Assembly (NCBI RefSeq): GCF_036322805.1
Contig: NZ_AP027272.1
Location: 2,604,001 to 2,668,000 of the forward strand
Origin: Planctobacterium marinum
GTDB lineage: Bacteria; Pseudomonadota; Gammaproteobacteria; Enterobacterales; Alteromonadaceae
Reading direction: 5' to 3'
DNA length: 64,000 bases
Part shown: piece by piece, positions 1-64,000 of the stretch
Layout: every line of letters begins with the position of its first letter
Numbering within the stretch: the stretch's first letter is position 1
The notes under the pieces: model-generated
Databases searched by the model: none
What the model saw: the letters and a program-made list of their open reading frames with translations, nothing else
Told to the model about the DNA's origin: nothing
Translations under genes and position numbers: made by a program

Positions 1-726
1 ACGTCTGGAATTGGCAAGACTACGGCTCATATGTTCGCAGACAAGGGAGCCAAAGTAGTTGTTTCAGGCAGAAGAGCAGAACAAGGCGCTTCTGTCGTTG
101 ATGAGATTATAAATAGTGGAGGTATTGCAAGGTTTATTCAATGTGATGTCAGTAATGAGCAACAAGTTGCAGCCCTCATAGAGCAAACAGTATCCAGTTT
201 CGGCAAGCTAGATATCGTTTTCAACAATGCAGGTATTGGTGGCAAGATTGCACCACTGCACGAACTAACTGAATCAGAATGGTGCCAAACCCAAGATATT
301 AACCTGAAAGGGGTTTGGCTGTGCCTTAAATATCAGATCAAACAATTTCTTGCTCAAGGTAAAGGCAATTATTCAATTGTAAACATGGCTTCACTATGGG
401 GAACAGGAGCCAGCAATTTTGGCGCGGCCACCTACACGGCCAGTAAACACGGCGTTATCGGTTTAACCAAATCAGCGGCACTTGAATATGCCGACTCAGG
501 GATTCGGGTCAATGCAATCTGTCCAGCTTGGGTTCCAACAGAAGCAAACTCCGCAGTTCTCGACAATCCAGAAATGCGCGCACAAATTGCCTCGATGCAC
601 CCTATAGGCAGACTTGGTACCCAAGAAGAGATAGCTTCATGTGTTATGTGGCTTTCTAGTGCGGGGGCAGGTTTTATAACAGGTCAGGATATACTGGCCG
701 ATGGGGGAATTTCGGCCAGACGTTGA
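1..726 (+). CDS. SDR family oxidoreductase, 5'-truncated by window edge
   Basis: This is an NAD(P)-dependent short-chain dehydrogenase/reductase. The reading frame is open from base 1, where it encodes the tail of the Rossmann motif (TSGIGK), so the true start lies upstream; the ATG at 31 is internal. It shows the NNAG motif and a YTASK catalytic Tyr/Lys pair preceded by a conserved Ser (VNMAS). The C-terminus is complete (ITGQDILADGG). The substrate cannot be told from sequence. It converges with the minus-strand citrate-synthase-like gene, with one base between the two stop codons, so a functional link with that operon is possible but unsupported. Confidence 0.9.
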   Translation, partial: TSGIGKTTAHMFADKGAKVVVSGRRAEQGASVVDEIINSGGIARFIQCDVSNEQQVAALIEQTVSSFGKLDIVFNNAGIGGKIAPLHELTESEWCQTQDINLKGVWLCLKYQIKQFLAQGKGNYSIVNMASLWGTGASNFGAATYTASKHGVIGLTKSAALEYADSGIRVNAICPAWVPTEANSAVLDNPEMRAQIASMHPIGRLGTQEEIASCVMWLSSAGAGFITGQDILADGGISARR

Positions 727-727
727 G

Positions 728-1519
728 TTACCATTTTCTTTTTTCCGTTCCGGTATACACAACTCTATCACATCTGACTGGCAGGAATGCGCCCTCAACA
801 TCTTGTTTCGCTTCGATATAACAAGGTGGCATTCCGGCCACGAAGCACAAAGTCATAAACATGTGAAATGACTCAGCATCAAAGCCTAAATCTACCCCCA
901 AAGCCGCGTAGAGCGCCGCTACATTCATATTTATCTGCTTTTTTGCCTTAAGGAGGTTAGCCACTTCAATGGCGATGTGAAAATGCGTTAAATCATCTAT
1001 GGGGTTGTCTTTTAAGAACTGAATAAGATGAGGAACACGCTCATCTGTACTGGCTAAGGGGCGCCCATAACCAAAAATCACCTTGTGATGTCGTATTTCA
1101 TTATCTACAAAATCACTGAGTTGCTGCCCCTGCTCTATTGCATTGCCCGCCCGAATAAAGAAATCCAGAGCCACCTTAAAGGGCTTTCCACCGAAAATGG
1201 CCGCTTCACAGCTAGCTATTCCTGCTGCAAGAGCCAGTGGAGGCGTTGTGCGCGCGCTACCGGCCAGAGCAGTAATGTGATTTGGCCAAATGGACTTATC
1301 AGGATAACTGGTGCTAACCCAAATAAAATTGAGCACCTTTACTTCAGCCGGTGAAAAACGTTTTCCAGTAATCCCATAAGCAAACAGCTCAATCCATGAC
1401 AGTGCCTTTAATTCATGATGCAAGTCTTTGCCACGATAAACGACCCTTTCGCTTAAATAGCTCCTGCCCATCTGAGTCACAATTTTATTTTCATGCTCAA
1501 ATAAATCAGCGATACTCAT
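728..1519 (-). CDS. Citrate-synthase-like protein, degenerate active site (second paralogue)
   Basis: A 263-residue protein of the citrate synthase/citryl-CoA lyase superfamily, shorter than citrate synthase (about 430). Read by eye against the family, the first catalytic His position (HGGA) reads FGGK, the GxGHxxY motif reads GYGRPLAS with no His, and the NVDFY Asp region reads NMNVA. The late Arg motif (LPVRCDRVVYTG) remains. It therefore probably keeps the fold but not citrate synthase chemistry. Its ATG overlaps the upstream stop (ATGA at 1519-1516), which indicates translational coupling to its paralogue. It may form a heteromer with that protein. Function unknown; databases often label such proteins citryl-CoA lyase. 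Confidence 0.75.
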   Translation of the reverse strand: MSIADLFEHENKIVTQMGRSYLSERVVYRGKDLHHELKALSWIELFAYGITGKRFSPAEVKVLNFIWVSTSYPDKSIWPNHITALAGSARTTPPLALAAGIASCEAAIFGGKPFKVALDFFIRAGNAIEQGQQLSDFVDNEIRHHKVIFGYGRPLASTDERVPHLIQFLKDNPIDDLTHFHIAIEVANLLKAKKQINMNVAALYAALGVDLGFDAESFHMFMTLCFVAGMPPCYIEAKQDVEGAFLPVRCDRVVYTGTEKRKW

Positions 1520-2352
1520 TTCAGGTACTCCGATACATCTGGCAGTGGGCCAACTACACCAGGATCACTTGTCAGCTCAGTTTGCTTGCCAAAGAATGGG
1601 AACTGTTTCCAACCTTGATTTTTCGCTTCAAGAGAATGAACTGCCGCACCTGGCAATCTGATAATCAGGCTACAAAGCTCCGCCTGTTCTGGCGAAAAGC
1701 CCAATTCATAAAAGCAGGCGGCAGCAACAAAATTTGTGCTAACAGCCATACCTGTTGCTTCTTCAAAGTCAGGATAGTATTTATGTAACCAGTTAACAGC
1801 TGGATAACTACCACTTTTACCTCTCAAATCCATAAATTTGAGAGTAATTGCGGAGGTTTTGCTGGCATGAGGTAAGAAGCCCGGAGGATGCTCGAATTTT
1901 TCCCAGATATCCTCCCTGAGTCGACTCTGATTAGGGTTTTTGAACGCCTCTAACCACTTTTCTTCCTGAAAATGAAACTGCTTAAAACAGCTCACCAAAT
2001 AATGTAGTTCATGTCCACCTTCATAATTGCCAGCGGCCACTGACAAAAATGACATCAAATTGGCAGCTGCTGGTGCGCCACCCACCCCGCTATTCATAGC
2101 AGCGCGGATCGCTAAATCTCTGGGGCCTGCGTTACCCAAAGCCACAGCCATACAATCGAAAAGGTAGACTTGTTCCTGGCTTGGCTTGTTTCCTGTGAAC
2201 AACATCATCAGGTATTCTGAAAATGTCGCGTTGCCCAGTACATCACCAAATACATCGTAACCATGGCAAACACTTTGTTTAGCAACAAAGGCATTATCAT
2301 CTTCAGGAATATCTTGCCAGATTGAGGTCTTAAAGCTTGGTACCTCTTCCAC
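1516..2352 (-). CDS. Citrate-synthase-like protein (first paralogue)
   Basis: A second citrate-synthase superfamily protein, about 278 residues. Motif positions seen: GVGGAPAAAN and EGGHEL near the usual HGGA site, STNFVAA where NVDFYSG is expected (Asp to Asn), and a C-terminal LPGAAVHSLEA resembling the IGRxxGWxAHxxE region. An ATG exists at 2382, inside the ThDP gene. I prefer the GTG at 2352: it lies one base after the ThDP stop, and the last ThDP codons (GGGAGGT) form a Shine-Dalgarno five bases upstream. It is coupled to the following paralogue by ATGA. Probably a subunit of a heteromeric lyase or condensing enzyme acting with the ThDP enzyme; this is inference. Confidence 0.75.
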   Translation of the reverse strand: MEEVPSFKTSIWQDIPEDDNAFVAKQSVCHGYDVFGDVLGNATFSEYLMMLFTGNKPSQEQVYLFDCMAVALGNAGPRDLAIRAAMNSGVGGAPAAANLMSFLSVAAGNYEGGHELHYLVSCFKQFHFQEEKWLEAFKNPNQSRLREDIWEKFEHPPGFLPHASKTSAITLKFMDLRGKSGSYPAVNWLHKYYPDFEEATGMAVSTNFVAAACFYELGFSPEQAELCSLIIRLPGAAVHSLEAKNQGWKQFPFFGKQTELTSDPGVVGPLPDVSEYLK

Positions 2353-2353
2353 C

Positions 2354-4153
2354 CTAACCTCCCGGTGTGGCGGATCCACCATTAACCGCCAGACCTTTTA
2401 CTCTGTCGCCCATTGGTGGGATTTCTTCTTTATCTATGCGTACATCAATTAGCGTTGGGCCGTCTTTACTGAATATACGGTGATAATCAATGCTTTCTAG
2501 CTCTTCTACAGTATTGATAACAATCCCTTCAATACCCATCGATTGGGCCATCATGGCAAAATCTACTTCGCCCAGTTCAAATCCCACCTGTTCTGCACCA
2601 CCAAGGCGCTGGCCGTGCATTACCATGCCTAGAACCGAGTCATTCAGGATTAAAAATACGATGGGCAGCTTCATCTGTTTAGCAACCGTTATTTCCTGAG
2701 CGCTCATCAGGTAGCTGCCATCTCCTGTGATACAAACATGAGGTTTAAGCGCGCCATCAGCGCGATTCCCGCCGGCAGAGCCTACTACAGCCCCTATCGC
2801 CCAAGCCATGGCACCAAGTCCCATTGCAATGTGCAATTTACCGTCATGCTCTTTGCGCTGATAATACTGAATTGACCATGACCAGGCGTTACCGGCATCT
2901 ACAAAAACGCGAGTGTCAGCGGGCAGTTCGCGACTTAAATGAGCAAATAACCTGTGTGGCTTGATTGGATTTTCATCACTGAGGCATTTTTCTTCATCGA
3001 ATAAGGATGTGGCACAACCGTTGATATTCATTTTTTTAGGTTGTGGTAAGCCTTTCCATTCTTTGTTCCAGTAGCGTTGTGCGCGATTTAATTTTTCGTT
3101 CACAATACGGAAGATAGTCGGTAAATGACCGCACACATGTAAACGCGCCATGTGGGAGCGAGTGAAATGTTCGACCCTGGAATCAACATGGATGAGCTTT
3201 TCATTCATTAGCTCACCAGCCCAACCTCGAGTGCCTAATTCCCCCAACGCAGCACCGATGGCAATAACCAGATCCAATTCTTTGTTCTTGTCTTGCAGCA
3301 ATTCTTTGGCACTCTCATGCCCGGCAAAACCGAAAACACCTCGATACAACGGATGAGTCTCATCCACCCAACGCTTGCCCATAGGTCCCGTGACAAACGG
3401 GGCGTTAATCATCTCTGCAAAACGCATAATTTCAGTAGAGGCATCTTTACAACCATCGCCAATAAACAGCGCGACGCGATCAACACTCTTAAGCTCAATA
3501 ACCATTTGGTCCATTGCGCCTTGATCAGTGAGGGTGTAACGACCACGCAGTGTTTTCTTTTCAACGTTTGCTTGTTTTAATGCCACTGCGCGAAGCACGT
3601 CTGAAGGGATACTGACATGCACTGGTCCGGCGGGTTCATTGCGCGCTGTCATCAATGCAGAAACGAGTTTCGTTTCAAGCTGTTCATGGTGACTCACTAA
3701 AGTACTGTACTTGGTGCAATGGTTAAACATGCCAACGGTATCAATGGCAGCACAGGAAGAGTCTTGCAAGGCGCGCTTACCGAACTTGGGTAGTGGCGTT
3801 TGCGCAGTAATAACCAACATAGGCGTATTGTCAGCATAAGCACCCGACACACCAGTAATTAAGTTGGTGGCACCGGGACCAGTGGTAGCACAGCAAACAC
3901 CTATTCGACCAGTTTCACGCGCATAACCATCTGCCATAAAAGCCGCGCCAGACTCATGCCTTGCGACTACAGGAGCCACTCCACCATAGCGCGCACTTAC
4001 CGAAAGCGCGTTAAACAAAGGTTCAATTGCCCCACCGGGCACCCCGTACACATAATCAATATTCAATTGATTGAGGTAATCCACAATCATGTCTGCGTAC
4101 GTAAACACATCCATGTCTAAACTTGATTCCGTTTTTGAATCAGCCATAGACAT
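2354..4153 (-). CDS. Thiamine-diphosphate-dependent enzyme, acetolactate-synthase-like
   Basis: A 599-residue member of the IlvB/benzoylformate decarboxylase/oxalyl-CoA decarboxylase superfamily. The N-terminal PYR domain has GVPGGAIEPL and the cofactor-activating Glu in RHESGAAFMADGYAR. A central domain follows, then the C-terminal ThDP/Mg domain with GDGSYLMSAQEI and a downstream Asn (LILNDS). It differs from housekeeping IlvB/IlvG in having no regulatory-subunit gene beside it and an operon partner pair of citrate-synthase-like genes, so acetolactate synthesis is not the obvious role. It is first in the operon; a start at ATG 4147 is also possible. The substrate is unknown. Confidence 0.85.
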   Translation of the reverse strand: MSMADSKTESSLDMDVFTYADMIVDYLNQLNIDYVYGVPGGAIEPLFNALSVSARYGGVAPVVARHESGAAFMADGYARETGRIGVCCATTGPGATNLITGVSGAYADNTPMLVITAQTPLPKFGKRALQDSSCAAIDTVGMFNHCTKYSTLVSHHEQLETKLVSALMTARNEPAGPVHVSIPSDVLRAVALKQANVEKKTLRGRYTLTDQGAMDQMVIELKSVDRVALFIGDGCKDASTEIMRFAEMINAPFVTGPMGKRWVDETHPLYRGVFGFAGHESAKELLQDKNKELDLVIAIGAALGELGTRGWAGELMNEKLIHVDSRVEHFTRSHMARLHVCGHLPTIFRIVNEKLNRAQRYWNKEWKGLPQPKKMNINGCATSLFDEEKCLSDENPIKPHRLFAHLSRELPADTRVFVDAGNAWSWSIQYYQRKEHDGKLHIAMGLGAMAWAIGAVVGSAGGNRADGALKPHVCITGDGSYLMSAQEITVAKQMKLPIVFLILNDSVLGMVMHGQRLGGAEQVGFELGEVDFAMMAQSMGIEGIVINTVEELESIDYHRIFSKDGPTLIDVRIDKEEIPPMGDRVKGLAVNGGSATPGG

Positions 4154-4479
4154 CTCACCACCTTCCGTCAGTCACTTGTTAAAAAAGAGCTTTTATTTTT
4201 GTTGTTATACTGAACGCTTAAGAGCAATAAACCAGGCATAAATTTGCATAGAATTGCTTACTGTGAAACTTAACTCACAGACCGCGTTGTTATTGAGTTT
4301 TGCGTTTTTAAATCAACAGCGCGGCGTAATCTACACAAAAATTAACCAATTTAACACCGTAAATCTGATTATTTATTCGCTTATACGTTTTTCAGTTTAG
4401 TTTAGGTTAGAAATTTTTCCGTTGCTGGATTGTTTCGGTATTTATTATTACCAAACCTCAGCGGATATCAGGCAGGAGC
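4154..4479. other. Intergenic region upstream of the ThDP operon
   Basis: This 326-bp AT-rich stretch holds no credible gene. It must carry the minus-strand promoter of the ThDP/citrate-synthase-like operon. A TATAAC hexamer on the minus strand near 4207-4212 could be a -10 element, but no convincing -35 hexamer sits 16-18 bases upstream. No intrinsic terminator for the broken GGDEF/EAL gene is obvious. Confidence 0.4.
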
Positions 4480-6961
4480 CTAATATCGCTCAGTAATAAC
4501 ATTGATACCAAGGGGCTTGCTGATGTGATAGCCCTGTAAAAAGTTCACTCCCATCTTGCGCAATTCAAGTGCAGTTTCTTCGTCTTCCACAAATTCCGCC
4601 ACAGTGGTTTTGTTTAGCGCTCGGGCAACCTCACAGATGGACTTAACTAGTGCCCTGTCGATAGGGTTGTCTTTCATGTCTTTTACGAATGAGCCGTCTA
4701 CTTTAACGCTGTTGGCTGGTAGTTGTTTCAGATAACTAAAGGTACTAAAACCAGTACCAAAATCATCAATAGAGAACTCGCAGCCTAGTTCCATTAATTT
4801 TTTAATCATGTCTTGAGTTGCGCCTAAGTTGGTTAAACTAGCGCTTTCAGTAACCTCAAAAATGATTTGCTGTGGATGCACACCATACTGGGCTAACTTT
4901 TCTTCCACGAGCGGCAACAAGCGCTCATCACTGAAGGCTTGTGCTGAAAGATTGATGGCAACTTTTTTTGAGCACCGGGTATTTACTGATCATACTCATG
5001 GCTTTTGAAATCACCTGATGATCCAATAAATTGATATCTTCAACCCGTTCAATTGCCGGAATAAATTCACCCGGGAATATCAATTTACCATCAATTTCCA
5101 GTCTTACGAGTGCTTCAAAATAGTGGACATTGCGGGTTTCCGCATCCACCACTGGTTGAAAATGTAAAATAAGCTGATCTTTGCTGATGGCTTCTTGCAG
5201 AACGTGTACCCATTGTACTGAAATTTGAAAATCTTCTGTTTCTTTATCCGCTTTTTCGAACACATGCACCAAATTACGACCGCGTTTCTTAGCGACATAA
5301 AGCGCGATATCCGCTTGTTGCAAATAGGTTTCCGGCTCGGTTTGTTCACCGTTGATCTCCGTGGCACCTATACTACAACTGATCTTAAATATGCGATCAC
5401 CAAACTGATAATGACCTTGTTGCAACAGAGCGCAAATTTCGTTGGCAATATCGCGAGCTTCATGACGGTCGGTGCGAGGTAGTAACAATGCAAATTCATC
5501 ACCACCCACTCGACAAAACACGTCTGCTTCACGCTTTATTGACGATATCGCAGTAGCGACCTCTTTAAGAATAATATCTCCCTGATGGTGCCCTTGGGTA
5601 TCATTAATCACTTTAAAATGGTCTAAGTCCAGGTACAACAGCGAATGTACCACCTCTTGTGATTGGGCGGTTTCCGACAACCGAACAAGTTCGGTATCAA
5701 AGTAGTGGCGATTAAAAAGATTGGTTAAGGTATCGTGTGATGCCAGGTGGCTAAGTTGCATCTCAGCTTTTTTGCGGTCATCGATGTTGTCCAGGTTAAC
5801 CGTCACCCCCGATACTTTTCCTTTGCGATACAAATCGTTAAATTGTACCTCTACCCAAATGGCTTCACCGGATTTAATTTCTAACTGAAATTCAATACGC
5901 TTTGAGCCAGTTTGTCCTTCTAACATTTGGCTCATATGGTATTCGACATACTGTCTGGTATTGCCATCATCACCGAAAGCAAAATCAGCCAACGATCTTC
6001 CCATGGTATCTTCGCGAGAAAAGCCCGTCAGTAATACCCAAGCTTTATTAATAAACTTAATATAACCATCGGTATCCAGTTCCATAACGACTGTAGATAG
6101 GTGGTTTAGCAAACGAGTGTGGGCTTCTGATAGCTGCCGAAACTGCTCTTCCCGACGCTTGATGGTAATAACCTTTTCTTCAAACTGACTATTGCTTACG
6201 AGATAATTTTCCCTCTGGGAAGCGATAGCGATGACTTTCCTGAGCTGTTCGCCTTTGAAGGGTTTGGAGATAAAGTCCACCGCGCCTTGAATCAATAACT
6301 CTTCCGCCAATTCAGTACTGCCATGGGCGGTCATAATCACAACAGCTTGTTGGGGGTTCGCGGCCAAAACGTGCTTTAGTACTTCCCCACCCGACATTTC
6401 CGGCAGTTGCACATCCAACAAGACAATATCGAAGTGTCCGTCACGAAACTTGCTAACACCTTGTGTGCCGGTTGTGGCTATTTGTACCTTATAGTTGTTT
6501 TTTAAAAGTCTATGAGCCAATTCAGCAATATCAGGGTCGTCTTCCACCACTAACACCGACATACGGTTATCGGGCGTTTCCGTGGTATCAGAAAAGCTCA
6601 AAATCAAGTCAGGCAGTGTTTCAAGGTGTTCACAAGCAACAACGTGATTGATAGTAAAGGCATGTGCTGTGGTTTTAGCGATGTGTTCGCAGAATGTATC
6701 GGTAATGAGGATGTAAGGTGTTTCGGCGGGTACTCTAAATAAGTTGGCTCTTACCATACGTACCAGACGCCAGGCGTCCATTTGACCAATCAAGGTGTCA
6801 GAGACAATGACATCGAATTCTTGCTGCTTTAGCTTGGTTACTGCACTGCTAGCATCTGTTACGTGCAATACTTCTGCGTTGTGCTCTGCTAATAGTTCCG
6901 TTACGGACTGCCGCCTCTTCACACTGTCGGTGATCAGCAGTACTGAAATCGATGTCGCCAT
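4480..6961 (-). pseudogene. REC-REC-PAS-GGDEF-EAL protein, split by a one-base frameshift
   Basis: This is a c-di-GMP turnover response regulator. Two receiver domains (about residues 5-120 and 133-250, the second with LLDVQLP), a PAS domain (about 285-395), a GGDEF domain with intact RVGGDEF, and an EAL domain starting at YFEALVRL are in one frame (6961-4928). The rest of EAL (FEVTES, SIDDFGTGFS, KVDGSF, EFVEDEE, LQGYHIS) continues in another frame (to 4480). The frames join at seven A residues on the coding strand (plus-strand T7 at 4963-4969). With six A the frame reads through as KKVAINLSAQAFSDE, an expected EAL segment. It is either a real mutation, a slippery site or a sequencing error. 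If intact, it would be about 826 aa and cytosolic. Confidence 0.8.
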
Positions 6962-7058
6962 TCGTTTCCTTTCTTCAGATTGCTTCTGTTATTGGCATTT
7001 AAAGTTCACATACTAGCCGGAATCTTGGGAAACTAAAATACTCAACAGGTTTAATTGC

Positions 7059-7607
7059 TCAAATTCTGACATGTAACAACGACGGAGCCACCGCATCCGC
7101 CAGCTCACCACTAACTCCAGCTTTGTTATTTGAGATCAAAATGCACTTTTTAACCCCTGCCGCTTTACCGGCAATCATATCGGTGATTTTGTCGCCTATC
7201 ATCACCGATTCTGACAAATCCAAATCCAGTTCATGAGCTGCGGCGTAAAGCATACCGGGTTTTGGCTTACGACAATCGCAATCGACTTTGTAGTCACCAT
7301 AACCTTCTTGCGCGTGGTGCGGACAATGATACACGGCGTCAATTTGAATACCCTGCTGTTTAAACTCATTAAGCATGTGATCAGTTAGATACTCAAAATC
7401 CACCTCAGAATAGTAGCCTCGTGCAATACCGGATTGATTGGTAACAATAACCAATTTGTAGTCCATGGACATAAAGCGACGGCAGGCAGGAAATACACCA
7501 TCAAGGAATTCAAAATCATCGGGGCGAAACGTATATCCGTGGTCTTTGTTGATCACGCCGTCTCTGTCTAAAAACACCGCTTTGTGTTTTATTGTGGGAG
7601 TAGACAT
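7059..7607 (-). CDS. gmhB: D-glycero-beta-D-manno-heptose 1,7-bisphosphate 7-phosphatase
   Basis: A HAD-superfamily phosphatase that removes the 7-phosphate of heptose bisphosphate during ADP-heptose synthesis for the LPS inner core; cytosolic. The nucleophile motif FLDRDGVIN supplies Asp14 and Asp16, followed by VTNQSG, a zinc-type Cys/His cluster (CPHH then CDCRKP) and the acid motif GDKITDM. The length of 182 aa is typical for GmhB. The histidinol-phosphatase branch of the same family is the main alternative, but there is no his operon here. It appears monocistronic. Confidence 0.88.
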   Translation of the reverse strand: MSTPTIKHKAVFLDRDGVINKDHGYTFRPDDFEFLDGVFPACRRFMSMDYKLVIVTNQSGIARGYYSEVDFEYLTDHMLNEFKQQGIQIDAVYHCPHHAQEGYGDYKVDCDCRKPKPGMLYAAAHELDLDLSESVMIGDKITDMIAGKAAGVKKCILISNNKAGVSGELADAVAPSLLHVRI

Positions 7608-7681
7608 TACTGTAAATTATCTGGAAAACTTAGTCCCTAGCATACTCAAACTCGGGCGTTTGGCTACAGTGCAATGCAAGG

Positions 7682-7710
7682 AAAACGCACGTTTGCTGAA
7701 GAAACGTGCG
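7682..7710 (-). terminator. Intrinsic terminator of the valine operon
   Basis: On the minus strand a 9-bp perfect stem (CGCACGTTT / AAACGTGCG) with a 7-base loop is followed by TTTT. It lies 24 bases after the stop of the last operon gene (SDR). Confidence 0.75.
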
Positions 7711-7733
7711 ACAAGGTAATTTAACTACACCAA

Positions 7734-8495
7734 TTAAACGCGTGTACCACCATCTAATTCGATAACACGGCCAGTGAAGTAATCATTTTTGAAGATAAAT
7801 TTGGCGGTTTGGCCCAATTCTTCCACCTTCGCCAAGCGACGAAGTGGTACTGTACTCAGAAATTTTTCCATCATTTCCGGACGCATCTGGCGCGCCATTG
7901 CGGTGTCCACCAAACCCGGAGCGATACAGGCAGCGCGAATACCAAAGCGCGCTAACTCCTTACCCCAAGTAACTGTCATGGTAGCCACAGCCGCTTTAGA
8001 GGCAGAGTAATTGGTTTGTCCCATGTTACCGGCACGCGATACCGAGGAAACATTGATGATCACACCTTCACAGCCCAATTCTATCATCTGTGCGGCAGCT
8101 TCACGACCACACAGGAAAGTGCCAGTGACATTAACATCCAGTACTGACTGGAATTGCTCCAGGGACATTTTGCCCACCACTTGACCTTCTTTAACTTTCA
8201 ACAACATACCATCACGCATGATACCAGCACTGTTTACCAGGCCATTGAGTTGTTTGAAATCGTCGCGAATTTGCTTGAATACCGCTTCTACTTCCGCTTC
8301 ATTGGTGACATTAACTACATAAGGACGCGCTGTGATGCCCTTTTCTGAAAGTTCTGCCACAGCTTGATTTAGTGAGTCTTCTTGCATATCTAACAGTGCG
8401 ATATGCGCGCCTTCATCTGCTAACACATCTGCCATAGCGCGACCTAAGCCTTGCGCCGCACCTGTTATTGCAATTACTTTGTTTTTTAAGTCCAT
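7734..8495 (-). CDS. SDR family dehydrogenase, last gene of the valine operon
   Basis: A 253-residue classical short-chain dehydrogenase of the FabG/3-hydroxyacyl-CoA dehydrogenase type. It has TGAAQGLG for cofactor binding, NSAG, a conserved Ser (VSSVS) and the YSASK catalytic pair. An Asp (LLDMQ) after the second beta strand favours NAD over NADP. It lies 16 bases after mmsB and ends at an intrinsic terminator, so it is part of the mmsA operon. Its probable role is a 3-hydroxyacyl-CoA oxidation step in branched-chain catabolism, for example 2-methyl-3-hydroxybutyryl-CoA in the isoleucine branch. That assignment is inferred from context. Confidence 0.8.
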   Translation of the reverse strand: MDLKNKVIAITGAAQGLGRAMADVLADEGAHIALLDMQEDSLNQAVAELSEKGITARPYVVNVTNEAEVEAVFKQIRDDFKQLNGLVNSAGIMRDGMLLKVKEGQVVGKMSLEQFQSVLDVNVTGTFLCGREAAAQMIELGCEGVIINVSSVSRAGNMGQTNYSASKAAVATMTVTWGKELARFGIRAACIAPGLVDTAMARQMRPEMMEKFLSTVPLRRLAKVEELGQTAKFIFKNDYFTGRVIELDGGTRV

Positions 8496-8511
8496 AATTC
8501 TGCTCTAACTC

Positions 8512-9402
8512 TTATTTGTTTTGCTCAAACAACTGAAAAATACTGGAGAAGTCTTTGTTGCCTTGCCCTTGTGCGCTTAAAATTTGATAAAGATTTTGTG
8601 CCAACGCGCCCATTGGCGTCATAGATTGGCTTTGATTGGCCGCTTCCATAGCAAGACCTAAGTCTTTTTTCATTAAATCCACCATAAAGCCACCTTCATA
8701 GTTCTTTGAAGATGGTACATTAGGCAATACATCCGGGCATGGATTATAAAGCTCCAGGGTCCAGTTGCGCCCAGAGCTTTGCAGCATGATGTCGGATAAG
8801 ACTTTTGGATCAAGGCCGTGTTTGATACCCATCTGTAGTGCTTCTGATGTGCCCGTCATCAAGATAGCTAATAACATGTTATTGCAGATTTTTGCTACCT
8901 GACCTGCGCCAATATCGCCAGCATGAAAGATGTTTTTGCCCATACCTTCTAAAATCGGCTTGGCTGCAGCAAAACATGCTTCTGAGCCGCCCACTATAAA
9001 GGTCAGTGTGCCACCTTGTGCACCTGCAACACCACCAGAAACCGGAGCATCCACAAATTTAATATCCATTGAGGATAAATGCTCACCCACTTCTTTCGCT
9101 GATGCAGCATCGATGGTGCTGGAATCAATCACCATTGCACCTTTGGCAATATGCTTCGCTACTCCCTCTTGCGAGATGAATAGCGATTTAACATGCTTAC
9201 CCGCCGGTAACATGCTGATCACGAACTCTACATCAGTCACGACGTCAGCGGCTGTTGCCGCAGCACTGGCGCCTTCTGCTACCACTTTGGCTACATTGTC
9301 TGCAACCAAATCAAATACTTTGACACTGTGCCCGGCTTTAACCAAGTTCACCGCCATAGGACCGCCCATATTACCCAGTCCGATAAATCCAATCGTTGCC
9401 AT
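8512..9402 (-). CDS. mmsB: 3-hydroxyisobutyrate dehydrogenase
   Basis: Oxidises 3-hydroxyisobutyrate to methylmalonate semialdehyde in valine degradation, using NAD. The N-terminal Rossmann motif is GFIGLGNMGGPM. The substrate-binding signature DAPVSGGVAGAQ follows at about 120-131, then the catalytic Lys in GAGQVAKICNN. The length of 296 aa is standard. It sits between the HIBYL-CoA hydrolase (2 bases upstream) and the SDR, the order expected for the pathway, which separates it from tartronate semialdehyde reductases of the same family. Confidence 0.93.
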   Translation of the reverse strand: MATIGFIGLGNMGGPMAVNLVKAGHSVKVFDLVADNVAKVVAEGASAAATAADVVTDVEFVISMLPAGKHVKSLFISQEGVAKHIAKGAMVIDSSTIDAASAKEVGEHLSSMDIKFVDAPVSGGVAGAQGGTLTFIVGGSEACFAAAKPILEGMGKNIFHAGDIGAGQVAKICNNMLLAILMTGTSEALQMGIKHGLDPKVLSDIMLQSSGRNWTLELYNPCPDVLPNVPSSKNYEGGFMVDLMKKDLGLAMEAANQSQSMTPMGALAQNLYQILSAQGQGNKDFSSIFQLFEQNK

Positions 9403-9404
9403 GA

Positions 9405-10520
9405 TTATTCTCCTAATTTTGCCAGCGGATGTGTTTGCTTGGTCCAGGGACCGGCGAAGAAAGACTCGATAAAATCATCCGGCACATTCTCCTGAGCCGG
9501 GTACAACCACTGAGGCGCACCGTCTTTATCTATCAACAAGGCACGCACTCCTTCCTGAAACTCACCAGCAGACGCGGAGCGACACGCCATCACAAGCTCC
9601 ATGCGAAAACAATCCGCAAGTGCCTTGCCTTTACCTCGCTTGAGCTGCTCCCACACCAAACGTTGCGTAACTGGGGAACCGTTAAGCAAGGTTTTAGCGG
9701 CGCGGTTAAGCCACTTATCTTCGGTCTCTAACCACTTGCTGATACCGTTGATGATATCCGCTAATGACGCATGAGACATCAGTGTTTCAATCTCAGTATG
9801 ATATTTCGCGATATTGGATTCTGGCAGCTTCTGTGCCGATTTGAGGGACAAACTCGCTAACAGGTCTTCTATAGCATAGCGGGTATCAGTCAATTCAGAA
9901 TCCGCCAATTGCTCAACAAACGACTCAATAGTCACTTCAGCCAATGCATAGTCCGCCATACCTATCAGTTTGGCATCGGCAGCATTGATCTGTACCCCGG
10001 TTAAGCCTAGAAACAAGCCCATCTTATCTTGCAGGGTATTTAAGAAGTAACTGCCACCCACATCAGGGAATAAACCTATGGTGATCTCCGGCATAGCAAG
10101 GCGCGAAGTTTCGGTGACCACTTTGTGGCTGGCACCGGCAAACAAACCGATTCCACCGCCCATAATAAACCCGCTACCCCATACAATCAGCGGTTTGCTG
10201 TAGGTATGAATGAGATGATCTAACTGATACTCTTCGGTAAAGAATGTCTGTACCGACTCTGGGGTTTTGCCCGGTTCGGCTTTCATGGCGTTGTACAAAG
10301 ACACCACATCACCGCCAGCACAAAAGGCTTTATCACCCGCACCGCTTAACAGCACGGCCGAGATATTCTCGTCGGATTGCCATTGTTGCAGCTGCTCAGT
10401 AAGCAGGCGCACCATGTCCAGATTCAGCGCATTTAAAGCTTTCGGCAAGTTTAATTGCACATGGCCCAACTGGCCATGCTTTAACTTTACTATACTAAAT
10501 AAAACGGGAGCTTCACTCAT
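9405..10520 (-). CDS. 3-hydroxyisobutyryl-CoA hydrolase (enoyl-CoA hydratase/isomerase family)
   Basis: A 371-residue crotonase-fold protein of the HIBCH type, longer than the roughly 260 aa of a hydratase. It contains the oxyanion-hole motifs KAFCAGGDV and MGGGIGLFAG and the HIBCH-like segment PEITIGLFPDVGGSYFL. It releases CoA from 3-hydroxyisobutyryl-CoA, yielding the substrate of MmsB encoded next door. Spacing to mmsB is 2 bases and to the acyl-CoA dehydrogenase 15 bases. Database labels of plain enoyl-CoA hydratase are common, but length and context favour hydrolase. Confidence 0.88.
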   Translation of the reverse strand: MSEAPVLFSIVKLKHGQLGHVQLNLPKALNALNLDMVRLLTEQLQQWQSDENISAVLLSGAGDKAFCAGGDVVSLYNAMKAEPGKTPESVQTFFTEEYQLDHLIHTYSKPLIVWGSGFIMGGGIGLFAGASHKVVTETSRLAMPEITIGLFPDVGGSYFLNTLQDKMGLFLGLTGVQINAADAKLIGMADYALAEVTIESFVEQLADSELTDTRYAIEDLLASLSLKSAQKLPESNIAKYHTEIETLMSHASLADIINGISKWLETEDKWLNRAAKTLLNGSPVTQRLVWEQLKRGKGKALADCFRMELVMACRSASAGEFQEGVRALLIDKDGAPQWLYPAQENVPDDFIESFFAGPWTKQTHPLAKLGE

Positions 10521-10535
10521 TTTTTAACTCCCTTT

Positions 10536-11693
10536 TTAAAGTAACTCACCAGCGCCTTCGGCCAGTACGCGACGACCTACGATCAAACGCATGATTTCAT
10601 TAGTTCCTTCCAGGATCTGATGCACGCGCACGTCGCGTACATGGCGCTCTAGCGGATACTCCTGGATATAACCATAACCACCGTGAATTTGCAGGGCCTC
10701 GTCACACACTTTAAAGCCGATGTCCGTAGCGAAGCGTTTCGCCATAGCACAATAAGCAGTCGCTTCTGGATCATTACTGTCCAGTTTAAACGCCGCCAAC
10801 CGCACCATTTGGCGAGCTGCAACTAACTCAGTGGTCATATCGGCAATTTTAAACTGAAGTGCCTGGAAAGCCGCCAAAGGTTTGCCAAACTGACTGCGCT
10901 CTTGCATATAATTTTTAGCGGTATTCAGCGCTTGCTGCGCAGTACCGATAGAACAAGTGGCGATATTAATACGTCCACCGTCAAGGCCCTTCATGGCAAA
11001 AGTAAACCCCTGACCTTCATCACCTAGCAAGTTACCTACCGGGATGTGCACGTTTTCAAAGGTTACAAGACGCGTTGGCTGGGCATTCCAGCCCATTTTC
11101 TCTTCTGCTTTGCCATAGATGATGCCTTCAGCATCAGCGGGCACAACCACAGCAGAGATGCCTTTAGGTCCAGCTTCGCCAGTACGCACCATCACAACCA
11201 TTACATCAGTTTCACCAGCACCTGAGATAAACATCTTAGAGCCATTTAGCACATAATGATCGCCATCGCGTTTCGCGGTGGTGCGCAATGATGCAGCATC
11301 ACTGCCCGAGCCTGGCTCAGTTAAACAATAAGAGGCCAGCTTTTCACCCATTACCAGAGCTTCACACCACTGCTCTTTCACTTCTTCGGTGCCCCAGGTA
11401 GCAATCATCCAGGAGGCCATATTGTGAATAGTCATCATGGCGGTTGTAGCAGTACAGCCCATGGAAAGCTGTTCAAAAATAATAGAAGAATCCAAACGGG
11501 ATAAGCCCAGACCGCCTACTTCTTCAGGCGCATAAAGACCACAGAAACCCAGTTCACCAGCTTTTTGGATCACTTCTTTTGGAAAGTAATGCTCTTTATC
11601 CCATTTACCAGCATTAGGTGCCAGCTCCTGCTCAGCAAATTGTCTGGCAGTATCGGCAAAAGCGATTTGATCTTCTGTCAGATTAAAATTCAC
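10536..11693 (-). CDS. Acyl-CoA dehydrogenase, probably isobutyryl-CoA dehydrogenase
   Basis: An FAD flavoenzyme that oxidises isobutyryl-CoA (or 2-methylbutyryl-CoA) to the 2,3-enoyl-CoA. It shows YCLTEPGSGSDAAS in the middle domain and the usual C-terminal catalytic Glu in ILEGTNEIMR, as in short/branched-chain dehydrogenases and unlike the leucine enzyme at 20256. At 385 aa it has family length. It follows mmsA by 13 bases in the same operon, which supports the valine assignment. Confidence 0.9.
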   Translation of the reverse strand: MNFNLTEDQIAFADTARQFAEQELAPNAGKWDKEHYFPKEVIQKAGELGFCGLYAPEEVGGLGLSRLDSSIIFEQLSMGCTATTAMMTIHNMASWMIATWGTEEVKEQWCEALVMGEKLASYCLTEPGSGSDAASLRTTAKRDGDHYVLNGSKMFISGAGETDVMVVMVRTGEAGPKGISAVVVPADAEGIIYGKAEEKMGWNAQPTRLVTFENVHIPVGNLLGDEGQGFTFAMKGLDGGRINIATCSIGTAQQALNTAKNYMQERSQFGKPLAAFQALQFKIADMTTELVAARQMVRLAAFKLDSNDPEATAYCAMAKRFATDIGFKVCDEALQIHGGYGYIQEYPLERHVRDVRVHQILEGTNEIMRLIVGRRVLAEGAGELL

Positions 11694-11706
11694 AGCACAC
11701 TCCTTA

Positions 11707-13197
11707 TCAACGCAAGTTAATGGTCATGTTAGGACCAGTAGGAATATCGTCTTCAAACCAACGAGAGGTGATGGTTTTGGTTTCAGTGTAAAAACGCACA
11801 GCTTGTTTTCCGTATGCGTGCAGATCACCGAAGAAGGAGTTTTTCCAGCCCGTGAAAGAGAAGAATGGTAAAGGTACCGGAATGGGTACATTGATACCCA
11901 CCTGACCCACTTCAATTTCGTGTTGATATTTACGCGCAGCCGCACCGCTGGCCGTAAAGATAGAAGTTCCATTGCCATATGGGTTAGCGTTAACCAACGC
12001 AATAGCTTCCTCTAAAGTGTCAACACACATACAGCACAATACCGGACCGAAAATCTCTTCCTGATAAATGCTCATTTCAGCAGTCACGTTACTGAACAGC
12101 GTTGGACCAATCCAGTTACCGTTTTCGTAACCGGCTACCGTGCACTCAGAGCCGTCAACTAAACAATCAGCGCCCTGCTCTTTACCTTTTTGGATGTGTG
12201 CCAATACACGCTCTTTGGCAGCCGGACTGATCACCGGACCATAAGCGGCCGACTCGTCATCCCACAAACCTGGCTTAACCTCTTTAAATAGCGGTACAAG
12301 CTCTTCAATCCACTCTTGCGCACTACCCACAAATACCGCAACAGAAATTGCCATACAACGCTGACCGGCAGCACCAACAGATGAACCTACAAGGTTGTTT
12401 AATACCTGCGCCTTGTTAGCATCAGGCATGATCACGCTGTGGTTTTTGGCACCGGCGAAACACTGAGCGCGTTTCATGTTTTCAGTAGCAGTTTTGTAAA
12501 TGTACTGACCTACGGGCACCGAACCTACAAACGATACCGCTTTTATATCTTGGTGATGCAGTAAACCATCAACCGTGCTTTTGTCACCGTGCAATACGTT
12601 CAATACGCCTTTTGGTGCACCCGCCTCCATGAATAATTCTGCCAGCTTCATGGGCGTCATAGGGTCTTGCTCAGACGGCTTAAGTACAAAAGTGTTACCT
12701 GCGGCAATCGCCATTGGGAACATCCACAAGGGGATCATGGCCGGGAAGTTGAACGGCGTGATACCAGCACACACACCCAATGGCTGAATATAGCTGTAGG
12801 TATCGATACCGCGCGCCACGTTTTCAACGGTTTCACCCATCATCATAGCTGGCATATTGATAGCCTGCTCTACCACTTCAATACCGCGCCATACGTCACC
12901 TTTGGCATCGGCGAAAGTTTTGCCGGTTTCTTTACTTAAGATTTTGGCAATTTCATCGTGGTTTTCTTTCAGCAATGCCTGATAGCGCATCATCACACGA
13001 GCGCGCTCTGACACCGGCGTTTCGCGCCAGGTTTCAAAGGCGGCTTTGGCTGCCGCTACCGCTTTTTCCACTTCCATGGCTTCAGCCACAGGCGCAAGCG
13101 CGATAGTTTCGTTATTGGCAGGGTTAGTTACATCGATGGTTTTTGTGCTTTGAGAGGCGACGAATTCGCCGTCAATTAACAAGGGAACGGTTTGCAT
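11707..13197 (-). CDS. mmsA: Methylmalonate-semialdehyde dehydrogenase (CoA-acylating)
   Basis: Converts methylmalonate semialdehyde plus CoA and NAD to propionyl-CoA in valine catabolism. The aldehyde-dehydrogenase nucleophile lies in the MmsA-type motif [14 protein letters not shown], preceded by [12 protein letters not shown] and [13 protein letters not shown]. The frame extends to a TTG at 13206, but the ATG at 13197 gives 496 aa, the usual MmsA length, and a better spaced AAGAG. First gene of a five-gene operon. A LiuR-like box lies 58-76 bases upstream, with a TACAAT -10 candidate (minus strand, 13234-13229) between box and gene. Confidence 0.95.
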
Positions 13198-13255
13198 AGG
13201 GTACAAGCTCTTTTGTTAATGTTAAGAAATTGTAGCGACTTTAGCAGAGTTTTAA

Positions 13256-13273
13256 CCTTTACGTTAACGTCAA
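13256..13273 (-). promoter_or_regulatory. Putative LiuR operator upstream of mmsA
   Basis: Plus-strand CCTTTACGTTAACGTCAA contains the near-palindrome TTTACGTTAACGTCAA. Its first 13 bases (CCTTTACGTTAAC) are identical to one arm of the inverted repeat in front of liuR at 19818. LiuR of gammaproteobacteria is known to control leucine and other branched-chain degradation genes through TTTACGT-like palindromes; use by this LiuR is inferred. Confidence 0.6.
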
Positions 13274-13515
13274 TTGAAAAAATTTAACTGTGTGAAGTGA
13301 CAACTAGAGCTTACAGCTAGAGATTTTTGGGCAAGTTAATGCACGAATATCGGGGTGATAGAAAGGGTGTACCATCAGTAATTGTCTATACTCAAGCAAC
13401 CATTGTTGTTTTGTATGCACCAGTGAAACATGACGTTTTACATTCGAATTCAATGACCGTGAAGTGACTGATGTAAACACTGTGTATTTTATCACCAAAA
13501 ATAACGCAGTTTAAT

Positions 13516-13544
13516 TTGCACAATTTTACAACCACCACTATGGT
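13516..13544 (+). promoter_or_regulatory. Weak sigma70-like promoter before the small Arg/His-rich gene
   Basis: TTGCAC at 13516-13521 and TATGGT at 13539-13544 are separated by 17 bases and lie 34 bases before the ATG at 13578. Each hexamer matches consensus at four of six positions. The rest of the stretch between the mmsA box and this site (13274-13515) shows nothing I can name. Confidence 0.3.
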
Positions 13545-13577
13545 TAATTTATTTCTGGTATTAAACAGGTAAATATT

Positions 13578-13847
13578 ATGAACGGACGTAGAGGTGATCA
13601 AGTTACTCATCACCGCACCTATGAAACAGCAAGCGATCGAAGAGCGAATACCCATTTAGCACAAGGGCAAACGAGGACTCGCTCTGGTTCGGTTGAAATT
13701 CGCCGTCGCTCTGGCTCGGTGGATCACTTTCACTACCACGAAAACCGCAACAGCACAGGTTTTATGGTGAGTCGTGGCACTCATACCGACCGCCATGGCA
13801 ATGTGACCCGCGGGCGTAGAAATGTCGACCCGTCGTATAATCCCTAA
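13578..13847 (+). CDS. Small Arg/His/Ser-rich hypothetical protein
   Basis: An 89-residue ORF of very biased composition: rich in Arg, His, Ser, Thr and Asn, with no Lys, Cys, Leu or Trp. A short internal repeat is visible (RTRSGSVEI then RRRSGSVDH), followed by a His-rich HFHYHENRN. There is no signal peptide or membrane segment. The ATG is preceded by AACAGG at ordinary distance. The bias suggests an RNA- or metal-binding, possibly disordered protein, but no family is recognised. It lies 148 bases before the borosin methyltransferase; co-function is unproven. It could be a spurious ORF. Confidence 0.45.
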   Translation: MNGRRGDQVTHHRTYETASDRRANTHLAQGQTRTRSGSVEIRRRSGSVDHFHYHENRNSTGFMVSRGTHTDRHGNVTRGRRNVDPSYNP

Positions 13848-13929
13848 AACAAATTGAACTCCACAACTTCGTGTTTTGCAACAAGCAAGAAGGCAACGTC
13901 TAATTGAGTGAAAAAAAACATTTATTAAA

Positions 13930-13958
13930 TTGCCAGTTTTACATTGCTGTCATATGCT
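13930..13958 (+). promoter_or_regulatory. Sigma70-like promoter of the borosin operon
   Basis: TTGCCA (13930-13935, five of six to TTGACA) and TATGCT (13953-13958, four of six to TATAAT) are separated by 17 bases. The predicted start near 13965 gives a leader of about 30 bases with AGGGAG before the TTG start at 13996. Confidence 0.45.
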
Positions 13959-13995
13959 TACGGAGGAACAGTAAAGGTATATAGGGAGATACGTT

Positions 13996-14820
13996 TTGGC
14001 CACAAATAATGGCAGCCTGACAATTGCCGGGTGTGGATTACACCCGGGACACATGACACTGGAAACCGAAAGCCTCATCAAAAATGCTGAAAAGGTACTC
14101 TTGGTTGCTCCTAATCCACTATCAATCCAACATATAATTAGCCTCAACAGTACAACCGAACATTTGGGCAAGTACTATAACGAAGATGGCATATCTCGCC
14201 CCGATATCTACAAAAAGATGGCCAAACATATTATCGACCTGGTGCGTAGTGGTGTTCAGGTAGTTACCATTTTTTATGGCCACCCCGGTGTTTTTGTGAC
14301 CTCTACCCGCTTAGCCAGCGATGTTTTAAAGCAGGAGGGCTATCCGGTTAAAATGCTTCCTGGGATCGCAGCAGATGCTTGTTTGTATGCAGATCTTGAT
14401 CTCGACCCTGCTGACACGGGATGTCAGTCGTATGAAGCAACCCGTTTTTTACTGACCAAAAGAACGCCAGATACCAGTGCTGCTTTAATTCTATGGCAGT
14501 TAGGTTTAACCGGTGAGCATACGAGTGATCATTTCAAACCCGGGGAACAAGGACTTAAAGCGTTGAGTAAATTGCTGCAAGAATACTACCCTGCTGAACA
14601 CATGATCTGTATCTATGAAGCACCGACTCTTCCGGGTTTCCAACCGAGAAAAGATTGGATTGCAATTAGAGAACTCTCGGAAGCTGAGGTCAGTGTAATT
14701 TCAACATTGTACGTTCCAGCCTGCAATGAGTCTGTATTCGCTCAAGAGAGGCTTGAGTGGTTGGGCATATCAATTACTGATATTGACCATTGGAATGAAT
14801 CTCAAGAATTAACGAATTAA
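13996..14820 (+). CDS. Split borosin alpha-N-methyltransferase (SonM-like, TP-methylase fold)
   Basis: A SAM-dependent tetrapyrrole-methylase-fold enzyme that matches borosin backbone N-methyltransferases. Visible motifs: GSLTIAGCGLHPGHMTLE (6-23), the Tyr/Arg patch KYYNEDGISRPDIY (59-72), FYGHPGVFV (93-101), MLPGIAADACLYADLDLDP (120-138), CQSYEATRFLL (143-153) and LILWQLGLTG (164-173). The fungal OphMA has the same series with its peptide substrate fused at the C-terminus. Here the protein stops at 274 aa and the substrate is a separate gene 81 bases downstream, as in Shewanella SonM/SonA. The start is TTG with AGGGAG eight bases upstream; no ATG is available. Cytosolic. Confidence 0.9.
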   Translation: MATNNGSLTIAGCGLHPGHMTLETESLIKNAEKVLLVAPNPLSIQHIISLNSTTEHLGKYYNEDGISRPDIYKKMAKHIIDLVRSGVQVVTIFYGHPGVFVTSTRLASDVLKQEGYPVKMLPGIAADACLYADLDLDPADTGCQSYEATRFLLTKRTPDTSAALILWQLGLTGEHTSDHFKPGEQGLKALSKLLQEYYPAEHMICIYEAPTLPGFQPRKDWIAIRELSEAEVSVISTLYVPACNESVFAQERLEWLGISITDIDHWNESQELTN

Positions 14821-14848
14821 GCCAATTAAGTATTATGGCTTTAACTAA

Positions 14849-14869
14849 GTACTGCATCGAATGCAGTAC
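14849..14869 (+). promoter_or_regulatory. Intercistronic hairpin between borosin methyltransferase and precursor
   Basis: A perfect 9-bp stem, GTACTGCAT / ATGCAGTAC, with the triloop CGA. It is not followed by a T-run, so it is not a canonical terminator. It sits between the enzyme stop and the precursor ribosome site (GAGGA at 14889-14893). It may act as an RNA stability or processing element that raises precursor output over enzyme; that role is inferred. Confidence 0.6.
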
Positions 14870-14901
14870 AAAAACAGAAAGTAAAAACGAGGACATATTA
14901 T

Positions 14902-15177
14902 ATGGATAACTTAAGTCGCTTTTATCTTGAGCTGTCAATCGACGCCGCAAAATTACAAGCATTTAATTTTGCTCCCACTGAGCAAAAGCATACCATGTTA
15001 AGAGAAGCGGGCGTTGTCAATCCCGAAGAGATAATGGAACTAAACGAAGAAGCCGTGAGAAAAACGCTGGCCTCGAACCTAATCGCTTCTACTGGAAAAT
15101 GGCAAGGAGTTGAAACAAACGCGGGAAACACAGACAACCGTGATAACAGCTTTAGCATCCAAAAACAGACACACTAA
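14902..15177 (+). CDS. Borosin precursor peptide (SonA-like)
   Basis: A 91-residue peptide starting MDNLSRFYLELSIDAAKL, the pattern of the borosin binding domain, a helical leader (about 1-57, including REAGVVNPEEIMELNEEA) that docks on the methyltransferase. The C-terminal tail (about 58-91) is polar and Asn/Thr/Gln-rich (GKWQGVETNAGN to SFSIQKQTH) and would hold the residues N-methylated on the backbone. It lacks the hydrophobic core of omphalotin-type borosins, so the modified positions cannot be named. No protease or transporter gene is adjacent. A clear GAGGA lies eight bases before the ATG. Confidence 0.85.
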   Translation: MDNLSRFYLELSIDAAKLQAFNFAPTEQKHTMLREAGVVNPEEIMELNEEAVRKTLASNLIASTGKWQGVETNAGNTDNRDNSFSIQKQTH

Positions 15178-15185
15178 GCACAGAT

Positions 15186-18100
15186 GTGAATGTAATCATT
15201 AATAGAATGATAGCCGTATTGTTTATGGCTATCATTTCTTTTTCAATATCAGCTGTTACTGCTAATAAAAAGGCGCTTGAATTAAGCGAGCCTTCGGGAG
15301 ACTACTTTGCTAGCAAGGTGGAGGAATTAGCGCGAAAAAAACCTGAAGAAGCGTTAAAAATAGCAGCTCAATCGGAACAGTATTTTCAATCTAATGTTGA
15401 CCCCTCTAATCATGGTAGGGCACTAAACGGCGCTGCATATGCTTTTTATTTCCTGTCTAATTTTGAAAACTCTATGGCAAAAGCCAAGCAAGCCGAAACT
15501 ATCGCTTTGCAAAACAACCTTGGAAATATTTTAGCCAGATCACAAATGTTGCAGGGCAATGTTCTACAAAGTATCGGTGAGCACACACGAGCAATTAACC
15601 AGTATCTTAGTGCCGCCAAGTTTTACCAGAATACTAATAACCGACTCTATCTAAGTTACGTCTACAACAATATTGCTAATACGTACATAGAAGCAAAGTT
15701 ATACGCTTCAGCATTAGAATATTATGAGCAAAGTAACGAAATTATTCCTCAAAGTAGTGCGATCAAGGGAATAGCGGACACCCTGTTCAAGATGGGCGAA
15801 ATAGAAGACTCGCTCGGGTACTACCAACAGTCATTACAAATGTATAGATCCGAAAATGATTCTTTCGGCATAGCATTGATAAGAAATGGTCAAGGTGATG
15901 TGTATCTCGCAAAACAAGATTTTAAAAGAGCATTGGTCTTGTTTCGTGAAGCATTGAGTTTAGCTGAGGAAATGCAGCAAAAGTACACTGTTGAATATTC
16001 AACAAGAGGACTTGCCAAGTCATATTTAGGGTTAGAGCAATTAGATGAAGCTTCAAAGTGGCTGGAAAAAGCTCGCATGTTAGCAAAAGAAAAAAATGAC
16101 AATGTGGCACTGTTAAAAAATTTAAAAATTGCCTCTCAAATCCATAGGCAAAAAGGGGAATTAGAGAAATCAATTAAGACACTTATGGAATACCTTGAAC
16201 TTGAAACAAGTTATCAGGCTGAAAAAGACAAAACACAACTTGTAGTGTTACAAGCGCTGTTTGAAAGTGAGACTAAAGCGTTAGAAATTGAGCGATTAGA
16301 AGAGCAAAACAAAATTTTGCAACTGGAACGTACCGTAGAAAAGGAACGTTCACAACAAACCCAATTTATCGCTTTTACCCTGGTTTGTGCCATCTTGGCT
16401 TTGGCCTTTTGGATTTTTACCGTATCAAGGGAAAAACAACGGCTAGCAAGAGTTTCAGCTGAATTAGAAAAAGCCAAAGTTCAGGCGGAACATGCAACCC
16501 AAACAAAATCAGCATTTCTGGCAAACATGAGTCATGAGATCCGCACGCCACTTACCTCCATCATTGGCTACGCCGACAGTATCTTGCAGGGAGACATCCC
16601 GGCAAAAGAAGAACACCGGGTGATAAATATCATCTCAGAAAACGGAAATCATTTATTAAATGTCATCAGTGATATTCTGGATTTTACAAAAATAGAGGCC
16701 AATAAATTAGAATTTGAGCACATCTCTACCCCGCTCATTCCGCTATTGGCTCAAATTGAATCGGTAACCGGCAAACGGGCACGAGACAAAGGGTTGAGCT
16801 TCGATTTACATTTTCGCTACCCCTTGCCCAGTAGTATTATCACTGACCCCACTCGTCTGCGACAAATACTGTTTAACCTCACCAACAACGCCTTAAAGTT
16901 CACCGACAAAGGCAGTATCAGCCTGTCGGTAAAGACTACAGAAGAACAGTTAGTGATTGCAGTGCGTGATACCGGAATAGGTATCAGTAAAGAAAATCTG
17001 GCCAACTTATTCCAACCCTTTCAGCAAGCCGATGGCTCCATAAATCGCCGTTTTGGAGGTTCTGGTTTGGGTTTGTCTATCTCCCGTCATTTAGCGCAAG
17101 GCTTGGGTGGTGAATTAAGCTGCACCAGTGAAGCGAGCAAAGGCTCAGAATTTGTTGTGGCAGTTGAGCTGCAGCCAGCACCGGATTGTCGCTGGATAAC
17201 CTCTGGTGAAGAAGCCCGTGTCGTCACTAAAAGCGCGGAAACCGAAAAACAAAAAAGCCCTAGATTCAGCAATGCACGGGTATTGCTGGCAGAAGATCAC
17301 CCTAACAATCGGGAGTTAATCCGTTTAATGCTATCTCGAATGGGGTTGGAAGTGACGGATGTTGAAAACGGTTTACTAGCCTGCAATGCCGCATTAAAAG
17401 ACAGTTTTGATCTGATCTTTTTAGATATTCAAATGCCGGTGATGGATGGTCTGCAAGCGCTAAAACAAATCCGAAAAATCCATTCAGACACCCCCATCAT
17501 TGCCTTAACTGCCAACAATATGAAACATGAAATTGCGCAGTATCTGCAGGAAGGTTTTGATGATCACCTGCCCAAACCCCTACCTCGCGAATCTCTGGTT
17601 GCGGTATTGGAAACTCATCTGCACAGCCAAATTATTGAGCAAGATGACAATAAAGCAGAAACAAACGAAGATAGTCAGCAAGCCCAAAGCTGCACACAAC
17701 TGGCGGAAACACTAGATCAAGTGAAAATTCCAGATTTACCCGGCAGCGATGAAGATATGGTGCAGCTTATCGCCAGTTACTGTACTCAACTGCAAAAGGA
17801 TGTAGAACAGGCTACAATGCACTGGCAGGAAGAAAACTGGGAGTCTCTAGAAGAGCAGGCCCACAGTATTAAAGGTTCGGCGGCAAACTTTGGATTTGCG
17901 GTTATCGGAAACGTGTTTGATGAGATCGAAACCTGTCTAAAAGATAATAAAAGCGATATTGTCAGCAGCTTTATTAATGAAGCTCTGGGTAAAATGCAGC
18001 GTTATCTGGCGATTCCCGGCACCTATCCAGCCCTCGGTATTTTTAAGCATGATATCAGTGTGGAGAATTGGCACAATGCGTTAGTTAAGTTCTGCCAGCA

Positions 18101-18341
18101 AGTACAGCTAACCCTGCCGCAAACCAACAGCACCAACGAAGAAGAAGTGCTGCAACTGGCCTCAGACATCACCCAACTGCAAAAACAACTTTTGCAACTC
18201 GCTCTGCCCAAAGCTCACCTGTTGTGTACTCAAATTCGCAAGGCCATTCGCGAAAACTGCGAGATGGATATCTTACTGAAAAAACTCACACAACTCTCCG
18301 ACGAACTGCGCACCATCAAAGCTTTTTTAGAAACAAATTGA
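15186..18341 (+). CDS. TPR-containing hybrid sensor histidine kinase (TPR-TM-HisKA-HATPase-REC-HPt)
   Basis: A 1051-residue phosphorelay kinase. An N-terminal hydrophobic segment (signal/anchor) is followed by TPR-like repeats (about 30-340), a coiled coil and a TM segment at about 391-412. Then come HisKA with phospho-acceptor His450 (MSHEIRTPL), HATPase_c with N, G1 and G2 boxes (NLTNNALKF, DTGIGIS, GGSGLGLSI), a receiver with Asp747 (FLDIQMP) and an HPt domain with His893 (HSIKGSA). The TPR sensor probably faces the periplasm. GTG start; ATG 15207 is an alternative. It begins 8 bases after the borosin precursor, with no terminator between, so it is probably co-transcribed. No output response-regulator gene is adjacent. 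Confidence 0.9.
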   Translation: MNVIINRMIAVLFMAIISFSISAVTANKKALELSEPSGDYFASKVEELARKKPEEALKIAAQSEQYFQSNVDPSNHGRALNGAAYAFYFLSNFENSMAKAKQAETIALQNNLGNILARSQMLQGNVLQSIGEHTRAINQYLSAAKFYQNTNNRLYLSYVYNNIANTYIEAKLYASALEYYEQSNEIIPQSSAIKGIADTLFKMGEIEDSLGYYQQSLQMYRSENDSFGIALIRNGQGDVYLAKQDFKRALVLFREALSLAEEMQQKYTVEYSTRGLAKSYLGLEQLDEASKWLEKARMLAKEKNDNVALLKNLKIASQIHRQKGELEKSIKTLMEYLELETSYQAEKDKTQLVVLQALFESETKALEIERLEEQNKILQLERTVEKERSQQTQFIAFTLVCAILALAFWIFTVSREKQRLARVSAELEKAKVQAEHATQTKSAFLANMSHEIRTPLTSIIGYADSILQGDIPAKEEHRVINIISENGNHLLNVISDILDFTKIEANKLEFEHISTPLIPLLAQIESVTGKRARDKGLSFDLHFRYPLPSSIITDPTRLRQILFNLTNNALKFTDKGSISLSVKTTEEQLVIAVRDTGIGISKENLANLFQPFQQADGSINRRFGGSGLGLSISRHLAQGLGGELSCTSEASKGSEFVVAVELQPAPDCRWITSGEEARVVTKSAETEKQKSPRFSNARVLLAEDHPNNRELIRLMLSRMGLEVTDVENGLLACNAALKDSFDLIFLDIQMPVMDGLQALKQIRKIHSDTPIIALTANNMKHEIAQYLQEGFDDHLPKPLPRESLVAVLETHLHSQIIEQDDNKAETNEDSQQAQSCTQLAETLDQVKIPDLPGSDEDMVQLIASYCTQLQKDVEQATMHWQEENWESLEEQAHSIKGSAANFGFAVIGNVFDEIETCLKDNKSDIVSSFINEALGKMQRYLAIPGTYPALGIFKHDISVENWHNALVKFCQQVQLTLPQTNSTNEEEVLQLASDITQLQKQLLQLALPKAHLLCTQIRKAIRENCEMDILLKKLTQLSDELRTIKAFLETN

Positions 18342-18344
18342 GCA

Positions 18345-18419
18345 TTGTAGGTCGACATTTATGTCGACAAAGATAGCTGAATAAACCATCGCTGTTGGGA
18401 TAAAAGCCGAACCTACAAA
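18345..18419. repeat. REP-like palindromic element
   Basis: Outer arms TTGTAGGTCG (18345 onward) and CGAACCTACAA (ending about 18419) are nearly inverse. Nested inside is the palindrome GTCGACATTTATGTCGAC. Short intergenic palindromes of this style are common in marine gammaproteobacteria. I see only one copy in this window, so repeat status is inferred. Confidence 0.4.
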
Positions 18420-18444
18420 AAAGCGGTGCCAATGGCACCGCTTT
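18417..18444 (-). terminator. Intrinsic terminator of the thiolase gene
   Basis: An 11-bp perfect stem (AAAGCGGTGCC / GGCACCGCTTT, loop of 3). On the minus strand it is followed by further T residues, 28 bases after the thiolase stop. It can also slow plus-strand transcripts from the sensor kinase. Confidence 0.8.
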
Positions 18445-18471
18445 GTCTTAGTAATCGGATTTAATTGACGA

Positions 18472-19653
18472 TTACATCATTTCAACCGCAATGGCTGTGG
18501 CTTCACCACCGCCGATACACAAAGAAGCTACGCCTTTAGTTTTGCCAAGGCGTTTTAAAGCGTGTAAAAGAGTTACCAAAATACGGGCACCAGAGGCGCC
18601 AATAGGATGGCCCAGAGCACAAGCACCACCATTGACATTCACTTTGGCTTCGTCCAGTTCCAACTGGCGTACCGCTAACATCGTTACCATGGCAAAAGCT
18701 TCGTTGATTTCGAATAAATCTACATCATTCAACGACCATCCGGCTTTATCCATCAATTTTCGCATAGCGCCAACCGGAGCAACCGTAAAGTTTTCCGGTT
18801 CAATAGAATTGGTAGCATGAGCTACAATGCGCGCTAATGGCTGTAATCCCAATTCTTTGGCTTTAGACTCTGTCATTACCATGAGTGCTGCGGCACCATC
18901 AGAGATGGAGCTGGAATTCGCTGCAGTCACCGTGCCGTCTTTTTTGAATGCCGGGCGCAGGTTAGGAATTTTTTCTGGCATGGCTTTGGCGGGTGATTCA
19001 TCTTCACTCACTACCACATTACCTTTGCGGCCTTGGATCACTACGTCAGACACTTCATCTTTGAAGTAGCCTTCAGCAATTGCCGTTTTAGCTTTATCTA
19101 ATGAAGACAAGGCAAAGGCGTCCATATCTTCTCGGGTAATGCCTTCAGCATCGGCTGTAGCTTGGGCAAAACACCCCATCGCTTGACCGTCATAAGCATT
19201 TTCAAGGCCGTCTAGCATCATGTGGTCCAGCACCTGACCGTGACCCATACGGTAGCCGCCACGGGCTTTGGGTAATAAATACGGTGCGTTAGACATACTT
19301 TCCATACCGCCGGCAATTACCACTTCAGCACTGCCTGCTTTGATAAAGTCATGAGCCATCATTACCGCCTTCATGCCTGAACCACAGACTTTATTGATGG
19401 TGGTTACACCAGCAGACAATGGCAAACCGCCCGCTAATGCCGCTTGGCGGGCAGGAGATTGGCCTAATCCTGCAGGCAATACACAGCCCATGATCACTTC
19501 GTCTACCTGATTGGCATCAGCCTGACTATCGGCTAGTACGCTGGCGATGGCACCGGCACCTAATTCTGTACCCGTTAGCGGTGATAAACTGCCCATGAAG
19601 GCGCCCATTGGCGTGCGTTTGGCAGATACAATAACGATATTTTCTGTAGTCAT
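18472..19653 (-). CDS. Acetyl-CoA acetyltransferase (thiolase)
   Basis: Thiolase II family, 393 aa. The acyl-accepting Cys is in NKVCGSGMKAVM, the GHP motif in GGACALGHPIGASG and the final Cys in SLCIGGGEA. It cleaves acetoacetyl-CoA, or 2-methylacetoacetyl-CoA, at the end of branched-chain degradation. Divergent from liuR across a 208-base region with the LiuR inverted repeat, so probably in the same regulon. The frame also offers an ATG at 19659, but AAAGG is only two bases from it and eight from the ATG at 19653, which I prefer. Confidence 0.92.
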   Translation of the reverse strand: MTTENIVIVSAKRTPMGAFMGSLSPLTGTELGAGAIASVLADSQADANQVDEVIMGCVLPAGLGQSPARQAALAGGLPLSAGVTTINKVCGSGMKAVMMAHDFIKAGSAEVVIAGGMESMSNAPYLLPKARGGYRMGHGQVLDHMMLDGLENAYDGQAMGCFAQATADAEGITREDMDAFALSSLDKAKTAIAEGYFKDEVSDVVIQGRKGNVVVSEDESPAKAMPEKIPNLRPAFKKDGTVTAANSSSISDGAAALMVMTESKAKELGLQPLARIVAHATNSIEPENFTVAPVGAMRKLMDKAGWSLNDVDLFEINEAFAMVTMLAVRQLELDEAKVNVNGGACALGHPIGASGARILVTLLHALKRLGKTKGVASLCIGGGEATAIAVEMM

Positions 19654-19817
19654 TTTCATTACCTTTGCTTATTTTGCTGGCATTGTGATCCATCCCTACA
19701 ATCAAGGCGACTGTACTTTAGGACCATTGGCATCTTGTACAACATTCTGGACGCAAGCGATGACTTTGTCGAAATCGGTTGTAAATAGAATGTTGAAAAG
19801 TTGTCAGGGTTACTTTA

Positions 19818-19854
19818 CCTTTACGTTAACCCAATCCTTACGTGAACGTAAAGG
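19818..19854. promoter_or_regulatory. LiuR operator: inverted repeat in the liuR/thiolase divergent region
   Basis: The arms CCTTTACGTTAAC (19818-19830) and GTGAACGTAAAGG (19842-19854) are inverse at 12 of 13 positions, separated by 11 bases. A nested TTACGTGAACGTAA palindrome lies at 19838-19851. It ends 7 bases before the liuR ATG, consistent with autoregulation by a MerR-type protein. Confidence 0.7.
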
Positions 19855-19861
19855 TAAACCT

Positions 19862-20251
19862 ATGAGTGAACAAACTTATTCAATAGGTGAATTGTCAAAA
19901 GAATTTGACATTACGCCCCGCTCTATCCGTTTTTACGAGGAGCAAGGTCTGCTGGCGCCCGAAAGAGCGGGTCAAAGTCGAATCTACAACAAAAAAGACA
20001 GAGTTCGACTAAAGTTAATCCTGCGCGGTAAACGCTTAGGCTTTTCTTTGGCAGAGACTAAAACCTTATTCGAGCTTTACGACTCTCATCAAAGCTCCCG
20101 AATACAACTTGAAGAAATGTTACGCATGACGCACGAAAAACGCGCCATCATGAAACAGCAAATGGAAGACATTCAAATGCTGATGAATGAATTAAACGAC
20201 GTTGAACTGCGCTGTAAAGAAGAACTATCTGAATTAACTAAAGGTGTATAA
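19862..20251 (+). CDS. liuR: MerR-family transcriptional regulator LiuR
   Basis: A 129-residue MerR regulator with the N-terminal winged HTH ([20 protein letters not shown], then EEQGLLAP and SRIYNKKD) and a C-terminal dimerisation coiled coil. It is first in the liu operon and reads into liuA with four bases between genes. The frame is open upstream to 19547, but the ATG at 19862 has AAAGG before it and gives family length. LiuR controls leucine/isovalerate degradation genes; the operator next to it and the matching box before mmsA support this. Confidence 0.92.
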
Positions 20252-20255
20252 ATCC

Positions 20256-21425
20256 ATGAATACTCCCTACCCTACATTAAACTTTGATCTTGGCGAAGAC
20301 ATCGATGCCTTAAGAGAAGGTATTTACCAGTTTGCCCAAGGCGAAATTGCACCGCTTGCAGAAAAAGCCGACGAAGACAACGCCTTCCCCAATCAATTGT
20401 GGCCACAGCTGGGTGAAATGGGCTTACTGGGCATGACAGTAGCAGAAGAATACGGCGGCGTTGACATGGGTTACCTGGCACACGTAGTGGCCATGGAAGA
20501 AATCAGCCGCGCGTCTGCCGGTATCGGTTTGAGCTATGGTGCTCACAGTAACCTGTGCGTTAATCAAATTCACAAAAACGGTACGGCGGCACAAAAAGAA
20601 AAATACCTGCCCAAACTGGTCAGTGGTGAGCACATTGGTGCATTAGCTATGAGTGAGCCAAACGCCGGCTCTGACGTAGTCAGCATGAAATTGCGCGCCG
20701 AGAAAAAAGGCGATCACTATATTTTAAATGGCAATAAAATGTGGATCACTAATGGTCCAGACGCCAGCACCTTTGTAATTTACGCAAAGACCGATGTTAA
20801 TGGCGGCTCTAAAGGCATTACCGCCTTTATCGTAGAAAAAGGCTTTGCCGGTTTCTCCCAAGCACAGAAGCTAGACAAATTAGGCATGCGCTCTTCTAAT
20901 ACCTGTGAGCTGGTTTTCGAAGATTGTGAAGTACCTGAAGAAAACATCCTGGGCGAAGTAGGCGGCGGCGTACGCGTATTGATGAGCGGCCTGGACTATG
21001 AGCGTTTGGTACTTTCCGGTGGCCCTATCGGTATTATGCAGGCTGCCATGGATATCGTGGTGCCTTACATTCACGACCGTAAGCAATTTGGTCAGTCCAT
21101 CGGTGAATTCCAGTTGGTACAGGGTAAAGTAGCCGATATGTATACCCAAATGAATGCCGCTCGTGCTTATGTCTACACCGTAGCCAAAGCCTGCGACCGT
21201 GGTGAAACCACTCGTAAAGATGCCGCTGGTGCCATTCTGTATTCTGCGGAATTGGCTACCAAAATGGCATTAGACGCCATCCAGTTATTAGGCGGTAACG
21301 GCTACATCAACGAATACCCTACGGGTCGTTTATTGCGTGACGCTAAACTGTATGAAATCGGTGCAGGGACCTCTGAAATTCGTCGTATGTTGATTGGTCG
21401 CGAATTATTCAAAGAATCAGTCTAA
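20256..21425 (+). CDS. liuA: Isovaleryl-CoA dehydrogenase
   Basis: FAD-dependent first oxidation of leucine breakdown (isovaleryl-CoA to 3-methylcrotonyl-CoA), 389 aa. The catalytic Glu is in the isovaleryl-specific helix [14 protein letters not shown]. The position used by most other acyl-CoA dehydrogenases reads GAGTSE, without Glu, which is the known signature of this enzyme. It also has [15 protein letters not shown]. The start is ATG 20256 rather than the GTG at 20244 that overlaps liuR. Two hairpins follow the gene before liuB. Confidence 0.95.
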
Positions 21426-21432
21426 AGTATAC

Positions 21433-21463
21433 AAACCGGGAAATTTAAGCGCCCGGTTTAGTT
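21433..21463 (+). terminator. First hairpin between liuA and liuB
   Basis: The stem AAACCGGG / CCCGGTTT (8 bp, loop of 11) is followed by AGTTTT. It lies 8 bases after the liuA stop. It has a weak terminator shape and may act with the second hairpin. Confidence 0.5.
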
Positions 21464-21470
21464 TTAATGG

Positions 21471-21498
21471 ATCGGATTTCTCAGAAATCCGATTTTTT
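21471..21498 (+). terminator. Second hairpin with T-run between liuA and liuB (internal terminator/attenuator)
   Basis: ATCGGATTTCT and AGAAATCCGAT are perfect inverse repeats around a single C (a 9-10 bp stem in practice), directly followed by TTTTT. This is a good intrinsic-terminator shape inside what should be one operon. It sits 27 bases before the liuB GTG and ahead of its GGAG. Confidence 0.6.
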
Positions 21499-21524
21499 GT
21501 GAAGCGGATTTAACGGAGTTAACT

Positions 21525-23147
21525 GTGTCGACACAAGCAAGTAATCCAATTCAAAGCAAAATTAATGTGAAAAGCGCGGCGTTTGCTGAAAATGCCGAGC
21601 ACATGTCGCTACAAGTTAAAGACTTGCAGGACAAAATTGCCCAAATCAAACAAGGTGGCGGCGAAAAATCCAATAAGCGCCACACTGACCGCGGTAAGTT
21701 ATTGCCCAGAGAGCGTATTAACGCCCTGTTAGATCCGGGTTCGCCGTTTTTAGAAATATCCCAACTTGCCGCCTGGCAAGTGTACGAAGATTATGTACCC
21801 GCAGCGGGCGTCATTGCCGGTATCGGCCGTGTTTCTGGTCAGGAATGTATGATTGTCGCCAACGATGCCACGGTAAAAGGCGGAACCTATTATCCGCTTA
21901 CCGTGAAAAAGCACTTACGGGCACAAACTATTGCTGAGCAAAACAACCTGCCTTGTATTTATCTGGTGGACTCTGGCGGTGCCAACCTGCCCCGTCAGGA
22001 CGATGTATTCCCGGATCGCGAACACTTTGGACGCATCTTTTACAACCAGGCTAATTTATCCGCGAAAAACATTCCACAAATCGCCGTGGTGATGGGGTCT
22101 TGTACTGCCGGTGGTGCTTATGTACCTGCCATGGCAGATGAATCCATTATCGTCAAAAACCAAGGTACTATCTTTTTAGGTGGACCACCTCTGGTGAAAG
22201 CCGCTACCGGTGAAGTGGTAACGGCTGAAGAACTCGGCGGCGGTGATGTGCATTGTCGCACCTCGGGTGTAGTGGATCACCTGGCTAATAATGATCACCA
22301 CGCGTTAAAGATTGCGCGGGATTCAGTAGCACGTTTAAACCGAGTGAAACAACCGAATATTGATATTCGTGAAGCCCGTGAGCCTCTGTACGACGCCAAA
22401 GAAATCTACGGCATTATCCCGAAAGATTCTCGTCAGCCATACGATGTGCGTGAAATCATCGCCCGCATCGTGGATGGCTCTGAGTTTGATGAATTTAAAG
22501 CGCTGTATGGCACTACCCTGGTGTGTGGATTTGCCCGCATCTTCGGCTACCCGGTAGGTATTGTGGCCAATAACGGTATCTTATTCTCTGAATCAGCACT
22601 CAAAGGTGCCCACTTTATTGAGCTATGTGCGCAACGCAAGATCCCGCTGATATTTTTGCAAAACATCACCGGCTTTATGGTGGGCAAACAGTATGAATCC
22701 GGCGGTATCGCTAAAAACGGTGCCAAAATGGTTACCGCAGTGGCGTGTGCCAATGTGCCTAAATTTACCGTGCTTATCGGCGGCAGCTTTGGTGCCGGTA
22801 ACTACGGTATGTGTGGTCGTGCTTACGATCCGCGTTTCTTGTTTATGTGGCCGAATGCACGCATATCGGTTATGGGTGGCGAACAAGCCGCAGGTGTACT
22901 GGCACAGGTGAAAAAAGAACAAAAAGAACGTGTCGGTGAAAGCTGGTCTCAAGACGAAGAGCAAGCCTTTAAGCAGCCCATTATTGACAATTATGAACAT
23001 CAGGGACACCCCTACTACGCCTCAGCCCGTTTATGGGACGACGGTGTAATCGATCCTGCTGACACCCGTTTTGTGTTAGGTTTGAGCCTGTCAGCCTCCC
23101 TGAATAAGCCCGTTGAGGAAACTCAATTCGGCGTCTTTAGAATGTAA
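21525..23147 (+). CDS. liuB: Methylcrotonyl-CoA carboxylase carboxyltransferase (beta) subunit
   Basis: A 540-residue biotin-dependent carboxyltransferase. It transfers CO2 from carboxybiotin on LiuD to 3-methylcrotonyl-CoA. Crotonase-type carboxyl-CoA motifs are visible: [23 protein letters not shown] and, later, [24 protein letters not shown] start with GGAG seven bases upstream. The pair with LiuD and the hydratase between them identify it as methylcrotonyl rather than propionyl or geranyl carboxylase. Confidence 0.95.
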
Positions 23148-23156
23148 GGTGTGAAT

Positions 23157-23945
23157 ATGTCTGACTCTGTACTTTATGACCTTGATGACCGTGGTGTCGC
23201 CACCGTTACCCTTAATCGACCGGAAAAGCATAACGCCTTTGATGATGAAATCATTGCTGAGCTAACCCAGTTATTTAAACGCATTGGTGAAGATAAGTCG
23301 GTCCGCGCCATGGTGTTAAAAGCCAACGGTCCGAGCTTCTGTGCTGGTGCCGATGCCAGTTGGATGAAACGCATGGCGGATTATTCCTTTGATGAAAATG
23401 TCGCCGATGCCAAAAAGCTTGCTAATATGCTATGGCACTTAAACACTATGCCTAAACCCACAATTGCCCGCGTTCAGGGAGCGACTTATGGTGGAGCTGT
23501 GGGTTTGGTGGCCTGCTGTGATATGGCAGTGGCCAGTAAATTGAGTAAGTTCTGTTTAAGTGAAGTTCGCTTAGGGCTCATTCCTGCCACTATCAGTCCT
23601 TATGTGATTGCGGCTATCGGTGAGCGTGTCGCCCGCCGTTATTTTATGACTGCTGAAGTGTTTTCCGCTCGTCGTGCACGTCGCTTAGGTTTAGTAAGCG
23701 AAACCGTCACCGAAGAAGAGCTGGATAGCACTATTGATGATTTGCTCAGTAATATTCTGCGCAACGGTCCACAAGCTGTGGCCGCCGCGAAGCAGCTTAT
23801 TTTTGATGTAGAAAATCAGCCATGTGAAGAAGAAGTCATCGAAAAAACCTGCCTGCGTATTGCCACCGTCAGAGTGTCTGAGGAAGGTCAGGAAGGCTTG
23901 AGTGCCTTTCTTGAAAAGCGCAAACCTAACTGGCGCAAGGATTAA
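23157..23945 (+). CDS. liuC: Methylglutaconyl-CoA hydratase
   Basis: A crotonase-family hydratase that converts 3-methylglutaconyl-CoA to HMG-CoA, 262 aa. The oxyanion-hole segments are FCAGADASWM and GGAVGLVACCDMA, with SEVRLGLIPATISPYV after them. The ATG at 23157 has AAGG seven bases upstream and is preferred over the GTG at 23151. It is 9 bases after liuB and 2 before liuD. Confidence 0.92.
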   Translation: MSDSVLYDLDDRGVATVTLNRPEKHNAFDDEIIAELTQLFKRIGEDKSVRAMVLKANGPSFCAGADASWMKRMADYSFDENVADAKKLANMLWHLNTMPKPTIARVQGATYGGAVGLVACCDMAVASKLSKFCLSEVRLGLIPATISPYVIAAIGERVARRYFMTAEVFSARRARRLGLVSETVTEEELDSTIDDLLSNILRNGPQAVAAAKQLIFDVENQPCEEEVIEKTCLRIATVRVSEEGQEGLSAFLEKRKPNWRKD

Positions 23946-23947
23946 GC

Positions 23948-25942
23948 ATGTTTAAGAAATTATTAATTGCCAACCGCGGTGAGATTTGTTGTCGCGTTAT
24001 CAAAACGGCGCGCAAAATGGGTATACCCACCGTTGCGGTTTATTCTGATGCCGATGCCAATGCCCTGCATGTGCAGATGGCGGATGAGGCCGTGCACATT
24101 GGTGGTCCTGCCGCCAAAGACAGTTACTTAAAAGCACAAACCATCATTGATGTGTGTAATGAAGTGGGTGCTGATGCAGTGCATCCCGGTTATGGCTTTT
24201 TGTCTGAGAACGCTAAGTTTGCAGACCTATGCGAAGCTAACAACATTACCTTTGTCGGCCCCCCTACCAGCGCAATAGAAGCGATGGGCAGTAAAAGCGC
24301 GGCAAAATCCATTATGGAAAAGGCCGGTGTCCCACTTGTACCTGGTTATCATGGCGAAGACCAATCAGAAGCCATTATCAAAAAAGCCGCTGATGACATG
24401 GGCTATCCTGTGCTGTTAAAAGCTGCTGCCGGTGGTGGTGGTAAGGGTATGCGCCAAGTCTGGTCCGAAAATGAATTCGCTGGTGCGCTTGCTGCCGCCA
24501 AACGCGAAGCGATTTCCAGCTTTGGTGACGATACCATGCTGGTGGAAAAATACCTGACGCAACCGCGTCACGTGGAAATTCAGGTATTTTGCGACAAGCA
24601 CGGCAATGGTGTTTATTTGTTTGAGCGGGACTGCTCAGTGCAGCGTCGCCATCAAAAAGTCATCGAAGAAGCACCTGCTCCGGGTTTATCCGACGATATC
24701 CGCAAAGCCATGGGGGAAGCCGCGCTCAAAGCTGCGAAAGCCATCAACTATGTTGGCGCAGGTACGGTTGAGTTTCTCTACGATGTCGATGGTAGCTTCT
24801 ATTTCATGGAAATGAATACCCGTTTGCAGGTGGAGCATCCGGTCACTGAAATGATCACCGGACAAGATCTGGTGCAGTGGCAATTAGATGTGGCAGCTGG
24901 TGAGCCTCTACCACTTTCTCAAGAGCAATTAAAAGTAAACGGCCACGCCTTTGAAGCGCGGGTTTACGCCGAAGATCCGGACAATGACTTTTTACCCGTT
25001 ACCGGGCAACTCACCTACTTGCAAGCGCCGTTGGAAAACCGCCACGTTCGCGTGGATACCGGGGTGCGCCGGGGTGATGAAGTATCGGTTTATTACGACC
25101 CGATGATCGCCAAGTTGATTGTTTGGGATGAAGATCGCAACAAAGCCTTGAATCGTTTAACGACTGCACTCGCTGATTATCACATTAACGGCATGACCAC
25201 TAACCTGCCATTTTTGTACAACCTTGCCAGTACTGATGCGTTTCGCAATGTGGAACTGGACACCGGCTTTATCGACAAGCATCAGGATAAAATTTTCGTT
25301 AACAGTGAGCACGATTTTAATCAGTGTTTACCTCTGATGGTTTTGGCCATACTACTTAACAAAAAGCAAAGCCAGCCTCAGGCCAATAGCACTGACTTAT
25401 CTTCTCCATGGCACTACAGCAATGCCTGGCGCGCTAACGAGCATCATACCCAAACCGTTGCTGTAGCCGTTGCAGGAGAATCATTCTCGGTTACCGTTAC
25501 CCATGTTGATGCAGAACAGTTTGAACTGAACATCGATGGCGAAGATTTGTTGGTGTCAGGAACTCTGGAAGGCAATGCCTTGATTGCCAATGTCAATGGC
25601 CATCGTCAGCGTGCCTCCTTGGTGGTACACGGCAGCGATATGTCTTTGTATACCGCACAATCGGCTTTGCACTTCAGTGAAGACGTCCCGGATTTGGGTA
25701 TCGATGATATGCAGGACGATGCAGGCGGTTTAACGGCGCCCATGAATGGTACTGTGGTTAAACTGATGGTTGCCGCTGATGAAGAAGTGGAAGCAGATAC
25801 GCCGCTGCTAATTATGGAAGCCATGAAAATGGAGCACACCATTAAAGCACCTGCCAAAGGCAAAGTGACTGAATTTTTCTTTCAGGAAGGCGAACTGGTG
25901 GACGGTGGTGCCGAGTTATTAGCTTTTGAGGTAGCGCAATAA
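23948..25942 (+). CDS. liuD: Methylcrotonyl-CoA carboxylase biotin-containing (alpha) subunit
   Basis: A 664-residue biotin carboxylase/biotin carrier fusion. The N-terminal domain starts [23 protein letters not shown]-grasp motifs [12 protein letters not shown] and [16 protein letters not shown] follow, then a linker region. The C-terminal biotinyl domain has the modified Lys in MEAMKMEH. It partners LiuB. ATG with AAGGA six bases upstream; the stop overlaps the liuE start by one base (TAATG). Confidence 0.96.
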
Positions 25943-26844
25943 TGGCATTACCAAAAAGTGCAACCATAGTGGAGGTGGGTCCTCGCGATGGCCTGCAAAA
26001 TGAAAAATCCGATATCCTGTTGCAGGATAAGATTAATCTGGTGCATGGTCTGGCCGATGCTGGCTTAAAAATCATAGAAACCGGCAGTTTTGTGTCCCCC
26101 AAATGGGTACCCAAAATGGCCGACTCCGCCGAGGTCTTCAAGCAAATATCCCGTGAGCCTGGTGTCACCTATTCAGCACTAACGCCAAACCTAAAAGGTT
26201 TTGAGGGTGCAATAGCGGCAGGTGCGGATGAGGTAGCGATTTTTGGTGCCGCGTCTGAGTCTTTTTCGCAAAAAAACATCAACTGTACCATCGCTGAGAG
26301 CCTCGAGCGGTTTGCCCCTGTAATGGAAGCAGCGCAGCAACAAGGTATAAAAGTTCGCGGATATGTTTCTTGTGTCCTGGGCTGCCCTTACGAGGGCGAC
26401 ATAGCGCCAGAAGCAGTGCGTATGGTGTCTAAAAAGCTGCTGGATATGGGCTGCTATGAAATTTCATTAGGCGATACCATTGGTGTTGGCACGCCGCTGA
26501 AAACAAAGCAGATGCTGAATGCGGTAATGCAGGATATTGCTACAGACAAACTGGCAGTGCACTTTCATGATACCTACGGTCAAGCTCTAAGTAATATCTT
26601 GATGGCACTACAAATGGGCATTAACGTAATTGATTCTGCGGTAGCAGGATTAGGTGGTTGCCCCTACGCTAAAGGTGCCTCAGGCAATGTTGCGACTGAA
26701 GATGTGGTCTACATGCTGAACGGTATGGGCATTGAAACAGGAATCAATCTGGAGTCACTGGTGCAAACAGGCGACAAGATTACTAAAGCGCTCAAGCGCA
26801 GTAATAACTCCAAAGTGGCCAATGCCATGCTGGCCAAAGGGTAA
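25942..26844 (+). CDS. liuE: Hydroxymethylglutaryl-CoA lyase
   Basis: A DRE-TIM metallolyase that splits HMG-CoA to acetoacetate and acetyl-CoA, 300 aa. It has [12 protein letters not shown] at the N-terminus, the HFHDTYGQ metal motif and the HMG-CoA lyase signature [14 protein letters not shown] with its catalytic Cys. Last gene of the operon. A hairpin (26867-26876 with 26882-26891, one G-U pair) follows without a strong T-run. No acetoacetate CoA-transferase genes (liuFG) are attached. Confidence 0.95.
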
Positions 26845-27064
26845 ATTTCAGCTCTTTTTATTGTTCGGCAGTAAACCACGTGTTTGCTGCCCTATTCCTC
26901 TAATCCTTTCCAACTTAACCCATTTAACGGGTGATTATTTTCTTTTAGTTGACAGAAATTATTTCTACCCGCAGTCTTTGTTTTAAACAATATCCAAAAG
27001 CAGTATCAGAAAACTAAGTTAAACTTAGCGGGAAGCTGTTTAGAAAAAGTTGCAGGAAGGTGGC

Positions 27065-28714
27065 ATGCACTGGTTTTTGAATCTGTCTATTAAAAACAAA
27101 CTCTGGTTATTAACGGGTTCCTTCTTCGTCTCCATGTCGCTGGTGATTGTAGTGGCTTTCTGGACCCAGCAAAAACTGGCTAATGATGTCGATATTATCG
27201 CCAATAAATACTTCACCGCCTCTAATCTAATACTAGCTGCTGATGCTAATTTATATCGCGCCATTTCCGCTGAAAGAAGCTTGATTTTTGTCAATGCTAC
27301 CTCTCCACAATTTCGCAATCTGGTGAACTATCACAAGCTCAACATAGAAGAAGCCCAACAAAAATTTCAGCAATTCAGGCTGGCTATCGATGATCCTCGT
27401 ATTCATGGACTTATGTCTGACTATGACCGTTTAAACCGAGAGTGGCAGGCTCTCACCTTCAAAGTAGTTACTCTGAGGGAAAATAACGGCCGGGAAGAAC
27501 GCCGGGAAGCGTCACGCATCAGTTTGCAAGACGCTTCACAGAAGTTCGCCGAAATGCATGACGTGATAGATCAAATAACTGACATTGTTGAGCAAGACAG
27601 TCAGCAAGTGGTAGAACAAGCGGAATCTAACGTCACCTACTCCGCTTCTCTGATCTTATTCGTGACTGTCGGTGCCTTCATCTTTGGCACTTTGATGACT
27701 TTAATGGCCATTCAGCTATTGGCACAGCCACTCAAAGTGCTGACTGACCGCCTCAAACAAATATCGTCCGGTGATGGTGACTTAACCCAACGACTGGAAG
27801 AAGACCGCTGTGATGAGATTGGTGAAACCGCTATCGCATTCAACCGCTTTGCCAGTAATCAAGCAGATATTCTCAAGCAGGTGAAAAACGCTATGGATAG
27901 TTTTATGGCCTCCATGGAATTTGTCGGCGAAAAAATGAATAAGCTACATGAGGCAACATCAAAGCAGCAGAATGTCAGCGATGGTGTCGCTGGCTCCATG
28001 AGCCAGATGAGTATGGCAGTGACCGATGTTGCTAAAAACGCGGCGAATGCTTCTGAAGCGACGGAAGAGGCTAATCAGTTGGCCATCAAAGGTCACAGCG
28101 TGGTTAACGAATCTGTCTCCACTATCAACGAAATCACATCCAACATTGCCAACACCTCAGACGTGGTTAAACAATTGGATGTTCGAACTCAATCCATCTC
28201 AAGCGTGACAGATACCATAAGCGAGATAGCCGACCAAACCAATTTATTGGCTCTTAACGCCGCAATTGAAGCTGCCCGCGCCGGAGAGCAAGGGCGCGGA
28301 TTTGCCGTGGTGGCAGAAGAAGTTCGAAACCTGGCGAAGCGCACTTCAGAACTTACCAAACAAATTCGGGAAAATATCGAGCAACTCAGTGTTGAGAGTG
28401 CACAAGCCGTATCGGTAATGGAAGAATCGTTAAATAATTCAAAAATTTTGGATGAAAAAGCCATATTGTCCGGTCAGGCTTTACAAGAGATCACAACTGC
28501 CGTTGATTTGATTTCTGGTATGAACATGACCGTTGCCAGTGCGGTAGAAGAGCAATCTGTAACCGCTGAAGAAATTAATCGCAATATAGAAAACTTAAAA
28601 TCCATGGCAGTTGAATCCGACGCGCATTCTCAGGACACGCTTAAAGAGGTCGTCGCCTTGTTATCACTTGCCAGAGACATGCAAACTTTGTTGAATCGAT
28701 TTAAAGTTGAGTGA
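27065..28714 (+). CDS. Methyl-accepting chemotaxis protein
   Basis: A 549-residue membrane chemoreceptor. It has an N-terminal TM (about 12-36), a periplasmic helical sensor (about 37-190), a second TM (about 195-217), HAMP ([20 protein letters not shown]) and a cytoplasmic signalling hairpin centred on [20 protein letters not shown]. There is no C-terminal CheR-binding pentapeptide. The ATG at 27065 has AGGAAGG five bases upstream; a TTG at 27050 is less likely. Its stop is 4 bases before the cupredoxin-like gene, so the two may be one transcript. Ligand unknown. Confidence 0.92.
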
Positions 28715-28718
28715 GTTC

Positions 28719-29372
28719 ATGCCTCTGTTTATACGCTCTCTGATACTGCTGTTATTCAGTATCAGCCATTGTTGGGCAGCCAACATTTCATTTTCAGTAG
28801 TAGATAAAGATAACAACCCTCTTGCTGATGCCATCATCAGCCTTACTCCTACGTCTGAGGGTGCCATAAAAGCAGCAGCAACAGCAGCCGCACCTGTAGC
28901 ACAGATGACCCAAAGTAATAAACAGTTCAATCCTCACGTCGTAGCAGTACAACAGGGACACAAAGTGCACTTCCCCAACGAGGATTCAATTAAGCACCAG
29001 GTTTACTCCTTGTCTGAATTACAGCAGTTTGATTTAACTGTTGAAGCAGGTGCAACCGAGCATGGCCCTCAAATGACCAGCACAGGTGCTATCAACATCG
29101 GCTGCAACATCCACGACTGGATGCAAGCTTATGTGTATGTTGTAGATACTCCCTGGTTCGGACAAACTGACGCAGATGGATTAGTCTCCATTGAGTTACC
29201 CGACAATGAAACTTTTAGTTGGCAACTATGGCACCCAAGAGTTAGCTCAGAAGAAGCCCATTCTGGCGGCTTAATACAGGCACCTTATGGCCAGGTAGAT
29301 ATTATTTTAAAGTCTGCGCTTTTACCCGCTTATGATGAAGCCTCGGACTTTGATGACTTTGACGATTATTGA
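28719..29372 (+). CDS. Cupredoxin-like secreted protein (methylamine-utilisation-protein type)
   Basis: A 217-residue exported protein. A signal peptide (MPLFIRSLILLLFSISHCWA) precedes a beta-rich plastocyanin-like domain. Candidate copper ligands are His in IKHQVYS and Cys/His in GCNIHDWMQ, the spacing seen in proteins annotated as methylamine utilisation. An Ala-rich stretch (EGAIKAAATAAAPVA) and an acidic tail (DFDDFDDY) are unusual. There is no mau operon here, so a methylamine role is not supported. A possible TTG start at 28707 overlaps the MCP gene. Followed by an outer-membrane protein gene. Confidence 0.7.
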   Translation: MPLFIRSLILLLFSISHCWAANISFSVVDKDNNPLADAIISLTPTSEGAIKAAATAAAPVAQMTQSNKQFNPHVVAVQQGHKVHFPNEDSIKHQVYSLSELQQFDLTVEAGATEHGPQMTSTGAINIGCNIHDWMQAYVYVVDTPWFGQTDADGLVSIELPDNETFSWQLWHPRVSSEEAHSGGLIQAPYGQVDIILKSALLPAYDEASDFDDFDDY

Positions 29373-29463
29373 TCTTTAAGCGCAGGCGCAACGTTCCATT
29401 AGGTTGCAATAAAAACCCTAAATCAATGACCTTGAGATACCTGATTAGCGTAGGCACATAAAA

Positions 29464-30696
29464 ATGAAAAAACTCTTGTTGTTATCCGCGTTAGTTTTTT
29501 ACAGTGCTATCAGCCATGGTGAAGCACTTAAAGTGCGAGGGCTTTTACAAGCAAGCTATGCCATCAGTACCGATGAAGAAGTGAGCTTTCTGGATGCCGG
29601 TACCAATATTCTGCGTTTTGACGATGACAGTCGCTTACAATTAAACCAAGCGGTTTTAGATTTATCCGGTGACCTTACCGATTTTGTATCATGGCATACC
29701 GTGCTTAATTTCACCCACACACCTGAAACTCACGCAGGCCCCACTCAAGCATACATAAAATACAAACCCATCTGGTCCAGTAAATACCGTTGGCAATTTC
29801 GCGCCGGAATGTTTTATCCGGAGATGGGCTTTGAAAACCCTGAAATGGGCTGGTTATCGCCTTTTACGTATACCAACTCAGCCATCAGTAGTTGGATTGG
29901 GGAGGAAGTGCGCACCATAGGTGGCGAATTTAAAGTAACCCGGCCCGGCCGTTTCCACAATCGCAGTCCCCACACCTTTGCTCTCACAGGTGCGGTATAT
30001 AAAGGTAATGATCCAGCCGGTACCCTACTGGCGTGGCGGGGTTGGGGCTTACACGACAAACAAAGTATCATTAATGAACGAGTCTTTTTCGCGGATTACC
30101 CGTCCATCGGTCCCGGACAAGCCCTTGAACCACAAGCTAATTGGGTTGAGCCTTATCGGGAAATCGACGGCCGCTGGGGTTATCAGGTAGGGTTACATTG
30201 GGATTATCAAAGGCAGTCCCGGTTGAAATACTATTATTTCAACAACAACGCTGATGAAACCGTATTGGCCAGAGGGGGACAATATGCATGGCATACCATA
30301 TTCCACTCCCTCGCCTGGCAATATCGCTTCGATAAAAATTGGCGTTTAATCATGCAAGGTATGCATGGCAGAACGGCGATGGGTCCCGGTGCCGTGCTGG
30401 TTGGCTTCAATAGTTGGTACGCTATGATTGCCTATCGAGATAAAGAACACAACGCGGCACTGCGTTTTGAAAAATTTAATACGATTGATAAAGACAGTCT
30501 AATTCCTGAAGATGACAACAATGGGCACGGTTGGGGATTGACAGCAACCTACCGCTATAATCTCAATAGCCATTGGCAGTTGGGCAGCGAGCTGGTATTA
30601 AGTGAGTCGTGGCAAGCCAGTCGCGCGCAATTTTCTGCAACTCAACCAAGGTTGAGCCAAACTCAGTTAACAGGTGTTGCACAATATCGATTCTAA
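29464..30696 (+). CDS. Outer-membrane beta-barrel protein, porin-like, uncharacterised
   Basis: A 410-residue protein with a signal peptide (MKKLLLLSALVFYSAISHG) and alternating aromatic/polar strands throughout. The C-terminal residue is Phe (AQYRF), the outer-membrane insertion signature. No plug domain or TonB box. The order cupredoxin then barrel suggests the two work together in the envelope. Substrate and channel activity unknown. Confidence 0.75.
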   Translation: MKKLLLLSALVFYSAISHGEALKVRGLLQASYAISTDEEVSFLDAGTNILRFDDDSRLQLNQAVLDLSGDLTDFVSWHTVLNFTHTPETHAGPTQAYIKYKPIWSSKYRWQFRAGMFYPEMGFENPEMGWLSPFTYTNSAISSWIGEEVRTIGGEFKVTRPGRFHNRSPHTFALTGAVYKGNDPAGTLLAWRGWGLHDKQSIINERVFFADYPSIGPGQALEPQANWVEPYREIDGRWGYQVGLHWDYQRQSRLKYYYFNNNADETVLARGGQYAWHTIFHSLAWQYRFDKNWRLIMQGMHGRTAMGPGAVLVGFNSWYAMIAYRDKEHNAALRFEKFNTIDKDSLIPEDDNNGHGWGLTATYRYNLNSHWQLGSELVLSESWQASRAQFSATQPRLSQTQLTGVAQYRF

Positions 30697-30784
30697 ATAA
30701 CTTCTAGTGCCAGAAATTGCTTTACATAAATAGAATGATATGAATAGTATTAGATTCAGATAATCACAAAAATCGAACATTCTC

Positions 30785-31678
30785 ATGTATCGCTCTAAAA
30801 CGACTCTCGAGCAATGGCGCATTTTACAAGCTGTCGTGGATTATGGGGGTTACGCCCACGCCGCGAAAGTGCTAAATAAAAGTCAGTCTTCCCTCAATCA
30901 TGCCGTGGCCAAGCTGCAATCCCAACTGGATGTTCAGTTACTTGAGGTTCGAGGCAGAAAAGCCTACCTCACCAAAGCCGGCGAAGTCATGTTACGTCGT
31001 TCACGTCTTTTGAGCAAAAATGTTGAGGACCTGGAAGAGCTTGCCAAGAGTATTAACCAGTCTTGGGAGCCAGAAATTAATATCGCCGTTGAGCTGGCCT
31101 TCCCAGACCAATTCCTGACGCCTATTTTGATGGAGTTTTATCCCTCTTGCCGAGGTAGCCGACTTAATATTATTGATACTGTCCTCACCGGCACCGAAGA
31201 ATTAATTAATGAAGGCTGGGCGGATATCGCTTTAACAGCTTCAATCCCAAAAGGCGTATTGAGTGAACCGATATTGAACGTAAAGTTTGTACCCGTCACC
31301 CACCCCGACAATCCGTTGGCTCATAAAGATCAACCTATCGATCCCAACGAACTTGTGCAACATTTGCAAATCGTTATTAAAGACACTGCTAAAGCCCCAG
31401 TCGAGAGACAAGGTTGGCTCAAAGCAGAGCAGCGCTGGACGGTAAGTCAATTCGAAACCGCGATAAAATTCTTGCGCCAGGGATTAGGTTTTTGTTGGTT
31501 GCCTGTGCACAATGTCGAAAAATACCTTGCAAGCGGTGAATTAGTGAAACTGAATATCCAGGGAAGCAGTTTTCGCTCAATTACCATGTCGCTTGTTAAT
31601 CCGCATTCAGATAGAATGGGGCCTGGCACTAAGATGTTAAGCGATATGATCTTAGCCAAACGAGAATTAGAACAATAA
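30785..31678 (+). CDS. LysR-family transcriptional regulator
   Basis: A 297-residue LTTR. The N-terminal winged HTH (LEQWRILQAVVDYGGYAHAA, then KSQSSLNHAVAKLQ) is followed by a periplasmic-binding-type effector domain (about 90-297). Targets unknown; the outer-membrane barrel gene upstream in the same direction and the unknown gene 13 bases downstream are candidates. Confidence 0.92.
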   Translation: MYRSKTTLEQWRILQAVVDYGGYAHAAKVLNKSQSSLNHAVAKLQSQLDVQLLEVRGRKAYLTKAGEVMLRRSRLLSKNVEDLEELAKSINQSWEPEINIAVELAFPDQFLTPILMEFYPSCRGSRLNIIDTVLTGTEELINEGWADIALTASIPKGVLSEPILNVKFVPVTHPDNPLAHKDQPIDPNELVQHLQIVIKDTAKAPVERQGWLKAEQRWTVSQFETAIKFLRQGLGFCWLPVHNVEKYLASGELVKLNIQGSSFRSITMSLVNPHSDRMGPGTKMLSDMILAKRELEQ

Positions 31679-31691
31679 TCCGGAAAGAGAT

Positions 31692-32105
31692 ATGTCAATG
31701 ACACGCGAAGAACTTGATGAGCTGATGCTAGACAGTGCCAGAAATGCGGTGATCACCACCCGTGAGGAATTTGGCCTTGAGCTTGACGGTTCCATAGACA
31801 GTATTGCCGTTGTGGATGAAGTTATCTTAAAGTGGATCAATAAATACCGCGACCAGGCACTTGAAGACAAAGCAGTGTTTACACTGTGTAACATTTATGG
31901 AGCATACGTAGGTGAAGTTTTCAAAAAAACCGTAGGCGGAGAATGGAGTTATGACGACTCTAATCCTGATACCCCTCTACTTTTGTTGGAGTACGGCACT
32001 CACTCTTATGCCTTTGCAGGCATCTGCTATCAGAGATTGGTTAACGACAGTCAGATCAGTGTTGATAGTTATTTCAGCCAAGCTGTAAGTAATAATACAC
32101 AGTAA
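31692..32105 (+). CDS. Uncharacterised small cytosolic protein
   Basis: A 137-residue acidic protein with no signal peptide or TM segment. Visible features are a helical N-terminal half and a central GAYVGEVFKKTVGGEW stretch. I do not recognise the family with confidence. It is 13 bases after the LysR gene and probably co-transcribed. A second ATG at 31698 is possible. A long imperfect hairpin (stem TGTTGTGTG / CACACAACA around 32126-32155) follows the stop, without a T-run. Confidence 0.65.
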   Translation: MSMTREELDELMLDSARNAVITTREEFGLELDGSIDSIAVVDEVILKWINKYRDQALEDKAVFTLCNIYGAYVGEVFKKTVGGEWSYDDSNPDTPLLLLEYGTHSYAFAGICYQRLVNDSQISVDSYFSQAVSNNTQ

Positions 32106-32734
32106 CGTCCGGCAGAATAAAGAGTGTTGTGTGACAGCCCCGGACTGACACACAACAACACTCGCCTCTCGTCAGTTACGCACAGATGCTCCTGCTCCAT
32201 TGCGATACTCCCTGTCACTGACTAATCCATGTTAACGGCAACTCCTATTGGGCTGCCTGGCATCATTTAGTGGCTATCTAAATTCCCTGTAGATAAAAAC
32301 TAAATTGCGGCTTTGTCTCATCCTTGAGAGCAACATCAACACATTCCTGTGTCAAAACCTTAGCCTGCTTCCAGCTTGTTCCCCGGATAAGCTTATTCCT
32401 TTTGCTTCTCCAGTTCTTTCCTTGTACACAACGACTTTTCAGATAGTAGCGTCAAAGCTAACAACCCGCTCCCGTCTGAATAAACACTCCCTGTTAATGG
32501 TATGCGATGGTTTAATCCTCAAACCTGTATTGCACTTCCAGTACACCCATTTTCGTCGAGTACGGGATAAAGGTTAGTCAAAAATGAGTTTTCAGGCTTT
32601 CACAATTAAGCCAACGACTGTAGAGATTGGGACAACGGTACTCATTTAGCACGGACAAAAGCATCACTTTACTGACCATCGCTCAGTAAAAGGTGAGATA
32701 AGCGCTCTTACGAAATTGAGACTCGCGACAGGCA
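32106..32734. other. Gene-free stretch
   Basis: About 630 bases with no ORF that looks coding in any frame. The longest candidate (32305-32577, plus) has no ribosome site or recognisable protein pattern. Seen here: an imperfect hairpin near 32126-32155, and a perfect TTTACTGA / TCAGTAAA hairpin at 32668-32690. It may hold an RNA gene, a decayed gene or only regulatory DNA. Confidence 0.4.
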
Positions 32735-32760
32735 CAAAAAAGGCGGCTAAGTGCCGCCTT
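32735..32760 (-). terminator. Intrinsic terminator of the DUF2189 gene
   Basis: The stem AAGGCGGC / GCCGCCTT (loop of 5) is followed on the minus strand by T6. It is 18 bases after the stop at 32778. Confidence 0.85.
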
Positions 32761-32777
32761 GATAATTTCAGAAAACG

Positions 32778-33596
32778 TTATTCAAACTTTCTACCGCGCT
32801 TGGTTTCGATAGTATCGATGTAGGCATGCCAGGAAGCATAACCAATTAGTGGCATAGTAAACAAAAAGCTACCAAACCCGAGTATGTAATCGAGGGTAAT
32901 ACCCACCACAAAGCCGAAAGCTACGCAGGCAAAAATAAAGCCGCCCCAAATCAGCATCACTTTCTTGTTTACCCAAACCGCGTTCATGCTGGTCATTACC
33001 GCGGTTGCCAAGTCAACTTTTCGCTCCATTAATATAGGCTGCGTGAACGCACTAATAAAGAATACCAATAGCGTAAATCCGGCTCCTACGATGGTTCCTA
33101 CCGCCAGAAACGGCAATAGATTCTCAAAGTTATCATCCAGATAAGGCGGATAGAGCGCGTGAATTAAAGCCGCAACCCGCAACCAGAAGATCATTAGTAC
33201 CATCAGTAATATACCAAAAGCCCATTCATTTACTGCATTGCGAGTAATAGCCTTGATACTGTGCCAGATACTGGGAACGTGATTTTTTTCCAGTTCCCAG
33301 GAAACATCATATAAGCCTGCCGCTAAAAACGGGCCTATTAACATAAAACAAACTAAGGCGGGCAAAATCACCAGATGCCACCCTGTTTGCACCACCAGGT
33401 AATAAATAAGCCATGGAACTAACGCAAATAACAATCCGAAAAGCGCTGTAATATGCGGTGCCTTTAACATGTCTCTTAACCCCAAGCGTATCCATTTTAA
33501 TGGGTCGCCGAGGTCCAGCTCTTTACAAGGTATGACACGTGCAATCTTACTATCGGTGATCGCGTTATGGGGTTGTTCCTCAAATTTATGCGACAT
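32778..33596 (-). CDS. DUF2189 family integral membrane protein
   Basis: A 272-residue inner-membrane protein with about six TM segments. It starts with a soluble leader, then DPLKWIRLGLRDMLKAPHIT, the characteristic N-terminal pattern of DUF2189, in which GW/GLxDM precedes the first TM. Function unknown for the family; it is often found near cytochrome oxidase or stress genes, which are not present here. It lies 8 bases after the YflT-like gene and ends at a terminator, so the two form an operon. Confidence 0.8.
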   Translation of the reverse strand: MSHKFEEQPHNAITDSKIARVIPCKELDLGDPLKWIRLGLRDMLKAPHITALFGLLFALVPWLIYYLVVQTGWHLVILPALVCFMLIGPFLAAGLYDVSWELEKNHVPSIWHSIKAITRNAVNEWAFGILLMVLMIFWLRVAALIHALYPPYLDDNFENLLPFLAVGTIVGAGFTLLVFFISAFTQPILMERKVDLATAVMTSMNAVWVNKKVMLIWGGFIFACVAFGFVVGITLDYILGFGSFLFTMPLIGYASWHAYIDTIETKRGRKFE

Positions 33597-33604
33597 ATAT
33601 TCTC

Positions 33605-34147
33605 CTAATCTTCCAATTCTTCTAGTTTTTGATTTTTCAACGGATTATCAAACGTCGTATCTTTGCCGAGATAGCGAGAATAGGTATCAGTCTGTTGCAC
33701 AATTTGTCTCGCTTTTTCAGCATGCTCATCATCAGTATATACAAGCATGATAGCTTTGCCATTTTTCAGCTCATTTTCATATTTGCTGAGTCGATAATTG
33801 CGGTGACTTATCCCAGACAGGCCACCAATCCAACCTCCAAACCCAGTGCACAAGGCCAACATAAATAAGGCATTGACGGTGCCAAATTGCCAACCCCACG
33901 GCTGTAACACAAAAAGTATCACACTAGTGACGATGCCTAAGCTAAGCCCAACGAGGCCAAACCTCACGGCGCTATGGATAATGTCTCGCTCCTCAAAGAT
34001 TGATGCCTCGTGAACTTTATGCCCTGCATAATCCTGATTGGTCTCTGTAACAAAATGAATATCATTCTCTTTGATGCCGGTGGCCATTAGCCCTGCCTGC
34101 AGCTGATCAGAATGGGTTAAATTATTCAGCAGAAATTGATGTTGCAT
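33605..34147 (-). CDS. Membrane protein with YflT-like stress-protein organisation, uncharacterised
   Basis: A 180-residue protein. A soluble N-terminal alpha/beta segment (about 1-60) precedes two TM helices (about 68-88 and 93-118, Gly-rich in the second) and a soluble tail with VYTDDEHAEKA. This organisation resembles general-stress YflT/DUF1269-type proteins; the match is weak and by eye. Probably co-transcribed with the DUF2189 gene. Function unknown. Confidence 0.6.
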   Translation of the reverse strand: MQHQFLLNNLTHSDQLQAGLMATGIKENDIHFVTETNQDYAGHKVHEASIFEERDIIHSAVRFGLVGLSLGIVTSVILFVLQPWGWQFGTVNALFMLALCTGFGGWIGGLSGISHRNYRLSKYENELKNGKAIMLVYTDDEHAEKARQIVQQTDTYSRYLGKDTTFDNPLKNQKLEELED

Positions 34148-34270
34148 AACATCACCCTCCTAACAGTAAAAAACGTCTTTATTGACTATTTTTTGTACTA
34201 TTAAGTTTAGCAGTTGGTTCAGTTATAGCGTAATTACCGGGGCAAAAACTTGTTACAGGTCAAGTTTTGA

Positions 34271-34795
34271 TCAATTGGTGGACATTTTAAGCCAGGAAAG
34301 ACTTGATTGATGTAAAAGGCTCAGGTGCTGATTAAGATCGCCGAACCGATTGATAGGTTCATCTACCCCACTTACCGCTTGCCAGACAAAACGATGGCAA
34401 TTGTTATTCAGTAAATCGTAATCACGGTATTGATAAAGATGGCTGACAGCTCGAGTGTGGGTATGCTCTGCAATCAATGGATGACCGAATGTGTCACAAG
34501 CGATAAAAATTTCTTCTCCGGAGCGGTCCGCTAGAAAGCGTTCAGCACTAATACTGCGGATCAGGCCATTGCCATTGAGTTCTATGACACCATCGTCGAA
34601 CCAAATGCCAGTGTGATCCAGTACGCCATAAACTTCACAACACACAACAGCGCCGTCCAAAGGTTTTACCGAAAGCGAGGATTCGCCCGGTAAAACATCT
34701 ACATATCCCCGATGCTGAGAAATTTTATTGCTGTATTTAATTCCAGCTAAAGTGGCTGCGGCAGCGGCACCCAGCCATAACAATGGTAAAGCCAT
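34271..34795 (-). CDS. LRAT-like permuted NlpC/P60 family protein
   Basis: A 174-residue protein with an N-terminal hydrophobic segment (about 3-18) and an LRAT-type permuted papain fold. His61 in LDHTGIWFDDG and Cys133 in NNNCHRFV match the His and NC(E/x)HF motifs of LRAT/H-rev107 proteins. Family members act as thiol acyltransferases, lipases or peptidases; the substrate here cannot be read. The N-terminal segment may anchor it to the membrane. Monocistronic; divergent from the 2OG oxygenase gene. Confidence 0.7.
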   Translation of the reverse strand: MALPLLWLGAAAAATLAGIKYSNKISQHRGYVDVLPGESSLSVKPLDGAVVCCEVYGVLDHTGIWFDDGVIELNGNGLIRSISAERFLADRSGEEIFIACDTFGHPLIAEHTHTRAVSHLYQYRDYDLLNNNCHRFVWQAVSGVDEPINRFGDLNQHLSLLHQSSLSWLKMSTN

Positions 34796-34884
34796 ATTGT
34801 CGATTCACATTGACACATAACAAAATATAAGCAGGATATAAGCAAGAAGGCAAAAAATAAGCAAAACCTACTTCGTAACCTTTT

Positions 34885-35748
34885 ATGTCAGATTTCCAAC
34901 AGGCTACCGCAAAATTACAACAATGGATTGAGCAACAATTAAAACAGGGGATAAGCAAACAGCAGCTTTATTTTTATTTACTAAAGCGCGATTTCGCACA
35001 ATCCATGATTGATCTGCTTCTCGATGGCTATCAACCTGTGGCCAATACAGCTGCGATTGAGCAGCTACCAGAAATCTTAAGCCCCGAGCAAAGCGCTGTG
35101 TTTAATGAGGCCAGCCACTATTTTTCTTTTGCTAATATTCGTCTGACTACAGAGCAAAAGCGCTTTCAATTACCAGTGTCTGATGTGCAAATATTCAAGG
35201 TACCTCAGGTAGTAGAAGCCAAACTGTGCGAACAGCTTATTATTCGCTCACGACGTTTTTTTTCGCCATCAGAAGTGGTGGGTCAAAAATACGCTGTTCA
35301 AGATTCAGGTCGCAGCTCAACAACTGCGTTAGTGCGAGATATTGCCGCCGATGTTGAAAAAAAACTGCAAAGAAGTTTCGGTGCACTATTAGGTATTGAT
35401 CCCAGATTTTGCGAACCTTTGCAAATCCAATGTTACCAACCAGGACAAGCTTATCAAAATCACGCGGACTGGTTTGACAAAGCGCATCCGGGTTATAAGG
35501 AAAGTATAGGTAGCCAAGGTCAACGTACCTGGACCTGTCTGGTTTATTTAAACGAAGATTTCGAGGGAGGTGAAACCCTTTTTACCAATATTAAGCAGCA
35601 AATTAAACCAGCAACAGGCTCAGCTTGCATCTGGAATAACCTACAGGTTAATGGCGAGGTAAATAGTGAAACTTATCACCAGGGATTACCAGTGAAGAAG
35701 GGAACAAAATATATATTAACGGCCTGGTTCAGAGCCAAGCCGTTGTAA
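34885..35748 (+). CDS. 2OG-Fe(II) oxygenase, prolyl 4-hydroxylase type
   Basis: A 287-residue dioxygenase. The C-terminal double-stranded beta-helix carries the iron triad His193-x-Asp195 (NHADWF) and His265 (TYHQG), with a Lys in PVKKGTKYILTAWFR that fits the 2-oxoglutarate carboxylate site. The N-terminal 90 residues are helical. Bacterial relatives hydroxylate proline or arginine residues in proteins; the substrate is unknown. It converges with ybjQ, leaving 4 bases between stops. Confidence 0.85.
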   Translation: MSDFQQATAKLQQWIEQQLKQGISKQQLYFYLLKRDFAQSMIDLLLDGYQPVANTAAIEQLPEILSPEQSAVFNEASHYFSFANIRLTTEQKRFQLPVSDVQIFKVPQVVEAKLCEQLIIRSRRFFSPSEVVGQKYAVQDSGRSSTTALVRDIAADVEKKLQRSFGALLGIDPRFCEPLQIQCYQPGQAYQNHADWFDKAHPGYKESIGSQGQRTWTCLVYLNEDFEGGETLFTNIKQQIKPATGSACIWNNLQVNGEVNSETYHQGLPVKKGTKYILTAWFRAKPL

Positions 35749-35752
35749 AACG

Positions 35753-36085
35753 CTAAGGTTTGGCTTTGTGGGCTTTAACAGCAGTTCCGGCAATGCTTAC
35801 CATCAACATGCTGCCCTTATCTCCTACAATTTGATAATCAATATCGATACCTATTACCGCGTTAGCGCCACAAGCTCGGGCCTCGGCTTCAATTTCTGAG
35901 AAGGCGATTTTACGTGCTTTGGTCAGCACGTCTTCATAGGCACCGCTGCGTCCGCCTACGATGTCTCTTACCGCAGCGAACATATCCTTGAACAAATTGG
36001 CCCCCATCACGGCTTCGCCAACGACAATGCCATAATAGTGGTCAACTTCGTAACCCTGCAGCTCGTGTGTCGTTGTTACTATCAT
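35753..36085 (-). CDS. YbjQ/UPF0145 family protein
   Basis: A 110-residue small cytosolic protein: [50 protein letters not shown]. This is the standard YbjQ pattern; the family is called heavy-metal-binding by annotation but has no firm biochemical role and probably oligomerises. It lies 1 base after the HIT gene in an astE-HIT-ybjQ operon. Confidence 0.88.
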
Positions 36086-36086
36086 C

Positions 36087-36500
36087 CTAATTTATCTCCT
36101 TAAATTCATTGAAGCTAGATATTAGCTGGCTAATCTGGGTTTCGCCATAAGCATTGGCAGAGAATTTCCCCCAAACGGGTGCTGGCCAGGCTTCATCATC
36201 GCGAAAACGCGCAATATGATGGATATGCAGCTGAGGAACCACATTGCCCAACGCAGCTACGTTTATCTTGTGGGCATTGAGCTCAGTCTGCAAAAATCGC
36301 TGCATCAGAGCTGATTCGTACCAATACTGACGTGCATCGCTATCAGATAATTGCATTAGCTCAGTCAGTCCATTAACTTTGGGCACCAATATAAACCAAG
36401 GATACCTTGATTCATTCATCAGCAAGACCCGGCACAATGGCAAATCACAAACAAAAATACAATCTTGCTGCAACTGTTTGTGTAGTGTGAAATTTTGCAA
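36087..36500 (-). CDS. HIT-family nucleotide hydrolase/transferase
   Basis: A 137-residue histidine-triad protein with the active-site segment [10 protein letters not shown]. It hydrolyses or transfers nucleotidyl groups; the substrate is unknown. The start is a TTG placed directly after the astE stop (TAATTG) with GAGGAG inside the astE end as ribosome site; no nearby ATG fits. Confidence 0.85.
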
Positions 36501-37541
36501 TTAACTCTCCTCAAGCGACGTGGGTACTACCGTAAGTAAAGCTCGCTGGCCAAGCGCCACCTTGGCATTAGGAAACACAATGGCCTCGCCATCTTGCTGT
36601 GCAAAATATTCTGCGCCCGGCTCAGAAGCTAATAAAGTACCTTGTGCATAATCACTAAAATTAGGTGTGTCGTCGGCAAAATGCAGCGTAAAGTCTTCCT
36701 GAGTACGATTGATGATCTGATTCACGCGATAAATTAAAAAGTCATCAGGATTGAACTCAGGTAGAGCAACCTCAGGTTCACAAGCCCAACGAGTTAACAT
36801 ATCGCGAGCCTGCTCAAAACGTGACATGTCGTTCTCACCAAAAGGTCTCACCTTTCCCAGTTCAACTGTAAAGGCATCCGCTTCAAAATGCTTATTACTA
36901 TGGTAGCTAAAGGTCGTTGTTGGCGACTCAGAAAGCATTATCGTAGATACACCACACTCCTTCATAAATACAAGTTGTTCAGGTTTACGAGGACGACCAT
37001 GGGTAAAGGGATAGACTGCAAACTTTTCGTTTTTAGAATCCCGAATTGCAGTGTGTAAGTCATAGTGATAACGCTTACGACCTTCACCTTGTGAAGTGAA
37101 GAACACTGATACAACATCTTCTAAATGACGCGCTCGTTTTCTCTCCTGATTTTCTGCAATATCAGGATTAGCATGCTCACCATCGAACAGACGATTCATA
37201 TTCTCTTCTACGAATCGCTCACCGATATCCATCGCAGGAAGGTTGCCGAAAATCACCAATAAGCGGTGAGCTAGTGTTAATTCGCCGGTGAGAATAGCTC
37301 GCACCAAATCATCACAAATTTCGATGGGCGCGGTTTCGTTTCCGTGAACACCGCAAGAATAAATAATATCTTTATCGCCAGAATTCTCTGGCTCAAACTG
37401 AATTACCCCTTCGGACAACACACTCACCTGGGTATTGTTGCTCAAAGAAAATTGTAACGGTGTTGCAAATAAGGCCGGTTCGTTTCGGGAAAGATGTAAG
37501 AAATCACCTTCAGCTAATAATCTGGTTATTGTATCGGACAT
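36501..37541 (-). CDS. astE: Succinylglutamate desuccinylase
   Basis: A zinc carboxypeptidase-type enzyme that releases succinate from N-succinylglutamate, the last step of the AST arginine pathway; 346 aa. Zinc ligands are His/Glu in SCGVHGNETAP and a later His (YDLHTAIRDS); a catalytic Glu is in FTVELGKVRPFG. The other ast genes are not beside it; instead it leads an operon with HIT and ybjQ genes. Confidence 0.9.
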   Translation of the reverse strand: MSDTITRLLAEGDFLHLSRNEPALFATPLQFSLSNNTQVSVLSEGVIQFEPENSGDKDIIYSCGVHGNETAPIEICDDLVRAILTGELTLAHRLLVIFGNLPAMDIGERFVEENMNRLFDGEHANPDIAENQERKRARHLEDVVSVFFTSQGEGRKRYHYDLHTAIRDSKNEKFAVYPFTHGRPRKPEQLVFMKECGVSTIMLSESPTTTFSYHSNKHFEADAFTVELGKVRPFGENDMSRFEQARDMLTRWACEPEVALPEFNPDDFLIYRVNQIINRTQEDFTLHFADDTPNFSDYAQGTLLASEPGAEYFAQQDGEAIVFPNAKVALGQRALLTVVPTSLEES

Positions 37542-37651
37542 ATAGAGATTTTAATTCTAATTTGTAGGGTCTGAATACTTAATGATACAGGATGTAGCAG
37601 GTGATTTTAAGCGAATGGAGGCTGTGACTTCAGAGAAACAGAAAAGGAATG

Positions 37652-38965
37652 TTATTTACGTGCTTCAAATGCATAAGAGCCACCAACGCTGATATCGGTA
37701 TTGAGTAGCTCGATAAAATCTGCCATGGGAATGGCTTGTGAGAACAAATAGCCCTGCCCTGAATTGATTCCCAACTGGCGAAGAATATGCAGGTGCTGCA
37801 ATTCTTCAATGCCTTCAGCTACCACATTACAGGAAAGTGAATCGGCAATGACCTTGGTGGCTTCTACAATGGCTTTGTTAACCGGGTTCTCCAGCAGCTG
37901 CATAATAAAGGTTTTATCAATCTTGATAGTATCGATATCCAGATCCCGTATGTAGGCCAGATTAGAATAACCTTTTCCGAAATCATCAATAGCGATCTTG
38001 GCCCCCAATCGTTTAGCAGCCGCCAACTGTTTATTCACCATCAGTGAATTGGACATAGCCGCATCTTCAGTAAGCTCCAGCTCAATGCGACTTAAATCGA
38101 CGCACATGTTATCGCTATACTGTTTTAAGCGATGCACAAATTTATCGTCGTATAGCTGTGTCGGTGAAACGTTTACGGCCAAATTGATATCAAAACCCGC
38201 AGCCTGTAAATACAATAAACTATCGAAGGCTTTACGCAGCGCCCAATAACCTAGTTCATTCATCATGTTATAGGACTCGGCGGCATCGATAAGTGCGCCG
38301 GGGAACAACATGCCATCAAGTGGATGGTTCCAGCGCAACAAACACTCTGCCCCTGTGATTTGTAAGCTATTCAAATCGATTTTGGGCTGGAAATAAAGCT
38401 CTAATTCATCATGGGCGAAAGCGCGTTTTAAGTCGGCTTTAAGGGCTGACGCCCGGCCTCCTGAGTGACGGCGGTGCTCTAGGGTAACAATAGAGAAGTT
38501 ATCGTACTTATTACTCTTGGCTTGTTTTAACGCGGTTTCAGCGCCAGAGAAAAGGCGATTAACATCGCGATTATCAGTTGGGTTGGAGACCGCACCGACA
38601 TTGAAGTCAGCAATAAAGGCGTGATCGCCTATGTGAATCGGCGCTTTAAAGTGTTCGTTAAGACGAGTGTAAAAACTGTTGAGTTGCGTTGCTCTGTGTT
38701 GTCCGGGAAAAACCAGACCAAAAATGTCACCACTGACCCTGCCCACTTCAGCATCAAATGCAAAAATTGACTGAATACGCCTGACTATTTCCGCCAGTAT
38801 ATAATCACCTGCCTTATAACCAAAGCTGGTAGATACGTCGGAAAACCGGACAACATCAATAATGAACAACGATACCTGCCCATCCTGGTCAATCAGGTTT
38901 TGCACTTTTTGCAAAAACGCATATCGACTCGGGATTTCAGCAAGTACGTTATGAATAACGCTCAT
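37652..38965 (-). CDS. GGDEF/EAL protein, degenerate cyclase, probable c-di-GMP phosphodiesterase
   Basis: A 437-residue cytosolic protein without a sensor domain. The GGDEF site reads RVSGDIFGLVF, so diguanylate cyclase activity is unlikely. The EAL domain reads AECLLRW at the signature, keeping the metal-binding Glu, and has NVSPTQL, ELTEDA, IDDFGKGYSNL, TIKIDKTFI, VAEGIEE and GQGYLFS, the residues expected in an active phosphodiesterase. Monocistronic. Confidence 0.88.
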   Translation of the reverse strand: MSVIHNVLAEIPSRYAFLQKVQNLIDQDGQVSLFIIDVVRFSDVSTSFGYKAGDYILAEIVRRIQSIFAFDAEVGRVSGDIFGLVFPGQHRATQLNSFYTRLNEHFKAPIHIGDHAFIADFNVGAVSNPTDNRDVNRLFSGAETALKQAKSNKYDNFSIVTLEHRRHSGGRASALKADLKRAFAHDELELYFQPKIDLNSLQITGAECLLRWNHPLDGMLFPGALIDAAESYNMMNELGYWALRKAFDSLLYLQAAGFDINLAVNVSPTQLYDDKFVHRLKQYSDNMCVDLSRIELELTEDAAMSNSLMVNKQLAAAKRLGAKIAIDDFGKGYSNLAYIRDLDIDTIKIDKTFIMQLLENPVNKAIVEATKVIADSLSCNVVAEGIEELQHLHILRQLGINSGQGYLFSQAIPMADFIELLNTDISVGGSYAFEARK

Positions 38966-39020
38966 AGAGTACGACTAAACCTCACACAATCTCAGAGCGC
39001 AATTTAGCGTTTTTTTGCAC

Positions 39021-39053
39021 AAAAAAAAAGCCCTGATGGAATAATCAGGGCTT
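39021..39053 (-). terminator. Intrinsic terminator of glgP
   Basis: A 10-bp stem, AAGCCCTGAT / ATCAGGGCTT, with a 6-base loop is followed on the minus strand by about nine T. It is 93 bases after the glgP stop. Confidence 0.88.
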
Positions 39054-39145
39054 GAAACTGTAAAGATTACATTATGTTTTCACTAAACCCGGATCCGGGT
39101 GAAATGAAATCATCAGATTTCACAAATTTAACTCCATGTTTTAAA

Positions 39146-41680
39146 TCAGGAATTAACCTTGCAGCTCTCTAATTTCCAGATCTTACTGACATAATCACGG
39201 ATAGACCTGTCTGAGTTAAATTTACCCATATTGGCTGTATTGATGATGGCTTTCTCTGCCCAGCCAGCTTTATCTCGATACGCTGCATCAACTTGCTTGT
39301 GCGCCTCTGAATAAGACTCATAATCTGCCAACGCCAAATAGGAATCACCGTGATCCAGCAAACTGCGTTTGATTGAAGACAACTCACCGGGTTTGCCTGG
39401 CGTAAAGTAATCAGTGTCCATCCAGTCCAACACTGCTTTGATCTCTGCGTTTTGGTAGTAATGGTCGTGAGGATTGTAGCCCTTTTCACGCAATGCGTTA
39501 ACTTCATCCACGGTTAAGCCGAAAATGAAAATATTCTCTTCACCAACCTCTTCAGCAATTTCGATGTTCGCACCATCCATTGTGCCGATGGTTAAGGCCC
39601 CATTCAACGAAAGCTTCATATTCCCCGTACCTGACGCTTCTTTACCTGCAGTCGAAATCTGTTCAGACACATCTGCTGCCGGGATCATTTTCTCCGCCAG
39701 TGACACACGATAGTTAGGCAAGAAAACCACTTTTAACTTACTGTTTACGCGATTGTCAGAATTGATGCGCTCAGCAACCTTGTTGATGGCATAAATAATA
39801 TCTTTGGCAAGCTTATACCCGGGAGCCGCTTTGGCACCAAAAATAAAGACTCTGGGATGCATATCGTAATCAGGATTTTCCAATAGACGACGATATAAAG
39901 CCATGATGTGTAACAAATTCAGATGCTGACGTTTGTACTCGTGCAAACGTTTGATCTGGATATCGAAAATCGCATCGGGATCGATAGTCTCTCCCGTTAA
40001 ACGCAGAACCTCTTCTGCTAACGCTACTTTATTACGGCGTTTGATGGCCATAAACTCGTCCTGGAATTTCTTATCTTTCGCCAGCTTGGTCAGCCCAGTC
40101 AGCTTATCCAGGTGCACTGGCCAATCAGTACCGATTTTACTATCAATAAGTGCAGATAACTCAGGGTTACAGGCTTTTAACCAACGTCTCGGCGTAATAC
40201 CGTTGGTCACATTAGTGAATTTACCCGGCCACATTTCGTCAAACTCTGGGAATAAATTGGCTTTCACCAGCTTAGAGTGAATTTCGGCAACACCGTTAAC
40301 AGCAAACGAACCAATCACACTCAAATGGCCCATGCGCACCATTTTCTCATTACCTTCTTCGATAATAGATAGTTTGGACTTAACGTCTGTTTTACCGGGC
40401 CATTTTGCGTCCACTTCTTTCATGAAGCGGTGATTAATTTCGTAAATGATTTCCAGATAGCGAGGCAAGATCTTTTCAATCATTTTGGCTGGCCATTTTT
40501 CCAATGCTTCAGGAAGCAGTGTGTGGTTTGTATAAGCAAATACTTTAGTGGTAATTGCCCATGCATCGTCCCAAGACATTTCAGCTCTGTCCACCAAAAT
40601 ACGCATTAATTCAGGGATGGCGATAGCGGGATGGGTATCGTTTAATTGAATAACCACTTGCTCAGGGAAACGGCTCCAGTCATCCCCGTGCGCACGCTTG
40701 TAACGACGCACAATATCCTTTAATGAGCAGGCACAGAAGAAATATTGCTGAATAAGGCGCAGCTCTTTACCCGCTTCGGTTTCATCATTCGGATACAGTA
40801 CTTTTGAAATCGTTTCCGCTTGAACGGTCTCAGAGTGAGAGTCTACATAACCACCGGCATTAAAAACATCCCAGTTAAAATAGTCAGATGACTGGCTCTG
40901 CCATAATCTCAATACGTTAACGGTTTTACCCTCATAACCTACAACCGGGATATCCCAAGGTAAGCCTTTCACGATAGAACCCGGGTGCCATTCTTTTTGG
41001 ATCTTACCATTTTCACCGTACTTGGTTTCTACATAACCATAGAGCGGAATTTCCTGAATAGATTCAGGACGGCAAATTTCCCAAGGATTACCATAGTCAC
41101 GCCAGCTATCTGGACGCTCGATTTGTGCACCGTTTTGAATTTCCTGACGGAATAAACCGTGTTCGTAATGCAAACCATAACCAATAGCCGGCATTTCTAA
41201 GGTGGCAAGTGAATCGATATAACAGGCCGCAAGACGCCCTAATCCGCCATTGCCCAGAGCCATATCTGGCTCTTCTTCCATGATATCCGTCAAGCTGATG
41301 CCCAACTCCTGAAGCGCTTTATCAGTATTTTCAAACAACCCCAAGTTGTGCATGTTGTTGGACAGCAAACGCCCCATTAAGAACTCTGCAGAAAAATAAT
41401 GTACTGCACGAGTATCATTAAAGTAATGGGTTTTCTGGGTCATTCTCAGGCGTTCGAGTACCTGCTCATTGATGGCAGCGCATACCGCCTTCCACCATGC
41501 GTGATTATTCGCTTTATTTTCGTCGGTGCCTAAAGTGCAATGTAAATGTCTTACGATTGATTGCTTTAACGTTTCTTTGTCAAACTGCATTGAATTGCTG
41601 TTACTCGCAGCGGGCTTAACCGTTTTAGCCGCTGAAGTTTTGCGTGTATTCGTCTTTTTTGTTGTAGATCGGGTTGCCAT
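39146..41680 (-). CDS. glgP: Glycogen/alpha-glucan phosphorylase
   Basis: A PLP-dependent phosphorolysis enzyme releasing glucose-1-phosphate from glycogen or maltodextrin, 844 aa. The PLP Lys is in the signature [20 protein letters not shown]. Other family motifs include [15 protein letters not shown] and [14 protein letters not shown]. An additional N-terminal Lys/Thr/Ala-rich tail of about 32 residues looks disordered. Product handling fits the pgm gene directly upstream (glucose-1-P to glucose-6-P). MalP-type substrate preference is possible. Confidence 0.95.
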
Positions 41681-41909
41681 AATTTTAGCCTCGCTAATAT
41701 CAAACAGCAGTAGATTTTTTCGCCGTAAAAATGAAAAAACTCTACACCATTTTGTAATTAAATTACATATAATGCAGAGTTAACCACGTTTACGCCCGAA
41801 TTTTAAGTGCCAGAATGTTATTTTTTTGTTATTTTTTCAACACAAAAACAAGGGCAACAACTTTTTAACGCACTTTTTAACAAGCTATTAACATTTTAGA
41901 TTTAATTAG

Positions 41910-43562
41910 TTAACAATTTTTATTTTTGAACACCTCATCCACCAGATTTTGTGCTTCGCCTAACAACTGCTCCAAGTGCGCCTCACCATTGAAACTTTCA
42001 GCATAAATTTTATAGATATTTTCGGTACCTGAAGGTCTTGCAGCAAACCAACCATTTTCAGTACTGACTTTCACCCCACCTATTGCTGCGTTGTTACCCG
42101 GAGCATGGGTCTGAATTTGCTTAATCGTTTCACCCGCCAATTCACTGGACGAAACGTTTTCGGCACTTAAAGATTTTAACGCTGATTTTTGAGCCGGTGT
42201 TGCCGCCACATCGATGCGTTTATACGAAGGCGCACCAAACTGTTGCGTTAGAGATTGATAATGCTCGCCCGGATCTTTGTTGGTTTTGGCAAGAATCTCA
42301 GCACCAAGCAAACACAAAATGATGCCATCTTTATCGGTGGCCCAGGTTTTACCGTTGCGGCGCAAGAAAATGCCCCCGGCACTTTCCTCTCCCGCAAATC
42401 CCAATTCAGAGCTGAGCATGCCCTGTACAAACCATTTAAAGCCTACAGGCATTTCTGCCACACCTTTACCCAGATTTTTGGCAACCCGATCGATCATTGA
42501 ACTAGAAACCAGGGTTTTGCCTATCTGCAACGAGGAAGGCCATTCAGGGCGGTTTTGATATAGGTAGTTAATGGCTACCGCCAGATAGTGGTTGGGATTC
42601 ATTAATCCCACAGATGGGGTAACGATACCGTGGCGGTCAAAATCCGGATCGTTGCCAAACGCCAAGTCGTATTTGTCTTTTAAACCAATCAGACCTGCCA
42701 TAGCGTAAGGCGAAGAGCAATCCATGCGCAACTTGCCATCTTTGTCCCGCGTCATGAAAGAAAACGTGGGGTCCACATTGGGATTCACTACATCGATATT
42801 AAGGCCATAGCGCTCAGCAATGACATCCCAGTAGCCCAGACCTGCACCGCCCAACGGATCAGTACCCAGTTTTAAGCCAGCATCAGCTATCGCTTGCATA
42901 TCGATAACCTGATCTAATTGCTCAATATAATTTTGTTTAAAATCTTGCTCAGAATAATATTCACTATTGAGTGCCTGCTGAAAAGACACTCGCTTAACAT
43001 CTTTACTGCCCGCCTCAATTATCTGATTGGCGCGCGCTTGAATAATATCAGTAACATCGCTATCAGCCGGGCCGCCATTAGGTGGGTTGTATTTAAATCC
43101 ACCGTCCTCTGGTGGATTGTGAGATGGCGTGATCACAATGCCATCTCCAAGTCCGGAGACTCTGCCCTCGTTAAAACACAAAATAGCGTGAGAAATAACT
43201 GGGGTTGGGGTATAGCCCCTGCCCTGTTGTGCCACAACGGTTACCCCATTGGCCACTAGTACCTCAACCGCAGTAACAAAAGCAGCTTCAGATAGTGCAT
43301 GAGTATCCATACCAATGAACATCGGACCACTTGTGCCCTGATTCTTGCGAAACTCTGCCAGTGCCTGACTAATGGCTGCAATGTGGGTTTCAGTAAAAGT
43401 TGCACTCAGCGAACTGCCCCTGTGGCCCGAAGTACCGAAGGACACCATTTGTGTGGCATCGCTGATATCAGGGTGAGCACTGTAATAACTGCTCATTAAG
43501 CGGGGAACATTGACCAATTGTTCTCTGGATGCCGGTTTGCCGGCCTCTGGGTGAAGTGCCAT
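41910..43562 (-). CDS. pgm: Phosphoglucomutase (alpha-D-glucose phosphate-specific)
   Basis: Interconverts glucose-1-P and glucose-6-P, 550 aa. It has SFGTSGHRGSS, the phosphoserine loop TPSHNPPEDGGFKYNPP, the metal-binding GNDPDFDRHG, the sugar loop GEESAGG and a C-terminal ARPSGTENIYKIY. It matches the E. coli Pgm type. Upstream of glgP with a 229-base gap that shows only AT-rich sequence. Divergent from ybfF across 212 bases; in E. coli seqA lies between these genes, but no seqA is present here. Confidence 0.95.
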   Translation of the reverse strand: MALHPEAGKPASREQLVNVPRLMSSYYSAHPDISDATQMVSFGTSGHRGSSLSATFTETHIAAISQALAEFRKNQGTSGPMFIGMDTHALSEAAFVTAVEVLVANGVTVVAQQGRGYTPTPVISHAILCFNEGRVSGLGDGIVITPSHNPPEDGGFKYNPPNGGPADSDVTDIIQARANQIIEAGSKDVKRVSFQQALNSEYYSEQDFKQNYIEQLDQVIDMQAIADAGLKLGTDPLGGAGLGYWDVIAERYGLNIDVVNPNVDPTFSFMTRDKDGKLRMDCSSPYAMAGLIGLKDKYDLAFGNDPDFDRHGIVTPSVGLMNPNHYLAVAINYLYQNRPEWPSSLQIGKTLVSSSMIDRVAKNLGKGVAEMPVGFKWFVQGMLSSELGFAGEESAGGIFLRRNGKTWATDKDGIILCLLGAEILAKTNKDPGEHYQSLTQQFGAPSYKRIDVAATPAQKSALKSLSAENVSSSELAGETIKQIQTHAPGNNAAIGGVKVSTENGWFAARPSGTENIYKIYAESFNGEAHLEQLLGEAQNLVDEVFKNKNC

Positions 43563-43774
43563 ATCAAAATATCCTGTTTTAAAAAATAGATGAAACTCTG
43601 ATCGCAGGGATATCAGTTACTGGTCGATAACCTCGACTACAGACACTGAATTTTGGCTTAAATGCCAACAAACTAACCGTAAGTAGCATATACCAATATT
43701 TTTGTACTTGTTAAATTACCCGATTAACCACACATTTCAATGAAATTTCAGAGATAAGACCTGATAAAAACATT

Positions 43775-44545
43775 ATGATTTTAAATTACGAGATAAAAGG
43801 CCAAGGCGAACCCATCGTACTACTACATGGTTTATTCGGCAGCCTTGAAAACCTGGGAGTCATTGCCCGGCAGTTGGAAGACGAATACCAGATCATCAGC
43901 ATAGATCTGCCAGACCATGGCCGCTCAGCACAAACAGAACAATTTAGTTTTTCATTATATGCTGATAGCGTGGTTGAAACCTTAAAGTCTATCGATTTAC
44001 AGCAGGTTAACCTCTTGGGACACTCATTAGGCGGTAAGGTGGCAATGCAAATTGCGCTTCAATATCCAGCATTGGTAAAGAATCTGATAGTGGCTGATAT
44101 TGCGCCTGTTTCCTACTCTCCCAGACACCAAAACGTATTTAACGCCTTGCAAAGCTTTAAACCTGAAGAGATAAGCAGTCGCCAGCAGGCAGATAAAGCC
44201 ATGGCCGAGTTTGTTCAGGAAGCCGGGGTGCGTCAGTTTTTATTAAAAAGCCTGGCGAAACTGGAAAACGGAAAGTTTGCCTGGCGTTTTAATCTGGAAT
44301 TATTAATTCGAGATTATCACCTGTTGTCACAAGCGATTAGCTCGGATAAAAATTATGCTGGACGCACCTTGTTTATCAAAGGCGGTAATAGCGACTACAT
44401 TACCCGAGAACATCAATCTGCCATTAGTGCCCTGTTTCCCATTGCGGAGGCTCGAATAATCAATGGGGTTGGACACTGGTTACACGCAGAAAAGCCAGTG
44501 GTATTTGCCGGCATTGTGTCGCGCTTCTTAGAAGAGTGTCAGTGA
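43775..44545 (+). CDS. ybfF: Alpha/beta hydrolase, acyl-CoA esterase YbfF-like
   Basis: A 256-residue alpha/beta hydrolase. The oxyanion-hole motif is LLHGLFGSLENLG, the nucleophile Ser in GHSLGGKVAM, and the catalytic His in GVGHWLHAEKP. YbfF-type esterases cleave short and long acyl-CoA and malonyl-CoA thioesters. Position next to pgm and upstream of fldA/fur matches the enterobacterial neighbourhood and supports the name. Confidence 0.85.
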   Translation: MILNYEIKGQGEPIVLLHGLFGSLENLGVIARQLEDEYQIISIDLPDHGRSAQTEQFSFSLYADSVVETLKSIDLQQVNLLGHSLGGKVAMQIALQYPALVKNLIVADIAPVSYSPRHQNVFNALQSFKPEEISSRQQADKAMAEFVQEAGVRQFLLKSLAKLENGKFAWRFNLELLIRDYHLLSQAISSDKNYAGRTLFIKGGNSDYITREHQSAISALFPIAEARIINGVGHWLHAEKPVVFAGIVSRFLEECQ

Positions 44546-44556
44546 TGACAATAATA

Positions 44557-44570
44557 TTGATTAACATCAA
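44557..44570 (+). promoter_or_regulatory. FNR-like box
   Basis: TTGAT-TAAC-ATCAA is a perfect match to the FNR/Anr consensus TTGAT-N4-ATCAA. Its centre is about 61 bases upstream of the start predicted from the promoter at 44589-44617, the classical class I activator position. Confidence 0.7.
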
Positions 44571-44588
44571 TGAAAGTTGGCGGGCCAA

Positions 44589-44617
44589 TTAACAACATAT
44601 GCAGCCTGTGCTATAGT
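44589..44617 (+). promoter_or_regulatory. Sigma70 promoter of the DUF2788-fldA genes
   Basis: TTAACA (44589-44594, five of six) and TATAGT (44612-44617, five of six) with a 17-base spacer. The predicted start is near 44624, 30 bases before the DUF2788 ATG. Confidence 0.7.
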
Positions 44618-44653
44618 GCGCGCCAAATTATGATGTCAAAATTAAACTAACCC

Positions 44654-44863
44654 ATGCTAAGTGAATATTACGAACAAATAGAAACCATAATAATGTACTT
44701 GGCACTCAGTGGTTTATTCCTGTTAATGGGTTTTGCCGTACACGATGTACTGAAGAAAAACGAGATCCCAATGGGCGGTCGTATCGTAGTTTACTCAGTA
44801 TTGTTTTTTGGCTGTGTAGGCTTTTTAGCCAAAGGCATCATTCAAGTATTTTTCAGCGCCTGA
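44654..44863 (+). CDS. DUF2788 family small membrane protein
   Basis: A 69-residue protein with two TM helices (about 12-30 and 43-66) joined by the polar loop VLKKNEIPMGGR. This is the DUF2788 pattern, commonly encoded before flavodoxin in marine gammaproteobacteria. Function unknown. It is transcribed from a clear promoter with an FNR-like box and precedes fldA by 81 bases. A GCCTGAG-GAA-CTCAGGC hairpin (44899-44915) without T-run lies in that gap. Confidence 0.85.
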   Translation: MLSEYYEQIETIIMYLALSGLFLLMGFAVHDVLKKNEIPMGGRIVVYSVLFFGCVGFLAKGIIQVFFSA

Positions 44864-44944
44864 TAAATCCAGGCCAATTCAATTTGTAGTTGTAACCCGC
44901 CTGAGGAACTCAGGCAGCATTCTTTAAAGCGAGATGTAAAACTA

Positions 44945-45469
44945 ATGGCAATCGTCGGACTATTTTTCGGTAGTGACACTGGTAACACGGAACACGTGGC
45001 CAAAATGATTCAGAAAGAGATTGGTAAGGATATCATTGATATTCATGACATCGCCAAGAGCACCAAAGAAGATATCGAGAAATACGATTTTCTGCTGTTC
45101 GGTATCCCCACATGGTACTACGGTGAAGCCCAATGCGACTGGGATGACTTTTTCCCTGAATTAGAAGAAATCGATTTTAACGATAAACTTGTGGGTATTT
45201 TTGGTTGTGGTGATCAAGAAGATTATGCTGAGTACTTTCTGGATGCCATGGGCATGGTACGCGATATCGTCGAAACCAAAGGCGCCATTATTGTAGGGCA
45301 TTGGTCTTCTGAAGGTTACGACTTCGAAGCCTCCAAAGGCCTGGTAGATGACAACCACTTTGTCGGCTTGGGAATTGATGAGGATCGCCAACCTGAACTC
45401 ACTGAAGAGCGCGTTAAAGCCTGGTCAAAACAGATCTTTGAAGAGATGTGTTTGTCTGAATTGGCATAA
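44945..45469 (+). CDS. fldA: Flavodoxin
   Basis: A 174-residue long-chain flavodoxin, a soluble FMN electron carrier. The phosphate-binding loop is FGSDTGNTEHVAK, followed by the FMN-stacking Trp region GIPTWYYGEAQCDWDDF and GCGDQEDYAEYF. The context (DUF2788 before it, fur after it) matches the common gammaproteobacterial arrangement. Confidence 0.95.
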   Translation: MAIVGLFFGSDTGNTEHVAKMIQKEIGKDIIDIHDIAKSTKEDIEKYDFLLFGIPTWYYGEAQCDWDDFFPELEEIDFNDKLVGIFGCGDQEDYAEYFLDAMGMVRDIVETKGAIIVGHWSSEGYDFEASKGLVDDNHFVGLGIDEDRQPELTEERVKAWSKQIFEEMCLSELA

Positions 45470-45484
45470 CATTAACTATTGTTC

Positions 45485-45510
45485 AAAAAAGGGAGCAGCA
45501 GCTCCCTTTC
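45485..45510. terminator. Bidirectional terminator between fldA and the MCP gene
   Basis: The stem AAAGGGAGC / GCTCCCTTT has a 4-base loop. On the minus strand it runs into T6 (for the MCP gene, stop at 45532). On the plus strand the T-tract is short (TTTCTCTT), for fldA. Confidence 0.75.
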
Positions 45511-45531
45511 TCTTATCAGTTAAAACCTTTA

Positions 45532-47553
45532 TTAAACTTTAAACTTAGTTACCGCTTCTTTTAGTTGCGCCATCAAGCAATTTACTTCGTCGGTTGCCGT
45601 ATTAGATTGCTCAGTTAGGGCTGCACTGTTATCAGCCAAATCCACTATGGTATTGAGTCGCTTGGATACGTCGTTAAGTACCCTGTCCTGCTCACCCGAG
45701 TCTTTCACAATGCGATTGTTTACATCCGACAGCTCTTCGATGATCTCTGTGATTTGTGACACCTTGGTGTTAACTTCCCGGATCATCTCAACACTCTTGT
45801 CGGATAGCGCTTTACCTTCTTCGATGGTGCGTACCGCTTTGTCGGCATCCGATTGTAAACTGCCGATCATGGTTTCGATTTCCTGAGTGGAGTTTTGAGT
45901 TTTAGTGGCCAAAGTACGTACTTCATCTGCTACTACCGCAAAACCACGGCCTTGCTCACCCGCCCTGGCAGCTTCGATAGCCGCATTCAAGGCCAGTAAA
46001 TTGGTTTGTTCAGCGATACTTTTGATTACGTCAAGAATACCGCCTATATTGCGACTGTTTTCCGCCAGATTAGAAATAACTTCGCTGGAATAATCTGCCT
46101 GAGTTGCCTGTTGCTGGATTTGTTTCTCGCCTTCTGCGGCTAAACCGGTTGCCTGGTTTGACTGCCGGGCAACATCATTGAGTTTCTCCATACCATGGCG
46201 AATTTGCTCAACGTTATTCTGACTGCTGTGTCTGACCAATTCAGTGCTTTCAGCGGTGAGATGGATTTGTTCTCTTTGTTTATCCACCTTTTCCAGTGCC
46301 TGATGGCCCAACTCCACAGTTTGCGCCGTAGCGGCATTCAAACCCTCTTGCTGTTCCAGTATGTGCACAACCAACTCGTGAAGATTCTCAGATAACAGGT
46401 TAACTTGTTTGGACAAATCACCGAACTCGCAGTTGCTGGAAGCGTCGGCTTTGAGGGTGAGATCGCCAGAGCTGATAACCTTGAGGCTGCGTGATATACG
46501 ACTGATAGGTCCAGAAATACTCTTGTATACCACTATGCCGGTTCCCACCGCCAGGCCGGTGCCCAACAGCATAATTACTACGCCTATGGTTATGTTGGTT
46601 TCGATGATATTCAGGATTTCATTTTGCCCATCTAAGGTGCTGTCATTAACCTTGTCGAACAGTGTTTTAAAACTCTCCAGGCCTTGGTCTACGTAAGAGT
46701 CAGCGGCAGTATTCGCTTGTCGAGCTGACGCCAGTTTATCCAGCTTGTAATTGTGCATAGCAACAACGCCATTGCTGCCAAATATTAACGGCTTTAATTT
46801 ACTTAACTGCTCTTTATAATCATCCACTAGACCATCTGTTTCTACAGACTCTGCAAGACGCGTCACAAATTGATCCGCTTCTTCGATATTGCTCATGGAG
46901 AACTCCATGCTACTAACAATATCGCCAGATACTTTAGCATCTTCTGTGGAGACAAGTTCATTGGTAGAGTTCAACAAGGTAATTAGTAAGGTATCAATGT
47001 TGTTACCTGCCCCCGCCAGGCTTTTAAGATCATCATCGGTGTCCGCACCGGGCATGTAGGCCAAATCCAGTAAAGGTGCACTGGTATCATCTACCGCTAA
47101 TGACACTTTCTCCATATAGCTAGCGATGCTGTTGCGTTGATTGAGATAAGACTGCCTCTCCAGATACATGGTCTTTGCGTTTTGTAAGTACAACTCTACT
47201 GAACGTTTACCTTCACTGAGGTACTGACGTTGGTTGGTTTCAATAGACATCTGTTCTAAAGAGCGCAATGTGCCTTCAAATTCACTGAGAAGATTATCAA
47301 ATTCACTTTTGTTAGTGTTAAGTGCGGACAGGTTATCCATGTAATAACCACGCAATGAGGCCTTACCCAGATTTAAAAGCTGTGTCTGAATCTTTAACAC
47401 CTGGCTCTGCAAAGGCATTTTTTCATTAATCACAGACTCAGACGACTCTCTGATATCAGACAGCCCGACGTAGGACATCACATTTGTGATGAACAACACG
47501 AATCCCAGCAATATGAATCCGAGAATCGTTTTTGCTACTACTGTAAAACGCAT
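45532..47553 (-). CDS. Methyl-accepting chemotaxis protein
   Basis: A 673-residue membrane chemoreceptor. TM1 is at about 10-30, then a long all-helical periplasmic sensor (about 31-325), TM2 (about 327-348), HAMP, and a signalling domain centred on [20 protein letters not shown]. No C-terminal pentapeptide. It is transcribed against its neighbours and separates fldA from fur, which are adjacent in E. coli. Ligand unknown. Confidence 0.92.
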
Positions 47554-47792
47554 AATTTTTATTGCCTCATTATTTTTCTAATTGGCAGTCAATCGCTTAG
47601 ATATCATATCGGCCATATTTACTATAGCCTTAATTTCCAAAACCAGTATATAAATTGGGGTCAATGCACTGGCTTTAAATCTATGATTTTTCTAGCTTAC
47701 TCACTTAATTCTAGCTCAGTATAACGCCATGTGGTACAACCAGTTAACTTGTTTTTAACAAATAGCCAATATTTTTATTCTGAATATCCCCC

Positions 47793-47820
47793 TTTTAATC
47801 TCGTGCAAGTCACTTATAAT
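47793..47820 (+). promoter_or_regulatory. Promoter candidate of fur
   Basis: A perfect TATAAT lies at 47815-47820 with a weak TTTTAA 16 bases upstream. It is 31 bases before the fur ATG. The rest of the 298-base gap (47554-47792) shows no recognisable site; I see no convincing Fur box. Confidence 0.5.
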
Positions 47821-47851
47821 GTCGTCAAATTGAGATTTATAAGCCAATCAC

Positions 47852-48271
47852 ATGGATCAAAATCAAGAACTAAAGAAAGCTGGTCTGAAAGTCACGTTGC
47901 CCCGCCTGAAGATTCTGGAAATTCTGAAAGAACCGAAAAATCAACACATTAGCGCTGAAGATGTGTACAAAATCTTGTTAGAGCAAGGTGAAGATATTGG
48001 TTTGGCTACGGTTTACCGCGTACTCAACCAGTTTGATGATGCCGGCATTTTAGATCGTCATCATTTTGAAGGCGGAAAGTCTGTATTTGAGATCAGCGAC
48101 AAGAATCATCACGATCATTTGGTATGTCTTGATTGCGGCAAAGTCATCGAATTTGAAGATGACGTTATTGAAACGCGTCAAAACGAAATAGCGCAAGCCC
48201 ACAATATCAAGCTAACCAATCACAGCCTTTATTTGTACGGAAGGTGTGTTAACGAAAAGTGTGATCACTAG
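47852..48271 (+). CDS. fur: Ferric uptake regulator
   Basis: A 139-residue iron-responsive repressor. The winged HTH (KVTLPRLKILEIL, DIGLATVYRVLNQF) precedes the metal-binding His cluster (HHDHLVCLDCGK) and a second Cys pair (CVNEKCDH) for structural zinc. Length and motifs are those of gammaproteobacterial Fur rather than Zur or PerR. Followed by a strong terminator. Confidence 0.96.
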   Translation: MDQNQELKKAGLKVTLPRLKILEILKEPKNQHISAEDVYKILLEQGEDIGLATVYRVLNQFDDAGILDRHHFEGGKSVFEISDKNHHDHLVCLDCGKVIEFEDDVIETRQNEIAQAHNIKLTNHSLYLYGRCVNEKCDH

Positions 48272-48296
48272 TCATAAAACACTTCCACCCGGTTGC

Positions 48297-48326
48297 AAAA
48301 GCCAACTTCGTTAAGTTGGCTTTTTT
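48297..48326 (+). terminator. Intrinsic terminator of fur
   Basis: The stem AAGCCAACTT / AAGTTGGCTT has the tetraloop CGTT and continues into six T on the plus strand. It directly abuts the stop of alr (48325) on the other strand. Confidence 0.88.
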
Positions 48327-49440
48327 ATTGTCCCGACTCGGAAAGCAAATAGGTTTTGGGAACTCTAAGAGGCATGCGGGTAACAAGCTCATAGCCGATG
48401 GTATCGGCCCAGTTTGCCACTTCGTTGGCACTTAATGATTCTCCCCACAAAGTCACTGTGTCTCCAATACGCACTTCGGGTATGTGAGTGATATCAATGC
48501 TGAGCATATCCATCGATACTCTGCCCGCAAGATAAGCGCGCTTTTCCCGAACCAGGACTGGCGTGCCACTTTTCGCATTGCGCGGGTAACCATCTCCATA
48601 GCCAATAGCCACGGTGGCCACTCGGGAGGGCTGCTGCGCTTGCCAGGTGCTGCCATAACCAACCCTCTCGCCCGCATCAATATTGCGGATAGCGATAATT
48701 TTTGATTGTAAAGTCATCACCGGCTGCAGTTGATCTGCATCAGGATGTGCTTCGTTAAATGGCGACAATCCATACAACATAATCCCCGGACGAATATAAT
48801 CACTGCGTCCCTCTGGCCAGCCTAAAATGGTTCCGGAGTTGCCGATACTAGTGGAAATTTGCCGCTCTCCATTTGCAATAATGGCTTTTTTTACCTGTTT
48901 AAACTCTGTGAGCTGTTGCTCTGTATAGGGTTCGTTGAGTAGATCAGCACTTGCCATGTGGGTCATTAAAGTGACCACATTTTGGGTTTTATCCGAGTCT
49001 TTTAAGCGCTGATACAAACGCAAACCTGAGCTGGCATAAATCCCAAGACGATGCATACCTGTATCTATTTTTAACCAAGCCGACAAGGGCTTATCCAGAG
49101 TTTGTTTTTCCAGTGCGTTTATCTGATATTCACTGTGAAACACCACAGAAAAATCATGCTTTGATGCCAGGTTCAATTCACTGGCGCTAAAACAGCCTTC
49201 CAATAAAAGAACTGGCTTGGCTAACCCAGCCTCACGCAACTGCATCGCTTCCTCAATACTGGATACTGCGAACATCTCCACGTGGTCTTGTATGGCAAAT
49301 GCCACCTCTACCGCTCCATGACCATAAGCATTGGCTTTTAAAACTGCCACGATTTTACTCAACGGACTGCAACGTTTGGCGATAGATAAATTGTGACGCA
49401 GGGCATCCAGATTAATGATCATTGCAGCAGGACGAGACAT
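48325..49440 (-). CDS. alr: Alanine racemase
   Basis: A PLP enzyme interconverting L- and D-alanine for peptidoglycan, 371 aa. The PLP Lys35 is in VAVLKANAYGHG, and the catalytic Tyr in ERVGYGSTWQA. It is the last gene of an operon with D-amino acid aminotransferase (12 bases upstream) and pxpABC, which suggests a catabolic or D-amino-acid-linked copy; whether another alr exists is not visible. Confidence 0.94.
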   Translation of the reverse strand: MSRPAAMIINLDALRHNLSIAKRCSPLSKIVAVLKANAYGHGAVEVAFAIQDHVEMFAVSSIEEAMQLREAGLAKPVLLLEGCFSASELNLASKHDFSVVFHSEYQINALEKQTLDKPLSAWLKIDTGMHRLGIYASSGLRLYQRLKDSDKTQNVVTLMTHMASADLLNEPYTEQQLTEFKQVKKAIIANGERQISTSIGNSGTILGWPEGRSDYIRPGIMLYGLSPFNEAHPDADQLQPVMTLQSKIIAIRNIDAGERVGYGSTWQAQQPSRVATVAIGYGDGYPRNAKSGTPVLVREKRAYLAGRVSMDMLSIDITHIPEVRIGDTVTLWGESLSANEVANWADTIGYELVTRMPLRVPKTYLLSESGQ

Positions 49441-49452
49441 AACTATGCTTCC

Positions 49453-50343
49453 TCAATAATCAAATCGATGTTGAAAATACAAACGGGCGGTATCTAACCA
49501 GTGTTTACCGGGCTTGCCATCCGCAATAGTTTTACCTGCAACTTCCACCACTGGCACCACTCCCTTTGTGGAGCTGGTAAGCCAAACTTCATCAGCTGTA
49601 AAAAGCATATCTTGGGTTATCACTGATTCTTGCAAGGTCAATGCAGAATGACGGTCCAGTATGTCCATGATGATACGGCGGGTAATACCAGGTAACAACG
49701 CTGAACTCAACGGGGGCGTATGCACCTCGTTATCTTTGCAAATAAAAACATTACTGGTGCTTGCTTCAGTGATGGTGCCATCATCCCCCAGCAATAACAC
49801 TTCATTTAAGCCCTCTTGCTGAGCGCTTTGAAAGTGCAGCACATTACCCAATAAGGATGTCGATTTAATATGGCAATTGCGCCAACGGAGATCTTGCTCA
49901 AGCCCTAATCGAAGTGGTTTACACTGATCAAAGTCAGGCTCTGTAAGTGTCGGAATTGGGAAGGTCATCATGAAGATGGTAGGTTCAGCATTGTTATGCC
50001 AACCGTGAAAACGCTTTTCTTCTGCCCCTCGCGTAATATGAATATAAATGCCTTGATCAGGTTCAGGATTATATTGGGTCAATTGCTGGCAGAAATCCTG
50101 CAGTTGTTGCCAGTCATACTGCAACTTTATATCCAGTGCTTGAAGCCCCTGTGTTAATCGCTCTTTATGCCACTGCCAGGCAATCATACGGTTGCCATAG
50201 CAAGGGAGCACTTCATATAGTCCCTCACCAAATAAAAAACCTCTGTCTAGCGGAGAAATTCGCGCTTCTTCCAGAGGCATAAAAGTGCCATTTAAAAATA
50301 CGGTATTCAACGTGTGCTTTTCCAGACGATGAGTTGAGATCAC
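49453..50343 (-). CDS. dat: D-amino acid aminotransferase (class IV)
   Basis: A 296-residue PLP class IV aminotransferase. N-terminal VFLNGTFMPLEEARISPLDRGFLFGEGLYEV matches D-alanine/D-glutamate transaminases. The PLP Lys is in HIKSTSLLGNVL and TEASTSNVFI precedes the C-terminal half. Starts at GTG overlapping the pxpC stop (GTGA); a TTG at codon 12 would remove an N-terminal extension not typical of the family. With alr it could supply D-glutamate. Branched-chain or 4-amino-4-deoxychorismate activity is less likely by motif. Confidence 0.85.
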   Translation of the reverse strand: MISTHRLEKHTLNTVFLNGTFMPLEEARISPLDRGFLFGEGLYEVLPCYGNRMIAWQWHKERLTQGLQALDIKLQYDWQQLQDFCQQLTQYNPEPDQGIYIHITRGAEEKRFHGWHNNAEPTIFMMTFPIPTLTEPDFDQCKPLRLGLEQDLRWRNCHIKSTSLLGNVLHFQSAQQEGLNEVLLLGDDGTITEASTSNVFICKDNEVHTPPLSSALLPGITRRIIMDILDRHSALTLQESVITQDMLFTADEVWLTSSTKGVVPVVEVAGKTIADGKPGKHWLDTARLYFQHRFDY

Positions 50344-51308
50344 ATGGGAAGTATTGGTAGCTTTTGAATGTTAGCCCAATAATCCTTTACCAATTGCTGT
50401 GCAATAGACGGTCGTATTAATGCAAACCGTACTTTGGTTCCCGGCGGCGATTGTAGCAGCCTATGGCAGTCAGGTGAAATAACACTTCCGGGTTTACAGT
50501 AACCTCCCAGAGATTGTCTGTCGTTTAACAAAATGATGGGCTTGCCGGACGGAGGGATTTGCACAGCGCCATAGGCAATCGCATCCGGAGTAATTTTAGG
50601 CAGTTGAGTCAGCACCTTGGTGGAAGTATCCAGGCGATACCCCATACGGTTGAAATCACGACTCAAGGTGAAACCGGTTTGGAAAAGCACTCTTCGCTGA
50701 ATTTTGCTGAGCTGTGCGTACTGAGCCCCCGGTATCAAGCGCAAAATGTGCGTTTCATCATCAAAATATTGTGCGCCAATGTGCTGAGCACTCATAGCGA
50801 CTTGTTGTTCGCTAGAAAAACAGGGAATAGTATCGCCCCTTTTTAACGGGCTGCCTTTACCATCCAGGCCCCCTAATTTTTCTCGTTGATTGGTAGCACA
50901 ACTTCCCAGTACGGGTTTAACCTTAAATCCGCCGCGGATACCCAGGTAAACCCAGGTTCCCTTTCTGGTTGCAGAAATAGACAGTTCATCTCCTTCCTGT
51001 ACTTGCACACTTTGCCAACAATGACGGATATTGCCGTTAATCTCTAACGTTGCCTCAGCCCCTGTCACAGAAATCGTACTATTGGCCTGAACAATACAGC
51101 TGAAATTACCCATGGGAATTTCCAGCAGTGGCAAACCTATAGGGTTGCCACACAAGCGATTGGCAGTATAAGCGGCCCTCGGCTCCATAAACCCGGCAGG
51201 AGCAACTCCAGAAAACAAATAGCCAATGCGTCCACTGTCCTGAACCTGGGTATTAATACCGGGATTTACTATTTTCAGATGGCTGTTTTGCTCACTAATC
51301 AACGGCAA
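50340..51308 (-). CDS. pxpC: 5-oxoprolinase subunit PxpC
   Basis: A 322-residue carboxyltransferase-subdomain protein (KipA/AHS2 type): VQDSGRIGYLFSGVAPAGFME, GNPIGLPLLEIPMG, GIRGGF, then NRMGYRLD and the C-terminal PSGKPIILLNDRQSLGGYCKPG. It works with PxpA and PxpB in ATP-dependent opening of 5-oxoproline to glutamate. TTG start with GAGG five bases upstream, overlapping pxpB by 14 bases. Confidence 0.92.
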   Translation of the reverse strand: MPLISEQNSHLKIVNPGINTQVQDSGRIGYLFSGVAPAGFMEPRAAYTANRLCGNPIGLPLLEIPMGNFSCIVQANSTISVTGAEATLEINGNIRHCWQSVQVQEGDELSISATRKGTWVYLGIRGGFKVKPVLGSCATNQREKLGGLDGKGSPLKRGDTIPCFSSEQQVAMSAQHIGAQYFDDETHILRLIPGAQYAQLSKIQRRVLFQTGFTLSRDFNRMGYRLDTSTKVLTQLPKITPDAIAYGAVQIPPSGKPIILLNDRQSLGGYCKPGSVISPDCHRLLQSPPGTKVRFALIRPSIAQQLVKDYWANIQKLPILPM

Positions 51309-51945
51309 TAAACCTCACGTTCTGCCCCACTTCAAACAATGCCGGTTTTGGTAAAGTAATATCAAACAAGCTTTCATCACAGCGCCCAATCAGGTGCCAA
51401 CCACCGGGTGAATCCTGAGGATAAATTGCAGAGTATTGCTCTGCAATGGCCACCGTACCAGCTGGCACTCTAATACGCGGCTCTGCTCGCCTTGCTAGTC
51501 TCAGCGGCTTAGGCAATCCTTTGAGATAGCCAAACCCCGGAGAAAAACCCACTGCGGTGACGGTAAAAATGGCATCCTGGTGCGCTTGAATCACCTCTTT
51601 TACTGTCATAGCACAGGACTCCGCTACCCATTCCAGATCTGGTCCAAACTCCCCGCCGTAGTGCACAGGCAATGTCAGTAAAGAGGGTGATTGCTTGCCA
51701 GTTTGGAAATCAAACTGTGTCAAACTGCTTTTAAGTTGTGATTTAACCTCTAAATAGGAAATGGCAAATACATTGAAAAACAACGTCACTGACGCCTCAG
51801 CGGCCACTGCATCTTGCAACCAAAGATAGTTTTGTTGTCGAATAAAGACTCGTAAGCTGGCATAAAAAGTCGCATCCGAAGATACAACATTATGAGCAGA
51901 TACCTTTATGGCGTTTTCACCACTGAGGGTAAAACTGAATTTCAT
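51295..51945 (-). CDS. pxpB: 5-oxoprolinase subunit PxpB
   Basis: A 216-residue KipI/AHS1-family subunit. The signature VTAVGFSPGFGYLKGLP and RRAEPRIRVPAGTVAIAEQ with SPGGWHLIGR are visible. Partner of PxpC in the carboxylase-like half of 5-oxoprolinase. In a pxpA-pxpB-pxpC operon. Confidence 0.93.
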   Translation of the reverse strand: MKFSFTLSGENAIKVSAHNVVSSDATFYASLRVFIRQQNYLWLQDAVAAEASVTLFFNVFAISYLEVKSQLKSSLTQFDFQTGKQSPSLLTLPVHYGGEFGPDLEWVAESCAMTVKEVIQAHQDAIFTVTAVGFSPGFGYLKGLPKPLRLARRAEPRIRVPAGTVAIAEQYSAIYPQDSPGGWHLIGRCDESLFDITLPKPALFEVGQNVRFIAVD

Positions 51946-51964
51946 AATGTTTTCTTTTCCTCAA

Positions 51965-52720
51965 CTATTGGTCCTTAATTTTTTGTTCATAGAGCTGGCG
52001 AGCGATGGGTAACGCATCGCTGCCATCACCATGAATACACAAGGTATCTATCTGCATGGTAAGCTCGGTCCCCCTTACACTAGACACTTTACCCTGTTGC
52101 ATAATGGCTCTTGCCTGGGCTATGGCTTCGTCTTTTGATAATAGTGCGCCTTGCTGGTTACGCGGTACCAATAAACCATCATCTTGATAAGCCCTGTCAG
52201 AAAATGCTTCAAAGCAGAGATTGACACCATATTCCGCGGCCAGTTCCTGGTGCTCTTGATTTCGGCTGGTCGCCTGCAAAACCAACAAGAGTTCTTCATC
52301 ATAATCGCTGACTGCCTGAATCACTTGCAACAAAGTATCTTTGTCTCGCATCATGTCATTGTACAAGGCGCCATGAGGTTTGACGTGATGCAGACTGCCA
52401 CCACAGGCTTTTGTTATGCCTTCCAACGCTCCCAACTGATAACACATAAGTGCACGTATTTCGCCTTTTGCTAATGTCATTGAACGGCGACCAAAGCCCT
52501 GTAAATCGGGATAAGCCGGATGCGCTCCGATCTTAACATTGTACTGCAACGCCAACATCACGGTTCGCTGCATCACGTTGGCATCACCCGCATGAAAACC
52601 ACAGGCAATATTGGCCATATCAATATAAGGCATAATTTCCTGGTCCTGCCCCATTTGCCAGGTACCAAATGATTCTCCCATATCGCAATTAATGAGTAAT
52701 GATTTACGTGATTCAGTCAT
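51965..52720 (-). CDS. pxpA: 5-oxoprolinase subunit PxpA (LamB/YcsF family)
   Basis: A 251-residue protein: NCDMGESFGTW, NIACGFHAGDANVM, GAHPAYPDLQGFGRRSM, VKPHGALYNDM and the C-terminal CIHGDGSDAL. It provides the hydrolytic half of the 5-oxoprolinase complex. The start overlaps the 3' end of the frameshifted hydrolase gene by 8 bases. Confidence 0.93.
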   Translation of the reverse strand: MTESRKSLLINCDMGESFGTWQMGQDQEIMPYIDMANIACGFHAGDANVMQRTVMLALQYNVKIGAHPAYPDLQGFGRRSMTLAKGEIRALMCYQLGALEGITKACGGSLHHVKPHGALYNDMMRDKDTLLQVIQAVSDYDEELLLVLQATSRNQEHQELAAEYGVNLCFEAFSDRAYQDDGLLVPRNQQGALLSKDEAIAQARAIMQQGKVSSVRGTELTMQIDTLCIHGDGSDALPIARQLYEQKIKDQ

Positions 52721-53557
52721 TGGAATTTGTCTCTCTTTGCCATGTGCACAAGGTATCTGCGATCAGCTGTGCAGTGAGCTGTGGTTTTTCCAATGGAAAC
52801 ATGTGCCCGACTCCTTTAATGAGTTCATGCTCCAGCTTCGGTTGCTGCTTCAATAATCTTTTCACCATGGGGGGAAAACAGGCATTGGTATATTGCGCGG
52901 TAAATAACTTGGCAGGTACCGTCAACTTGTTGCGAAATAAGTTAAGGTTGTGAGGAATATTACGAAAAATCGCAGTTTCTACCTCTCGCTGATAAGCCAG
53001 TTGTGCGCCTTTGCCTTCGGGTTTTACCGCAGATTGCACGTAATCTTCAATGCACTCAGGGTCAAAATGTTTGAACAGCGCTTTTGGTTTAAAATAATCC
53101 AATACGGCATTGTGGTCTTGCCAACTGGTTTTACGCAGTTTCGATTTTCCTGATGGTGTTACTTTGTCAATCAACGGCGTTTTTTGAGTATGCGAAACAC
53201 ATGACTCATCAACCCTACCATGATAGGTGGATCTAACATGATCAAACCTTTAACCAGGTCTGGCCGCTGGCAACTCACCAGGAAAGATATCACTCCGCCA
53301 AATGAGTGCCCCACCAGATACACCGGCTGCCCGGCATTGGCCTCCAGGAAATGAATTAATTCGTTCACTTGGTTATGCCAATTGTCGTTTACCGGGAAGC
53401 GGCTGTCATGGCCGAATTTTTCCTGTGCGATAACCTCAAAACCATCCGGAAAAAAGCGCCATAATTTTTGATAGCTGCTGGCGGGAAACCCATTGGCATG
53501 GGCAAAATGTAATTTCAGTGCCATTTCTGATGACGATTTCATTGTTGCTAAACTCAT
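52713..53557 (-). pseudogene. Alpha/beta hydrolase split by a one-base frameshift
   Basis: An alpha/beta hydrolase in two frames. The N-terminal part (53557-53171) has the nucleophile motif VGHSFGGVIS and ends RILKKRR at a TGA. The C-terminal part (to 52713) begins just after and holds the catalytic His in GVGHMFPLEKP. The junction is a coding-strand run of six A (plus-strand T6 at 53180-53185). A seventh A would restore the frame as RILKKTPLIDKVTP. Restored length is about 281 aa. It lies one base after the AraC gene and overlaps pxpA. It is a real lesion or a homopolymer error; substrate unknown. Confidence 0.8.
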
Positions 53558-53558
53558 A

Positions 53559-54590
53559 CTACTCTTGGCTGCGATGCCTGTTGCGATATTTATTGCGAAA
53601 CTCGATGGGCGTCATGTTTGACCAGGTTTTAAAGGCGCGCCGAAAGTTAGCTACATCTTCATAGCCTAGTGCCCAGGCAACTTGTTCTACTGGCATATTG
53701 GATTCTACTAAATATTTCTCAGCCTGGGCCTTTTTTGTTGCCACTAAAAGCGAGCGAAACTGAGTACCCTCATCTTGCAAACGTCGATGTAAAGTACGTG
53801 GTGTAACGGATAAAAGGTTCGCTACCGTCGCAATTGAAGGAATATGCTGACTATCTTGTTCCAAGACAGATATCACCATACTTGTGTAATCCCTTTGCTG
53901 CGTGCCTCTTATCTGGCTCAGTTGCTGTTCAAATTGTTGAGTGAGCTGCTTAAGCGCAATGGCATCCGCCTGACTAAAATGATTGTGCAACCAAGCTTTT
54001 TCTAACCTTATCACGCAGCTGTCTTGCTCAAAAACATGAGGAACAGGTAAATACCGAGAAATGTTTTTGTGGTATTCAGGTTGCGCCACATCAAAATGCA
54101 CGGCCTTGATAATGTTGTTCATGTTGGATTGGCCAGACACCATAGTAAAGAGGTTGGCCAAAGTCACTAATACCACCTCACAAAAAGAGCGGTGTACAGC
54201 AGGGTCCATAAAGTTTGAACCAATCTCAATATCAAAGGAGTTCGGCTGTTCGTGAATGGCGGTTCTGATAAAAGGCGTTCGGGTTACCAGATAGCGGTCT
54301 AACAAGCGCGCTGCCTGCGCAAGATCTTCGCAATTTAACAAGCCATAGCCCAGCAAACCATGACTACCAATGCCGAGACGATTGCCCAACTGCAACCCGA
54401 TATCAGGCTGCGGGGCGATAGCCACAGCCTGCTGCATTAATTGCTCGTATTGCTCTTTGGGGATCCATAACGAATCGTCGCAGAGCAATGCATGACTGGC
54501 TTTACACGAATCAAGCCAGACCTTGGGCTCCACTGCCATGTCCTGCAGTAACGCGCCAATATGAGTAATGTAATGAGCAGGTACGTGCAT
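53559..54590 (-). CDS. AraC-family transcriptional regulator (OruR/Arabinose_bd type)
   Basis: A 343-residue regulator. The N-terminal AraC-type ligand domain (about 15-200, with GNRLGIGSHGLLGYGLLNC) precedes the C-terminal double HTH (SVTPRTLHRRLQDEGTQFRS, then PVEQVAWALGYEDVANFRRAF). It is divergent from alkB and first in the hydrolase-pxp-dat-alr run. Both are candidate targets. Confidence 0.9.
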   Translation of the reverse strand: MHVPAHYITHIGALLQDMAVEPKVWLDSCKASHALLCDDSLWIPKEQYEQLMQQAVAIAPQPDIGLQLGNRLGIGSHGLLGYGLLNCEDLAQAARLLDRYLVTRTPFIRTAIHEQPNSFDIEIGSNFMDPAVHRSFCEVVLVTLANLFTMVSGQSNMNNIIKAVHFDVAQPEYHKNISRYLPVPHVFEQDSCVIRLEKAWLHNHFSQADAIALKQLTQQFEQQLSQIRGTQQRDYTSMVISVLEQDSQHIPSIATVANLLSVTPRTLHRRLQDEGTQFRSLLVATKKAQAEKYLVESNMPVEQVAWALGYEDVANFRRAFKTWSNMTPIEFRNKYRNRHRSQE

Positions 54591-54729
54591 AAAACGATAG
54601 TTCTATAATTTTCCCCTAGACTAACCACCTCTCCCAACAAGTGTCAATAAATGACTCCCCTTTTGTCATTTGATCATCTGGCTCAGTGATAACAGATAAG
54701 CGTATTTTTATCCAAAAAAAGGAAAGCTC

Positions 54730-55776
54730 ATGCACCAGGCAAAATTTTTATTGTTTCATGTTTACGCGATATTGGGGATTGCCTCATTTTGGATGAATGG
54801 CAACTGGATAGTTTGGGGATTTCTTGTCACCGTTGGCAGTATCGTAGCCGGAGATTTGTTATTGGGTGACGATGTGAGTGAACCCAAACCAGTCAACAAG
54901 GCGTTTTACAACCTGTTGCTTTGGTGCGCAATGCCTCTGTTAGCCACGCTGGTTGTAATGGCGATCATAACCATTGAGCAATCCAGTTCATGGTTATTGT
55001 GGCTAACGAGTGCCCTTTATGTGGGCTTATTAACAGGAACCTTAGGCACAGTAACGGCCCATGAGTTGGTACACAGAAAATGGGGAAGCTTTTCCCACCG
55101 TGTCGGGCGCTGGTTACTGGCCTTCAGTTTTGACAGCAATTTTGCCATAGAACACGTATTCGGCCACCACATCAATATTGCTACCGAAAAAGATCCCGCT
55201 AGTGCCCCTCGTGGTCGTAACGTGTATCAGCATATCCTTGTATCTAGTATCAGTGGAAATATCAGTGCCTGGAAACTGGAAAAACAGCGCTTGCAGAGAG
55301 CCGAGCACGCGCTTTTATCTCATCACAACCGATTCATACGTGGTGTTATGATGAGTGTCGTTTTCTTGTTAATTAGCTGGATGTTAGCTGGTGTCAATGG
55401 GTTGCTGTTTTTTACACTTTCTGGCCTGATTGCCAAGAGTCTGTTGGAAATAGTGAATTACATGGAACACTATGGCTTGGTAAGAGTTCCCGGTAAACGT
55501 GTCTATCCGAGGCATTCATGGAATGCCAATAACAAAATCAGCAGCTGGTCGCTATTTAACCTAACCAGACACTCCCATCACCACGCCAATGCCAATGTGC
55601 CATTTCAACATCTGAAGCCAATGTCTGATGCGCCTTTTATGCCCACAGGTTACCTGGGCACCATAGGTTTGACACTCATTCCGCCGTTGTGGTTTAAACT
55701 CATGGCGCCTAAATTAGCCCATTGGGATCAGTACTTTGCCGATGAAGGGGAATTACAACTGCTAAACAAGCGTTGA
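54730..55776 (+). CDS. alkB: Alkane 1-monooxygenase (AlkB family)
   Basis: A membrane di-iron hydroxylase that oxidises the terminal carbon of alkanes; 348 aa with about six TM helices. Histidine boxes are HELVHRK, EHVFGHHI and RHSHHHAN, plus the AlkB-specific NYMEHYGLVR. It needs rubredoxin and rubredoxin reductase, neither of which is in the window. AGGA lies before the ATG. Fatty-acid desaturase or xylene monooxygenase relatives have different box spacing, so AlkB is favoured. Confidence 0.9.
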   Translation: MHQAKFLLFHVYAILGIASFWMNGNWIVWGFLVTVGSIVAGDLLLGDDVSEPKPVNKAFYNLLLWCAMPLLATLVVMAIITIEQSSSWLLWLTSALYVGLLTGTLGTVTAHELVHRKWGSFSHRVGRWLLAFSFDSNFAIEHVFGHHINIATEKDPASAPRGRNVYQHILVSSISGNISAWKLEKQRLQRAEHALLSHHNRFIRGVMMSVVFLLISWMLAGVNGLLFFTLSGLIAKSLLEIVNYMEHYGLVRVPGKRVYPRHSWNANNKISSWSLFNLTRHSHHHANANVPFQHLKPMSDAPFMPTGYLGTIGLTLIPPLWFKLMAPKLAHWDQYFADEGELQLLNKR

Positions 55777-55874
55777 GTTTCAGATTAATTTACTCTGGCT
55801 TATGGCTTTTCGTTTCTGGAATTCGGACCGGTAACACCTATATCTGTCAGTGAAGAAGTTAATGGAAGCAGTTT

Positions 55875-56573
55875 GTGTCCGAATTAAATAATGTCCGTCA
55901 CGGCAACATACGACAAGCCATCATGCCCGGTTTTATTTTTGTTGTCATACTTTGGCTGATAAAAACCCTTGAATTCCAATTTGGATTTTCGCTACACCAA
56001 TTGGGTGTTTTTCCCGGGGCAATGGAAGGGCTAATTGGCATTTTAACCGGACCTCTTATCCACGGCTCTTACGAGCACTTAGCCAGTAATAGCCTGGCAT
56101 TATTGTTATTATTGGCAGCACTTTTTTACGGTTACCCTAATTCAAAATATTGGACGTTGGCCACTATCTGGCTTGGCTCCGGCTTAGGCACCTGGTTGTT
56201 TGCCCGCGAAGCCTGGCATTTTGGCGCCAGTGGGCTGACTCACGGCTTGTTCTTTTATCTTTTTGTGATCAGCATTTTACGTCGAGACAAACGTTCCATC
56301 GCATTGATGATGATGGTGTTCTTTATGTACGGTGGCATGATTATGACAATATTCCCCAGAGAACCTGGCATATCCTATGAGTACCACTTTTTCGGCGCAC
56401 TTTTTGGTTTGATTGCTGCGTTGATTTTCAAAAATAGTGATCCCAAACCCATCGAGAAGCAATACGGCTGGGAAATCGAAGACAAAGAAGATGAGTTGAT
56501 AGGTGATGAATGGCAGACCGAGCAAGATCAGGAACACACGATAGTTGAAGAGGAGCAGCACAAACTGCATTGA
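55875..56573 (+). CDS. Rhomboid-family intramembrane serine protease
   Basis: A 232-residue protein with about six TM helices. The catalytic Ser119 is in FGASGLTHG and His171 in YEYHFFGALFG; HGSYEHLASNS matches the family motif with the oxyanion-hole residues. A soluble, acidic C-terminal tail (about 185-232) is extra. GTG start with GGAAG upstream. The substrate is unknown. Confidence 0.88.
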   Translation: MSELNNVRHGNIRQAIMPGFIFVVILWLIKTLEFQFGFSLHQLGVFPGAMEGLIGILTGPLIHGSYEHLASNSLALLLLLAALFYGYPNSKYWTLATIWLGSGLGTWLFAREAWHFGASGLTHGLFFYLFVISILRRDKRSIALMMMVFFMYGGMIMTIFPREPGISYEYHFFGALFGLIAALIFKNSDPKPIEKQYGWEIEDKEDELIGDEWQTEQDQEHTIVEEEQHKLH

Positions 56574-56634
56574 TAGTTGCTAAGTGATAGACAATGGCCC
56601 AAAATTAAGCCAGATAAACTATTCGCAACTAATC

Positions 56635-57132
56635 ATGTTTCAAGTTCGTCCCTTTGTAAAAATGGATTTTGAGTGTGTCCAGGCTATTTATCAGGAAGGC
56701 ATCGATACTGGCCTTGCCACTTTCCAGACTGAAGTAAAATCCTGGTTTGAGTGGGATGCATCATTTTTACATGATTGCCGCCTGGTATTGCTTAACGAAA
56801 ATAATCGAGTTTGCGGTTGGGCCGCGCTATCTCCTGTTTCAAGTCGCTGTTGTTACGCCGGTGTAGCAGAAGTCACTGTGTATATGGCTAGCGATACGCG
56901 TGGCTACGGTGGTGGTGAAATGCTGCTAAATGCCCTTGTCGCCTGCTCTGAAAAACATGGAATATGGACCTTAAAGGCTGGCATTTTCGAGCAAAACAAA
57001 GCCAGTATTCGTTTACATCAAAAATGCGGTTTTAAACTGCTGGGTATTCAGGAAGGATTAGGCAAACTGGGTAACCGCTGGATCAATGTCGCCGCGATGG
57101 AAAGACGTAGTAAAGTGGTAGGAATAGATTAA
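56635..57132 (+). CDS. GNAT N-acetyltransferase (phosphinothricin-acetyltransferase-like)
   Basis: A 165-residue acetyltransferase starting FQVRPFVKMDFECVQAIYQEGI, like the Pat/YncA branch that acylates small amines or methionine sulfone/sulfoximine. The acetyl-CoA loop is SDTRGYGGGEMLL, followed by QNKASIRLHQKCGFK. The frame extends to a GTG at 56584, but the ATG at 56635 matches family N-termini; neither has a clear ribosome site. Converges with the ArsR-family gene. Confidence 0.8.
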   Translation: MFQVRPFVKMDFECVQAIYQEGIDTGLATFQTEVKSWFEWDASFLHDCRLVLLNENNRVCGWAALSPVSSRCCYAGVAEVTVYMASDTRGYGGGEMLLNALVACSEKHGIWTLKAGIFEQNKASIRLHQKCGFKLLGIQEGLGKLGNRWINVAAMERRSKVVGID

Positions 57133-57143
57133 TTCCAAGCGCC

Positions 57144-57446
57144 TCAATCATCAGCACAATAAAGCTCGTAAAGTAAATTAATTACCGGGATGACATTATC
57201 ATCGCGCAGAGAATAATAAATTGTTTGCGCCTCTCGCCGTGTCTCCACCAGTTTTTCTCGTCGTAAAAAACTTAAATGTTGAGATAAGGTGGATTGTGGG
57301 ATAGGTACCTGCTCATTGAGTTCAGACACCGATTTTTCCCCGGATTGCAGCAAACAAAGCAACATCAAGCGATGCTTGTTAGCCAGCATTTTTAACAGAC
57401 TCACTGCCTGCTCAGCATTTTGCTCCATGTCTTTAAATGATTTCAT
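57144..57446 (-). CDS. ArsR-family regulator of the BigR/SqrR persulfide-sensing type
   Basis: A 100-residue winged-helix repressor (MLANKHRLMLLCLL, then VPIPQSTLSQHLSFLRREKLV and YSLRD). Its only Cys residues are Cys31 and Cys97, 66 residues apart, the spacing of the reactive pair in SqrR and BigR that forms a tetrasulfide with persulfides. It lies downstream of the two YeeE/YedE genes, as in bigR operons. Hydrogen sulfide/persulfide sensing is inferred. It lacks metal-binding ELCVCD motifs of ArsR proper. Confidence 0.85.
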   Translation of the reverse strand: MKSFKDMEQNAEQAVSLLKMLANKHRLMLLCLLQSGEKSVSELNEQVPIPQSTLSQHLSFLRREKLVETRREAQTIYYSLRDDNVIPVINLLYELYCADD

Positions 57447-57487
57447 CGCTCGCTACTTTGTTAACCTGTGTCGGGTGAATTAATGCG

Positions 57488-57910
57488 TTATTGCTTACTG
57501 CTTATTTTATCAAATCCCCACATAGTGACTGCCATCAGTACTACAAACACCAAAAGCTTTGGTTCGCCACCGGGAACATTGGCCAGTGCAGGTCCGGGAC
57601 ATAGCCCCGTTATTCCCCAGCCAAGACCAAATAATACAGCCCCTGAAAGTAAAGATTTATCTAACGTTGATTTGTTGGGTAATTGAAAATCTGAAGCAAA
57701 CACGGGTTTACTCATTTTGGGCTTTATCAGGAAGAAGGCCAGCCAATAAACGACTAAAGCCGCAGCCATTACCAGCAACAAACTGGGATCCCAATTGCCA
57801 AAGAAATCCAGGAAATTGAGCACTTTTTGCGGATTCACCATTTGCGATAGTAACAACCCCAGGGAAAAAACCAGTCCTGAACAAAAAGCGCTAAAATTCG
57901 ATGCTTTCAT
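57488..57910 (-). CDS. YeeE/YedE family membrane protein (DUF6691 type)
   Basis: A 140-residue protein with four TM segments. The signature is GLGWGITGLCPGPALANV with a Cys in the membrane. Half-size YeeE/YedE proteins work as pairs in sulfur-compound transport (thiosulfate or persulfide sulfur). The frame is open further upstream, but the ATG at 57910 has AGGAG nine bases before it and leaves 11 bases after the partner gene. Confidence 0.87.
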   Translation of the reverse strand: MKASNFSAFCSGLVFSLGLLLSQMVNPQKVLNFLDFFGNWDPSLLLVMAAALVVYWLAFFLIKPKMSKPVFASDFQLPNKSTLDKSLLSGAVLFGLGWGITGLCPGPALANVPGGEPKLLVFVVLMAVTMWGFDKISSKQ

Positions 57911-57921
57911 TCTCAATTCTC

Positions 57922-58353
57922 CTATGACAAAACGTGGCGCATCAGGGTCACCACCAAAATAGCTATTCCCATAAAAACACAAGTGGCAACAATAGAACGC
58001 AGTGAAAATCGACCAATACCGCATACGCCATGGCCGCTGGTACAGCCGGAGCCCATGCGGGTTCCCAGTCCCACAAGTACCGCGCCAATCACCACCTGCC
58101 ACCAATCCAGATTAATTTCAGAGGGTAATTTGATTTGTATAACATCTATTTGAAAAGCATTAATTACTGCCGGGCCCAACAATAGACCTAGCATAAAATA
58201 CACAGCAGGTAAGGCATTTTTAGGGGCATTCATCAGTTGCCCCAATAGACCTGAAACCCCCATCACTTTGCCATTAGCTAATAAAAACAAGACACCGGCC
58301 AGGCCAATCAATACCCCGCCCGCCAGTGCCGCATAAGGAGTGAATTCTGTCAT
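57922..58353 (-). CDS. YeeE/YedE family membrane protein (first half-transporter)
   Basis: A protein of about 143 residues with four TM segments and the signature GLGTRMGSGCTSGHGVCGIGRFS, whose Cys residues are implicated in sulfur passage in YeeE. Possible starts are TTG 58380 and ATG 58374, 58365 and 58353. I chose 58353 (MTEFTPYAALAGG), which matches common homologue N-termini and keeps the operator outside the coding region; none has a clear Shine-Dalgarno. First gene of the operon. Confidence 0.85.
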   Translation of the reverse strand: MTEFTPYAALAGGVLIGLAGVLFLLANGKVMGVSGLLGQLMNAPKNALPAVYFMLGLLLGPAVINAFQIDVIQIKLPSEINLDWWQVVIGAVLVGLGTRMGSGCTSGHGVCGIGRFSLRSIVATCVFMGIAILVVTLMRHVLS

Positions 58354-58363
58354 AAGTAAATTC

Positions 58364-58390
58364 ATATCGTACATTTGCAATTTACGATAT
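58364..58390. promoter_or_regulatory. Inverted-repeat operator before the YeeE/YedE operon
   Basis: Perfect arms ATATCGTA (58364-58371) and TACGATAT (58383-58390) are separated by 11 bases and lie directly before the first gene. The size suits a dimeric ArsR-family repressor encoded in the same operon. Confidence 0.65.
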
Positions 58391-58445
58391 ATTAACTACA
58401 ACTCAGAAAATTACAAGTTGCCATTACCTGATAAGCCAACAAAAC

Positions 58446-58469
58446 AAAAAAGGCGCCATTGGCGCCTTT
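58446..58469 (-). terminator. Intrinsic terminator of lysS
   Basis: The stem AAAGGCGCC / GGCGCCTTT with a 3-base loop is followed by further T on the minus strand, 24 bases after the lysS stop. Confidence 0.85.
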
Positions 58470-58492
58470 CGATAAACGAATTACCAAAAAAA

Positions 58493-60034
58493 TTATTCTG
58501 TCACTTCCGGTTTCATGTGCGGGAACAGTATTACGTCTTTGATAGTGGGTGAATCAGAGAACAGCATCACCAAACGGTCGATACCAATGCCCTCACCTGC
58601 CGTTGGTGGTAAACCGTACTCAAGCGCACGAATGTAATCATCGTCGAAGTGCATGGCTTCATCGTCACCGGCTTCTTTTTCTTCCACTTGCTTTTGGAAG
58701 CGCGCCGCTTGATCTTCGGCATCGTTAAGCTCAGAAAAGCCATTGGCCAACTCGCGTCCACCAACGAAGAATTCAAAACGGTCTGTAATGAACGGATTTT
58801 CATCGTTGCGACGTGCCAGAGGTGACACTTCCCAAGGATATTCTGTGATGAAGGTAGGCTGTTCCAGCTTTTCTTCAGCAACCGCTTCGAATATTTCACA
58901 CAGATATTTACCCGGTCCCCAGATACCATCCACTTCCGGCTCTTTAATGTGCAGCTCACGAGCAATGGCTTTTAAGCCTTCCAGGTTGTTTTCTGCATCT
59001 TTGATGATGGCAGTGTCTACCTCTGGATAGTGCTTAATAATGGCATCAGCCATACTAAGTCTTTCAAACGGCTCACCAAAGTTGTAGATCACTTCGCTCT
59101 CTACTTCACCTTCGGCATTTTTAGTGGTGTTGCGAATATCTGTCGTGCCGAGGATATCTTTGGCCAATGTGCGCAACATATCTTCGGTTAAGTCCATTAG
59201 ATCATTGTAATCCGCATAGGCCTGATACCATTCAATCATAGTGAATTCAGGGTTATGACGGGTCGATAATCCCTCGTTGCGGAAGTTGCGGTTTATTTCG
59301 AACACGCGCTCAAAGCCACCCACTACCAGGCGTTTTAAATACAACTCCGGAGCAATGCGCAGGTACATATCAATATCCATTGCATTGTGATGTGTAATGA
59401 ACGGCTTTGCAGTAGCTCCACCCGGGATTACCTGCAACATAGGCGTTTCCACTTCCATAAAGTCGCGGTCGCTGAGGTAACGACGAATACCCTCCACTAT
59501 GCGACTGCGCATTACGAAGGTATCACGAGTTTCAGGACTCATGATCAAATCCACATAGCGTTGACGATATTTAGTTTCCTGGTCGGCAAGGCCATGGAAC
59601 TTTTCAGGTAGTGGTCTTAAGGATTTGGTCAACAACTCGTATTTTTCCATGTTGACGTACAAATCGCCTTTACCAGATTTGTGCAATGCCCCACTGACAC
59701 CAATAATATCACCGATATCCAATTGACCGTATTTGGCTTTTAGTTCTTTTTGCACATCTTTCGCTGCGTAAGCCTGAATACGGCCCTTCATGTCTTGTAG
59801 TACCATAAATGGACCGCGTTTAGACATAATACGGCCTGCCACTGAAACCTGAACGGCCAATTCTTCCAGGCTCTCTTTGTCGTGATCACCGAAGGCCATT
59901 TGCAGATCCGCGCTGTAATTCTCACGGCGGAACTTATTGGGATGAGCATTAGCAGAACAATGCTCACGAATGTTTGCAAGTTTGGCGCGTCTTTCAGCGA
60001 TTAATTTGTTTTCATCGAGTTGTTGCTCAGACAT
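58493..60034 (-). CDS. lysS: Lysine--tRNA ligase (class II)
   Basis: Charges tRNA-Lys; 513 aa, close to E. coli LysS (505). An N-terminal OB-fold anticodon domain ([18 protein letters not shown]) precedes class II motif 1 (METPMLQ region), motif 2 ([20 protein letters not shown]) and motif 3 ([15 protein letters not shown]). It is 19 bases after prfB, the conserved prfB-lysS pair. Confidence 0.97.
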
Positions 60035-60053
60035 CTGTCTTTGATTTCCTGCT

Positions 60054-61152
60054 TTAGAGGCCAGACTTTAAGCTGGCCTGAATAAATTTATCCAAATCAC
60101 CGTCCAGGACGGCTTGGGTATTTCGGGTCTCAACACCGGTACGCAAATCTTTAATGCGGGAGTCGTCCAATACGTAGGAACGTATCTGGCTACCCCAACC
60201 AATATCCGACTTGCTATCTTCCATCGCTTGCTTTTCTTCGTTTTGCTTTTGTAACTCAAACTCATAAAGCTTAGCTTTTAATTGCTTCATGGCCTGGTCT
60301 TTATTTTTGTGCTGTGATCGGTCGTTCTGACATTGCACCACAATATTAGTGGGTACGTGAGTAATACGCACGGCAGAATCGGTTCGGTTTACGTGCTGAC
60401 CACCCGCTCCCGAGGCGCGATAGGTATCAATACGCAAATCAGACGGATTGATATCAATCTCAATATCGTCGTTAATTTCCGGGTAAACGAAAGCAGACGC
60501 GAAAGATGTGTGTCGGCGGTTACCTGAGTCAAACGGAGATTTGCGCACCAGGCGGTGCACCCCTGTTTCTGTTCTCAACCAACCAAAGGCGTATTCGCCA
60601 CCAAAGCGGATGGTGGCACTTTTAATACCCGCTACATCACCATCTGATACTTCAATTAACTCAGTTTTGAGCTGATGCTCTTCACCCCAGCGAAGATACA
60701 TGCGCAATAGCATGTTGGCCCAATCCTGAGCCTCTGTGCCACCTGAACCTGCCTGGATATCCAGATAGCAATCATTGACATCATTGGGACCGGAGAACAT
60801 ACGGCGAAATTCCAGTTCTTCCAGTTTGCTGATCATGGTGTTTAGCTCTTCTTGAGCCTCGTTAAAGGTATCTTCGTCTTCCGCTTCAATAGCCAGTTCC
60901 AATAACCCTTCAACATCTTCTGCACCTTGGTCTAGTTGCAGTATCGTATCTACCACGGCTTCCAACGCAACCTTCTCTTTACCTAAGGCTTGCGCGCGCT
61001 CTGGTTCATTCCAGACATCCGGAGATTCCAGTTCGCGATTAACTTCTTCCAGGCGCTCTGACTTTACAGCAAAGTCAAAGATACCCCCTAAGCAGCTCAG
61101 TACGCGCTTTTACGTCGGCGATACCATTTTGCACAGGATTGATTTCAAACAT
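60054..61152 (-). CDS. prfB: Peptide chain release factor 2, with programmed +1 frameshift
   Basis: Recognises UAA and UGA stops; 365 aa after frameshift. The first frame runs from ATG 61152 ([15 protein letters not shown]) for 25 codons to an in-frame TGA at 61077-61075. The second frame continues as [12 protein letters not shown] to 60054. It contains the SPF tripeptide of RF2 (KSPFDSG) and the GGQ motif ([13 protein letters not shown]). The long ORF seen alone starts falsely at 60965. The frameshift is the classic autoregulation by RF2 level. Confidence 0.97.
61074..61089 (-). promoter_or_regulatory. prfB programmed frameshift site
   Basis: On the minus strand AGGGGG (Shine-Dalgarno-like stimulator) is followed by TAT CTT TGA C. 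The ribosome slips on CTT-T to read GAC, with TGA as codon 26, as in E. coli. Confidence 0.95.
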
Positions 61153-61279
61153 ATTTATTCTTTACTAACCTTAAAAAAGTGGCCGGGAATTCTATCTAAT
61201 TTGCAGTCAATTGAACAGCGAACAATCGCTTTAACTCGACAGAATTGAATCAACACGCAACAGATGCAGCTCATTATTC

Positions 61280-61291
61280 GACCAGGTGGTC
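61280..61291. promoter_or_regulatory. Palindrome GACCAGGTGGTC upstream of the receptor promoter
   Basis: GACCA and TGGTC are perfect inverse arms around GG. It lies 8 bases upstream of the -35 hexamer at 61300, a suitable place for an operator. The regulator is unknown. Confidence 0.35.
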
Positions 61292-61299
61292 AAAAAAGC

Positions 61300-61329
61300 T
61301 TAACAACCTTTAGTCATTCACCGTATAAT
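61300..61329 (+). promoter_or_regulatory. Sigma70-like promoter of the TonB-dependent receptor
   Basis: TTAACA (61300-61305) and a perfect TATAAT (61324-61329) are separated by 18 bases. The leader to the ATG at 61532 would be about 196 bases long. The rest of that leader shows no motif I can name, only a GGAG ribosome site before the ATG. Confidence 0.6.
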
Positions 61330-61531
61330 GCCTGCCCGCAAGTATACGCATCCGCAAACTGGATGCCGTCTCATGACTTAATTGCCAAATGAGCAACGAG
61401 AGTCAAAGCAAAACTATTTTTCAGTACTAGACTTACTCGAAAAATAACAAAGATTCATACGAAAACTTGGTAATCACAACACACAATGGCACTGGCAGTT
61501 TATTTAACACTGCTGCTGCAACGGAGACACC

Positions 61532-63778
61532 ATGAACACACTTAACAAAAAATTGCTGAACACCACCTTGGTATGTTCTGCAATTCAACTGGCTCTTGCG
61601 GGCAATGTCTATGCGCAAGAAGCAGAAGACGAAGCACAAGAATTTGAAGCCATAACCGTAACAGCCACCAAACGTGCCCAGGTTATTTATGAAGTGCCAA
61701 TCGCCATCAGCGCTTTTCAAGGCGATATGTTAGCAGAACAAGGCATTACTGATTTAACCGACGTGGGCAAATTTGTGCCAAACCTGAATGTTACCGGCTT
61801 TTCTGCTGGCCATACTTCCTCGGCAAACCCTTTTATTCGCGGCATTGGTTTACAGGATCACCTGATCACCACAGACCCGGGCGTCAGTGTCTATGTAGAT
61901 GGAGTCTATCTTGGCCGCCAGGTAGGTCAAAACTGGAACCTGCAAAACATTGAGCGCATCGAGGTATTACGTGGTCCACAAGGTACACTGTACGGTCGTA
62001 ACTCAATCGGTGGTGCCATCAATATCATTACCAAGCAGCCCAATGAGGTGAACACCACTAAGGTAGGCCTGGAAGCCGGTACTCGCGGTCGCTTGCGCAC
62101 TGATATTTTCACCAATAGAGAATTATCACCTGGCTTAGCCTTTAATATGAACATTGGCTACACCGAACGCGATGGCCTGGGTGAGTTCTACAACCTTGAA
62201 AACCCCAAATGGGATGTAGGTGAAACGCAAGAAGTATATGGCCGTTTCTCGGTTAAATATGAGCCGTCTGATTCTTTGCGCTTTGTTTTGACTGCAGACG
62301 GCAACAACGGCGACGGCGGTTTGCGTCCCTACACAGCGATGATCGATGAACTAGGACCAAACACCCGTTACACCTCTGGTAACAATGGCGTAGGTGTGGC
62401 GCTAACTAACGCAGACGTGGCGCCTGACATCTATGATAATGCCACGGGTACTGATGCCGTAAACGAAGTATCCAACAATGCTCACGGTGTGTCGTTTACT
62501 ACCGAGTGGGACATCAATGATGATCTGATGATGAAAGTTATCGCCAGCCACCGCTCTTCAGAATACAAAGCGGGCCTGGATGATGATGCAACGGTATACG
62601 CACTTGATCACTACCCAGAGCGCGGTACTGCTGACCAGGACTCTTTAGAGTTACAGTTTAGTGGTTATCTTGGCGAAAATGCAGACTTCGTAGCCGGTTT
62701 ATATTGGTTCCAGGAAGAAGGTGATAACCGCCAGGGCTCAGACTCCAGCTTTGACGGTGGTGGCAATACGCTGCAACTAGATCAAGAAGCCACCAGTAAA
62801 GCTGCATTTATTAACATCGGTTACGATGTTGATGACGCTTTAAGAGTATCTGGTGGTTTGCGTTACACCGAAGATGAAAAAGAAGCGTCGGCAAATGTAT
62901 TTCCGCCGCTTGGTACCATATACGATTCAGATGAATGGGATGAGTTAAGCTGGGAATTGGCCGCCAACTATACCTTCGAAAATGGAATGAACGCTTACGC
63001 GACTATCCAAACCGGTTATCAGGGTGGTCAGTACCCTGCTCGTCCATACTGTTTAATTGGCCAATTCTTTGGCAATGGTGGTTTCGATGACCTGGACAAT
63101 GCGATTGCTGCCGTCAATGCGGATAACTGTTTTACTGCTACCGATAACATCACTGCCATTAACTATGAAGTTGGTGTTAAAGGACGCGTAAACAGCTACC
63201 TGGATTTGAGCATTGCCGTATTTAACACTGAATATGATGACTTACCTTACCAGGTGAGCCAGGTTAGCGAAGCCGGATTCGACACAGCCAACCTCGTAGT
63301 ATCACAAACTTCTCGTGGTGTGGAATTTGACAGTAACCTGACATTGGGCAACTTCACAATGCAAACCAGCATTGGTTTTATGGATGTGGATGTAGATGAT
63401 CAGCTAGTGAACGGCACGGTATTCCAACCAGTTGCACCACTGACACCAGAATGGACAGTGGCATTCGGTCCTGCTTACGAAATGTTCCTGGAAGACGGTG
63501 CATCTGTTAAGTTCAGATTAGACTACTCATGGCGTGATGATATGTATGGCGAGCCTAGCTCAGCACCAGAGCGTATGACCTTAATCGAAGATCGTACCCT
63601 GGTAAATATGGGTATTACTTACACGCCAGGCAACGAAGCTTACACGCTAGGTCTTTATGGTCGTAACATCTTTGACGAGCGTTATGACAACGCTCGCCTA
63701 AACACAGGTGATTATGTCTTGCGCATCCTGTCTAATGATGCCAGTGAGTTCGGTGTAAGATTTACTACTGAATGGTAA
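61532..63778 (+). CDS. TonB-dependent outer-membrane receptor
   Basis: A 748-residue gated outer-membrane transporter. A signal peptide (about 1-28, ending NVYA) is followed by a TonB-box-like EAITVTATKR and a plug domain (VPIAISAF, FIRGIG, VDGVYLGR, IERIEVLRGPQGTLYGRN). The 22-strand-type barrel ends in an aromatic residue (RFTTEW). The type is common in Alteromonadales and Sphingomonads for carbohydrates or other nutrients; no Fur box or siderophore genes are near, so iron is not indicated. Followed by a strong terminator. Confidence 0.93.
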   Translation: MNTLNKKLLNTTLVCSAIQLALAGNVYAQEAEDEAQEFEAITVTATKRAQVIYEVPIAISAFQGDMLAEQGITDLTDVGKFVPNLNVTGFSAGHTSSANPFIRGIGLQDHLITTDPGVSVYVDGVYLGRQVGQNWNLQNIERIEVLRGPQGTLYGRNSIGGAINIITKQPNEVNTTKVGLEAGTRGRLRTDIFTNRELSPGLAFNMNIGYTERDGLGEFYNLENPKWDVGETQEVYGRFSVKYEPSDSLRFVLTADGNNGDGGLRPYTAMIDELGPNTRYTSGNNGVGVALTNADVAPDIYDNATGTDAVNEVSNNAHGVSFTTEWDINDDLMMKVIASHRSSEYKAGLDDDATVYALDHYPERGTADQDSLELQFSGYLGENADFVAGLYWFQEEGDNRQGSDSSFDGGGNTLQLDQEATSKAAFINIGYDVDDALRVSGGLRYTEDEKEASANVFPPLGTIYDSDEWDELSWELAANYTFENGMNAYATIQTGYQGGQYPARPYCLIGQFFGNGGFDDLDNAIAAVNADNCFTATDNITAINYEVGVKGRVNSYLDLSIAVFNTEYDDLPYQVSQVSEAGFDTANLVVSQTSRGVEFDSNLTLGNFTMQTSIGFMDVDVDDQLVNGTVFQPVAPLTPEWTVAFGPAYEMFLEDGASVKFRLDYSWRDDMYGEPSSAPERMTLIEDRTLVNMGITYTPGNEAYTLGLYGRNIFDERYDNARLNTGDYVLRILSNDASEFGVRFTTEW

Positions 63779-63801
63779 ATGATTCGCTGTAAGCAAAAAT
63801 C

Positions 63802-63832
63802 AAAAAGACCGACATTCTGTCGGTCTTTTTTT
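63802..63832. terminator. Strong terminator after the TonB-dependent receptor
   Basis: A 12-bp perfect stem, AAAAAGACCGAC / GTCGGTCTTTTT, with a 5-base loop, has T-runs in both directions. It serves the receptor and the minus-strand gene ending at 63844. Confidence 0.9.
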
Positions 63833-63843
63833 ATGTTTATAAC

Positions 63844-64000
63844 TTATCCGCTGATCCGTTGTCCCACCTCAAAACTACAGCCAGATATCAATTCATAGGG
63901 CTCTAGTGGAGTTAAGGTTTGCATTTGTAAGCGACTGATTTGGTCCTGCTCCATTCTTCTACTGATTTCAAAATACATATGAGAATGCTCCGCATCAAAC
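63844..64000 (-). CDS. C-terminal end of an unidentified gene (window edge)
   Basis: An open minus-strand frame enters from the right edge and stops at TAA 63846-63844, giving at least 51 residues (ending SCSFEVGQRISG after FDAEHSHMYFEISRR). Codon use looks ordinary and a bidirectional terminator follows at 63832, which supports a real gene. Too short to identify. Confidence 0.55.
   Translation of the reverse strand, partial: FDAEHSHMYFEISRRMEQDQISRLQMQTLTPLEPYELISGCSFEVGQRISG

Follow-up and report, generated by a model that had tools for sequence, protein, structure and literature searches.

The window, a 64,000-nt stretch of DNA, contains a split borosin locus in which the genes for a methyltransferase, a precursor peptide and a membrane sensor follow one another in this order (Table 1). 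Comparison with related loci shows the sensor gene to be linked to the precursor gene, and the sensor's TPR domain to diverge together with the peptide. We think it rather likely that the three genes form a peptide-signalling cassette based on a type IV-like split borosin, in which the methylated peptide would be read by its own TPR receptor. The original prediction for this DNA had correctly recognized the enzyme-peptide pair and had overlooked the third gene, that of the sensor, which starts 8 nt past the stop codon of the precursor.

Table 1. Positions of the cassette genes and their parts in the window.
Feature	Coordinates	Strand	Basis
Split-borosin alpha-N-methyltransferase, SonM-like, 274 aa, TTG start	13996..14820	+	PF00590 match, SonM match, catalytic residues kept
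Borosin precursor peptide, SonA-like, 91 aa	14902..15177	+	Profile comparison, predicted fold
Borosin binding domain (leader), about residues 1-60 of precursor	14902..15081	+	hhalign to Shewanella-type precursor profile; model matches SonA 9ch7
Candidate core, precursor residues 76-88 (NTDNRDNSFSIQK)	15127..15165	+	Asn-rich plus hydrophobic clade pattern; tandem unit in L134
Membrane sensor hybrid histidine kinase, 1051 aa: signal/TM1, TPR, TM2, HisKA-HATPase-REC-Hpt	15186..18341	+	
TPR sensory domain, about sensor residues 37-345, predicted periplasmic	15294..16220	+	Model pLDDT 92.7; divergence comparisons
HisKA + HATPase_c kinase core, sensor residues 441-663	16506..17174	+	
Receiver domain, sensor residues 699-808	17280..17609	+	
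Hpt domain, sensor residues 860-931	17763..17978	+	

The first gene product had been described as a TP-methylase-fold protein; its coordinates proved right and all the motifs quoted for it are present. In family scans, which covered four proteins from the set of ORFs between 9000 and 21000, this protein matches TP_methylase (PF00590) with 57.5 bits against a cut-off of 27.8. This broad family is the only one whose curated cut-off is passed, and none of the specific NCBIfam models comes near its own. Among PDB sequences, the closest solved relative of the enzyme is SonM (2.4e-50), followed by the fungal OphMA proteins (about 2e-42 to 4e-42 and weaker). Alignment with SonM yields identical residues at 96 of 257 positions. 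The SonM residues named in PMC8429565 were mapped onto the window enzyme: Y58, R67, Y71, Y93, F99, E146, W166 and E173 correspond to Y61, R68, Y72, Y94, F100, E147, W167 and E174, respectively, and three are replaced (Q178 by H179, R68 by Pro and Q55 by Gly). From these residues it is reasonable to predict that catalysis follows the route of SonM. Placement among the cobalamin or diphthine methylases, which the original prediction had named as an outcome that would speak against it, was also examined. SonM and OphMA remained the best solved relatives, and the cobalamin and siroheme models scored so far under their cut-offs that a cobalamin or siroheme methylase could be ruled out.

At E values up to 1e-20, the enzyme has relatives in 119 of 295 sampled genomes of the family and in 71 of 295 of the order, two samples that overlap and that both include the window's genome. 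The nearest named relative, with 85% identity, is found in P. marinum K7 (L005). Since enzyme relatives are widespread and the peptide is conserved beside the enzyme in related genera, neither of the two looks like a chance ORF; a chance small ORF was ruled out for the 91-aa peptide on the latter ground. In four loci (L086, L092, L098 and L133) two methyltransferase genes stand side by side within one cassette. Locus L176 contains a 1174-aa ORF (3340-6864, reverse strand) whose N-terminal part includes a methyltransferase domain of the borosin type; it lies outside the class, and the precursor and sensor profiles recognized neither partner in the 13 kb of this locus.

The precursor ORF was found where predicted, beginning with MDNLSRFYLELSIDAAKL. 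Alone, the 91-aa peptide gives no significant match in Pfam, NCBIfam or the PDB sequences, and a profile made from the ten relatives nearest to it fails to reach SonA in the PDB. Linking it to SonA required a wider alignment, a profile of the Shewanella-type precursors and the predicted fold. When the peptide was combined with 14 relatives occupying the same gene position, the resulting profile matched the Shewanella-type precursors over the leader (hhalign 96.4%, E 1.3e-9); the profile of the closer clade gave 89.9% (E 1.7e-6), and the Shewanella-type profile finds SonA at 9.6e-33. The model of the peptide has a mean pLDDT of 60.8, with values of 58-76 in the leader blocks. Among the three chains compared (Foldseek), its best match is SonA 9ch7 (Z 5.4, rmsd 3.4, 52 residues) and its second is LigAB (Z 3.8); borosin-binding-type domains also cap dioxygenases, as stated in PMC8429565. 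By profile and predicted fold, though not by single sequence, the N-terminus is a borosin binding domain of the SonA family.

The tail had been called polar and rich in Asn, Gln and Thr. The clade alignment agrees as far as an Asn-rich stretch is concerned, and reveals what this description missed: behind an invariant Trp and, in most members, the Asn-rich stretch comes a short alternating hydrophobic stretch (NIGRLGR and NVSMFGR in relatives, NSFSIQK in the window). By analogy with L63 and I65 of SonA, our best guesses for the likeliest methyl sites are F84 and I86. A precursor in L134 (6966-7286) carries its core unit twice (GNTDNTACQF, GNTDNTVSQF), and this tandem unit marks the likely core. 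In another class of precursors, represented by many relatives, a short hydrophobic stretch precedes a PAEDDE-like acidic tail; those of L088, L093, L102 and L123 adjoin GGDEF-type sensors. In locus L128 (about 6164-11099, oriented by the enzyme), one enzyme gene is followed by five genes for precursors and just one for a GGDEF sensor. Altogether, a SonM-like enzyme with its catalytic residues and a SonA-type precursor, recognized by profile and fold, bear out the proposed split borosin system. Assignment of the locus as a type IV-like split borosin, with predicted activity, is supported by sequence and model, and the enzyme probably methylates the backbone of the small peptide encoded beside its gene. 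The borosin pair itself is of known type, from which the locus departs by its kinase-type sensor and Asn-rich peptide.

In agreement with the original prediction, no protease or exporter was obvious by eye among the ORFs between 9000 and 21000. The cassette is flanked by valine-degradation-like genes on one side (8512-13206, reverse strand; named by eye from their translations) and by genes for a thiolase, a MerR-type regulator and an acyl-CoA dehydrogenase on the other (18472-21425; also named by eye). Upstream of the enzyme gene, an ORF of 89 aa rich in Arg and His (13578-13847, forward strand) has no Pfam or NCBIfam match. Neither this ORF nor the window's other upstream genes were matched within 5 kb upstream in P. 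marinum.

Linkage of the sensor was analysed in a set of 110 loci with 117 enzyme places, made up of 100 fetched regions, nine named loci and the window. The 100 regions were hand-picked by enzyme rank, mostly from the top of the family and order lists and with several close same-genus rows skipped, and are not a random sample. Duplicate loci (L074 of L009, L135 of L013) were dropped before pair statistics and Pfam scans. A sensor was counted as the next gene when the next ORF of at least 230 aa within 200 nt bore a recognized kinase or GGDEF domain.

A precursor recognized by its own profile lies within 1.5 kb of the enzyme at 105 of the 117 places (103 of 115 without duplicates), and 101 of the 115 enzymes have both precursor and sensor within 4 kb on their own strand. 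A sensor with kinase or GGDEF output is the next gene after 100 of 116 precursors (98 of 114 without duplicates), at a median distance of 8 nt. The 16 precursors having no adjacent recognized sensor include nine in multi-precursor loci (L111, L126, four in L128, L131, L162, L164), three located at the end of a contig (L134, two in L145), three whose neighbour is shorter and shows no recognized output (L152, L161, L166) and a doubtful one (L095). Enzyme places in L098 (twice), L104 and L115 have a GGDEF sensor and no profile-recognized precursor; at that of L147 neither was recognized. Within the 100 linked pairs, three are transcribed away from the enzyme and six have the enzyme downstream, identifying the precursor-sensor pair as the constant unit. 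Chance adjacency was rejected: with 45 GGDEF and 82 HATPase matches in the whole genome of the window, a random neighbour would rarely be such a protein. Other ORFs of at least 300 aa in the fetched loci match output-domain profiles in 45 of 392 cases, a figure that is an upper bound since some of these ORFs belong to cassettes missed in the first list. Outside the order, three of four enzyme matches show a precursor beside a GGDEF protein; the fourth, of another class, is a large fusion with neither.

In the window's sensor, an N-terminal signal or transmembrane segment and TPR repeats precede a second transmembrane segment at about residue 390, which leads into HisKA, HATPase, receiver and Hpt domains. 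Throughout the sensor set, the 15 residues past the second hydrophobic segment are strongly positive (mean +3.4), which orients the output towards the cell interior and the TPR domain, predicted to be periplasmic, towards the exterior. Sensory domains of the GGDEF type contain at least two cysteines in 58 of 58 cases and exactly two in 48, two being near-invariant; such a pair would fit a periplasmic disulfide, as expected from the predicted topology. Kinase-type sensory domains have no cysteine in 26 of 40 cases, and the disulfide argument is therefore not extended to them. In Pfam, large sensors match TPR_12 in 41 of 41 cases and HATPase in 40 of 41, and small sensors match GGDEF in 54 of 58 and TPR_12 in 32 of 58, other TPR models matching as well. 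The window's TPR domain is modelled as a TPR superhelix with a mean pLDDT of 92.7. Its top solved matches are eukaryotic LGN complexes (Z up to 30); the bacterial ones are the pheromone receptors Rap and NprR (Z about 23-26), several of them peptide-bound. Because TPR solenoids score well in general and LGN scores better, this likeness is confined to what the model says, that the domain can hold a peptide, and no more.

GGDEF domains are carried by 58 of the 98 sensors in the set, and the motif is intact in 57 of these 58. A REC-GGDEF gene follows the kinase gene in Lacimicrobium, Bowmanella and L086, at distances from a 4-nt overlap to a 25-nt gap. Ten regulatory-looking genes, picked by eye from the 48 found directly after sensors, comprised seven REC-GGDEF, one PAS-GGDEF, one lone receiver and one second TPR-GGDEF gene. 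REC-GGDEF was seen after 7 of about 40 kinase-type cassettes, the rest having no such neighbour or falling outside the scan. The window has no adjacent REC-GGDEF gene, and no clear detached orthologue was found in its genome (best matches 49% and 46%). With over half of the sensors carrying GGDEF and a few kinases preceding REC-GGDEF, cyclic di-GMP is likely to be the output in many relatives. Two GGDEF sensors occur in tandem after one precursor in L173 (1705-5697, reverse strand) and in L169.

Evidence that the peptide and its sensor have changed together comes from comparing the window with P. marinum. Identity is high in the enzyme (83%), the kinase core (88%), the receiver (83%) and the downstream thiolase (96%), versus 34% in the peptide (leader 32%, tail 39%) and 44% in the TPR domain. 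Within the sensor, identity rises sharply at about residue 350; the Hpt end is also divergent (46%). At the DNA level, the divergent block begins roughly in the final portion of the enzyme gene and runs as far as the second transmembrane segment, and the same block appears in four of five further chosen pairs, the fifth being diffuse. Bowmanella shows the same pattern (enzyme 85-88%, kinase 76-87%, TPR 39-41%, tail 53-61%), and in Lacimicrobium both partners are conserved (TPR 79-86%, tail 81-87%).

Pair statistics were computed on 98 cassettes, which provided 91 pairs with an enzyme identity of at least 75%. Peptide identity tracks that of the TPR domain once enzyme and output domain are accounted for (partial r 0.76 over the 91 pairs); the value is 0.79 for the last 22 residues of the peptide and 0.71 for the rest. 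The output domain adds nothing given the TPR domain (-0.15). Pairs share cassettes and are not independent, so the test is the permutation and not the number of pairs: 2000 permutations within groups, with a mean of 0.46 and an sd of 0.05, yielded no value as high as the observed one. Control kinases were drawn from 20 region pairs matched by eye, which gave 19 reciprocal kinase pairs and, once the core identity had to reach 75% and the N-terminal alignment 100 residues, 11 pairs. The difference between core and N-terminal identity ranges from -8 to 21 points in these 11 kinases and is 44 points in the window's sensor; one control kinase below the length filter has 55% over 65 N-terminal residues and 94% in the core. 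Variability is not concentrated in the inner TPR helices: in 7 of 7 pairs, the A helices, assigned by eye, vary less than the B helices. A private signal-receptor pair (pherotype) would show just such rapid joint change of peptide and TPR domain, which suggests that the peptides serve as chemical signals.

Under the signalling model, the methyltransferase would N-methylate the peptide on backbone amides of its C-terminal stretch. The tail would be cleaved off and exported, and the mature peptide would bind to the sensor encoded next door, within the periplasmic TPR superhelix, whereupon the kinase would signal. More tentatively, and with the balance slightly tipped against it, the gammaproteobacterial split borosins at large could be widespread N-methylated pheromones with their own periplasmic, Rap/NprR-like TPR receptors, controlling cyclic di-GMP through GGDEF or kinase outputs (at least in some genera together with REC-GGDEF) and diversifying jointly into private pherotypes. 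Against a signalling role speak the lack of an obvious exporter or protease nearby, the adjacency of the variable DNA, a leader that co-varies nearly as well as the tail, the divergence of Hpt, which makes the TPR domain one of several variable parts, the greater conservation of the inner TPR helices, the better structural match to LGN, the control kinase whose short N-terminus diverges too, the missing REC-GGDEF neighbour in the window and the 16 of 116 precursors that are unlinked.

Other readings of the locus were weighed against these data. The enzyme could be a TP-methylase other than a borosin one, with the 91-aa ORF unrelated to it. The generic PF00590 being the only family above its curated cut-off would agree with this, as would the silence of the peptide alone and the failure of the close-clade profile to reach SonA in the PDB; however, with SonM and OphMA as the best solved relatives, the SonM residues kept and the peptide tied to SonA by profile and fold, we hold this to be highly improbable. 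An antimicrobial or other secreted effector, whose production the TPR sensor merely regulates or for which it detects envelope stress in self-protection, is unlikely. Joint diversification is also known from toxin-immunity pairs, regulators are frequent in RiPP clusters, and the acidic tails of many relatives suggest several product classes. Yet the sensor is fixed beside the peptide rather than the enzyme, its TPR domain varies in step with that peptide, and inspection by eye revealed neither an exporter nor an immunity gene beside the window's pair.

Since peptide and TPR domain adjoin in the DNA and may be exchanged as a block, co-variation could also arise without binding. Joint divergence would then be a by-product of block recombination, involving the precursor and the TPR half, and of fast evolution, with no contact between product and sensor and a function unrelated to peptide sensing. 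The variable parts are indeed adjacent, and in several pairs their boundaries are rather sharp; the leader co-varies much as the tail does, and the Hpt region varies too. But the conserved flanks (enzyme, kinase core and the thiolase at 96%) demand a reason why this block should be replaced, and the 11 control kinases, which are orthologues from the same two genomes, display nothing comparable to the 44 points found here. We regard this explanation as quite unlikely, and retain the signalling cassette as the preferred reading.

In the accessible open literature, no signalling role for borosins is assigned among the matches listed, and joint divergence of a borosin peptide and a sensor was not found in the accessible texts. 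Crone et al. 2023 are said to have reported a bacterial borosin product, and that paper and the survey of Imani et al. 2022 may mention the sensor neighbour. GGDEF is a labelled domain in a scheme of borosin architectures, according to the Figure 1 legend of PMC11395268; the GGDEF-borosin association has thus already been drawn, and novelty of the sensor link is unproven. In 2021, no type IV borosin pathway had yet been tied to a final natural product (PMC8429565), and the words diguanylate, GGDEF, histidine kinase and tetratricopeptide are absent from the main text of the same paper. Bacterial split borosins are numerous, and a co-diverging sensor gives them a concrete, testable function, with the peptide as signal. 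If true, N-methylated ribosomal peptides would be used for communication in Gram-negative bacteria, often in connection with cyclic di-GMP, and the cassettes would supply many natural ligand-receptor pairs.

The closest known system is SonM-SonA of Shewanella oneidensis (PMC8429565), which shares with the window a discrete methyltransferase, a separate precursor with an N-terminal binding domain and the catalytic residues. Compared with SonA, the window's precursor has about 20 additional residues, a larger leader, a spacer rich in Asn and another core. At L165, a locus with a near-SonA precursor, the next gene encodes a 596-aa sensor of the same build whose output is GGDEF, whereas that of the window is a hybrid kinase. 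The methyltransferase domain is homologous to that of OphMA, of the omphalotin-type fused borosins; unlike these, the window encodes enzyme and precursor separately, and its tail has no long hydrophobic core.

Gram-positive bacteria and their phages encode Rap and NprR, which are cytoplasmic, and RRNPP receptors are defined as soluble and cytoplasmic, with phosphatase or DNA-binding activity. They resemble the window's sensor in having a TPR superhelix of comparable size and a receptor gene beside the peptide gene. However, the TPR domain of the window is membrane-anchored by two hydrophobic segments and joined to a HisKA-HATPase-REC-Hpt output (GGDEF in others), and its peptide is predicted to be N-methylated. 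The sensor thus falls outside the soluble, cytoplasmic RRNPP group; its mode of action may be RRNPP-like, and it is not filed as RRNPP. In the agr and comQXP pherotype loci, a modifying enzyme, a peptide and a sensor kinase are encoded together, and the peptide diverges jointly with the sensory half of the kinase. The window presents the same combination of genes and the same kind of joint change, but with a different enzyme chemistry, a different sensor fold, Gram-negative hosts and, in many relatives, a cyclic di-GMP output.
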